Source of the DNA: a virus
Direction: 5' to 3' (one strand)
Virus record (IMG/VR): IMGVR_UViG_3300020419_000028
Location: 1 to 43,633 of that record
Length of the DNA: 43,633 nt
The notes under the pieces were generated by a model. It was not told the origin of the DNA and ran no database searches. It saw nothing but the letters and a program-made list of their open reading frames with translations. Made by a program: the position numbers and the translations under genes. Below are positions 1 to 43,633 of this stretch, piece after piece. Positions within the stretch are counted from its first letter, which is position 1, and every line of letters begins with the position of its first letter.

Positions 1-1392
1 GATCAAAAATTTATATTAGAGAACTCATTTATTGATACTGAGTCAATTAGAGTGTTTGTAAGAAAGGGTGGAGCATCATCTGGACTAGAATATTCAAGAA
101 TTGACAACATTACAAGTTTAGGTGCATCATCAAACATCTATTTGATACAAGAAATCAAAGATGAGAAGTATGAGTTGCTATTTGGTGATGGATTTTTCGG
201 TACAAAACTAGAAGATGGAGATATTATAGAAATAAGTTATATTATTACTGAAGGAAAAGCAGGTAACGATGGTAAATTCTTCTCATATAGTGCAGATGCG
301 GTAGATGATGCGGGTAATCCACTCGCTGCTAGTGCAACACCTGTTATAAACACCACTCAGAATGCAAAAGGTGGTGGTGATATTGAAACTATAGAGTCTA
401 TTAAGTATATTGCACCCAGAGTGTACTCATCACAGTACAGAGCAGTCACAACAAAGGATTACGAGGCAATAATACAAAGTGTATTTCCTGATGCAGAGTC
501 TGTTTCAGTGGTTGGCGGTGAAGAATTAGATCCACCTGAGTTTGGTACTGTTTTATTGAGTATAAAACCAAGAAATGCAACATTTTTATCTGATTTTACA
601 AAAACAAGAATCTTAGATGAGTTAAAGAGTTACTCCATAGCAGGAATTAACCAAAAAATAGTTGATCTTAAGATTCTATACATCGAACTTGACAGTGCAG
701 TCTATTATAATACAAATGTATACGATGAAACTGATACTTTAAAAGCACAAGTAACTCAATCGTTAACAAATTATGGAACTTCTACTAATTTAAACAGATT
801 TGGGGGAAGATTTAAGTATTCTGACTCTGTATCAGTTATTGATGAGACAAATAAAGCAATTACATCAAATATTACTAAAATTATAATGCGTAGAGACTTA
901 AAACCTGTCTTTAATTCGTTTGCTCAGTATGAATTATGCTATGGTAATCAATTCCATGTAAATAAAGATGGTAAAAACATCAAAAGTACAGGATTTACAA
1001 TTTCTGGTCGATCTGATACACTTTACTTTACAGATATTCCAAATCCAGACTTAAAAACAGGTCAATTAGCAGTTATTCAATTAGCAGAGGTTGCAGCAGA
1101 CTCATCTGCTGTTGTTCTTCCATCTGCAGGAACAGTAGATTATGTAAAAGGTGAAATAATTATCAATACACTGAATATCACTAGCACAACACTTGGAAAT
1201 GGGTTGATTGAGATTCAAGCATTCCCAGAATCTAATGATATCATAGGTTTGAAGGATTTGTACCTTCAATTGGACATGTCAAATACTAAGATAAATATGG
1301 TCAGAGATACAATATCTTCTGGACAGCAAATATCTGGAATTGGATATAGAACAACCTCTAGTTACTCAAATGGTACTTTAATTAGGTCATAA
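1..1392 (+). CDS. gp6: Baseplate wedge protein gp6 (partial, C-terminal part)
   Basis: The reading frame is open from base 1, so this is the 3' part of a gene that begins upstream; about 463 residues are visible. In the T4 baseplate gp6 forms the ring of wedge dimers that joins the wedge to the tube and controls the switch from hexagon to star. The visible part contains a YELLFGDGFFG...LEDGD stretch near residues 55-75 and then the segment IKYIAPRVYSSQYRAVTTKDYEA (shortened here to its ends, near residues 136-160). Both are typical of gp6/baseplate-J-type proteins. The C-terminal 150 residues are beta-rich. It stops five bases before the next gene, which fits the T4 order 6-7-8. Identification is firm from motif and position. 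A GTG at 52 is in frame but is internal to the gene, not its start. Confidence 0.88.
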   Translation, partial: DQKFILENSFIDTESIRVFVRKGGASSGLEYSRIDNITSLGASSNIYLIQEIKDEKYELLFGDGFFGTKLEDGDIIEISYIITEGKAGNDGKFFSYSADAVDDAGNPLAASATPVINTTQNAKGGGDIETIESIKYIAPRVYSSQYRAVTTKDYEAIIQSVFPDAESVSVVGGEELDPPEFGTVLLSIKPRNATFLSDFTKTRILDELKSYSIAGINQKIVDLKILYIELDSAVYYNTNVYDETDTLKAQVTQSLTNYGTSTNLNRFGGRFKYSDSVSVIDETNKAITSNITKIIMRRDLKPVFNSFAQYELCYGNQFHVNKDGKNIKSTGFTISGRSDTLYFTDIPNPDLKTGQLAVIQLAEVAADSSAVVLPSAGTVDYVKGEIIINTLNITSTTLGNGLIEIQAFPESNDIIGLKDLYLQLDMSNTKINMVRDTISSGQQISGIGYRTTSSYSNGTLIRS

Positions 1393-1397
1393 AACGA

Positions 1398-4300
1398 ATG
1401 ATAGAAACCTACAGTCCATTATCTTCTAGGGTTAAGACCTATCAAGTTGTTGGAGATCAAACTCCAGAGTTTGCAAAGGCAGAGAATCCACTATTAGAAG
1501 AATTTTTAAAGCAATATTACATATCACAAGAACATCAAGGTGGTTCTCTTGATATTGGGGAGAATATTGACAAATATATTAAGATTGATAATTTAACTAA
1601 AGAAGTTGTTGCAGGAATAGCAAGTATTTCATCTGGTATTGATTCTACAACTGATACTATAACAGTTTCTCCTAATACCAAAGGATTTCCACAAGAGTAT
1701 GGTCTTTTAAAGATTGATAATGAGATTATAACATATACAGGTGTAACTACTAATACATTTACAGGATGTACAAGAGGGTTTAGTGGTATCACAACATACC
1801 GTACTACCAATGACCCATACAATCTAACATATACAGATACTACACCTGCTAAACACGATTCTGGAGCAAGTATACAGAATTTAAGTGCATTATTCTTACA
1901 AGAGTTCTATACTAAGTTGAAAGCACAATACACACCTGGTCTAGAGGGTGTCACACTAAGTCCTGAGCTTAATGTTAACAACTTTATAAAAGAAGCAAGA
2001 AATTTATATGAATCTAAAGGTACTGATGAGTCATTTAAGATTTTATTCAAGGCATTATTTGGTTTAGAACCAAAAATCAACGATCTTGAGAAATATCTAA
2101 TAAAACCATCATTTGCCAACTACTTAAGAAGAGAATCTTTTGCTGTTAGGGTAATAGAAGGTGATCCACTTAAATTAATAGGTCAAACACTATACCAAGA
2201 TAATGAAATAGGTAATGACCTAGTAAATGCTGCGTCAGGACCTATTTCTGATGTTGTACAGATAAGAGATGACTATTATCGCATATCTGTGTTTATTGGT
2301 TTTGATGATAGAGACTTAATCGAAGGTAATTTTGTAATACCTGGCAAAACACAGTCAATAGGCACAATTGGAATCGGTGCAACAGTAATTACAGTTGATT
2401 CTACCATAGGATTTGGGCAAACAGGTACTTTCCAAGTTGGAGTGACTGATGACTCCTTTTATCAGACATTAGACTATTCAGAAAAGACTATAAACCAGTT
2501 TATCGGTGTTACAACTGCACTAAAAGAGATTCCATCAGCAACTGAATTATATGCACCTACTTTAGTCTATGGATTTGAAGATAACGACTTAAGTAAGAGA
2601 GTCAACATGAGATTGACTGGTGTAATTAGTAATTTTGAGTCTTTACAGAATTTATATGGACTAACTGAACAATCTAGGATACAAGTTAAGAATTTAGGTA
2701 GATATGTTAAGAATCCACCAACAGATAAAACATATTCGCAAGTATTTTTCAATTCTTGGGTTTATAACACTAGTGCAAGGTATGAAATAGAACAATTCTT
2801 TGGAACTACTTTTAGATTGAAGGGTAGGATTGATAAAGCAAGTATAAAGAAGAACGATACAGTAGAAATAGTCATCAGAAACACTCAGACGGTCGTTGCA
2901 ACGGGTTTAAATGTAAACTTCGTAAATACTGCACTAAATGAGGTAACTCTCTCAGGAACCATTACAGCTGCCTCTGGTATTAGCTATGATATAAGAAGAA
3001 TACAAGAAAAAGCAACAAGTACAGGAGTTCCCATCGTTGGTGGTCAAGATCAGATACTTGCAGATGTAACTAACGCATATATTCTTGATGCTAAGTATTC
3101 TCCTACTAATTTAAAGGAAGGTTATGTTGCATCTAACTCTATTCCTTCATATGACATTACAACTGAAAAAATAACCGCAACATTAACAGATCCAAAGATA
3201 GGAAACAATGATTTTGAAGGTTATGATGTATTAACCAATAGATACACAATTTTCTCATTTCCAAGCAGTGTACCTTTCAAAACTGGAGAAGAAATCTCAT
3301 ATGTCCCAAGAGGAGACACTACAGCAATCGGTGGACTAACTCAAGCATCATATTTTGTTGAAGTATTGTCACAAAACAATAAAATCAAATTATATCAGTC
3401 AAGATCGTTCATTCCTTCTGGAATAGCAGTTGGATTTGTTCCTACTGAGCTTCCTACAGGAATTCATGACTTTATTCGTGCAGAACAAGCAAGAGAGTCT
3501 ATTTTCCCTTCTGGAACACTTAAAAGGTTTATTTTAGATCAAAACCTTACTGATGGTACAAAACCAAAGACAACATCTGAATCAACACAAACTGGAACAA
3601 CAGGAATGTTGATTAATGGTGTTGAAATTACAAATTACAAATCTGACAAGTATATTTACTTCGGACCTGTAAGATCTTTTGATATAGTTAACGCAGGTAG
3701 AGGATATGATGTTTCATTCCCACCTTCAGTTGGTTTTGAGACTAGCACAAGTGGTATTAACACTGCTTATGGTAGAGTATCTGTTGCAGGTACTGTTACT
3801 GGTATTTTAGTAGATCCTGTTGAATATGAGATTAAAAATGTAGTATCTGTCGATGTTCATGGTGGAAATGGATCTGGAGCAAGAGCAGAGGCAATAACAG
3901 AACTGGCATATAGATCACTTACATTTAATGCTAAAAAATTTGCAATAGGTGGTAATATTGATGTTGGGTCTGACCGATTTATTTTAAATAAAGAGCATTT
4001 CTATAAAACAGGTGATAGAGTAATATACAATGCCAATAACAATAATCCAATAGCACTTTCTACTAGTACTGCTGTTGGTCTGGATACTGGTTTGGTAGAA
4101 GGTCAATCTTACTATGTTGGTGTTGCAGCAACTAATATATTCCAAATTTATACAAATAAGTCTGATGCAGTCGCAGGTGTTAATACAGTAAGTTTTGGTT
4201 CTACCGCAGGTGATTCAAATGTCGGTATTCATCAGTTTAATGATTATGAGACTAAACGAAGAATATCTAGAATTGCTGTAATTGATAGTGGATCAGGTTA

Positions 4301-7300
4301 TACAAATAGAAAAATATCAGTAAATCCAACAGGAACTATTGGTGGAATCAGCACTGTTAGAGATTTTATTGAGTTTCCTAATCATGGATTCAAAGATGGT
4401 GAGGTTATTCATTACAGTTCAGATGATACTGCAATAACTGGTTTATCTACAACTGCACAATACCAAGTATTAACAATAGATGATAATAGTTTTAGATTAT
4501 GTAATTCTGGTCTAGCAACTACAAGATTACCTGATCAAACAAATTATCTTAATAAGTTATACACTAGATTTGATTCTACTGGTTCTGGATATCAAAACTT
4601 CTTTTATCCTGCGGTAACTGTTGATATTAATGTTGTTACAAGTGATGATGCTAATAGAACCATAGAAGCATTCCCTATTGTCCGTGGTTCTGTTGTTGAT
4701 ACCATTCTTTATGATGAAGGTCGTGATTATGGATCTAATATAATCAATTTTGAAAAAACACCGATAGTAACTACAAATTATGGTGAGTTGGGTCAGATTG
4801 GACTAACTATTGTTAATGGTAGAATATCAGATGCTTTTGTTCAAGCAGCAGGTCAGAACTATGACGGTCCTCCTGATTTAGAAGTCATTGGAGTGGGAAC
4901 TGCAAATGGTGCTAGACTTCGTGCTGTAATGAACGGTGGATCTATTGATAAAGTCAAAGTTCTAGCAGCAGGTGTTGGATACGCATTATCAACAACAACA
5001 GTAACAGTTCTTGCACCAGGTAACGCTGCTACATTTGCAAGTAATATTAGAAGACTAACAGGTAATAAATTTAATACTAGTCAAACAACAAATGGTGATT
5101 ATCTAGGTGCAGTTGACGGTGGATTAGCGATAGAGAGTGTTGGATATGGTGAAACAGTTAGAACAGTATTTAATGATGATGGTACAGGTCACTCTCCTAT
5201 CATAGGTTGGGCATATGATGGAAACCCAATATACGGTCCTTTTGGATTTTCAGATAGAGACAACAATCAATCTGGATCTAGAAGAATGCTTTCTTCTTAC
5301 AAGTTAGATCAGTCTAGAGTTAAGAATAGACCAAACACCTCAGAATTTGTTGCAGGATATTTTACAGAAGATTATTACTATGATTCTAGTGGTGATTTAG
5401 ATGAACATAATGGTAGATTTTGTAAGACTCCTGAGTATACTCAAGGAATATATGCATACTTTGCAACTGTAGATAATTTAATTGCACCTCAGTTCCCATA
5501 TTACATTGGGCATACTTATAGAGGATTCCCAATAGAAGAGAATATACAAGTTGGTAGTAAGATAAAACAAAGTAATTTTAACTTTGAGAATTCAGAATTA
5601 GTTAGAAATACAAATCCATACAATATGTTTGGTAGTGGTGTATCTTACGATTATGTGGTTCAACCATACAAATCAATCAATAATGTTGCTTTCCCTGAGA
5701 GAATACTATCTGGATCAATAGACAATATTAAAATTGTCCAATCAGGCATAGGATATACTGTTGGTACACCATTAAATTTTGATAATTCGGATACTGGTGG
5801 AAGTAATGCATATGCAATTGTAAATAAAATTAATGGACAAGAAGTAAGTAAAATTAGTACTATTTTTAATAAATTTGAAGATATAATTTTCTCATGGGGT
5901 GGATCAGATAGAGTTATTGGTCATAGAAAACCATTCCATCAATTAAAGTCAAGTGACTATGTGCAGGTTTCTGGATTGTCCACTAGTATTATTGGATTAA
6001 CTGGATCGCATCAAATTAGTTTAGTTGACTATTCAACAACTTTACTCGATACTGGATTTGTTGGTGTTGTAACTGATATTAGAGTACAATCTATTTCTCC
6101 TACAGTTTCTGTAGGTGCTACCATTGGATTCTCTACACAAATATTTTCTGCAGGTATAGGAACAACTGTTGGTGTTGGATCAGAGACTGCACAAATTTTA
6201 AATATATTCCCTGATGATAATGTATTAAGAATTCGTAGATCAGGTGCAGCTGCAACTACAGGTATTCTTGGTATTGGAGTTTCTTTCTTCACAGATGAAA
6301 TTATAATTCCTTTGGCAGTTGAGTACTTTGAGTCTCAACCAAATAGAAAGATATACTTCAACCCAACAGAATCTGTTGGATTTGGTACTACAGTAAGTCA
6401 AACCATAACTAGATCTTATCAGTATATGGGTGTTACCAAAGATAGATCTTTATTAACAAAAACAATACACTTAGAAAATCATGGTTTACAAACTAATGAC
6501 GAACTGACTTTTTCTATCCCTACAAGCGGATCTAATATTTCCTGTGCTACTTCATCAATATATGCAGGTACATTTAATCTTCCATCAACAGTTTATGCAG
6601 TCAAAAAGACTGAAGATACAATTGGAATAAAAACAACTAAAACTTCTGCTGATTTAACCTTTATTAGTGGTGGATCTAATGTATATGATTATTTGTTTGA
6701 GAAAGTAGAACCAGTCAAAGTTACTGGTACAATTGAAAAAATTGCAACCACTGTTGAAACTACTGTTGACCATAGTTTAGAAGATGGTGATATAATTGAC
6801 TTAATTGTAAAACCAGGTCTTTCAACTGGTATTGGTACAACAACATATACTAAATTAAAAGTCATTGATGATTATTTAATTACCAATCCTCTTGAGATTG
6901 CTGCATCTGGAATAAGGACAGATACAAACAGAATTAGAGCAAATGATCATAGATTAGTCACAGGTGAGAGGATACTATACTATGGTGCGAATTTACCTGA
7001 TGGGATTGAACAAAAAGAATATTATGTTGTTAGAGTAGATGATAATACAATATCTCTTACAAATACTTTTGCAGAAACTGCAGGTGTACCTGTTCTTGTT
7101 AACATAACAAGTCAAGGTGGATCTGGTCAAACAATAAACCCAATAAATCCACAATTAAGACCTTTCAAGAATAATGATTTGGTCTTTGACATGAGTGATC
7201 CAAGTCTAACAGGTTATCAGTTAAAATTCTACTATGATACGAATTATTTCAATGAATTTGTTGGATCTGCCTCCAGTGAGACTTTTGAGGTTATTGGTGT

Positions 7301-10300
7301 AAGTACATTTGCAACTGTTGGTATTGGATCAACCATACCTACCTTTGATAATGTATTCCATCCAACTACAATTCTTAAATACTCAGATACTTCACCAGAA
7401 TTGATATTCTACAATGTATTTGGTACAAGTGGTGTAGCAACTACTAAAAACACTGGTGTAGTTAATCAAGGTCAGGTAAAATATGTTGATAGTGGATATG
7501 CAGGAAAATTTAATATTGTAGGTGTGTCAAACACTGAATTTAAGGTTAATCTAAGATTTCCTCCAGAGTCGTTACAGTATACTAGTGCTAATTGTGATAA
7601 CTTATCATATACAACACAATCACCAACTGCTAATGGTGGTATATCATCAATAACTATTCTTAACCGTGGAATAAATTATGAAAAAGTACCTGGCATTAGT
7701 AGTGTTGCAGGATCTGGTTCTAATGCTATATTGATAGTAGAATCAGTAGATATTAATAGATTATCCGAAGTAACTGTTCCTGATGATGTTTTTGGTTATC
7801 CATCTGATAATACATTAAAACCAGATGCTTTTATACCTAGAGTTCTTACTATTGCTGATTACTCAACTATAGTAGATGTCAGAGTATCTTTTGGTGGTAG
7901 AGCATATATTACTGCACCTCAACTTGTTATATTTGATAAAGGAACAGGGGAGGTTGTGGATAGTGGACTTATCACTTGCGATTTAAGTGACTCTGCTGTT
8001 ACTAGTGCAACTATTAGTGTGCCACCTTCGGGATTGTCTGAAAATGAATTTGGAGTAATACCTACAAGAAATAGTAATGGTATTGCGGTACTAGAGGCAT
8101 TTGCTGACGCAGGTATATTGACATGTAAGATATCTACTCCAATTCTAGGATATAAGAAGGAACCTATTGCAATTGGAGACTCTATATTCTTAGAAGGTAT
8201 TACATCTTATGATGGTACTGGATATAACTCTGCAGATTATAAATTTACTCCATTCAGAGTTAGTGACTATAACAACGCAACAAATCCAAGACAGGTTACT
8301 TTTGACTACACTGGTTTTACTACAAATCCAGGTATAGGTGTAACTGCAATATATGGTTTTGGTAATATAACAAAATTTGGCAATCTTGCAACATTTGAGG
8401 TTACTAAAGGATTCTCAACATTTGTAGAGAATGAGAAATTCAAGAGAAATACTAATCCTTTTGCTGATGTTAGATTAGACTTTGTAAATGTCAATACTGC
8501 CAATATCATTGTTAGTGGTGCTGAGGATTTAGAAGTTGGAGACATTTTAGTCGGTAAATTGAGTGGATCATCTGCTAGAATTACTGGAGTAGAAGAATTT
8601 GATGGTAATTTTAATATACAGGCATCTGTTAAGACAACAGTTGGTTGGAGAGATAATGTTGGATTAATTAATGATACAAACCAAGTCTTACCAGATAATG
8701 ACTATTATCAGAATTTGTCTTATGCTATAGAGAGTCCTAAAACATATGAAGACTTAATTACCTATGTTAATGATATTGTTCACCCAACAGGTCTTAAAAA
8801 CTTTGCTAATACTGAAATTATAACAGATGCAGCGTTACCAGGTTATAAGAGTGTGGGTGAAACCTTTACTCCTGCGGAAGATAAAGGTGGATTAGTATTA
8901 GACTTTATCAATGAACCACTTAGAGTTGATGCGATATATCCTGCCGATCTAGCAAGAGACTTCCAAGCACAGGGTAATATATCTAAATTTGTAGAACTTA
9001 GAAGCACTAGACTCGCTGATTTCATACTAAACAAAACTAATAGAGTTTTAAAGCATGATGATATTAGTCCTCAATTTGTGTCTAATGATTCTAACGATTT
9101 AAGTCCTTACAGAATTGTTGCTACTTATCCTGCTCCTAGAAAATTCCAAAGGTTCTTTACACAAACTGTTCATCAAGCAGAAGATCCTGCAAAGAATCAA
9201 TATCAATTAAATGAGTTTATTTCAGTAACCGTAGGTCAAGATACATTCCTATTACAAAAATATGAAGATAAAAACTATGATCAATTAGGTTTTACAACCA
9301 GTTATGTTCAGTTTGATACTAGCTATTCCTCTAATGCAACAGATTTAATAATTAGACCTAACGAACCATTCGATACTGATTATGAAGTTAAGACTTTCCA
9401 ATCAAACTTCTCCGATACTGTTGGAGTGGGAACCACTGCGTTTGGTCATATTAGATTAGAATCATCAGTTAGCACGGTAGGTGGAGCAAATACATTAGGA
9501 GTTGCTTTGACAACTAATGTTATTGGTGTTTCTACAATAACAACTGAAGCTGCAGTCATACAATTTGTAGTAAGTGACTTAACAACTAGTCAAGTTGACT
9601 TCTTTGAGTATGCTGCAATGCATAATGGTTCCGACACATATCTAACAGAATTAGCAGCATTTAACTCTAAACAAAATTTAAGTGGTTTATCATCACCTGA
9701 TTTTATCGGTACATTTAGTTCTTACATAGATGGCGGTCTATTAAAACTTGATTTCTTAAATGGAAGTCAGAATACAGTTGAGATAAAGTCTAAAATGATT
9801 GCTGTAGATCCTTCAGTGGTAGGACCTACAACAGATTACAGATTTAAGAATACCACATTTGACCCAGATGGAACTGAAAGAACTGCAAGATTAGAAGTTA
9901 CAAGTCAAGCAAAGGCAGGTATTGCTACTGTTTGTGGTATTGCTAGTATTAGAGATTTGTCTGTTAAATCCACAATTCATGTTGCAATTGGAGATACCCA
10001 GTCAATCCATTCAATTTACTTATTAACTGATCCATATAATCAACAAAACTTTATAACTGAGTATCCATTAGCATCTATTGGTGCTACAATGGGAATTGGT
10101 ACATTTGGATCTACATACAGACCTGATGGGCATATTAATCTTGAGTTCCATCCATCAGTTTCTGGTATAGTTAGTGTTAGTGCATATAATGAAATCTTAT
10201 ACAAAGACGAAGATCCTAATGGATTATTAGAAGGTATTGGTGAAATTAGTTATGGATCTGTTTTTGAGAATGTTGCACAAACCAAATACTTGGGAATAAA

Positions 10301-13300
10301 CAATAGAGATAGTAGAACATTTGCGATAAGGAATCAAGGTGTCCCAATATATGCACAAGAAACTAATATTGCTGATCCTAATGCTCTTGATAGAACCACA
10401 GGTACATTTAAACAAGAGCACTTCTTCTCTACTTTTGAGCAATTAATATACAAACCAGACTCAAATCTTATAGGTATTGGCGGTACTGCTCTTGTATATC
10501 AAACAGGTGCAGGTGTAACTGGATATCTTCCTGACCTTGTATTTGCAATAAAGGATAATGAAGAAGAATATAGAATAGCATTAACAAAAAATGACGCAAT
10601 AGCTGGTACAGCAGTAACATTCTTACCTGACTCAGGTGCAGGTAATAAGCATAGATTCTCAATGGCAAAGAGAGATTCTAAGTCAATGATAACTATTAGC
10701 GGTCTTGTTCAGAAACCAATAACTTATACATCGGTTAATTATGATTTACAAGTTCCTGTTGCAGGTTTTGTTACCGCATTTGTATTAAGTGGTATTGGAT
10801 CAATCTTATCTGGTGATCTTATTAGAATAGAAGATGAATATTCTATCGTAAGAAATGTTGGTGTAGGTACAACTAGTTTAGGTCCTGCGGTTGGTATAGG
10901 AACTTGGAGTCTAGTTGAAGTAGAAAGGGGTGCAGTTGGAACTGCTGCTACTCCACATGCTGCAGGAGAACCTGCTAGGATCTTTAGAGGATCATTCCAG
11001 ATATTAGATAGTAATATACACTTTACACAAGCACCTCTTGGTGGTGATTTGGGTTTACTTAATCCTGGCAACTTACCATATCCTAGAGCAACCTTTGGTG
11101 GAAGAACATTCTTAAGGCAAGATTATCTTAAGAATCAGTTATTTGATGATATATCAAATTCATTTGACGGATTAGAGACTACTTATTCATTAACCTCTGT
11201 AGGTGGAGCAGTTACTGGTATCGGTACTACAGGTGGTAACGGTGTATTATTCATCAATAATATATTCCAAGCACCATTTAGTGAAAATAATACTGATGCA
11301 AACTTTAAAATTATAGAAAATGCGGGAATTGCTTCAGTCCAATTTACTGGTGTTAGTTCGGAAGGATTTACGACACCGATAATAGACATTGGTGATGTCA
11401 ACGAGAACCAATTACCGAGAGGTGGAATTGTTATATCGGCAGGATCTACGCCAGGTAGAGGTTATGCTCCTTTTGTTGGTGCAAAAGTATTCCCTCAATT
11501 AGATTCTAGCGGTACTATTACTAATATTATTGGTATTCCTACCTCAGAAGGTACAGGATTCCAAATTAGCACCGCACAATATGATAATGTGACTGGTATA
11601 TTATCAGTAACTACCGCAACAAATCACGGTCTTACTATTGATGATCAAATAAAACTTGTTGGATTATACTTTACATGTCCTAAAGACGATGTAGGAACAC
11701 CCACAAACTTTGTGTACAATCCTGCAACTGGCATATCAACAGTTACTTTGAATAATCATGGATTGTCAAATGGTGATGCTATAAGTTTCAGAGCTAACTC
11801 ACTGACACTTAGTTGTACAATGGGAACTGGTAATAAGACATACCCTCGTCCAACTGATCCTCTTGCAGGTAATGGTCAGTATCTAACTGTCTCTAATGTC
11901 ACTACAAATACCTTTAGAGTCAATGTAGGTGCTGCAGGTAGTAATGTTTATTGGAATCCATCAGACGCAGACTATGATCCTAATGCAGGTATCATGACAG
12001 TAACGATAGGTACACATGATCTATATGTTGGTAAGGGAGTTGTAATTCCAGACAATACATTTACATTTACTTGTTTACAAGATGGTAACACTGCACAGAA
12101 AACATATCCTCGTGCAACTGATCCAGTATCGGGTGCATCTATTAATGTTGTCGCAGTTGGAACAGCAACCGCAAATATATCTACCGCAATTTATGATCCT
12201 ACAGCAGGTATTTTAACAGCAACATCTGCAGGTCATAACCTCATGGTAGGCAACAGAATACAAATTGCGGGAGATTCTCTAACATTTACATGCAGTAAAG
12301 ATAATAACGCAACTTATCACCCATATCCTAGATTAGGTGATCCAATAAGAGATAAGTGGGTTGCGGTAGCAAGTACAACACTCAATACATTCTCTATCAA
12401 TGTAGGATCCTCTAGTGGCATATATCCTCATTATGATGCAAGTGACCATTCATTATATTCTGTTGCTACAGGTGCACTAATAAAACAGACAGGAACGATT
12501 GATCTTAATGTTGGTACAGGTGGAACTGGAACATCTGCACATACATTTGTTTCTGCTGCTACAAGTTCTGTACAGTCTTTACCACAGTCAGCACATACAT
12601 TTGTAAGTGCAGTAACAAATGCGGTTCAAACTCTTAACTATGTTGGTGTTACAACTAACATATTCCCAGACTATGACCAATCCACAGACATAACGAATAT
12701 AGTATCACCTACAATATTCAATACTTTTGTAGGACCTAGTACAATACCTCACACATATAATGGTGGTGGGTCACCATATGCATTCAAGTATTTGGATGAT
12801 CTAACATTTGGTTCTGGTTATAATCAACTTTTAGGAACCGTATCTATTGGTGTTACAAATCCTGTTGGATCAGGAGCAACAATTACAGCAACTGTTGGTG
12901 CAGGTGGTTCATTAATCTTTAGTATTGATCATGCAGGAACAGGATATACTAGCGGAACACAATTATCTGCTCCTGATCCTAATGGTTCTAATTTAGGAAT
13001 ACAAGGTCTTTACAGACTAGGACTTGGCAATACTACAACTGCAGGTGTTGGTGCTTCTATTACTGTAGACATTATTGGAGTAAGCACAAATACAGGTGCA
13101 GGTTCTACACTATTTGAAGTTTCTAAATGGGAGTTTAGCAAACCTGGTTATGGATTCAAGATTGGTGATAAATTTACATTAGCTGGATTATCAACTGATC
13201 CTACTGCAGGTGATGACTTCTTACCGTTTGAAATAACAGTCTCTAATATCTTTAATGATGATATTTCTGCGTGGCAGTTTGGACAGTTAGATTACATTGA

Positions 13301-14612
13301 TAATATCAAACCATTCCAAAATGGAAGAGACAAGAGATTCCCACTTTATTATCAGAACCAGTTAGTTAGTTTTGAAAAAGATCTTGATGATCCACAATCT
13401 AGACTTATAGAATTAGATTCTGTTCTACTAATATTTGTAAATGGTGTACTTCAAGAACCTGGCATAAACTATGAGTTTGAAGGTGGAACATCCATATCAT
13501 TTGACTCTGCACCAACAGATGAAGATGATGTGTTTATATTCTTCTACAGAGGAACAGTTGGTCAAGATAGTTTCATATTTGATGTTAATGAAACTGTCAA
13601 AGAAGGTGATGTAATAGAATTATTCAAGAGTGCAGAAATTGAAAGAAACAATGTTGCTAAAGATACAACTAACTTTGCACAAAGGGATGAAAGAGTAATT
13701 CAAAGAATTGCAACAGCATCTATTGTTGAGACACCATTCTATCAAGGTAGTGGTGTTAATAATAATGAATTTAAACCTCTAAGATGGACTAAACAAAAAC
13801 AAGACATTGAATATGGTGGTGGATTAATTTCTAAAGCAAGGGATCAATATGAAGCACAAATAACACCTATTTGTAATGTACTAGCATCTATTGCTTCTAC
13901 TGATACATTCTTGTTTACTAATCACACAGAACGCTTTAGAGATATTGATGGTAACTTAGCAGATTCGTTTAGTTTATTTGTACATGCCTCTAATGTAGGA
14001 TTTGGAACTACTGCACAGGCAGGTGTCAACTATGAAGTTTGGGGTGACATTGATCCATTAAATACTGATGTTAAAGGATATACTGGTTTAATTACTGGTA
14101 TTACAACATCAGCAGGTATTGGAACTGATCTTGGTCTTGTATTACAATTAGATACTAACAATCTAGTTAATGAATTTAATGCTTCTTATGTACAAGATTT
14201 AGAAGCAGGTTATCCAATTCAAGTTTATGGATCTGGATTACAACCTGTTGCGGGTGTGATTACCAGTATTGATAGTCATGATTCCGATATAGTCGGTGTC
14301 AGCACCTTTGATGTGGACAATATATACTATGTCTCTGCTATATCTTGGGATGGTAGTTCTAGAACTGGTGTTGCTACATGCAATATACACTCTGGAACTG
14401 ATGTAAGTGGACTTGTAGGTGTTGGTTCAACACTACATCCTGCAGCAAGGTTAACATGGGGAAGATTCTCTTCCGCATTGAGAAGTGTAGCATATCCTCT
14501 TAACATCTCTGTTAAAGGTTTGAATTATAATCCAGACCTAGACGAATGGCCAACCGCCAAGCGTATGAATATTGGGTTGCGTAATACTGGAGCACTCGAT
14601 AAAACCTTATAA
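1398..14612 (+). CDS. gp7: Giant gp7-position baseplate wedge protein, 4404 residues
   Basis: Position between genes 6 and 8 and the N-terminal region (about residues 1-320, with a KGTDESFKILFKALFG segment near 210) support a gp7-type baseplate wedge subunit. T4 gp7 is about 1030 residues, so this is over four times longer. The extra length is a chain of modules. One (residues 75-166) carries an EIITYTG...TRG...H-x-SGASI pattern. Many G-x-GY/G-x-x-Y segments follow, as do several 'HGL..GD' segments. A YHYH-like domain covers about 1225-1376. Four related repeats cover about 3389-3675, each with a TC or SC and, in three, a YPR..DP. Two AHTFVSA copies follow. Near residue 4015 there is an IFVNGVLQEPG..Y segment. 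There is no signal peptide or membrane segment. The last codon and stop overlap a late-promoter-like octamer. Role in the wedge is inferred; the modules may be exposed and bind fibres, receptors or glycans. Confidence 0.75.
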   Translation: MIETYSPLSSRVKTYQVVGDQTPEFAKAENPLLEEFLKQYYISQEHQGGSLDIGENIDKYIKIDNLTKEVVAGIASISSGIDSTTDTITVSPNTKGFPQEYGLLKIDNEIITYTGVTTNTFTGCTRGFSGITTYRTTNDPYNLTYTDTTPAKHDSGASIQNLSALFLQEFYTKLKAQYTPGLEGVTLSPELNVNNFIKEARNLYESKGTDESFKILFKALFGLEPKINDLEKYLIKPSFANYLRRESFAVRVIEGDPLKLIGQTLYQDNEIGNDLVNAASGPISDVVQIRDDYYRISVFIGFDDRDLIEGNFVIPGKTQSIGTIGIGATVITVDSTIGFGQTGTFQVGVTDDSFYQTLDYSEKTINQFIGVTTALKEIPSATELYAPTLVYGFEDNDLSKRVNMRLTGVISNFESLQNLYGLTEQSRIQVKNLGRYVKNPPTDKTYSQVFFNSWVYNTSARYEIEQFFGTTFRLKGRIDKASIKKNDTVEIVIRNTQTVVATGLNVNFVNTALNEVTLSGTITAASGISYDIRRIQEKATSTGVPIVGGQDQILADVTNAYILDAKYSPTNLKEGYVASNSIPSYDITTEKITATLTDPKIGNNDFEGYDVLTNRYTIFSFPSSVPFKTGEEISYVPRGDTTAIGGLTQASYFVEVLSQNNKIKLYQSRSFIPSGIAVGFVPTELPTGIHDFIRAEQARESIFPSGTLKRFILDQNLTDGTKPKTTSESTQTGTTGMLINGVEITNYKSDKYIYFGPVRSFDIVNAGRGYDVSFPPSVGFETSTSGINTAYGRVSVAGTVTGILVDPVEYEIKNVVSVDVHGGNGSGARAEAITELAYRSLTFNAKKFAIGGNIDVGSDRFILNKEHFYKTGDRVIYNANNNNPIALSTSTAVGLDTGLVEGQSYYVGVAATNIFQIYTNKSDAVAGVNTVSFGSTAGDSNVGIHQFNDYETKRRISRIAVIDSGSGYTNRKISVNPTGTIGGISTVRDFIEFPNHGFKDGEVIHYSSDDTAITGLSTTAQYQVLTIDDNSFRLCNSGLATTRLPDQTNYLNKLYTRFDSTGSGYQNFFYPAVTVDINVVTSDDANRTIEAFPIVRGSVVDTILYDEGRDYGSNIINFEKTPIVTTNYGELGQIGLTIVNGRISDAFVQAAGQNYDGPPDLEVIGVGTANGARLRAVMNGGSIDKVKVLAAGVGYALSTTTVTVLAPGNAATFASNIRRLTGNKFNTSQTTNGDYLGAVDGGLAIESVGYGETVRTVFNDDGTGHSPIIGWAYDGNPIYGPFGFSDRDNNQSGSRRMLSSYKLDQSRVKNRPNTSEFVAGYFTEDYYYDSSGDLDEHNGRFCKTPEYTQGIYAYFATVDNLIAPQFPYYIGHTYRGFPIEENIQVGSKIKQSNFNFENSELVRNTNPYNMFGSGVSYDYVVQPYKSINNVAFPERILSGSIDNIKIVQSGIGYTVGTPLNFDNSDTGGSNAYAIVNKINGQEVSKISTIFNKFEDIIFSWGGSDRVIGHRKPFHQLKSSDYVQVSGLSTSIIGLTGSHQISLVDYSTTLLDTGFVGVVTDIRVQSISPTVSVGATIGFSTQIFSAGIGTTVGVGSETAQILNIFPDDNVLRIRRSGAAATTGILGIGVSFFTDEIIIPLAVEYFESQPNRKIYFNPTESVGFGTTVSQTITRSYQYMGVTKDRSLLTKTIHLENHGLQTNDELTFSIPTSGSNISCATSSIYAGTFNLPSTVYAVKKTEDTIGIKTTKTSADLTFISGGSNVYDYLFEKVEPVKVTGTIEKIATTVETTVDHSLEDGDIIDLIVKPGLSTGIGTTTYTKLKVIDDYLITNPLEIAASGIRTDTNRIRANDHRLVTGERILYYGANLPDGIEQKEYYVVRVDDNTISLTNTFAETAGVPVLVNITSQGGSGQTINPINPQLRPFKNNDLVFDMSDPSLTGYQLKFYYDTNYFNEFVGSASSETFEVIGVSTFATVGIGSTIPTFDNVFHPTTILKYSDTSPELIFYNVFGTSGVATTKNTGVVNQGQVKYVDSGYAGKFNIVGVSNTEFKVNLRFPPESLQYTSANCDNLSYTTQSPTANGGISSITILNRGINYEKVPGISSVAGSGSNAILIVESVDINRLSEVTVPDDVFGYPSDNTLKPDAFIPRVLTIADYSTIVDVRVSFGGRAYITAPQLVIFDKGTGEVVDSGLITCDLSDSAVTSATISVPPSGLSENEFGVIPTRNSNGIAVLEAFADAGILTCKISTPILGYKKEPIAIGDSIFLEGITSYDGTGYNSADYKFTPFRVSDYNNATNPRQVTFDYTGFTTNPGIGVTAIYGFGNITKFGNLATFEVTKGFSTFVENEKFKRNTNPFADVRLDFVNVNTANIIVSGAEDLEVGDILVGKLSGSSARITGVEEFDGNFNIQASVKTTVGWRDNVGLINDTNQVLPDNDYYQNLSYAIESPKTYEDLITYVNDIVHPTGLKNFANTEIITDAALPGYKSVGETFTPAEDKGGLVLDFINEPLRVDAIYPADLARDFQAQGNISKFVELRSTRLADFILNKTNRVLKHDDISPQFVSNDSNDLSPYRIVATYPAPRKFQRFFTQTVHQAEDPAKNQYQLNEFISVTVGQDTFLLQKYEDKNYDQLGFTTSYVQFDTSYSSNATDLIIRPNEPFDTDYEVKTFQSNFSDTVGVGTTAFGHIRLESSVSTVGGANTLGVALTTNVIGVSTITTEAAVIQFVVSDLTTSQVDFFEYAAMHNGSDTYLTELAAFNSKQNLSGLSSPDFIGTFSSYIDGGLLKLDFLNGSQNTVEIKSKMIAVDPSVVGPTTDYRFKNTTFDPDGTERTARLEVTSQAKAGIATVCGIASIRDLSVKSTIHVAIGDTQSIHSIYLLTDPYNQQNFITEYPLASIGATMGIGTFGSTYRPDGHINLEFHPSVSGIVSVSAYNEILYKDEDPNGLLEGIGEISYGSVFENVAQTKYLGINNRDSRTFAIRNQGVPIYAQETNIADPNALDRTTGTFKQEHFFSTFEQLIYKPDSNLIGIGGTALVYQTGAGVTGYLPDLVFAIKDNEEEYRIALTKNDAIAGTAVTFLPDSGAGNKHRFSMAKRDSKSMITISGLVQKPITYTSVNYDLQVPVAGFVTAFVLSGIGSILSGDLIRIEDEYSIVRNVGVGTTSLGPAVGIGTWSLVEVERGAVGTAATPHAAGEPARIFRGSFQILDSNIHFTQAPLGGDLGLLNPGNLPYPRATFGGRTFLRQDYLKNQLFDDISNSFDGLETTYSLTSVGGAVTGIGTTGGNGVLFINNIFQAPFSENNTDANFKIIENAGIASVQFTGVSSEGFTTPIIDIGDVNENQLPRGGIVISAGSTPGRGYAPFVGAKVFPQLDSSGTITNIIGIPTSEGTGFQISTAQYDNVTGILSVTTATNHGLTIDDQIKLVGLYFTCPKDDVGTPTNFVYNPATGISTVTLNNHGLSNGDAISFRANSLTLSCTMGTGNKTYPRPTDPLAGNGQYLTVSNVTTNTFRVNVGAAGSNVYWNPSDADYDPNAGIMTVTIGTHDLYVGKGVVIPDNTFTFTCLQDGNTAQKTYPRATDPVSGASINVVAVGTATANISTAIYDPTAGILTATSAGHNLMVGNRIQIAGDSLTFTCSKDNNATYHPYPRLGDPIRDKWVAVASTTLNTFSINVGSSSGIYPHYDASDHSLYSVATGALIKQTGTIDLNVGTGGTGTSAHTFVSAATSSVQSLPQSAHTFVSAVTNAVQTLNYVGVTTNIFPDYDQSTDITNIVSPTIFNTFVGPSTIPHTYNGGGSPYAFKYLDDLTFGSGYNQLLGTVSIGVTNPVGSGATITATVGAGGSLIFSIDHAGTGYTSGTQLSAPDPNGSNLGIQGLYRLGLGNTTTAGVGASITVDIIGVSTNTGAGSTLFEVSKWEFSKPGYGFKIGDKFTLAGLSTDPTAGDDFLPFEITVSNIFNDDISAWQFGQLDYIDNIKPFQNGRDKRFPLYYQNQLVSFEKDLDDPQSRLIELDSVLLIFVNGVLQEPGINYEFEGGTSISFDSAPTDEDDVFIFFYRGTVGQDSFIFDVNETVKEGDVIELFKSAEIERNNVAKDTTNFAQRDERVIQRIATASIVETPFYQGSGVNNNEFKPLRWTKQKQDIEYGGGLISKARDQYEAQITPICNVLASIASTDTFLFTNHTERFRDIDGNLADSFSLFVHASNVGFGTTAQAGVNYEVWGDIDPLNTDVKGYTGLITGITTSAGIGTDLGLVLQLDTNNLVNEFNASYVQDLEAGYPIQVYGSGLQPVAGVITSIDSHDSDIVGVSTFDVDNIYYVSAISWDGSSRTGVATCNIHSGTDVSGLVGVGSTLHPAARLTWGRFSSALRSVAYPLNISVKGLNYNPDLDEWPTAKRMNIGLRNTGALDKTL
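5130..5525 (+). other. YHYH-like domain within the giant gp7
   Basis: Residues about 1245-1376 of the giant protein contain, in order, GWAYDGNPIYGPFGF (1270-1284), LDEHNGRF near 1333 and, 25 to 40 residues later, YAYF followed by FPYYIGHTYRG. I recognise this order from YHYH-family domains, whose name comes from a Tyr-His-Tyr-His motif before the FPY..G segment. Here that motif reads YAYF, so both histidines are replaced, although the DGxPIYG core is kept. The domain may be structural here, with no metal- or ligand-binding role. The family assignment is from memory of the motif pattern. Confidence 0.6.
11560..12420 (+). repeat. Four divergent tandem repeats in gp7 (60-85 residues each)
   Basis: Each unit begins with a pattern like YD/NP..GI.TVT....H.L..GD.I and reaches a short beta strand ending in FTC or LSC. 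Units two to four continue with YPR..DP and a strand such as TFRVNVG. The H-L-x-x-G-D part resembles segments elsewhere in the same protein (for example near nucleotides 4380, 6480 and 6770). The DNA copies have diverged well, so the array is old or under diversifying change. One conserved cysteine per unit is unusual in an otherwise Cys-poor virion protein. Confidence 0.7.
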
Positions 14613-14615
14613 ATA
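14608..14615 (+). promoter_or_regulatory. Late promoter, exact TATAAATA octamer upstream of gene 8
   Basis: The octamer TATAAATA, the consensus -10 element of T4 late promoters, ends 35 bases before the ATG of gene 8. It overlaps the last sense codon and the TAA of the giant gene upstream. A T-rich stretch follows at about 14631-14640. No -35 element is expected for this class. It lies in one of the few short gaps of the window, which makes a chance match less likely. Exact matches inside AT-rich coding sequence would be expected a few times in 43 kb. Confidence 0.65.
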
Positions 14616-14650
14616 TCAAAATAGTAAGACTCTTTTTATAGAATATTGCA

Positions 14651-16228
14651 ATGGCAGCAATTATAACCGATCAATTTAGGATTATCAACGCTAATAACTT
14701 CATGGATGATGTTACGAGTGGGGATAACTCTTACTATGCTTTTCTTGGATTAGCAAATCCTACAGTATCGGGATTCGGAAGAACAGATACTTGGAATAGT
14801 ACTACTGTTCAACCACCATCACCTGTCGATAGTATCAATTATAATAATCATGTGTATGATACTATGTTATTTGGAAGAAAGATATTTCCTGGCGATGTAA
14901 GAAGATTAATTAGAAAAGTAAATTGGACAAAAGGTACATCATATGACATGTACCGTCATGATTATAGCACAACTAACCGTTCTTTGGTTTCCAACTCTAG
15001 TAGATTATATTCATCAAGTTATTATGTTATGAACAAAGACTACAGAGTCTATGTTTGTATTAATAATGGATCTGCAGGTATAACTACAATTGCTAGTGCA
15101 TCATTAGATGAACCAGGTTTTACAGACCTAGAACCATCCTCTGCAGGTGTAAGTGGTGATGGTTACCTTTGGAAATATATGTTTACAGTTCCTCCTGCGG
15201 ACATTGTAAAATTTGATTCTACTGAATATGTTGCTGTTCCTAATGATTGGGAAACAACTACTAATGCAGATGTGAAAGTTGTTAGAGATAATGGAGATTC
15301 AACTGTCAACAATAACCAGATAAAGGTTGTATCTATAGATGATCCTGGTAGAGGATATAATTTTCTTTCTAGTCCTATAGAAGTTGATATACTAGGCGAT
15401 GGTACTGGAGGAAAAGTAAGAATCTTAACTAATACAACAGGTGAGATTATTCAAGCACAAGTAACGCAAGGAGGGCAAGGTTATAGTTATGGCCGTGTTG
15501 ATTTATCTTCTATTAATAGTACTGTTTCGACTAATGGTAGGTTCGCCAAACTAAGTCCCATAATACCACCAACTTTAGGGCATGGATTTAATGCTTATAA
15601 AGAATTGGGAACTGATAAGGTTTTGATATACACTAGATTTGATGCATCTTCTTATGATTTTGTACCTGATACAATATTTGGTCAGGTTGGATTAGTTAGA
15701 AATCCTCAAGCAGTTGGTGCTTCTGGAACTACCTTCCTACAAACATCAGAATTTTCTGCACTAAAATCTATTAAATTTACTGGAGACACTTCACAGTCTC
15801 TTGGTATTGGCACAGTTATAGAACAAAATATAACTGGTGTAGGAACTGCTAGAGGTTATGTTGCATCTTATGATCTTGATACTCAGGTAATTAAGTATTT
15901 CCAAGATAGAACATTATCATTTACAAATAAGTATGATCCGACTGATAGTGCAGATGTTGCTAATCAAACTCCAGTCTTAGAATTTACATCAACTGCAAAT
16001 GCTGTTACCAGTACCGCATTTAGTGTTAATGTAGATACAACCTTTAGTGGCATATCCACTGTAACCCCTGCAGGTAAGACTGTTGACTTAGGAGTTCAGT
16101 TTACAAATGGACTTGCCGATGCTGAGATAAATAAACGCAGTGGAGATTTAATTTATCTTGACAACAGACCCTCTATTACAAGAAATGAGCGTCAAAAAGA
16201 AGACATTAAAATCGTATTAGAGTTCTAA
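14651..16228 (+). CDS. gp8: Baseplate wedge protein gp8
   Basis: 525 residues against 334 for T4 gp8. The N-terminal 200 residues follow the gp8 pattern: an early F-R-I...NNF segment, a FGRTDTWN segment and PPSPVDS, as in T4 gp8. Further on come FGRKIFPGDVRRLI and a W-T-K-G-T-x-Y-D-M-Y strand. gp8 is a dimeric wedge protein linking gp7 to gp10 and gp6. The extra length comes largely from an inserted beta region around residues 225-300 with two G-R-GY / G-Q-GY units (DDPGRGYNF and TQGGQGYSYG). The same unit occurs in gp7 and gp14. A late promoter precedes the gene, and the next gene starts four bases after its stop. Confidence 0.85.
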   Translation: MAAIITDQFRIINANNFMDDVTSGDNSYYAFLGLANPTVSGFGRTDTWNSTTVQPPSPVDSINYNNHVYDTMLFGRKIFPGDVRRLIRKVNWTKGTSYDMYRHDYSTTNRSLVSNSSRLYSSSYYVMNKDYRVYVCINNGSAGITTIASASLDEPGFTDLEPSSAGVSGDGYLWKYMFTVPPADIVKFDSTEYVAVPNDWETTTNADVKVVRDNGDSTVNNNQIKVVSIDDPGRGYNFLSSPIEVDILGDGTGGKVRILTNTTGEIIQAQVTQGGQGYSYGRVDLSSINSTVSTNGRFAKLSPIIPPTLGHGFNAYKELGTDKVLIYTRFDASSYDFVPDTIFGQVGLVRNPQAVGASGTTFLQTSEFSALKSIKFTGDTSQSLGIGTVIEQNITGVGTARGYVASYDLDTQVIKYFQDRTLSFTNKYDPTDSADVANQTPVLEFTSTANAVTSTAFSVNVDTTFSGISTVTPAGKTVDLGVQFTNGLADAEINKRSGDLIYLDNRPSITRNERQKEDIKIVLEF

Positions 16229-16232
16229 AAAG

Positions 16233-19200
16233 ATGCCACAACAGACCAATCTAAACATAAGTCCTTATTACGACGACTTTGACAGAACCAAGAATTTTCA
16301 TAGAGTTCTTTTTAAACCAGGTTTTCCAGTACAGGCTCGTGAACTTACAACCATGCAGTCTATTCTGCAAAATCAGGTTGAACAGTTTGGTAGTCATATA
16401 TTTAAAGAAGGATCTGTTGTAGTACCTGGCGGTATTACTTTTGATCCAGAATATTTTGCAGTTCAATTAGATGGAACTCACTTAGGAACTGATGTTGAAG
16501 TATATTTGAGTGCACTTAAAGGTAAAAAAATAAAAGGTCAAACTTCTGGTGTAGTAGCAAAAGTAGTAAACTGTATAACCTCATCCATATCTACTAATAA
16601 CAATCCAACAATATTTGTAAAATATATTTCACCAGGTCCCAGTGGAGCTTTCGATCTCTTTAGTAATTCTGAATTACTTATACTACAAGATTCAGTAACT
16701 TATGGTAACACAACATTAAATATAGGATCTTCAATAGCATCAACTATTGCTGTAGATGCATCTTTAACAGGATCAGCAGCTAGTATAGCAAGTGGTGTTT
16801 ACTTTGTAAGAGGTACTTTTGTTAGAGTTAACGAACAAACACTTATATTAGATCAATATACAAATGATAGCACATATAGAGTAGGTTTGCAAGTTGTTGA
16901 ATCAGAGATTGCTGCAAAAGAAGATACCAGTTTATATGATAATGCGAAAGGATTTTCCAACTTTGCTGCACCAGGTGCTGATAGATTAAAAATAGAATTA
17001 ATTCTTAGCAAAAAACCAATAACTGATTTTGATGATACTGATTTTATAGAAGTTGTTAGAGTCAGAGAAGGAACTATTGAAAAGGAAAATAATAATAATT
17101 CTCAATACAATATAATTTTAGACTATCTTGCAAAAAGAACACATGATGAGTCTGGGGACTATGCACTAAAACCATTTATAGTTGATGTTCAAGAAAGTTT
17201 AAATGATCGTCAAGGAAGTGGTGGTGTTTATTTCGAGAACGAAACCACAAGAGAGGGAAGAGAACCAGAAGAAGAATTAACTGCTATAAAAATATCACCA
17301 GGTACTGCATATGTAAAAGGTTATGAATATTCCACACAGGGAGAAATTATTGATTGTCCTAAAGCAAGATTGTTGCAAGATGAATTTATCGAAGAATCTT
17401 TCACATTTAGATTAGGTAATAAACTAATAGTACAAGATGTCAAGGGTGCTCCTATACAAGGAGATAGTGTTAATTTACGAAGTGGTATTAGTAGTTCTAT
17501 TGTTGGAACTGCAAAGGTATATAATTTTGCATTGTCAGATTCAAAGTATAAGGATAAATCAACTGAGTTTGATTTACATTTATTTGATGTACAATTACGC
17601 AATGATCTCCAATTAAATGAATATGTTACATGGCCAAGATCAATTACTGTTGAAGGTGCTGAGAGTGGTGCTAGAGGTATTAGTGTTGCAGCAGGAACTG
17701 CCAGTAGTACAATAACAGTAGAGGGTGTGTCTGGTAGATTTTTAGACGGAGAACAACTTATATTTACTAATGATTATAACTTACAGAGATCAATACAAAA
17801 AGTAGTAAGATATGATATTAATGATGTAGAGAATATAGGAGATACTGGTAATACTTTCTACTCTAAGAAAAAATTATTCAATGTATTACCTCTAGGATTT
17901 GATAAGACTGATCTTGTACAAATTGCCACTAATGGAACTGTCACATGTCCTGGCAAAACATTTGAAATATTTAAACCCAATCAAATTATAACATATACCG
18001 TAGCTGGTGAAACTTTACCTCAACGAAATGTTGTTACTGAAGTTAATGCAGATGGTACTAACATGAAACTAGCTGCAACGACAGGAGTAGCAAATATATT
18101 TCTAGGAGGTTTACCATCTAGTACATATACAGGTGCGATATTCTTAGGTCAACAACAATTAACTTCTGAAAATAATTCTGGTTTATATCTTCCATTTCCT
18201 AAAAGCAATATCGGTGAAGTAGATCTTACTGAAGCAGAACTATTATTAAGTGATCAAGTCACTTCTGAATCCACAGATGCTAATGGAGTTTTAGTTGTAA
18301 ATACTAGTGCACTAAGTCTTAATGATGTTACTTTTGCAGCATTTGATCAAGAAAGATATAAGGTAACTTATAGTGATGGAACAATTGCAATAATAGACGA
18401 TTCTCAAGTTGTCATAACAAGTGACACATTAACAATCAATAACTTACAATTTAGTGAGACTAGTATAAAGGTTGATGTAACTGTTATCAAGAGTAATATA
18501 AGAAGTAAAGTAAAAGAATTTAAGAAAAGTCAGTCAGTTAATATAACAAGATCTTCTAATGCTGCAACTGGTAATGCTGTTAACATTGGTCTTAATGATG
18601 GATTAACAGAATCAGCATTATATGGTTTAAGAGTGCAAGATGCGGATATATCTTTAAATTGTCCTGATGTAGTAAATGTTGTTTGTGTTTACGAATCACT
18701 GGATGCAAATGCTCCAATATTTGATAAGTTGGCATTTACATCAACTGATCCTATTTTCCAAAATGCGATAGTAGGTGAAAATATAATAGGTGAAACATCT
18801 AATGCTGTTGCAAGAATAACAGAAGTTGATGTTGGTAATAGTAATATTAGTATCGTATATCAAACTGTTGATAAATTCAATCTTCTTGAAAATTTAACAT
18901 TTAGTGAATCTAACTCTACTGCAGTTCTACAAAATGTTATCAATGGTAAGTTTAAAAATATAACAAATGAATATGTTTTAGATAAAGGTCAAAAAGAACA
19001 GTATTATGGATATTCTTCTATAGTAAGACTTAATGATAACTATATTCCTACAAAACAAATTACAGTTATATTTGATAAGTATGATATACCATCTACAGAT
19101 ACTGGAGATGTATTTACTGTTGCTAGTTATGATCCAGAAAGATTTTCAAAAGATGTTCCCGATATAGGATTGTCTCAAACAAGAGCAACTGATACACTTG

Positions 19201-22200
19201 ATTTTAGACCTAGAGTTGATACATATGATCCTGCATCTCAAATATGGGGTCCATTCTCTCCCTTCCATAGAAGCAGTATTCTTTCCAGTGCAAGAAAAGT
19301 AACACCAAACGAATCTTCTAAATTTAAGTTTAAAAATTATCTTGCCAGAATAGACAAGTTAATACTTAAACCTGGTCAAGGCATGCAATTGGTTATAGGA
19401 GTAGATAAAGAAATTCCTAAAGCACCTGCTGATGATGTAGATGGTATGACAATAGCAACTATTGTATGGCCACCATATACATTTGATGTTGAAGATGTAC
19501 AAGTATATTTAATTGATAATCGTAGATACACAATGCGTGACATTGGTGTAATTGAAGATAGAGTACAGCATCTAGAAAATGTTACAACATTATCTTTCTT
19601 AGAACAAAAAATTGAGAATTTGCAAATTAAAGATGCTGATGGACTGGATAGATTCAAGAGTGGATTTTTTGCAGATTCATTTAAGAGTAGAGATTTAGTT
19701 GATCCTGCTTCACCTGTTGATGTTGATATTAAAAAAGGTCTTTTAATGCCATTAAAAGATTTTAATTCTATAGATGCAGCAGTAGTTCCATCTTCAGAAG
19801 TTCCTCCTGAGACATTAGATACTGAGACAGATTATGCTCTATTAGATGAGAATGCTGTAAAGACTGGTAGAATGGTTAGTCTTAAATATACTGAGACAAC
19901 AATGGTCGAACAGACCTTTGCTACTAGAGTAGAAAACTTAAACCCATTCTTAGTGCATGATTATACAGGTACACTAAAGTTAAATCCTACAAGTGACAAC
20001 TGGATTAATACTGTAAACACAGCAGGAGTAACAAAAAATAAAACTATCAGAAGACAAAATGTTGATACTAGAGTTAGTTTAACAGAAATTAATGGTGGAT
20101 TTGGTGAAGATGCATTAGCGTTGAGATCTGTAGATAGAGTTCAAAAAGTTGAAAGAGATGATATTACATCAGAAAATACTTTTATAGAAAGTGAAACATT
20201 TGATCCTTTCATAAGATCAAGAAATATAGAATATAAAGCAAGTGGATTAAGACCTAACTCTAGATATTATCAATTCTTTGATGAGATGTCTAATGTAGAT
20301 GTCGTTCCTAAAGTTATAGGTATTGATAATGTTGTCGGTGCTTTTACTGTTGGAGAAACAATTACTGCATTAGTCAATGGTGAAACATATCGTTTCAGAC
20401 TTTGTAGACCAGATCATAAGAAAGGACCTTTCGCTGCACCTACAAAAACATATGATGCTAACCCTTTAGATATAAACGAAACATTACCTACAGCATACTC
20501 ACAAGGTTCTACTGCAATTAATATTGATACTGCTTCACTTGCTCAAGCAGCACAAGGAGACTTCTTTGGTTATCTTCCTATAGGAACTGTCATAGCAGGA
20601 CAGACTAGTGGAGCACAGGCAACAATTAAAGATCTAACATTAAACTCAGACACATTTGGTGACCTTATTGCTGCTATGTGGATTAGAGATCCATATTCAA
20701 CACCAGAACCACTTGCAAAAATAAGATCAGGTGAAAGGGAAGTTAAAGTTACTACTGAAGAGAATAATGAAGAAGGTATTAGAGGTGGAACATCAGTATC
20801 AGATGCAACTGCTGTATTCTCTGCAAGAGGAACTACAAGAATTATACAAACTGATGTAAGTGTAACAACATTAGAAACTACAACAATACAAAGAGATGTA
20901 ACTATTACATTTACCAATAGAACTGCTCCACCACCTCCACCACCTCCTGCACCTGTTATCATAAGACAAACTACAGTTATAAACAGAGGTGTCCAACAAG
21001 AGGATAGAAACAATAGAAGAAGAAGAAGAAACCGTTGGAGAAGAAGAATAAGGAGAAGAGGGCGTAATAGAGGAAGAAGAGGAAGGAGAGGTGGAAGAGA
21101 TCCCTTGGCACAATCATTCAGAGTGGGTGAAGAAGGAGCATATGTAACATCAGTTGATGTATTCTTCGCTGATGTCTCCGATCCAACCGTGCCTTGGTGG
21201 GTAGAAATAAGGACAATGCAGATAGGATTACCAACAGAACAATTGGTATCTCCTGATGCTAGAGTTGACTTAACAGCAGATGAGGCATTCGTGTCTTCAG
21301 ATGCTTCAGTTGCAACTAACATCAAATTCCCAAGTCCAATATACTTAGAACCTGATACAGAATACTGTTTTGTTGTAGGATCACCTTTCAACACATATGA
21401 GGTGTTTACAGCAGAGATGGGTCAGACTGCTATTAATGCACAGGATTTACCTGCAGTTGCAGGAAATGTTTATAGTAATCAATTCTCAGTTGGTTCTATA
21501 TTCAAGTCACAGAACTCATCTACATGGACTCCATGTCAGTTTGAAGACATGTGTTTCAAACTTTATAGAGCAGAGTTTTCTACTGATGATGCTATCATAA
21601 CTCTCCAGAATCCTCCACTAAGAGGAAATAATGGATCGTTACCTGTATTAAATAATAATCCAATACATACACTTCCTAAGAAAGCAACTTTAGGTATTAC
21701 AACTACAACGACTGCAGGACTTATTGGAACTGTATTTACAGTTGGTAGAACAATTGGAGATGCTTCTGCAACTTATAGATCTGCTATAATTGAGTCTACT
21801 GGAGGACCTGTAGAAGGTATTGGAGCTGATGGAATACTTGGTATTAACTCATTTGGTTCTAATTATGGAACACCTAATGCTTTTGTAAATACTTATCCGA
21901 TAACAGGAAAAGGTGCAGGTTTAACACTTCATTCTGTGGTTGTTGGTACAGGTGCATCACCTATTACAGGTGTTGCTGTATCTGCAACTGGTTCTGGATA
22001 TCAAATAGGAGATGTAGTTGGAATTGTAACTGCTGATATGAGTGGTTCTGGTTCTGGTTGTAGACTTGGTATTGCTTCTCTTGGTGGATTAGATACCCTA
22101 TTCCTTACAAATATTCAAGCAGAAGAATTTACTGTAGGAAATAGTATAACATACAATCACAGTGCAGGAACTGTCGTTGATAGTGGTCTAGATGTAATAA

Positions 22201-23564
22201 CATATGATGCCACTGGTAGTAAGTTTACTGGTGAGTATGCTAGGGTTGGTTGTTTTAATCATGGCATGTATAGTTCAGATAACAAAGTTATCATCTCAGG
22301 AGCAACTCCTGACACTTTACCAACTGTCACATCTACAATAGTCAACTCTACTACGAGTGCTATTGCGATTGGAGATAGTACTGGATTTGATGTATTTGAG
22401 GGAGTCCTCGTTAGTGCAGCAAATACAGGATATGCTATAATAAACAGTGAAATTATTTCTTACACTTCTGTTGGAATAAACACTTTAAGTGGAATTGTTA
22501 GAGGAATAGACAATACTCAATCTATCAATCATGCTCAAGGTTCATCCATACAAAAGTATGAGGTATCTGGTGTTGCATTAAATAAAATTAATAAGACACA
22601 TGATGTACAGGCATTAGAAAGAAGCATGGATACTTTCTTAATCAAGATTGATAGAGAAGGAAGATCTGTTGACATTTCTGGTGTATCTCAACCACAACTA
22701 TCATTTAATAGTGATGCGTTTGTTGGTGGAGAACATGTTCACTCAACTAGAAATATAATGTATGATCATATAACACCTCTAATTGATGTGTTTACACCTA
22801 GTGATTTTGATGAAGTAGACATGACTATTAGAACAGTCAGTGGTACTAGCGTAGATGGAAATGAAGTTTCATTTGCAGACCAAGGATTTGAAGATATTCT
22901 TATCAACAAAGAAACTAAATTACCAAACACAAGATTGGTTGCTTCTGAAGTTAACGAGAATAACAAGTTGACTAACATGTTTAGAAACAAATCAATTACT
23001 GCTAGAATGTCCATATCAAACAATGGAAATACTTTCAGTTCTCCAATGGTTTGTTTAGATACAGCTGCATTTAAGTTTACATCAAATAGAATCAATAAAC
23101 CGATCGAAGATGATAACTATGCACATGACAGTAGAGTTAATCGTTTAACAGGTGATCCACATACTTCATACTACATGTCAAAAACAATTAGTATTAAGAA
23201 TCCTGCAACATCATTAAAGGTTATAGTTGATGCTTACAGACCTCAAGATTCAGACTTTAGGGTATTGTATAGTTTGGTTAGACCTGATGTCAGTGAAGAA
23301 GATCAAAAGTTTGTTCTCTTCCCAGGTTACAAAAATAATATTGACACTACAGGAGATGGTTTTGGAGACACTGCTATTGATCCTAACGAAAACGATGGTC
23401 GTGCAGATAAATTTATCGCATCATCAGAGAAATTTGTTGAGTATCAATTTACTGTCAATGAGTTAGAACCCTTTACTGGATTCATAATTAAGGTTGTAAT
23501 GAATGGTACGGATACTGCAAGAGTTCCAATTCTTAAAAATGTCAGGGCACTTGCATTAGCATGA
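16233..23564 (+). CDS. Giant DUF4815-type virion structural protein, 2443 residues (probable baseplate/fibre connector)
   Basis: The N-terminus (residues 1-80) has the pattern NLNISPYYDDFD...FHRVLFKPGFPVQARELT..QSILQNQ (given in parts), followed by FKEGSVVVPGG. This is the DUF4815 signature of marine T4-like phage structural proteins. Residues 1566-1574 are a proline run and 1592-1622 hold 20 arginines in 31 positions. A DPLAQSFRV segment then begins a second beta domain (about 1623-1790). The C-terminal third contains an EIISYTS...VRG...NHAQGSSIQ module, as in the giant gp7, and a TGSGYQIGD unit. Its place after gene 8 matches T4 genes 9-10, but I see no sequence match to T4 gp9 or gp10, so no symbol is given. 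Likely sited on the outer baseplate. It ends in an ATGA overlap with the next gene. Confidence 0.8.
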   Translation: MPQQTNLNISPYYDDFDRTKNFHRVLFKPGFPVQARELTTMQSILQNQVEQFGSHIFKEGSVVVPGGITFDPEYFAVQLDGTHLGTDVEVYLSALKGKKIKGQTSGVVAKVVNCITSSISTNNNPTIFVKYISPGPSGAFDLFSNSELLILQDSVTYGNTTLNIGSSIASTIAVDASLTGSAASIASGVYFVRGTFVRVNEQTLILDQYTNDSTYRVGLQVVESEIAAKEDTSLYDNAKGFSNFAAPGADRLKIELILSKKPITDFDDTDFIEVVRVREGTIEKENNNNSQYNIILDYLAKRTHDESGDYALKPFIVDVQESLNDRQGSGGVYFENETTREGREPEEELTAIKISPGTAYVKGYEYSTQGEIIDCPKARLLQDEFIEESFTFRLGNKLIVQDVKGAPIQGDSVNLRSGISSSIVGTAKVYNFALSDSKYKDKSTEFDLHLFDVQLRNDLQLNEYVTWPRSITVEGAESGARGISVAAGTASSTITVEGVSGRFLDGEQLIFTNDYNLQRSIQKVVRYDINDVENIGDTGNTFYSKKKLFNVLPLGFDKTDLVQIATNGTVTCPGKTFEIFKPNQIITYTVAGETLPQRNVVTEVNADGTNMKLAATTGVANIFLGGLPSSTYTGAIFLGQQQLTSENNSGLYLPFPKSNIGEVDLTEAELLLSDQVTSESTDANGVLVVNTSALSLNDVTFAAFDQERYKVTYSDGTIAIIDDSQVVITSDTLTINNLQFSETSIKVDVTVIKSNIRSKVKEFKKSQSVNITRSSNAATGNAVNIGLNDGLTESALYGLRVQDADISLNCPDVVNVVCVYESLDANAPIFDKLAFTSTDPIFQNAIVGENIIGETSNAVARITEVDVGNSNISIVYQTVDKFNLLENLTFSESNSTAVLQNVINGKFKNITNEYVLDKGQKEQYYGYSSIVRLNDNYIPTKQITVIFDKYDIPSTDTGDVFTVASYDPERFSKDVPDIGLSQTRATDTLDFRPRVDTYDPASQIWGPFSPFHRSSILSSARKVTPNESSKFKFKNYLARIDKLILKPGQGMQLVIGVDKEIPKAPADDVDGMTIATIVWPPYTFDVEDVQVYLIDNRRYTMRDIGVIEDRVQHLENVTTLSFLEQKIENLQIKDADGLDRFKSGFFADSFKSRDLVDPASPVDVDIKKGLLMPLKDFNSIDAAVVPSSEVPPETLDTETDYALLDENAVKTGRMVSLKYTETTMVEQTFATRVENLNPFLVHDYTGTLKLNPTSDNWINTVNTAGVTKNKTIRRQNVDTRVSLTEINGGFGEDALALRSVDRVQKVERDDITSENTFIESETFDPFIRSRNIEYKASGLRPNSRYYQFFDEMSNVDVVPKVIGIDNVVGAFTVGETITALVNGETYRFRLCRPDHKKGPFAAPTKTYDANPLDINETLPTAYSQGSTAINIDTASLAQAAQGDFFGYLPIGTVIAGQTSGAQATIKDLTLNSDTFGDLIAAMWIRDPYSTPEPLAKIRSGEREVKVTTEENNEEGIRGGTSVSDATAVFSARGTTRIIQTDVSVTTLETTTIQRDVTITFTNRTAPPPPPPPAPVIIRQTTVINRGVQQEDRNNRRRRRNRWRRRIRRRGRNRGRRGRRGGRDPLAQSFRVGEEGAYVTSVDVFFADVSDPTVPWWVEIRTMQIGLPTEQLVSPDARVDLTADEAFVSSDASVATNIKFPSPIYLEPDTEYCFVVGSPFNTYEVFTAEMGQTAINAQDLPAVAGNVYSNQFSVGSIFKSQNSSTWTPCQFEDMCFKLYRAEFSTDDAIITLQNPPLRGNNGSLPVLNNNPIHTLPKKATLGITTTTTAGLIGTVFTVGRTIGDASATYRSAIIESTGGPVEGIGADGILGINSFGSNYGTPNAFVNTYPITGKGAGLTLHSVVVGTGASPITGVAVSATGSGYQIGDVVGIVTADMSGSGSGCRLGIASLGGLDTLFLTNIQAEEFTVGNSITYNHSAGTVVDSGLDVITYDATGSKFTGEYARVGCFNHGMYSSDNKVIISGATPDTLPTVTSTIVNSTTSAIAIGDSTGFDVFEGVLVSAANTGYAIINSEIISYTSVGINTLSGIVRGIDNTQSINHAQGSSIQKYEVSGVALNKINKTHDVQALERSMDTFLIKIDREGRSVDISGVSQPQLSFNSDAFVGGEHVHSTRNIMYDHITPLIDVFTPSDFDEVDMTIRTVSGTSVDGNEVSFADQGFEDILINKETKLPNTRLVASEVNENNKLTNMFRNKSITARMSISNNGNTFSSPMVCLDTAAFKFTSNRINKPIEDDNYAHDSRVNRLTGDPHTSYYMSKTISIKNPATSLKVIVDAYRPQDSDFRVLYSLVRPDVSEEDQKFVLFPGYKNNIDTTGDGFGDTAIDPNENDGRADKFIASSEKFVEYQFTVNELEPFTGFIIKVVMNGTDTARVPILKNVRALALA
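20928..21098 (+). other. Polyproline stalk and arginine-rich tract inside the DUF4815 protein
   Basis: Codons 1566-1574 encode seven prolines, an alanine and a proline. After a 17-residue linker, codons 1592-1622 encode 20 arginines among 31 residues, broken mainly by Asn, Gly, Trp and Ile. The DNA is a purine-rich AGA/GGA run. The arginine codons are almost all AGA, as elsewhere in the window, so the tract looks native. Ordered beta domains lie on both sides, so this is probably an exposed rigid hinge carrying a strongly basic patch. Confidence 0.9.
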
Positions 23565-23758
23565 TCCCTGTACAAGGACATGATCATCTTTATAGAGATG
23601 AAAAAACTGGAGCTATTGTCAATGACGACAACTCCAGTTATAATACATACATGCAAATGAAAGGAAAGAAAAGAAAAGAACGAGAGGAAATTGATAATAT
23701 GAAAAAGGATATTGGTGAGATGAAAGAAATGCTTAAATTATTAGTTGAAAAATTATGA
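23561..23758 (+). CDS. Small coiled-coil protein, 65 residues
   Basis: It starts inside the stop of the giant gene (ATGA) and ends in another ATGA overlap with the next gene, so it is translationally coupled on both sides. The N-terminal 30 residues are polar (DHLYRDEKTGAIV, then NDDNSSYNTYM). The C-terminal half is Lys/Glu-rich with heptad-like hydrophobics (IDNMKKDIGEMKEMLKLLVEKL region), predicting a helical coiled coil. Proteins like this recur beside DUF4815-type genes in marine T4-like phages. The function is not known. It may be a chaperone or trimerisation partner for the neighbouring fibre proteins, which is inference from position and coiled coil only. Confidence 0.75.
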   Translation: MIPVQGHDHLYRDEKTGAIVNDDNSSYNTYMQMKGKKRKEREEIDNMKKDIGEMKEMLKLLVEKL

Positions 23759-23943
23759 GAGATCCAAAACAAGAGTTTTTGAGATACCATTATGGTGATG
23801 ATGCTGTAAAAAGTAATTTTAGCGATCTAAATGACTTGGAAATCATCAGAAATGATATAGATCGTATAGATAAAAACCTATCTGAAGTTAAATCTCAGTT
23901 GCAAGAGTTAGTATTGGAGTTAAGGAAGCTAAATACCTTATAG
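23755..23943 (+). CDS. Small coiled-coil protein, 62 residues
   Basis: It follows the previous coiled-coil gene by an ATGA overlap. The first 20 residues (MRDPKQEFLRYHYGDDAV) are polar. Residues 27-60 form a long heptad-patterned helix (LEIIRNDIDRIDKNLSEV, then QLQELVLELRKL). The two adjacent small proteins have similar size and architecture without clear sequence identity, which suggests a pair working together in assembling the flanking fibre and baseplate proteins. No enzymatic motif is seen, and I cannot name it. Confidence 0.75.
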   Translation: MRDPKQEFLRYHYGDDAVKSNFSDLNDLEIIRNDIDRIDKNLSEVKSQLQELVLELRKLNTL

Positions 23944-23963
23944 GATAATAGTCGGCATAAAAG

Positions 23964-24299
23964 ATGGCAGTATATGTCTCTAACCTGCAGATAGAATCGG
24001 GCTGTGATTTTGAGCATTTATTTGCTCTTGGTGATAATGATAATCAAACAGTCTTAAATCTAGCAGGATTCACAGCATCATCACAACTGCGTAAATGGGC
24101 AGGTGCAACAAGTTATGTTGCCTTTGCATCGACGGTATCTAGTCCATTGGAGGGTGAAATAAAAATCTCTATGGCAAGCACTATAACAACCGACATAAAA
24201 CCTGGTCGTTACCTGTATGATGTTGTCTTGAATGACGGTACACAAAAGGTAAGAGTCGTTGAAGGAATGGTCACTGTTCGAGCAGGGGTAACAAGGTAA
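23964..24299 (+). CDS. Ig-like/BppU-type small structural protein, 111 residues
   Basis: All-beta composition, with a C-terminal strand pattern DIKPGRYLYDVVL...KVRVVEGMVTV..GVTR that I associate with Ig-like N-terminal domains of phage receptor-binding and baseplate accessory proteins (the BppU-like pattern). It begins 20 bases after the previous stop and ends in a TAATG overlap with the next gene. A possible but poor late-promoter match (GCTAAATA, 23928-23935) lies about 28 bases upstream. The position just before the fibre gene suggests a fibre-attachment or accessory role. The fold call is tentative. Confidence 0.7.
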   Translation: MAVYVSNLQIESGCDFEHLFALGDNDNQTVLNLAGFTASSQLRKWAGATSYVAFASTVSSPLEGEIKISMASTITTDIKPGRYLYDVVLNDGTQKVRVVEGMVTVRAGVTR

Positions 24300-24511
24300 T
24301 GCCATCATTAAGAGTTGGTACTGGCAGCCAAGTAAAGGTAATTGCTAGTGGAGCATTAGGAGGCGGTGGAGGAGGTAAACTAGTTTTACTCTCTGATGTA
24401 AACGCTAATAATCTAGGTAACGGTAGTTTCCTAGTTTATGACTCAGCGTCTGCCAAATTTGTAGCACAAACAAATCTACCATCTGTAACTATTGATGGAG
24501 GGGAATACTAA
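24299..24511 (+). CDS. Gly-rich fibre-like small protein, 70 residues
   Basis: TAATG overlaps at both ends couple it to the Ig-like gene before and the long fibre gene after. Residues 18-27 are GALGGGGGGK. The second half, LLSDVNANNLGNGSFLVYDS followed by AKFVAQTNL, matches the short repeat often seen in the N-terminal part of marine phage tail fibres (L-x-D-V...L..G..LVYD...KFV). It may be a detached fibre segment or an adaptor. The purine-rich GGAGGGG at its end is a strong ribosome binding site for the next gene. Confidence 0.7.
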   Translation: MPSLRVGTGSQVKVIASGALGGGGGGKLVLLSDVNANNLGNGSFLVYDSASAKFVAQTNLPSVTIDGGEY

Positions 24512-27500
24512 TGTCTGCAACCATACTGATAAAAAGAACGCAGGGAACATCGCCACCAACCGCAGCACCCGTTGGAACTGGTGTCTCCTTTGGTGAATTA
24601 ATCTATACATACGATGTTGCCAATGTAGGTGCAGGTAAATCATATAAGAAATTATACATTGGTGATCCAAGTGGTAACACTGAAGCACCAATACCGATCG
24701 GTGGTGAATATTATACACAGGTAATAGCAGATAACCCTGCAGATTTTGGTAAACCAGTTGCCAACAAAGCAGTTATTCTTAACTCTGATGCTAAGGTATC
24801 AAGTTGGACTGTTGCAACAGATTTACTAGTAGGAGCTGCAGCAACTGTTTCTGGAGATTTGAGTGTTTCTGGTGACTTAAATGTTACTGGTGATTTAGTA
24901 TATGATGAAGTAACTGGTAGAAATATTAATATCACAGGTGTTGCTACTATTGCTACACTTGGAATAACAAGTTCATTAGATGTAGAAGTTTCTACTGCGG
25001 GAGTTGGTGTTGTTACTGCACTATCAGGTGTTGGTGGTACATTTTTAGATTGGAACGCTACATCAGCACAGTTTGAACAAGTCAATGTAAGTCATGCTGC
25101 TACAGTTAGAAACTTAACAGTTACTGGCATATCTACGATTGAGAACAACTATGACTTTAGAACTCAGTTAATTAGAATTGGTAGAGAAGCAGGTGTACTA
25201 GAAACAGATGGTAACGATCGTCAAGGGTTCTTTATTGGTAACTTTGCAGGTTCAGAAGCAGGTATATCAACTCTTACAAAAAGAAATATTGCTATTGGAC
25301 ATAGTGCTTTCCAAAAAGGTGGTAAGACACAAGCAGAATCAAACTTATTTGTAGGTAACTTTGCAGGACAAGGAGCAGAAGGTTCATATAATATTTTCTT
25401 AGGAGACAAAGCAGGTCAAGACTTAGGATCTCAAACAATTATTGAATATGGTGAGACAGGTGAGGCTACAACTATTCAGTTCTCAAATGGTAGTACTTTA
25501 CCAAATGATCCTTACAATTATAGAGCATATGGTAGTATAGCAGCTGCAAGTATAACTGACATATCTGGTGGTATGTTTGCTATTGCAGTTGAAGCTCTTA
25601 GTGACTTAAGTATTGTTAACACTGCTGTTAGTGGTAACTTGACATTTACTATTGGTGGTGCAAGTAATGGACACTTAGATAAAACTAAAGCAGGACCTTT
25701 TACGGTTAAAGGAACTGATGACTTTGGATTACTTACAGATATTAATGATGCTATTTACTTATCAAGTGGTAGTATAGGATTAAGTGGAACTTATGGATTC
25801 TTAATCGTAAATGCAGGTATCACAACTACAAGTGGTAAAGAAAATCATTTACAGAATATTGGTTTAGGTCGTGAGGCATTATGGGGAGCAGGTATATCAA
25901 CTGATCAAAGTAATAACATTGCTATTGGTGCTTACTCACTATACAATGTTTTAGGTAATGATAACATTGCCATAGGACAATCTGCAGGTAAGTATAACTC
26001 TGGTAGTGGTAATGTAATTATTGGTTTAAATCAAGATGTTGCACAAACAACAGAAGATACTCAATTAATAATTGGTTCTGGAGATACAAAATGGATCTCA
26101 GGTAATAATGTTGGCTGGGTTGGTATAGGAACTACCACACCTGACGCTTTACTCGCAGTAAATGGTGATGTTAGTGTATCTGGAGTTGCTACAATTCCTC
26201 AAATTGATGTCAATGATCTTGGTGTAGAGGCAGCATATGTTACTGCAGGTATTATTACTTCTTTGGTTGGTACTTATGCAACTATAACAACTTTAGATGT
26301 AGAAACATTAGATGCTGAAAATATAAACATTACTGGAGTTGCTGTTACCGACATAGTTGGTACTGCTGCAACTATATCAGTATTTGACACCGAAACTGCA
26401 GATCTTAAGGATGTTAAAATTACAGCAGGTATCATTACAGATATTGTTGGTACTGCTGCAACCATATCAGTATTTGATACTGAAACTGCAGATCTTAAGG
26501 ATGTTAAAATTACAGCAGGTATCATTACCGACATAGTTGGTACTGCAGCAACAATTACGACAGTTGATTTCAACACTGCTGATATTGTAACTGCTACAAT
26601 AGGTTCTGGTATTGTTACAACTCTGGATGCATCTTCTGATGTAACCATTGGTGGTGGACTCACTGTAACTCAGTTTGTTGACTTAAACAATAGTCTAGAT
26701 GTAGAAAAAGATTTCAGAGTTGGTGGTGCATCAACATTCGTTGGTAATGTAACATTCAAAGGTGGTACAATTGGTCTTGGTGATTCTGTATCAGATAATA
26801 TTGTATTTAATGCTGATATTGATTCAAGTTTCATTCCTGATGATGACGATACCTATAACATTGGTAGTCCTAGTCAACAATGGAAAGATATCTACATTAA
26901 CGGTGTTGCTTATATTGATGATTTAAGTGTTGATTCACAAGTTGGTACATATGCAACGATTGGAACTCTTGATGTAGAAACATTAGATGCTAAAGATGTC
27001 AATATTACAGGATTAGCAGTCACCGATATTGTTGGTACTGCTGCTACAATAACAACGATTTCTGCAACAGAAGGAGATATCGTAAATGCTAAAATTACTG
27101 CAGGTGTAGTAACATCTCTAGTAGGCACTTACGCAACTGTCTCAACGGTTGATATAGAAACATTAGATGCTAAAGATGTTAATATTACAGGATTAGCAGT
27201 TACAGATATTGTCGGCACTGCTGCAACAATAACAACGATTTCTGCAACAGAAGGTGACATAGTTAATGCTAAAATTACTGCAGGTATAATAACATCACTC
27301 GTTGGTACATATGCAACGATTACAACTCTTGATGTAGAAACTCTTGATGCTTCAAGCATAAGCATTACTGGAGTTGCAGTAACAGACATAGTTGGTACTG
27401 CTGCAACAATCGCTACTTTAGATGTAAGTAATGGCGATATTCTTAATGCTAAGATAACAGCAGGTGTTGTCACATCATTGGTAGGTACTTACGGTACAAT

Positions 27501-30500
27501 AACAACTCTTGATGTAGAAACATTAGATGCTAAGGATACAAATATTACAGGATTAGCAGTCACTGACATAGTTGGTACTGCTGCTTCAATCACAACGATT
27601 GATGTTACAGATTTAGATGCCTTAACTGCTAAGATTAATGCAGGTTATATAACTTCTCTATATGACTCTACAGGAGTCGTTGGTGTTAATACTCAACATA
27701 TGTTGAGCACTAATGCTGCAGGACAAGTTGTATGGAAAGAACCTGCTCAGATTGGTATTGCAACAATCAATGCTAAGTTAGATACATGGTTTGTATCTAC
27801 AAATGGTGTTGATGACGGTGATGCATCTCGTGGTAGAACAGCAGAAAGACCATTTAGAACAATTGGATATGCTCTATCACAGATCACAAATATTGGTGTT
27901 AATGATGTTCTAAGCATTTCTGCAGGTGTTTATCAAGAAACATTCCCACTTACTGTTCCAGCTGGTTTAACAATCAGAGGTGCAGGTCTTCGTGCTACTA
28001 AAGTTATTCCTACTAATGCTACTAAGCAAAAGGATGCTTTCTTACTTAATGACAGATCTGTTATTGAAGATATTACCATTGCTGATATGTTCTTCAATAC
28101 ATCAGCAAATGAAGGTTATGCTTTCAAGTATGCACCAGGTATTGCACTTACTAGCAGATCACCTTATGTACAGCGAGTAACTGTATTCAACAAAGGTAGT
28201 AATGTTACTTCATCTGATCCATATGGTTATGCTTCTGCTGATTCTAATCCATCATCATATCTTTCTGGTGGTGGTGCATACTTAGATGGTTCTGAGGTAG
28301 CATCAGGATCGCTTGAGGCAGCGATGCTGTTCAACGAGGTTACATTTATCGTACCTAACAGTAAAGGTGTTGTATTAACCAACGGTTCTCGTTGTGAATA
28401 TATCAATTGCTTTACTTACTTTGCATCAGAAGCGATCAAAGGTGTATCTGGAACATTAGGTATACACTCTGCAGGTCAGACTAGATTAAGATTGACAGGT
28501 ATCACAACTGTTGGTGTTGGTAATACAATTACTCTGTTTGATACTGATGGAACCACTTCATTAGGTAGTGCTGTTGTTGCATCTTATGATGGAACTTACT
28601 TAGGTGTAACTGGTAAGCAACTTGGATTTGAAGTTCTTAATGCTAGGACTGCCAAATCAGTAACATTTAATGATGATGCTCAGTTAGATACTACTGTTAA
28701 AAAGTTTGGTACTTCATCACTTAAATTAGATGGTAGTAACGATTCTATTAGTGTTCCTTCTAGTGGTGATCTTGGATTTGGTACAAACACAGACTTCACA
28801 ATTGAATTCTGGGCATATGCTAATACAACTGGTCTTTCTAGTGCAACTCTATTTGACTTAAGAGACAGTGGCACTGATGCTGAAGGTCTAAGTCTTGCAT
28901 TCCGTGCTGCAGGTGAGGTTGATCTAAGAGTTGGTACAACTACTGCTATTACTGGATCTGGTGCAGGTATTGCTACTGGAGTCTGGAAGCATTATGCAAT
29001 AGCAAGAGAGGGCACAGACACAAGATTATTCGTTGATGGTACACAAAGAGGTATTAAGTTTTCTGATACTACCGATTATGGTTCATCTAAGGGTATTGTA
29101 TTTGGTGCAGACTTTGACGGTGCAAGCAATAATGTAACAGGTTGGATTGATGAGGTAAGAATTGAAAAAGATGTTGCTAAGTATACATCAAACTTCACTG
29201 CTCCTACTTCTGCTCCAACAGGAGATAAAGATACAAAACTACTCCTACACTTTGATGGTACTAGTGGTATTAAGACTACTAGTGACGATGTAATTCGTAA
29301 TCAAGATGTTCGTATCACACAAGCAGGTGGTGGAATTGGAACTGCTACTAAGGTAATTCTAGCAGATTATAGTCAGTTTGGTGCTGACATGCGTTCTGTT
29401 AGTTGTGCAGTTGAGTACGGTCAGAAAGGTATTATCGCTGATGGTGATGGTGTTACATTGCGTCTATTTGCAATTAACTTTAATATGGTTGGTGCAGGTG
29501 GAGACATTAGTAATGATCCTAACTTAGCAATACAAGCAAACGAAGTTACTGAGTCAAACAACGGTGATGTATCTTATGTAAGTATTGACCAGAAAGGAGA
29601 TTTCAGAGTTGGCGAAGCATTCTTTGTTGATCAAGAAAATGGTACAGTATCATTCTCACAACAAGTAACAAGTCTACAGGCACTATCTAATCTAACGATT
29701 ACTGATGGTTCAAATAGCAGTCAGATTACACCTAACAGTGGTACATTTGGTAACATCCAGATAGCAGGAAATAATATAGAATCTACTTCTGGAGATATTA
29801 ACATTGACCCAGCTGGTTCTGGAGATATTAATATTACTGGTGATGTAAACATCTTAGGTATCTTAACTGCTACAGTTATTCAGTTAGATGCGTTCCAAAA
29901 GAATGATACTTCTATTGCTCTGGATGATTCTGGTGCTGATGGCACTATCAGATTTAATACTGATAATGTTGAAGGTATGCGTCTTGATGCCAATCAAAAA
30001 GTTGGTATTGCAACTGCTACACCTAGAGACAGATTAGATGTTCTAGACACTGCTAGATTTGAAAATATCAATGTTACTGGAGTTACGACTGTTGTTACTC
30101 TAGATGTGAACGGTGACTTAGATGTAGATGGACATGCAGAATTAGATCAATTAAATGTAGCAGGTGTTGCTACTATCACAACTTTTGATACAGAGACTGC
30201 TGATCTTAAAACTGTTAAGATAACATCTGGTATTATTACAGACATCGTTGGTACTGCAGCAACAATCACAACGATTGATGCTTCTGCACTCGATGCTGTT
30301 GATGCTAAGATTAATACTGGTATTGTTACTAACTTCACAGTTGGTCAAACAATAGGAAATGGTTCATTAACAATCAACTCTCCTGTTGGTCTTAATAGTC
30401 ACACAGATATACCTGATAATGTTGAGGTAAGAATTGGTGATAATACAGACTTTAAAATTTACCATCAAGATACTGATGCCTTCAATAACAGAGGTAATAC

Positions 30501-31440
30501 AATATTACAACATGCTAATGGTAATGCGACTTATGGTAGAGTACAAGTAAGAAGTGATTACTTCAGCGTTCAAACTGCTGCAGGTAATAGTGACTTCTTA
30601 ACTGCTGATGATAAGACTCTAAAACTAATGTATGCAGATCCTGCTGCATCTGGTATTGGAGACAGAGTAGTTATCAGAGCATCTGGTACAGAGTTACTTG
30701 GTATTGCATCATTCATAGACAATGGTGTTTATAAAGGAGAAGTTTCAATCGGAACTTCTATTACAGCAACAGCAGGTGTTGTAACTGCAAATGCTATAGA
30801 TCTCGCTGATGCAGATATTCTTGATGCCAAAATAACAGCAGGTTTAGCAACTGATTTTGCAATAACAAATCTAAAATCACAATCTGGTATCATAACCGAT
30901 TTAAATGTCGCATCTGACATTAGAGTTGGTGGTGCTATGACTGTTACTGGTATAGCAACATTCTCCCAAGATGTATTTGTTGCAGGTAACTTAAATGTTG
31001 TTGGTGATGTTGTATATGATGAGATAGATGGTAGAAATATAAACATCTCTGGAATATCTACTCTAAATAACTTGATCGTAACTGGTGTCAGTACAATATC
31101 TGACCTTCTGATCGGTGCAGGTAGTTCTACTACTAAGATAACAACTAATAGTGGTGAGTTAGTATTAGATTCTGCAGTAGGTCAAGTTACAATTCAAGAC
31201 AATGTTCATATCGTTGGATATGCAACATTTAAACAAGGATTATACTATCGTTCTGATCAAGGTGGAAGCACTGGTATAGGATATAGTGGTCCTAACGGTA
31301 TGGCATACTTTGAAGATGATGGTAGATTAGTTAGTTCTGCAAGCACTGTAGGATTCCTAACTACTTCTGCATATGTTATGACAACAAATGCATCAGGTGT
31401 TCCACAGTGGACTAATTCAATTGATGGAGGCTTCTTCTAA
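24511..31440 (+). CDS. Giant tail-fibre-like protein, 2309 residues
   Basis: The N-terminus (ATILIKRTQGTSPP, then GVSFGELIYTYD, LYIGDPSG and IGGEYYTQVI, residues 1-72) is the conserved attachment end of marine T4-like phage fibre proteins. Then come NIAIG/NLFVG/NIFLG repeats (about 259-300 and 449-500) like those in phage fibre shafts. About 475 residues of 30-residue repeats follow (575-1055). A right-handed beta-helix-like region begins at DGDASRGRTAERPFRTIGYA (about 1103) and is split by a LamG/concanavalin-like domain (about 1381-1590: SLKLDG, then FTIEFWAY, WKHYAIAREG, GWIDEVRIEKDV). The C-terminal shaft ends in VMTTNASGVPQWTN without a peptidase S74 chaperone. No signal or membrane segment is seen. 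It probably binds the host surface. The gene overlaps gene 13 by TAATG. Confidence 0.82.
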   Translation: MSATILIKRTQGTSPPTAAPVGTGVSFGELIYTYDVANVGAGKSYKKLYIGDPSGNTEAPIPIGGEYYTQVIADNPADFGKPVANKAVILNSDAKVSSWTVATDLLVGAAATVSGDLSVSGDLNVTGDLVYDEVTGRNINITGVATIATLGITSSLDVEVSTAGVGVVTALSGVGGTFLDWNATSAQFEQVNVSHAATVRNLTVTGISTIENNYDFRTQLIRIGREAGVLETDGNDRQGFFIGNFAGSEAGISTLTKRNIAIGHSAFQKGGKTQAESNLFVGNFAGQGAEGSYNIFLGDKAGQDLGSQTIIEYGETGEATTIQFSNGSTLPNDPYNYRAYGSIAAASITDISGGMFAIAVEALSDLSIVNTAVSGNLTFTIGGASNGHLDKTKAGPFTVKGTDDFGLLTDINDAIYLSSGSIGLSGTYGFLIVNAGITTTSGKENHLQNIGLGREALWGAGISTDQSNNIAIGAYSLYNVLGNDNIAIGQSAGKYNSGSGNVIIGLNQDVAQTTEDTQLIIGSGDTKWISGNNVGWVGIGTTTPDALLAVNGDVSVSGVATIPQIDVNDLGVEAAYVTAGIITSLVGTYATITTLDVETLDAENINITGVAVTDIVGTAATISVFDTETADLKDVKITAGIITDIVGTAATISVFDTETADLKDVKITAGIITDIVGTAATITTVDFNTADIVTATIGSGIVTTLDASSDVTIGGGLTVTQFVDLNNSLDVEKDFRVGGASTFVGNVTFKGGTIGLGDSVSDNIVFNADIDSSFIPDDDDTYNIGSPSQQWKDIYINGVAYIDDLSVDSQVGTYATIGTLDVETLDAKDVNITGLAVTDIVGTAATITTISATEGDIVNAKITAGVVTSLVGTYATVSTVDIETLDAKDVNITGLAVTDIVGTAATITTISATEGDIVNAKITAGIITSLVGTYATITTLDVETLDASSISITGVAVTDIVGTAATIATLDVSNGDILNAKITAGVVTSLVGTYGTITTLDVETLDAKDTNITGLAVTDIVGTAASITTIDVTDLDALTAKINAGYITSLYDSTGVVGVNTQHMLSTNAAGQVVWKEPAQIGIATINAKLDTWFVSTNGVDDGDASRGRTAERPFRTIGYALSQITNIGVNDVLSISAGVYQETFPLTVPAGLTIRGAGLRATKVIPTNATKQKDAFLLNDRSVIEDITIADMFFNTSANEGYAFKYAPGIALTSRSPYVQRVTVFNKGSNVTSSDPYGYASADSNPSSYLSGGGAYLDGSEVASGSLEAAMLFNEVTFIVPNSKGVVLTNGSRCEYINCFTYFASEAIKGVSGTLGIHSAGQTRLRLTGITTVGVGNTITLFDTDGTTSLGSAVVASYDGTYLGVTGKQLGFEVLNARTAKSVTFNDDAQLDTTVKKFGTSSLKLDGSNDSISVPSSGDLGFGTNTDFTIEFWAYANTTGLSSATLFDLRDSGTDAEGLSLAFRAAGEVDLRVGTTTAITGSGAGIATGVWKHYAIAREGTDTRLFVDGTQRGIKFSDTTDYGSSKGIVFGADFDGASNNVTGWIDEVRIEKDVAKYTSNFTAPTSAPTGDKDTKLLLHFDGTSGIKTTSDDVIRNQDVRITQAGGGIGTATKVILADYSQFGADMRSVSCAVEYGQKGIIADGDGVTLRLFAINFNMVGAGGDISNDPNLAIQANEVTESNNGDVSYVSIDQKGDFRVGEAFFVDQENGTVSFSQQVTSLQALSNLTITDGSNSSQITPNSGTFGNIQIAGNNIESTSGDINIDPAGSGDINITGDVNILGILTATVIQLDAFQKNDTSIALDDSGADGTIRFNTDNVEGMRLDANQKVGIATATPRDRLDVLDTARFENINVTGVTTVVTLDVNGDLDVDGHAELDQLNVAGVATITTFDTETADLKTVKITSGIITDIVGTAATITTIDASALDAVDAKINTGIVTNFTVGQTIGNGSLTINSPVGLNSHTDIPDNVEVRIGDNTDFKIYHQDTDAFNNRGNTILQHANGNATYGRVQVRSDYFSVQTAAGNSDFLTADDKTLKLMYADPAASGIGDRVVIRASGTELLGIASFIDNGVYKGEVSIGTSITATAGVVTANAIDLADADILDAKITAGLATDFAITNLKSQSGIITDLNVASDIRVGGAMTVTGIATFSQDVFVAGNLNVVGDVVYDEIDGRNINISGISTLNNLIVTGVSTISDLLIGAGSSTTKITTNSGELVLDSAVGQVTIQDNVHIVGYATFKQGLYYRSDQGGSTGIGYSGPNGMAYFEDDGRLVSSASTVGFLTTSAYVMTTNASGVPQWTNSIDGGFF
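24871..24939 (+). repeat. N-terminal copy of the VYDE..GRNINI segment in the fibre gene
   Basis: Codons 121-143 encode GDLNVTGDLVYDE and then GRNINITG. The segment at codons 2159-2181 is identical at 17 of 23 positions. Both copies sit at the ends of the shaft-like part. Confidence 0.8.
26230..27660 (+). repeat. 30-residue (90 bp) repeats with a 180 bp higher-order period in the fibre gene
   Basis: The unit reads roughly ITAGIITDIVGTAATI.. plus a D-x-E-T-x-D-A/L-K-D-V-N segment. The two 90-base units starting at 26371 and 26461 differ at 7 bases, all synonymous, and encode the same 30 residues. Downstream, near-identical blocks start at exactly 27001, 27181, 27361 and 27541, a fixed 180-base (60-residue) period. 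This fits a repetitive beta shaft. Confidence 0.92.
30985..31053 (+). repeat. C-terminal copy of the VYDE..GRNINI segment in the fibre gene
   Basis: Codons 2159-2181 encode GNLNVVGDVVYDE and then GRNINISG, the partner of the copy at 24871-24939, separated by about 6 kb in the same gene. Confidence 0.8.
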
Positions 31441-32261
31441 TGGCAAAACCTAGTAGTAGAGTAACATTACAAGACTATGTTTTTAGACAACTTGGTGCTC
31501 CTGTATTGGAGGTCAATGTTGCTGATGAGCAGTTTGATGATTTACTAGATGACTCTCTACAATATTTTTATGAGAGACATTTTGATGGTGTAGAAAAAGT
31601 ACTGTTAAAATATAAATTAACAGAAGATGATATTAAAAGAGGTAGAGCTAGAGGTGGTACTAATACATTAGGTATTACAACTACAACAACTACATCTGGA
31701 GATTTTGAAGAGAACTCAAATTACTTGACAGTTCCTGATTCAATATTAGGTATAGAAAAGGTCATGAACTTTGATAGTAGTGGACTTAGTAATGGTATGT
31801 TTAATTTAAAATATCAATTGTTCTTAAATGATATTGCTTTCAATATGGGTTATGATGGTCTACTAAATTATTCAATGACTAAAACATATCTAGAAGATAT
31901 CAATTTCTTATTGACTACATCTACACAAATTAGATTTAATAAAAGAAATAATAAATTATATCTTGATATTGATTGGGCATCTGCAACAGTAAGTCATTTT
32001 GTATTGATAGAGTGTTACAGAATTATGGATCCTGCAAATAACATAGGAGTATATAACGACTCATTTTTAAAAAGATATGTTGTTGCAAAAACTAAAAAAC
32101 AATGGGGACAAAACCTCATAAAATACCAAGGAGTAAAACTACCTGGCGGGACTGAGTTAAATGGCAGACAAATTTATGAAGATGGTGATTTAGAGTTAAG
32201 AGAACTCGAAGCAAACATGCTATCTACTTACGAAGTTCCTGTTCTTGACATGATTGGTTGA
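31440..32261 (+). CDS. gp13: Neck protein gp13
   Basis: 273 residues; T4 gp13 is about 309. The N-terminus RVTLQDYVFRQLGAPVLEVN followed by FDDLLDDSLQYFYERHFDG is a firm signature of T4-like gp13. With gp14 it closes the filled head and forms the platform to which the tail joins. A TAATG overlap and a GGAGG motif in the end of the fibre gene set the start. It is followed after one base by the ATG of gene 14, as in T4. A run of Thr residues near position 80 (ITTTTTTSG) is a variable loop. Confidence 0.93.
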   Translation: MAKPSSRVTLQDYVFRQLGAPVLEVNVADEQFDDLLDDSLQYFYERHFDGVEKVLLKYKLTEDDIKRGRARGGTNTLGITTTTTTSGDFEENSNYLTVPDSILGIEKVMNFDSSGLSNGMFNLKYQLFLNDIAFNMGYDGLLNYSMTKTYLEDINFLLTTSTQIRFNKRNNKLYLDIDWASATVSHFVLIECYRIMDPANNIGVYNDSFLKRYVVAKTKKQWGQNLIKYQGVKLPGGTELNGRQIYEDGDLELRELEANMLSTYEVPVLDMIG

Positions 32262-32262
32262 T

Positions 32263-33708
32263 ATGCCTGTTTCACCTTTTTTCCAACACGGTTCACCCGA
32301 AGAACAGAGATTGGTACAGTCTCTGGTAGACGAGCATTTGAAGATGTTTGGAATAGATGTATATTATATTCCTAGAAAATTAATAGCAACTGATGATATA
32401 TTAGGTGAGGTTCAGTCATCTAAATTTAATGATAATTATTTGATGGAAGCATATCTAAACAACTACGAAGGATATGCAAAAGGTAGTGATATAATGACTA
32501 AGTTTGGTATAAATTTACAGAACGAAATTACACTAACAATATCTAGAGAAAGGTTTGAAGATTTTATAGCACCATTTCAATTTAACTCTACCAACTTACA
32601 AGGTGATCAAGATGGTGACATATTATTTGGAACTAGACCTAAAGAAGGAGATCTTATATTCTTCCCATTAGGAGAAAGATTATTTGAAATAAAACATGTA
32701 GAACATGAAATGCCTTTCTTCCAGTTAGGTAAAAATTATACTTACGAATTGCAGTGTGAACTCTTCCAGTTACAAGACGAAATTATTGACACTAATGTTG
32801 CTCAAATTGATACTAGATTGAGTGAAGAAGGAAATATAACAACAGTTGTTCTTGCAGGTATTGGTTCTACAGCACAAATAGCTGTAGATACATTTGCACC
32901 GTCAGGAGCATTACAGAAAATTACATTAAATGATGATGGATCTGGATATACAACTCCACCAAGCATTGTTGTAAGTCCATCACCTGCAGGTGTATCAGAT
33001 GCTATGGGTCAGGCAGTTGCTATTACAACTCAAAAAGGTCTACTCAATGCAATAGATTTTGTTGCAATTACCAATCCTGGTTTTGCATATGTTGAACCAC
33101 CTACAATAGGATTTGGAACGCCAGGTGTGGGTGCTGCTGCAACTGCTACATTGACTAACACAGGTATTGGATCTATTAGAATTTCACAACCAGGTTCTAA
33201 TTATGTTTCTGCACCTATTATAACTATACAACATCCATCAGATGTTGGAATAGGAACTACAGGAACTGTAGGTATTAAAACGGGTCAAGTACAAGCAACT
33301 GCTGTAGGAATAATACAAGGATCTGTTCTTTCTAGCATATTCTTAACTAATGCAGGTTCTGGATACGAGGGCATTCCAACTGTTACAGTTAGTTCTCCTC
33401 TAAGTGTAGGATTAGGAACTTATCACCTAAATGAAAGAGTGGTCGGATCTGATTCTGGCACTGAAGCATATGTACAAAGTTGGAACGAAGTTACTAGAGA
33501 ACTACAAATTACAATAAATACTGGTGATTTCAGAGCAGGAGAGTTTATAACTGGTACTGCATCGTCTGCAAGATACCAAGTGCTTTCATATGATGATGAC
33601 TTAAGTGATCATGCTGCAGGATCTGAATACAATATGAATGAAGAATTTGAAACTGCTGCTGATGCACTTTTAGACTTCAGTGAATCTAATCCCTTTGGAG
33701 ATGTATAA
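32263..33708 (+). CDS. gp14: Neck protein gp14, enlarged by repeat modules
   Basis: 481 residues from the ATG at 32263. A TTG nine bases earlier is in frame but overlaps the end of gene 13, so the ATG is preferred. T4 gp14 is 256 residues. The gp14 core is residues 1-180 (SPFFQHGSPEEQRLVQSL, then MFGIDVYYIPRK and EAYLNNYEGY; GEVQSSKFNDN). The inserted part has four beta units with GSGYTTPP, PGFAYVEPP, PGSNYVSAP and AGSGYEGIP (about residues 225-370) and then a 'GEFITG..S.ARY' module. The C-terminal DDLSDHAAGSEYN tail to NPFGDV ends the protein. It completes the head neck with gp13. The insert probably projects outward. TAATG overlap with gene 15. Confidence 0.9.
   Translation: MPVSPFFQHGSPEEQRLVQSLVDEHLKMFGIDVYYIPRKLIATDDILGEVQSSKFNDNYLMEAYLNNYEGYAKGSDIMTKFGINLQNEITLTISRERFEDFIAPFQFNSTNLQGDQDGDILFGTRPKEGDLIFFPLGERLFEIKHVEHEMPFFQLGKNYTYELQCELFQLQDEIIDTNVAQIDTRLSEEGNITTVVLAGIGSTAQIAVDTFAPSGALQKITLNDDGSGYTTPPSIVVSPSPAGVSDAMGQAVAITTQKGLLNAIDFVAITNPGFAYVEPPTIGFGTPGVGAAATATLTNTGIGSIRISQPGSNYVSAPIITIQHPSDVGIGTTGTVGIKTGQVQATAVGIIQGSVLSSIFLTNAGSGYEGIPTVTVSSPLSVGLGTYHLNERVVGSDSGTEAYVQSWNEVTRELQITINTGDFRAGEFITGTASSARYQVLSYDDDLSDHAAGSEYNMNEEFETAADALLDFSESNPFGDV
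32935..33400 (+). repeat. Four GxGYxxxP beta units inside gp14
   Basis: The units start at about nucleotides 32938, 33073, 33187 and 33352. Each has a Gly/Pro-turn, an aromatic, a proline and a short beta strand ending in hydrophobic residues. They match units in the giant gp7, in gp8 and in the DUF4815 protein. Confidence 0.8.
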
Positions 33709-34514
33709 TGTTAGGTACTTATTTTTACCATGAAATTATAAGAAAAACAATTATCGGTTTCGGTACATTGTTTAATGATATTCAAATCAGACATGAAGAT
33801 AGGAATGGAGGAACTCTTAGTGAAACTAAAGTCCCTTTAACTTATGGTCCTAAGCAAAAATTCTTGGCAAAATTAGAGCAGCAAGCAGAACTATCAAAAG
33901 CAGTTGCTATAACATTACCTAGAATGTCATTTGAAATGAATGACATGACATATGATCCTAGTAGAAAATCGAGTATTACTAGAACATTTAAAGCAGTTGA
34001 TTCCGCAGATAATACTAAAGCAAAAAAAGTATATCTTCCTGTTCCATACAACATAGGATTTGAATTAAATGTAATGACAAAATTGAACGATGATGCATTA
34101 CAAATTGTAGAACAAATACTTCCATTCTTCCAACCTGCATTTAATATTACAATAGACTTAGTAAGTTCTATTGGAGAGAAAAGAGATATTCCAGTTGTAT
34201 TAGAAAATATTAATTTTACTGATGAGTACGAATCAGACTTTACAACTAGAAGAGTTTTACTATACACATTTAATTTTAATGCTAAAACTTATCTGTTCGG
34301 TCCTGTTGCTGATAGTACAGATGGATTGATCAAGAAAGTTCAAGTTGATTACTATTCAAATACTGATACTGATACTGCTAAGAGAGAGATGAGGTATACT
34401 GTACAACCAGATCCAGTAGATGCAGGTCCTTCAGATGACTTTGGATTTAGTGAGAGCACTGATATGTTTAGTGATTCTAAGATATACAGTCCAACTAGAA
34501 GAGAGGATGTATAA
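33708..34514 (+). CDS. gp15: Proximal tail sheath stabiliser gp15
   Basis: 268 residues, close to the T4 length of 272. The N-terminus GTYFYHEIIRKTIIGFGTLFN is the gp15 signature, followed by HEDRNGG, VPLTYGPKQKFLAKL and LPRMSFEMNDMTYDPSRK. The protein caps the tail tube and sheath at the end that joins the neck. The start overlaps the stop of gene 14 (TAATG), and its own stop overlaps the start of gene 16 the same way, so translation of 14-15-16 looks coupled. The last 25 residues, with SDSKIYSPTRREDV, are polar and variable. Confidence 0.92.
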   Translation: MLGTYFYHEIIRKTIIGFGTLFNDIQIRHEDRNGGTLSETKVPLTYGPKQKFLAKLEQQAELSKAVAITLPRMSFEMNDMTYDPSRKSSITRTFKAVDSADNTKAKKVYLPVPYNIGFELNVMTKLNDDALQIVEQILPFFQPAFNITIDLVSSIGEKRDIPVVLENINFTDEYESDFTTRRVLLYTFNFNAKTYLFGPVADSTDGLIKKVQVDYYSNTDTDTAKREMRYTVQPDPVDAGPSDDFGFSESTDMFSDSKIYSPTRREDV

Positions 34515-34933
34515 TGTCTAAACCAATTGATGATGCATTAAATACTACATCTGATGGTCATTCTTATGTGCAAAAGTTTAATAAGCATAAAGATGTACCT
34601 GATAAAAAAGATCATGGTGCTGAGATAGATAAAGATTATCAATACTCCAGAGCACAGTTATATAACTTAATAGAAAAAGGGCAAGAAACTCTGGATGGTA
34701 TAATGGATGTAGCAAATGAATCTGGATCTCCTAGAGCATTTGAGGTAGCAGGTCAGGTCTTAAAGTCAACTGCTGATATAGCAGACAAACTAATGGATCT
34801 TCAGAAAAAGGTAAAAGAAATTGACGAGACTAAAAACAACACTACAAATAATGTTACTAATAACGCTATTTTCACTGGCAGCACTGCCGAGTTGCAGAAA
34901 CTCATCAAGAAAGGATTCTTAGATACTAAATAA
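34514..34933 (+). CDS. gp16: Terminase small subunit gp16
   Basis: 139 residues; T4 gp16 is 164. The central part (YSRAQLYNLIEKGQETLDGIM, given by its ends; then GSPRAFEVAGQVLKSTADIADKLMDLQKKV) matches T4-like gp16 with its coiled-coil oligomerisation helices. The Asn-rich stretch NNTTNNVTNNAIFTGST separates these from a C-terminal LQKLIKKG tail. gp16 recognises the DNA concatemer and regulates the gp17 motor. In T4 gene 16 overlaps gene 17, but here seven genes lie between them. Confidence 0.9.
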   Translation: MSKPIDDALNTTSDGHSYVQKFNKHKDVPDKKDHGAEIDKDYQYSRAQLYNLIEKGQETLDGIMDVANESGSPRAFEVAGQVLKSTADIADKLMDLQKKVKEIDETKNNTTNNVTNNAIFTGSTAELQKLIKKGFLDTK

Positions 34934-34954
34934 GGCTAGAATAAACTATATCTC

Positions 34955-35347
34955 ATGGCAGAAATAAAAAAGGAAGAGAAGAGTATTCTTGGTAAAATCA
35001 AGGATAAAGTGCTTCCTGATGAGGACGAACAAGCTGCTATCATCAGTACATTTGTCCGTCTTGGTGTTTTGGTTTGGTCAGGTGGCATACTAACATTGAA
35101 CTATGTTGCTATACCAGGTGTACCACAACAAAAGATAGATCCAACTTTCATAGCTTCGGTTTTTACAGGAGTTTTAGCTAGTTTTGGAATTCAAACGGCT
35201 TCTAAGAAAGGCGATGGCACTATGAAAATGTCTGGTGCTAATGGCGTTGGTAAGAGTGGTGGTCCTACACAGACTATTATTATAGAACAAGCACCATTAA
35301 AAATTATTGCTGAGTCACCTAAGAAGACAGAAAATTACAAAATGTAG
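34955..35347 (+). CDS. Small membrane protein with two predicted transmembrane segments, 130 residues (holin-like candidate)
   Basis: Residues 1-28 are highly charged (EIKKEEKSILGKIKDKV, then PDEDEQ). Hydrophobic segments lie at about 29-52 (STFVRLGVLVWSGGILTL and on) and 63-80 (PTFIASVFTGVLASFGIQ), with a short loop between them. A long polar Gly-rich tail follows, with TQTIIIEQAPLKII near the end. Size, two closely spaced helices and charged ends would suit a class II holin or a similar small inner-membrane protein. No homologue can be named from sequence alone. It sits 21 bases after gene 16 in a cluster of small genes. Confidence 0.8.
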   Translation: MAEIKKEEKSILGKIKDKVLPDEDEQAAIISTFVRLGVLVWSGGILTLNYVAIPGVPQQKIDPTFIASVFTGVLASFGIQTASKKGDGTMKMSGANGVGKSGGPTQTIIIEQAPLKIIAESPKKTENYKM

Positions 35348-35353
35348 TATAAT
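35324..35353 (+). promoter_or_regulatory. Possible sigma70-like promoter before the small-gene cluster
   Basis: TATAAT lies at 35348-35353, overlapping the end of the membrane-protein gene. AAGACA (4 of 6 matches to TTGACA) lies at 35324-35329, 18 bases upstream. The match is exact only at -10. In this AT-rich DNA that is weak evidence. It would allow the non-structural genes that follow to be expressed before the late phase. Confidence 0.3.
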
Positions 35354-35377
35354 ATATACAGTAGAAACATATTGTAT

Positions 35378-35602
35378 ATGAGAGAAACATTAATCAAAGC
35401 ACTGCTGGCACATGCACAAGGAGATATCCAAAAGCATGTTGCTAATGTAGAAGTATATCTTACTAATCCTGCAGGTATTGGTGAGCACTCTGATATTACA
35501 GAGGCAATAGAAACTGAGTTAAATATTATTGCTAAGTATCAGGATCAAATTGAAGTCATAAACAAGTATTTCAAAACATCTAAAAAGGAGATGCTAACTT
35601 GA
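35378..35602 (+). CDS. Small conserved-type phage protein, 74 residues
   Basis: The ATG at 35378 gives MRETLIKALLAHAQGDIQKH. A TTG six bases upstream is in frame but less likely. The sequence continues ANVEVYLTNPAGIGEHSD and then a helical, acidic second half (EAIETELNIIAKYQDQIEVIN). I recognise this as a small protein found repeatedly in marine T4-like phages, but I know no function. It is probably an alpha-helical dimer. The end carries AAGGAG (35585-35590), the ribosome binding site of the next gene. Confidence 0.82.
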   Translation: MRETLIKALLAHAQGDIQKHVANVEVYLTNPAGIGEHSDITEAIETELNIIAKYQDQIEVINKYFKTSKKEMLT

Positions 35603-35757
35603 GGTTACCAGATATTACACAAAAATGGTTTGATAAGGCAACCGCATGGGATAGAGATCTTGCCAAAAAACTTCAAAATAAATTTAAACTAACTGACTAT
35701 CAAATGCTTTGGTTAGCATTTGGTAAAGGTATTATTATTGGTGCTTTGATACTCTAA
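35599..35757 (+). CDS. Small protein with a hydrophobic C-terminal tail, 52 residues
   Basis: Begins with TTG at 35599, which overlaps the TGA of the previous gene (TTGA). AAGGAG sits eight bases upstream, a very good ribosome binding site, so the non-ATG start is supported. The protein (MRLPDITQKWFDKATAWDRD, then LAKKLQNKFKLTDYQMLWLAFG) ends in KGIIIGALIL. Residues about 35-52 could form a tail anchor, with an amphipathic basic helix before it. No function is recognised. It lies beside two other small membrane proteins. Confidence 0.75.
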   Translation: MRLPDITQKWFDKATAWDRDLAKKLQNKFKLTDYQMLWLAFGKGIIIGALIL

Positions 35758-35785
35758 CAATGTATCTAAAAATACAGAGATTGTA

Positions 35786-35793
35786 GATAAATA
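35786..35793 (+). promoter_or_regulatory. Late promoter-like octamer GATAAATA upstream of the gene at 35818
   Basis: One mismatch to TATAAATA, placed 24 bases before the ATG at 35818 in a 60-base gap. The same GATAAATA form and nearly the same distance occur before gene 20, which supports both. Confidence 0.5.
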
Positions 35794-35817
35794 TTGGGAA
35801 ATGGAGTTGAAACTATC

Positions 35818-35976
35818 ATGTCCCATTATACGGTTGGTTATCACGATAACCTAGATAATCATTATGAAATCTGTGAGTATGCAAATGATGCATACAACGC
35901 TATAAAGCAAGCAAGGGAAGACCTAGAAGGTTTTAATAATCCACATGCTGCTGAATACTGTATTAAGGAGAATTAA
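35818..35976 (+). CDS. Small hypothetical protein, 52 residues
   Basis: The ATG at 35818 is chosen because the in-frame TTG at 35794 directly follows the promoter-like octamer and would leave no leader. A GGAG lies about 12 bases upstream. The protein reads MSHYTVGYHDNLDNHYEICE, then YANDAYNAIKQAREDLEGFN. It looks like a small alpha/beta protein with a beta-hairpin and one helix. Similar short proteins are common in marine myoviruses, but I can name no role. It carries AAGGAG at its end for the next gene. Confidence 0.72.
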   Translation: MSHYTVGYHDNLDNHYEICEYANDAYNAIKQAREDLEGFNNPHAAEYCIKEN

Positions 35977-35977
35977 G

Positions 35978-36142
35978 ATGAATGGTAGATTAGATAAAGT
36001 TGCAATGACCAATAGACTTATGCAACTCAAAAGAGAATTGCATTATAAGTGTGAGATTGGAGAAAAAGGTCAATGGGAATGTAATGGAGCAAACGAATAT
36101 CTCAACAAAACTTTTGATATATTAGATGAGTATTGGCAATGA
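35978..36142 (+). CDS. Small hypothetical protein, 54 residues
   Basis: The ATG at 35978 has AAGGAG at 35965-35970, seven bases away, which decides against the upstream in-frame ATG at 35945. The sequence reads MNGRLDKVAMTNRLMQLKRE and continues with LHYKCEIGEKGQWECNGANE. It is mainly helical at both ends, with two cysteines in the middle. It ends in an ATGA overlap with the next micro-gene. Function unknown. Confidence 0.72.
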   Translation: MNGRLDKVAMTNRLMQLKRELHYKCEIGEKGQWECNGANEYLNKTFDILDEYWQ

Positions 36143-36300
36143 TTGTCTGGGGTGTAATCTGGATGATTGCCATATTGCTTGTAGCAGTATCTTGGTATAT
36201 CTACTATATACTTAGAATGGCTTATAAGGAGATGTCTGATGGGAGCAATGGTTCCACCGAGCAGGAAGAGCTGCTACAACTTCAGAGTAACAGAGATTAA
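36139..36300 (+). CDS. Single-pass membrane micro-protein, 53 residues, overlapping the nuclease gene
   Basis: An ATG inside the previous stop (ATGA) opens a frame to the TAA at 36298-36300. Residues 1-25 (MIVWGVIWMIAILLVAVSWY, then IYYIL) form one strong transmembrane segment. RMAYKE follows, then a polar Gln/Glu-rich tail (SDGSNGSTEQEELLQLQSNR). Its last 62 bases overlap the start of the nuclease gene in a different frame. The AAGGAG before the nuclease start is inside it. Translational coupling and a clear membrane helix make it likely to be real. Spanin- or holin-accessory-like size, but no specific match. Confidence 0.68.
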   Translation: MIVWGVIWMIAILLVAVSWYIYYILRMAYKEMSDGSNGSTEQEELLQLQSNRD

Positions 36301-36703
36301 CCGTGTTGTTGATGGCGATACTATTGATGTCACCATTGATCTTGGGTTTGACTTATACAAGAAAGAAAGAGTTAGAATTGCAGGAGTTGATACGCCAGAG
36401 AAAAGAACAAGAGATCTGGAAGAAAAAGCATTGGGATTAGATGCTACAAACTGGATGAAGAAAAACTTAGAGGATACAATCGAAGGAGATGAGGAACTTA
36501 CTATTAGAACCGAACTTAAAGGTGGCGTGGGTAAGTACGGTAGGCTTCTTGGTTGGTTATATGTCGGCGATGATCCTGTATCACTCAACGAACAAATGAT
36601 TGAAGAAGGATTTGCTTGGTCATATGATGGAGGCACAAAGCAAAAGAACTTCGAGGAACTACGAGAAATTCGTAGAGCAAAAGGTACGCTAGACGCAGGT
36701 TAA
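36239..36703 (+). CDS. Staphylococcal-nuclease-like (SNase/thermonuclease fold) endonuclease, 154 residues
   Basis: Starts at the ATG at 36239 with AAGGAG at 36226-36231. The OB-fold SNase motifs are all present: VVDGDTIDV (Asp25 and Asp27 for calcium), VRIAGVDTPEKR (Arg46, Asp51, Thr52, Glu54) and KYGRLLGWL (Arg102). These correspond to Asp19/21, Arg35, Asp40, Thr41, Glu43 and Arg87 of the staphylococcal enzyme, so it should be an active calcium-dependent phosphodiesterase cutting DNA or RNA. It has no signal peptide and should act inside the cell. The stop overlaps the start of gene 17 (TAATG), so it is made with the packaging motor. It could degrade host DNA or trim packaging substrates. 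Confidence 0.88.
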   Translation: MGAMVPPSRKSCYNFRVTEINRVVDGDTIDVTIDLGFDLYKKERVRIAGVDTPEKRTRDLEEKALGLDATNWMKKNLEDTIEGDEELTIRTELKGGVGKYGRLLGWLYVGDDPVSLNEQMIEEGFAWSYDGGTKQKNFEELREIRRAKGTLDAG

Positions 36704-38376
36704 TGGCAGTAGCAAAGGAAGAAATTTATCTAGGTAATCCTAATTTAAAAAAGGCAAATACCGAGATACAATTCTCACAAGAACAAGTAAAAGAATGGAT
36801 CAAGTGTAAACGAGATCCAATTTACTTTGCGAAAAATTATGTAAAGATAGTATCACTAGATGAAGGTCTTGTTAAATTTAAGATGTATCCTTTTCAGGAG
36901 AAATTAATTCAGAACTTTCATAATTCTAGATTTAACATATGCAAAATGCCTCGGCAGACTGGTAAGTCTACAACTGCTGTTTCTTACCTATTACATTACG
37001 CAGTATTTAATGATAGTGTAAACATTGGTATACTTGCTAACAAGGCAGCAACTGCTAGAGAACTATTAGGTAGATTACAAACTGCATATGAGAACTTACC
37101 TAAATGGATGCAACAGGGTATTATATCTTGGAATAAAGGATCACTGGAGTTAGAAAATGGATCTAAAATACTTGCAGCATCTACCTCTGCATCTGCAGTT
37201 AGGGGTATGTCTTTCAACATTCTATTTTTGGATGAGTTTGCCTTTGTTCCTAATCATATTGCTGACGCATTCTTCAGCTCAGTATATCCTACTATTACTT
37301 CTGGTAAAACAACCAAAGTCATAATGGTTTCTACTCCTCATGGAATGAACCATTTTTATAGGTATTGGCATAATGCTCAGAGGGGTAAGAATGAATATAC
37401 ACCAACAGAAGTTCACTGGTCAGAAGTGCCAGGTAGAGATGCAAATTGGAAAGCACAAACTATATCAAACACATCAGAGCAGCAATTTAAAGTTGAGTTT
37501 GAATGTGAGTTCTTAGGATCTGTTGATACACTCATAGCAGTTGCTAAATTAAGAACATTAGTTTTTGAAGATCCTATACAAGATAATGGTAAAGGATTAG
37601 TTGTATATGAAGCACCACAAAAAGATCACAACTATATCATAACTGTTGATACTGCTAGAGGTATAGATCATGACTATTCTGCTTTTGTAGTATTTGATAT
37701 TACTCAGTTTCCATATAAAACAGTAGCAAGATATAAGAACAATGAAATAAAACCTATGCTATTTCCTTCTATAATTCAAGATATGTGTAATGCATATAAT
37801 TATGCTTATGCTCTCATAGAAGTAAATGATATAGGAGAACAAGTTGCAACTATACTTCAATATGATTTGGAATATGAAAATGTTCTTATGTGTTCTATGA
37901 GAGGTAGAGCAGGTCAAATTGTTGGGTCTGGGTTCTCTGGTAAGAAAACACAGATGGGAGTCAGGATGACTGCTGCTGTTAAGAAAACTGGATGCTCTAA
38001 TTTAAAAGCATTAATTGAAGAAGATAAACTAGAAACTAAAGATTATGATATAATATCAGAGTTGACTACCTTCATACAAAAGAAACAATCATGGGAGGCA
38101 GAAGAAGGTTGCCACGATGACTTAGCAATGTGCTTAGTTATCTTTGCATGGTTAGTTGCTCAAGATTACTTCAGAGAAATGACGGACAATGATGTTCGTA
38201 AAAGAATCTATGAAGAACAGAAAGAGCAAATAGAACAAGATATGGCACCATTTGGATTCATTAGCGACGGATTATCTGATGAAGATTTTGTTGATGATGA
38301 AGGAACTAAATGGACAGTTGATAAAGAGATGTCATCAACATATGGTGATATGTCTTATATGTGGGATTATTACTAA
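36703..38376 (+). CDS. gp17: Terminase large subunit gp17 (packaging ATPase-nuclease)
   Basis: 557 residues; T4 gp17 is 610. The ATPase half has Walker A PRQTGKST (residues 83-90) and Walker B ILFLDEFAF with Asp177-Glu178. Next is a S-T-P-H coupling motif (VSTPHGMNHF, near 208). The RNase-H-like nuclease half has ITVDTARGIDHDYS with Asp316, LIEVNDIG with Glu373/Asp376, and CHDDLAM with Asp472/473, so the catalytic acids are all present. The acidic C-terminal tail is typical. It cuts the concatemer and drives DNA into the prohead through the portal. It overlaps the nuclease gene at the start and a micro-gene at the stop. Confidence 0.95.
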   Translation: MAVAKEEIYLGNPNLKKANTEIQFSQEQVKEWIKCKRDPIYFAKNYVKIVSLDEGLVKFKMYPFQEKLIQNFHNSRFNICKMPRQTGKSTTAVSYLLHYAVFNDSVNIGILANKAATARELLGRLQTAYENLPKWMQQGIISWNKGSLELENGSKILAASTSASAVRGMSFNILFLDEFAFVPNHIADAFFSSVYPTITSGKTTKVIMVSTPHGMNHFYRYWHNAQRGKNEYTPTEVHWSEVPGRDANWKAQTISNTSEQQFKVEFECEFLGSVDTLIAVAKLRTLVFEDPIQDNGKGLVVYEAPQKDHNYIITVDTARGIDHDYSAFVVFDITQFPYKTVARYKNNEIKPMLFPSIIQDMCNAYNYAYALIEVNDIGEQVATILQYDLEYENVLMCSMRGRAGQIVGSGFSGKKTQMGVRMTAAVKKTGCSNLKALIEEDKLETKDYDIISELTTFIQKKQSWEAEEGCHDDLAMCLVIFAWLVAQDYFREMTDNDVRKRIYEEQKEQIEQDMAPFGFISDGLSDEDFVDDEGTKWTVDKEMSSTYGDMSYMWDYY

Positions 38377-38483
38377 TGTTTAAACATTTGAAACTAAAAA
38401 GATTATTACAAAAATCATTTCCAAAGAAAAAAATAACTATAATAGATAATAAAGACGGATCACAAACAATTTCAATATTATGA
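38376..38483 (+). CDS. Basic micro-protein, 35 residues
   Basis: Its ATG overlaps the stop of gene 17 (TAATG). Its TGA overlaps the ATG of the next gene (ATGA), so it fills the whole gap between them in frame. The peptide begins MFKHLKLKRLLQKSFPKKKI and ends with DNKDGSQTISIL. It is strongly basic at the N-terminus and has no membrane helix. The double coupling is the main support; composition alone is not enough. Confidence 0.55.
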   Translation: MFKHLKLKRLLQKSFPKKKITIIDNKDGSQTISIL

Positions 38484-38743
38484 TATTCGCATTCATACTT
38501 TCACTATTTGCAAATCACTTACCAGTAATGTATGTGCAAGTACCTCAGTGGGCAGATGACTGGGCAGTGTGTGCAGTAGATGTACCTGATGCAAAGTGTC
38601 ATTGGTATGTCATGTCACCCGACAATACATTTGGTGAGGGTTTTGATTGGGAAGAAGCACCTTGGTTTGATGCAAATGGATTGAATGATATTGCACCAAT
38701 GCAAGCAAAGACAGTTGTAGAGAAATTGCAGGAACAAAAATGA
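38480..38743 (+). CDS. Small Trp-rich protein with hydrophobic N-terminus, 87 residues
   Basis: It is coupled by ATGA on both sides. Residues 2-19 are hydrophobic (IFAFILSLFANHLPVMYV) and could be a signal peptide or anchor, although only polar residues, not basic ones, precede the helix. The rest is Trp- and Asp-rich: Cys31 and Cys40 are nine residues apart and could form a disulfide outside the cytoplasm, with Trp24, 28, 42, and a WEEAPWFD segment. I know no function. Since it is coupled to a nucleotidyltransferase, a role at the envelope is possible but inferred. Confidence 0.78.
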   Translation: MIFAFILSLFANHLPVMYVQVPQWADDWAVCAVDVPDAKCHWYVMSPDNTFGEGFDWEEAPWFDANGLNDIAPMQAKTVVEKLQEQK

Positions 38744-39180
38744 GAATAGTTATTGTTAGTGGTGGATTTGACCCTATCCACAGTGGACATATTGAACATT
38801 TTAAAGAAGCAAAGAAGTTAGGAGATATCCTTATAGTAGGATTAAACTCTGATGAATGGTTAACTAGAAAGAAAGGTAAACCATTTATGCCTATCCAAGA
38901 AAGGTTGGCAGTTATTAGAGAATTGAGAATGGTTGATAGTGCTGTAGCATTTAATGATGATGACAACAGTTCTATAGATCTTATTAAAAAAACTTTAGTG
39001 TTATTTGATGATGTTTTATTTGCTAATGGTGGAGATAGGACTCAAGACAATATACCTGAGATAGATGCATTTGATAAAGATCCTAGAGTGCAATTTGCAT
39101 TTGGGGTTGGTGGTACACACAAACAAAACTCTAGCAGTTGGATCTTAAAAGAATGGACTTCACCGAAGAATTCGATCTAG
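38740..39180 (+). CDS. HxGH-class nucleotidyltransferase (cytidylyltransferase family), 146 residues
   Basis: The N-terminus VIVSGGFDPIHSGHIEHFKEAK carries the HxGH motif (His14, Gly16, His17); here only its core matters. LIVGLNSDEW follows, then FANGGDRTQDNIPE (near residues 94-107). The KQNSSSWIL segment (Lys128, Ser131-133) fits the position of the R-T-x-G-I-S-T-T motif. Such enzymes join CTP or ATP to a phosphorylated alcohol, sugar or base, for example glycerol-3-phosphate cytidylyltransferase or the ADP-heptose synthase C-terminal domain. NGGDRxxDNIPE is closer to the latter two types than to pantetheine-phosphate adenylyltransferase. The substrate cannot be read from the sequence. A role in modifying host envelope sugars, phage glycans or lipid is possible. 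Confidence 0.85.
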   Translation: MRIVIVSGGFDPIHSGHIEHFKEAKKLGDILIVGLNSDEWLTRKKGKPFMPIQERLAVIRELRMVDSAVAFNDDDNSSIDLIKKTLVLFDDVLFANGGDRTQDNIPEIDAFDKDPRVQFAFGVGGTHKQNSSSWILKEWTSPKNSI

Positions 39181-39380
39181 GTCATCTAGTTCTCCAAGAG
39201 AGAAAATGTAGATGCTGTAAAAAAGTAAAAGATTTACTAACAGAATTTTATAAGACTCATAAGGATAGAGGAAGCGTAGCATCTTCTTACTCGTATGAGT
39301 GTAAGGAATGTACTAAGAAAAGAATAAAATTAAAAAGAAAGAAATTAGATAATAATATTTGGATATATCCTGACTGGTAA
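39153..39380 (+). CDS. Two-CxxC small zinc-ribbon-like protein, 75 residues
   Basis: The ATG at 39153 gives MDFTEEFDLGHLVLQ. A TTG at 39138 would add five residues but lies deeper in the preceding gene; the start is uncertain. Cys19-x-x-Cys22 and Cys50-x-x-Cys53 with F-Y in between resemble the N-terminal zinc ribbon of phage HNH proteins. There is no HNH domain here. The tail is very basic (KKRIKLKRKK). It probably binds zinc and nucleic acid, which is inference from the motif. It overlaps the nucleotidyltransferase gene by 28 bases in another frame, and 81 non-coding bases follow. Confidence 0.75.
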   Translation: MDFTEEFDLGHLVLQERKCRCCKKVKDLLTEFYKTHKDRGSVASSYSYECKECTKKRIKLKRKKLDNNIWIYPDW

Positions 39381-39390
39381 TGTTCACCCA

Positions 39391-39411
39391 GTGTTTCCCC
39401 GATGAAAACAC
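39391..39411 (+). terminator. Weak hairpin between the two-CxxC gene and gene 18
   Basis: GTGTTT (39391-39396) pairs with AAACAC (39406-39411), with nine bases in the loop. No run of T follows, so it may be an imperfect terminator or an RNA-processing site before the late promoter at 39419. The stem is only six base pairs. Confidence 0.25.
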
Positions 39412-39418
39412 CCTAAAC

Positions 39419-39426
39419 AATAAATA
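39419..39426 (+). promoter_or_regulatory. Late promoter-like octamer AATAAATA upstream of gene 18
   Basis: One mismatch to TATAAATA, 35 bases before the ATG of gene 18. The distance equals that before gene 8. A GAGGAG ribosome binding site (at about 39449-39454) lies between it and the start, so it fits a strong late transcript for the abundant sheath protein. Confidence 0.55.
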
Positions 39427-39461
39427 ATTACAGGAATTTAGAATTCACCGAGGAGAAAAAG

Positions 39462-41843
39462 ATGCCCCTGAATTTAGCATCTCCAGGAATAATTGTAAAA
39501 GAAGTTGACTTAACCAATGGTAGAGTAGATCCTACATCTACAAAGTCTGGTGGTTTAGTTGCTCCCTTTGCAAAAGGACCTGTAGAAAAACCAACCCTTA
39601 TAGAAACAGAAGCGGATCTTCTCGATACCTTCGGTTCACCATATAGGGATAGCAATCACTACGAATACTGGTTAACTGCTTCATCATATCTTGCATATGG
39701 TGGTGTGCTACAAGTTGTTCGTTCAAATGAATCTGGTTTGAAGAATGCCTTTGTTGGTACTGCTTCAAGCGTAGTTATTAAAAGTGGTGACGATTATGTA
39801 ACTAAAGGATATGCAGAGAACAACATTTCTAATGTTGTGTTTGCTGCTAAGAATCCTGGTTCATGGGGTAACGGTCTTAAAGTAGCGATGATAGATGGTC
39901 TTGCTGATCAAATACTAACTGGTATTACTACTGTCTCTGTTTTAGGTTTCTCATCAACTGCTAACGGTGGTCTTGCTGCTGTCGCTGGATACGAAGACGG
40001 TTTAAGTCCAATAGATCTTACAGTTGGTCTCGGTGTAACACAAGCAATCCCTGCTAATACTGTGGTAGCAGGTGCTGGTTCAACATCAGTTCTCGATGGA
40101 TATCTTAAAGGGGTAATCACTGAAGTTGGAACAGGTCAAGTCTCAGTTAAAGTAGTATCTCATGTTAGTGCTGCTGGTACTGAAACTTCAGTAGACTACA
40201 CACCTGGTGGAGTTTACGCATTTACAGAAACAGGTAATGCAAGTGGTGGTATTCATCTTCATGTACAATCTGCTATAGGTAGTGGCAAACATGGTTGGCA
40301 AGCAAGTACAGTTTCATACGGATCTAGTTTTGGTGCTGCTAACTTCTTAAGTGCTTTAACAGGTGCTGGTGTAACTGTTGGTGATAATCGTTACCTTGCT
40401 GCACAAGAATTTGCTCCTGGTACTCTAGATTATACTGGAGAGAAAGATTGGTTTGATAGTCAATGGTTTACATTAAAAGGTGGAGAGAAAATTTACTGGA
40501 ATAACTTAGCTGAAAGACCAGGAACTTCTAACTATGCAAAAGATAGAAACTCTAAGAACGATGAAGTTCATGTAGTTGTCTATGATGACTCAGGTAAGAT
40601 TACTGGTAATGCAGGTACTCTTCTCGACAAGTTTACTACTACCTCTAAAGCAAAAGATGCCATCTACTCAGTAGGTAATGCACAATACTATAGAAAGGTT
40701 ATTGAAATAGGTAGTCCTAATATATTTGCTGGTGGTGCTCCATCAGGAGTTATTACAACTGACCTTGATGCAGATTTCAATCCTGTATCTGATGTAGCAT
40801 GGGATCAGGATACTGAAAATATATCCTTCGCTGCAATTGGAAATTATGTATCATTACTTTCAGGTGGTACAGATTACGGTGGAAAAACAACCATCGATAC
40901 AACTGATGCTCTAAAAGTAACAGTCGGAGATCTTTCTACAGGATATGATCTTTTAGCAAATAAAGATGCTTACCCACTAGATTTCCTTATCATGGGATCT
41001 GGTGCTCACGGTAAAGAGGAAACTCAAGCACTTGCTAATAAGTTAATTGCTGTTGCTGAAGTTAGAAAAGATTGCGTAGCATGTATTTCTCCTAACAGAC
41101 AAGCATTTTTATCTTCCTCTGGAGATGGAGAAGATTTGACACTTAAGTCAGATACAGTTACTTCACAAATCATCAGTTTCTACTCAGCGATTACATCATC
41201 TTCTTATGCCATATTTGATAGTGGTTACAAGTACATGTATGATCGCTTTAGTAAGCAATTCCGCTATGTACCTCTAAACGGAGACATCGCAGGTATATGT
41301 GCTAGAAACGATATAAACAACTTCCCTTGGTTCTCACCAGGCGGAACACAAAGAGGATCAATCCTCAATGCTGTTAAGTTAGCATACAATCCAAGTCAAG
41401 TTGAAAGAGACAAACTTTACTCTTCTAGAGTAAACCCAGTCATCTTCTCACCTGGTGCTGGTATCATCTTATTTGGTGATAAAACAGGTCTTGGTAGAGC
41501 ATCAGCATTCGATAGAATTAATGTTCGTCGTCTGTTTATCTTCTTAGAAAAAGCAATCGCTGCTGCTGCAAAAGATCAACTATTTGAATTCAACGATGAG
41601 ATCACAAGGATCAACTTTATTAATATCGTTGAACCTTTCTTAAGAGATGTACAATCCAAGAGAGGTATCACAGACTTCGTTCTTGTTTGTGATGAAACAA
41701 ATAACACTGCTGCAATCATTGACAGTAACGAATTCGTTGCTGACATCTATGTGAAACCAGCAAGATCTATCAACTTCATCGGTCTTACATTCGTTGCTAC
41801 ACGCACAGGTGTTAGCTTTGAAGAAGTTATTGGTCGAGTTTGA
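39462..41843 (+). CDS. gp18: Tail sheath protein gp18
   Basis: 793 residues; T4 gp18 is 659. The N-terminus NLASPGIIVKEVDLTNGRV followed by VAPFAKGPVEKPTLIETEADLLDTFG is the sheath signature. So is the C-terminal part with FRYVPLNGDIAGICARND, then NPVIFSPGAGIILFGDKTGLG and INVRRLFIFLEKAI. The sheath subunits contract to drive the tube through the cell envelope. The extra length sits in the middle (about residues 140-420), in exposed domains. GAGGAG six bases or so before the ATG is the best ribosome binding site in the late region. The codons look richer in G/C-ending alternatives than in the fibre genes, as expected for high expression. Confidence 0.95.
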   Translation: MPLNLASPGIIVKEVDLTNGRVDPTSTKSGGLVAPFAKGPVEKPTLIETEADLLDTFGSPYRDSNHYEYWLTASSYLAYGGVLQVVRSNESGLKNAFVGTASSVVIKSGDDYVTKGYAENNISNVVFAAKNPGSWGNGLKVAMIDGLADQILTGITTVSVLGFSSTANGGLAAVAGYEDGLSPIDLTVGLGVTQAIPANTVVAGAGSTSVLDGYLKGVITEVGTGQVSVKVVSHVSAAGTETSVDYTPGGVYAFTETGNASGGIHLHVQSAIGSGKHGWQASTVSYGSSFGAANFLSALTGAGVTVGDNRYLAAQEFAPGTLDYTGEKDWFDSQWFTLKGGEKIYWNNLAERPGTSNYAKDRNSKNDEVHVVVYDDSGKITGNAGTLLDKFTTTSKAKDAIYSVGNAQYYRKVIEIGSPNIFAGGAPSGVITTDLDADFNPVSDVAWDQDTENISFAAIGNYVSLLSGGTDYGGKTTIDTTDALKVTVGDLSTGYDLLANKDAYPLDFLIMGSGAHGKEETQALANKLIAVAEVRKDCVACISPNRQAFLSSSGDGEDLTLKSDTVTSQIISFYSAITSSSYAIFDSGYKYMYDRFSKQFRYVPLNGDIAGICARNDINNFPWFSPGGTQRGSILNAVKLAYNPSQVERDKLYSSRVNPVIFSPGAGIILFGDKTGLGRASAFDRINVRRLFIFLEKAIAAAAKDQLFEFNDEITRINFINIVEPFLRDVQSKRGITDFVLVCDETNNTAAIIDSNEFVADIYVKPARSINFIGLTFVATRTGVSFEEVIGRV

Positions 41844-41878
41844 TCTAACTTTATTAAAATCCCAGAGGTAAACATTAA

Positions 41879-42499
41879 ATGGCCATTACAAACCAAAACC
41901 CACCTAAGACCGCCGATAGGACAATTGACAAATTTAAGTCAAGGTTGTCAGGTGGTATCGCAAGACCTAACCTGTTTGAGGTTGTACTTGCATTCCCAGA
42001 CGGAGTAGTTGATGCTAGTGTCAACGATCTAGATTCAAAAGCTAGATTCTTAGTTAAGTCTGCTGCACTTCCAGCATCTAACATTGCTCCAATAGTAGTA
42101 CCTTTCAGAGGTAGACAGTTAAAAATTGCAGGTGACAGAACATTCGATGAATGGCAAATCACTGTAATCAACGATTCAGATTTTGCTATCCGTTCTTCTT
42201 TCGAGAGATGGATGAACTCAATGGCAAAAGTTTCAGATACATCTGGTAATACTAACCCAGAAGATTATACTAGAGACGCTTATGTCTATCAGTTAGGTAG
42301 ATCTGCTGTTACTCCAAACTCACAGGAGTCTGCATCAAATATGCCTATTCTTAGAACATATAAATTCTATAGTGTGTTCCCAACACAGGTATCTCAGTTG
42401 GATCTTTCATACGATAACTCTGATGCTGTTGAAGAATTTACAGTTAATCTCCAAGTACAGTGGTGGGAAGCTGCTGGAAATGGTGGAGATGTGGCCTGA
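41879..42499 (+). CDS. gp19: Tail tube protein gp19
   Basis: 206 residues; T4 gp19 is 163. It has FKSRLSGGIARPNLFEVVL near the N-terminus, then ARFLVKSAALPASNI, VPFRGRQLKIAGDR and F-D-E-W-Q-I-T-V, all typical of the T4-like tube fold, and ends with DAVEEFTVNLQVQWWE. It forms the inner tube on which the sheath assembles. It follows gene 18 by 35 bases with an AGAGG ribosome binding site. Its stop overlaps a late-promoter-like octamer for gene 20. Confidence 0.93.
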   Translation: MAITNQNPPKTADRTIDKFKSRLSGGIARPNLFEVVLAFPDGVVDASVNDLDSKARFLVKSAALPASNIAPIVVPFRGRQLKIAGDRTFDEWQITVINDSDFAIRSSFERWMNSMAKVSDTSGNTNPEDYTRDAYVYQLGRSAVTPNSQESASNMPILRTYKFYSVFPTQVSQLDLSYDNSDAVEEFTVNLQVQWWEAAGNGGDVA

Positions 42500-42505
42500 T
42501 AAATA
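42498..42505 (+). promoter_or_regulatory. Late promoter-like octamer GATAAATA upstream of gene 20
   Basis: It overlaps the TGA of gene 19 and ends 26 bases before the ATG of gene 20. One mismatch to TATAAATA. Confidence 0.5.
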
Positions 42506-42531
42506 ACAATATAAGTTAATAAAAACTAGTA

Positions 42532-43633
42532 ATGGCGAAACTATTTGGTTTCTCAATTGAGGATAAAGACGAAAAGAACGCCAAGGGTATAGTCAGCCCC
42601 ATCCCACCGACAGGTGAGGCTGGGGTTGATTATTATATTCAGGGTGGTTTTTCTAGTCAGGTTGTAGATCTTGAGGGTATCTACAAGACAGAGCATGAAC
42701 TTATAAGAAAGTATCGTGAGATGGCATTACACCCAGAGGTGGACAATGCTGTAGAAGATGTTGTAAACGAAGCAATAGTATCTGATACTAATGATTCTCC
42801 TGTAGAAATAGACCTAGAGAATCTAAATGCAAGTGATGGTATTAAAAATATTATCCGCAAAGAATTTAAACATATTAAAGATCTTCTTGACTTCGATACA
42901 AAAAGTCATGAGATTTTTAGAAACTGGTATGTTGACGGAAGATTATATTACAATAAAGTAATAGACATTAAGAAACCAGAAGAGGGTTTACAAGAATTAA
43001 GATATATTGATCCTCTTAAAATGCGTTATGTGCGTAAGGAAAAGAAGAAAGATGATAAGGGGAATTTGTTTAACATGCAGAATGTGCATGAGAATGATAA
43101 AGTATATTTCCCAGAAATAGAAGAGTATTTTCTATACACACCAAAAGCACAATACCCAACTAACATTGGTGTAGCAGGTGCAGGATCAGCATTGAAAGGT
43201 GTTAAACTTGCAAAAGATTCTGTTGCATATTGTACTGCTGGATTAGTAGATAGAAATAAAGGAACTGGATTATCTTATCTTCATAAAGCAATTAAGGCAC
43301 TTAATCAATTAAGAATGATTGAGGATAGTCTTGTTATCTACAGATTATCAAGAGCACCTGAGAGAAGAATATTTTATATTGATGTTGGTAATCTTCCTAA
43401 GATAAAAGCAGAACAATATTTGCGTGATGTCATGTCTCGTTATAGAAATAAACTAGTCTATGACTCAGCATCAGGTGAAGTAAGAGATGATAAAAAATAT
43501 ATGTCTATGTTAGAAGACTTCTGGTTACCTCGTAGAGAAGGTGGTAGAGGAACTGAAATTACTACATTACCTGGTGGACAAAACTTAGGTGAGTTAGCAG
43601 ACATAGAATACTTCCAATCTAAATTATACAGAT
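42532..43633 (+). CDS. gp20: Portal protein gp20 (partial, N-terminal part)
   Basis: 367 codons are visible before the window ends; T4 gp20 is 524 residues. Reading from the ATG at 42532 gives MAKLFGFSIEDKDEKN, then HELIRKYREMALHPEVDNAVEDV, LRYIDPLKMRYVRK, LNQLRMIEDSLVIYRLSRAPERR and FYIDVGNLPKIKAEQY (segments given apart). It closes with LEDFWLPRREGGRG and TTLPGGQNLGEL. These are the standard gp20 signatures of marine T4-like phages, often used as a marker gene. The portal is the dodecameric ring through which gp17 packages DNA and to which the neck binds. Confidence 0.95.
   Translation, partial: MAKLFGFSIEDKDEKNAKGIVSPIPPTGEAGVDYYIQGGFSSQVVDLEGIYKTEHELIRKYREMALHPEVDNAVEDVVNEAIVSDTNDSPVEIDLENLNASDGIKNIIRKEFKHIKDLLDFDTKSHEIFRNWYVDGRLYYNKVIDIKKPEEGLQELRYIDPLKMRYVRKEKKKDDKGNLFNMQNVHENDKVYFPEIEEYFLYTPKAQYPTNIGVAGAGSALKGVKLAKDSVAYCTAGLVDRNKGTGLSYLHKAIKALNQLRMIEDSLVIYRLSRAPERRIFYIDVGNLPKIKAEQYLRDVMSRYRNKLVYDSASGEVRDDKKYMSMLEDFWLPRREGGRGTEITTLPGGQNLGELADIEYFQSKLYR

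Follow-up and report, generated by a model that had tools for sequence, protein, structure and literature searches.

A giant baseplate wedge protein of a cyanophage as a gp7 with a probable split, expanded core

The 4404-residue protein encoded between genes 6 and 8 of a viral genome fragment (IMG/VR record IMGVR_UViG_3300020419_000028, 43,633 nucleotides, hereafter the window) is, as judged by sequence profiles, the gp7 of a Kyanoviridae cyanophage, and most probably (about 0.8) a gp7 whose core has been split in two and expanded by inserted beta modules. Its gene (Table 1) is a single frame with an ATG start and no internal stop, encodes a protein with a computed pI of 4.7, and, flanked by gp6 and gp8, sits in the T4 order 6-7-8. 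Length alone speaks for an assembly error that fused two genes. Such an error is nonetheless excluded for all practical purposes, because the complete gene recurs in four other IMG/VR contigs (4404, 4404, 4405, and 4403 residues at 99.95, 99.0, 94.6, and 90.5% identity, each copy joined from two pieces of one contig with identical 9.3-kb overlaps), and hundreds of relatives stand in annotated genomes. The intact frame of the original prediction is thus borne out. Compared with the 90.5% relative, there are 876 synonymous and 419 nonsynonymous codon differences, an excess that is the pattern expected for a constrained protein, and ~70 further relatives are colinear with the giant gp7 across nearly all covered sequence. 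A T4-type late-promoter motif, TATAAATA, overlies the gp7 stop; it occurs once in the window versus ~7 copies expected by chance, and a motif of this type also lies ahead of gp8 in P-SSM2, P-HM2, and HTVC008M.

Table 1. Features of the giant gp7 gene and its neighbors (positions in the window; residues of gp7)
Feature	Positions	Strand	Basis or comparison
gp6, 5′ end cut by window	1..1392	+	PHROG 219 E 7e-127
gp7, giant baseplate wedge protein, 4404 aa, 476 kDa	1398..14612	+	PHROG 2885 E=0 over residues 9-4183
Core segment A1, residues 10-60, QxPEFxxxENPxxxxFLKQYY helices; T4 gp7 ~643-690	1425..1577	+	HMM, hhalign
Insertion site 1, small beta module, residues 61-182	1578..1943	+	Not present in IME-SM1, X1 gp7
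Core segment A2, residues 183-320, FIKEARNLYESKGTDESFKILFKALF and strands after it; T4 gp7 727-821	1944..2357	+	hhalign
Insertion site 2, ~2070-residue beta-module chain within core, residues 321-2394	2358..8579	+	A2-B spacing among relatives
YHYH-family domain, degenerate, residues 1261-1360	5178..5477	+	Pfam PF14240 E 2.7e-26
Core segment B, residues ~2395-2480, NDYYQNLSYAIESPKTYEDLITYVNDIVHPTGLKNFANTEI; T4 gp7 865-889	8580..8837	+	HMM, profiles
Site 3, C-terminal extension, ~1920 residues, 2481-4404	8838..14609	+	Tail lengths among relatives
Three head-to-tail beta-module copies, residues ~3435-3743	11700..12626	+	Self-BLAST E to 1.7e-26
TATAAATA, T4-type late-promoter motif ahead of gp8	14608..14615	+	Sole exact copy in window
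gp8	14651..16228	+	PHROG 438 E 2e-146; Pfam Phage-Gp8 PF09215 E 6e-15

The gp7 identity is carried by profile comparisons. The original prediction had likened the first 320 residues to a wedge gp7, and the profile search it called for does find the relation: a profile of 31 N-termini aligned by hhalign with six T4-type gp7 proteins at Prob 95.9 and E 6e-9, pairing window residues 196-313 with T4 gp7 727-821. A family profile built from short, pelagiphage, and giant members, searched against 177,635 PDB sequences, returned two T4-type gp7 proteins as significant (E 4.3e-5 and 2.5e-4; the next match stood at 0.46), and the giants' N-terminus alone retrieved gp7 (E 0.022) as its sole match up to E 10. 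A PDB search with the whole protein as a single sequence found nothing. Structure prediction added little: the AlphaFold model of residues 1-434 was poor (pLDDT 66.8, pTM 0.39), that of the 503-residue IME-SM1 gp7 even more so (pTM 0.27), and a fold search with the former found nothing in the PDB at E<=0.001; a T4 baseplate chain (1004 residues) came only 22nd in rank, its score negligible.

Residues 1-320 correspond to T4 gp7 ~643-821. The N-terminus of the giant thus bears gp7 core as predicted, but core lies also near residue 2440, far outside the predicted boundary, and the accompanying claim of 4000 residues devoid of a T4 counterpart is inexact, as residues ~2443-2467 within core segment B align with T4 gp7 865-889. 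On its own, core B resembles T4 gp7 only weakly (a single comparison gives E 0.0025). In the whole-family PDB search, the T4 865-889 stretch aligned in order, as a second domain. When residues 321-4404 were compared with T4 gp7 in 80 overlapping pieces, the two core B pieces scored best (29.3 and 28.5, the next 21.9). Core B also matches the short gp7 proteins that form a bridge to T4 (IME-SM1 373-440, X1 373-439, HTVC008M 758-813). Segment A1 owes its T4 assignment to hhalign, which pairs the short X1 gp7 from residue 2 with T4 gp7 from 643; its HMM matches 10 of the 12 gp7-slot proteins and falls below threshold in T4 and MC09. With that exception, A1, A2, and B were found in T4 order in all 12 proteins checked, using HMMs built without S-SM1, P-TIM40, S-PM2, MC09, P-HM2, and T4, and with E-values that refer to the 12-sequence set. 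Conservation reaches 56-64% in core A and 54-56% in core B, with a further peak at residues 3000-3400. T4 gp7 (1032 residues) thus shares core A2, core B, and the gene order 6-7-8 with the window. It differs in that its core lies in the last third of the protein, preceded by ~640 residues of its own for which no counterpart was found in the window protein.

Comparison of the spacing between these segments indicates that gp7 has gained beta modules at three sites. At site 1, where the AlphaFold model shows beta strands with pLDDT mostly 55-85, A1 and A2 lie 18-30 residues apart in the shortest proteins, ~120 in most, and ~640 in S-SM1 and P-TIM40. At site 2, the A2-B spacing is 106 residues in T4, ~250 in X1 and IME-SM1, 525 in HTVC008M, 1586 in S-PM2, 1615 in MC09, 2149 in S-T4, 2163 in the window, 2211 in P-SSM2, 2337 in P-HM2, 2698 in S-SM1, and 2787 in P-TIM40. 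Beyond B, the tail (site 3) measures 50 residues in MC09, 59 in X1, 63 in IME-SM1, 143 in T4, 203 in HTVC008M, 1179 in S-PM2, 1803 in P-HM2, 1927 in the window, 2301 in S-T4, 2669 in P-SSM2, 2683 in S-SM1, and 3760 in P-TIM40. At sites 2 and 3, the 2163 and 1927 residues of the giant compare with 106 and 143 in T4. The sites vary independently, as exemplified by MC09, which combines a large site 2 with almost no tail.

Outside the core, G, S, T, N, V, and I make up ~50% of residues. Modules of gp7 recur elsewhere in the window, namely in gp8, VrlC, and the gp14-like neck protein. The beta module that the neck protein (32254-33708) shares with gp7 lies at its C-terminus and is also shared with baseplate and tail-lysozyme families, so that neck and baseplate have one module in common. 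The tandem copies in the tail coincide with the region where relatives' alignments break (breakpoints ~3430-3800). One domain of the site 2 chain invites a catalytic reading: the YHYH family, which it matches at the E-value of Table 1, is a predicted metal-dependent hydrolase whose histidine triad has been suggested to bind zinc (PMC7824862), and an arm bearing it might be an enzyme that cuts the host envelope. The triad, however, is not kept. In the window the namesake motif has become YAYF, the rows inspected show YAYF or YAYY in its place, the two other histidines are lost in some relatives, and across 63 aligned rows the histidines are replaced or variable. A zinc hydrolase was therefore rejected, the enzyme reading is highly unlikely, and a structural or binding role is the likelier one for this domain.

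The giant gp7 is already known as a kind, recorded in hundreds of marine phages. Its alignment to PHROG 2885 ("baseplate wedge subunit") is near full-length and colinear, running along profile positions 7-3889 of 4179, and the P-SSM2 member of that family carries a gp7 annotation. A search with residues 1-1334 yields 464 phage records, all at <60% identity and almost all from cyanophages; judged by gp7, terminase, and portal, the closest isolates belong to the Kyanoviridae, S-T4 among them (40.3, 78, and 74.5%). The protein right after gp6 has 498 residues in X1, 503 in IME-SM1, 1016 in HTVC008M, 1032 in T4, 1942 in MC09, 3048 in S-PM2, 3515 in S-RSM4, 3895 in S-SRM01, 4107 in DSL-LC03, 4156 in S-SM2, 4225 in ACG-2014f, 4337 in S-B43, 4404 in the window, 4454 in P-HM2, 4749 in S-T4, 5195 in P-SSM2, 6180 in S-SM1, 6817 in ACG-2014d, and 7351 in P-TIM40. 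With homologues in the gp7 slot spanning 498-7351 residues, the window protein is therefore ordinary in size, in mid-range, and any notion that it is exceptional for its kind falls to P-SSM2, S-SM1, and P-TIM40. An IMG/VR search with short gp7 queries returned almost only IME-SM1-like records. P-SSM2 gp7 (PSSM2_111, YP_214343) shares the gp6-gp8 slot, the core segments, and their order with the window, and its first 1330 residues are colinear at 38.6% identity; it is longer overall, with a site 3 tail longer by ~740 residues, and has diverged in sequence. In S-T4 (YP_009810955), the nearest isolate, the tail is ~370 residues longer. HTVC008M I899_gp055 likewise holds the three core segments between gp6 and gp8, but with a site 2 insert of 525 residues and a tail of 203. 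This gp7 orthologue (19452-22502 in the HTVC008M record) is annotated as head closure Hc2, probably because its beta modules are shared with the PHROG 460 family. In S-SM1 and P-TIM40, the gene next after the giant gp7 lacks a gp8 annotation; a gp7-gp8 fusion was rejected there, as the gp8 profile matches only shared beta modules.

According to a published account, pelagimyophages and cyanomyophages lack gp7 and have VrlC in its stead (PMC7029224), which would make the giant an unrelated structural protein. Consonant with that printed claim, a plain tblastn search with T4 gp7 listed no cyanophage among its commonest organisms. Against it stand the profile matches of the giant to T4-type gp7 and the genomic arrangement: each of the eight marine genomes searched encodes VrlC (PHROG 358) in a gene of its own, downstream of gp7, and each also holds the gp7 core segments. 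The published absence is contradicted by this co-occurrence, and substitution by VrlC is very improbable. In the VrlC-like protein of the window (PHROG 358, DUF4815; 16233-23564), a run of prolines leads into an arginine-rich stretch (RRNRWRRRIRRRGRNRGRRGRRGGR). Two other genes of the window merit mention. A 2309-residue fiber-like protein (24511-31440) bears many TDIVGTAATITTLDVETLDAKDVNITGLA-type repeats and a Laminin_G_3 lectin domain, and is a candidate receptor-binding protein. The tail sheath protein (39462-41843), at 793 residues, appears to carry a large insertion, as its match takes in just 454 PHROG 23 profile positions.

The original prediction went on to propose that the giant takes over the fiber-attachment functions of gp9, gp11, and gp12. 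The pattern of losses lends this some color: neither a gp9/gp10 N-domain nor gp11 was detected in P-SSM2, S-T4, P-HM2, S-PM2, MC09, or the window, and according to a review cyanomyoviruses lack g10, g11, and g12 (PMC2984593). For the window itself the absence says little, since it is a 43.6-kb fragment. Across nine marine records, admittedly few, a giant gp7 did not consistently go with loss of gp9 and gp11, nor a small one with their retention. The gp9/gp10 N-domain (PF07880) occurs in S-SM1 and P-TIM40, which have the largest gp7 proteins tested and carry the gp9/10-type gene shortly after gp7, and was not found in the seven others; these include HTVC008M, whose gp7 has 1016 residues and in which gp9 and gp11 both went undetected. 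Gp11 (PF08677) was found in T4 only and in none of the nine. Moreover, the S-CREM2 virion contains separate long- and short-fiber proteins (PMC10665884), and no part of the arms resembled gp9-gp12 in PHROG and Pfam scans. As the presence of gp9-type genes does not track gp7 size, specific replacement of these proteins is doubtful.

Homologues of the giant gp7 are virion components, as documented in print for S-SZBM1, S-SM1, and S-CREM2. Mass spectrometry detected S-SZBM1_208, 6619 residues, with 71 peptides and an emPAI of 0.41 (PMC9146016), a protein placed in the gp7 slot by its name and an adjoining 691-residue wedge subunit; S-SM1 T4-GC969, a giant homologue of 6180 residues (PMC3037559); and S-CREM2 ORF122, a shorter one of 1937 residues, with 91 peptides (PMC10665884). 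A further expectation, that gp7 holds most of the baseplate mass, is left unproven by these data: by published emPAI times mass, a crude measure, the S-SZBM1 homologue scores 297, about equal to the 277 of a 2446-residue neighbor. A chain of such length could also be a polyprotein that is cut into several virion proteins, and peptide coverage of just 13.5% (S-SZBM1) and 27% (S-CREM2) does not demonstrate the full-length product. Yet no processing site is known, and the core halves lie 2000 residues apart, so that cutting would separate them unless their association persists. Polyprotein processing is accordingly unlikely.

How such an expanded gp7 might work is suggested by its T4 and type VI counterparts. 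In T4, gp7 together with two gp6 constitutes the wedge core; in type VI secretion, TssG has a gp7-like fold and the same 2:1 partner ratio, and its loops exiting the core sheet each hold one receptor-binding-like TssK trimer (PMC6300606). By sequence, residues 1-320 and ~2395-2480 jointly make up the conserved gp7 core; as in T4, each of the six wedges would combine one such core with two gp6 chains. From the order of the segments, the chain would leave this core for a 2070-residue beta-module excursion, return to complete it, and then continue as a further beta chain of 1920 residues. In the most likely working, for and against which the odds seem about even, these two arms would radiate from each wedge as a peripheral baseplate layer that touches the host surface and holds neighboring structural proteins, in the way that TssG loops hold TssK. 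The TssG loops run to tens of residues, against thousands in these arms.

Together, the profiles identify the giant genes that follow gp6 in T4-like phages of marine origin as expanded gp7, against its published absence. The places where the extra mass enters gp7 are now located, and a baseplate map of any of these phages could directly test how the core carries thousands of extra residues. With roughly equal chances of being right or wrong, gp7 of marine T4-like phages can be regarded as an insertion platform, in which the chain exits at three fixed places for 100 to 2800 residues and re-enters, building a covalent outer baseplate layer that is 15-fold variable in size and may tune host contact.
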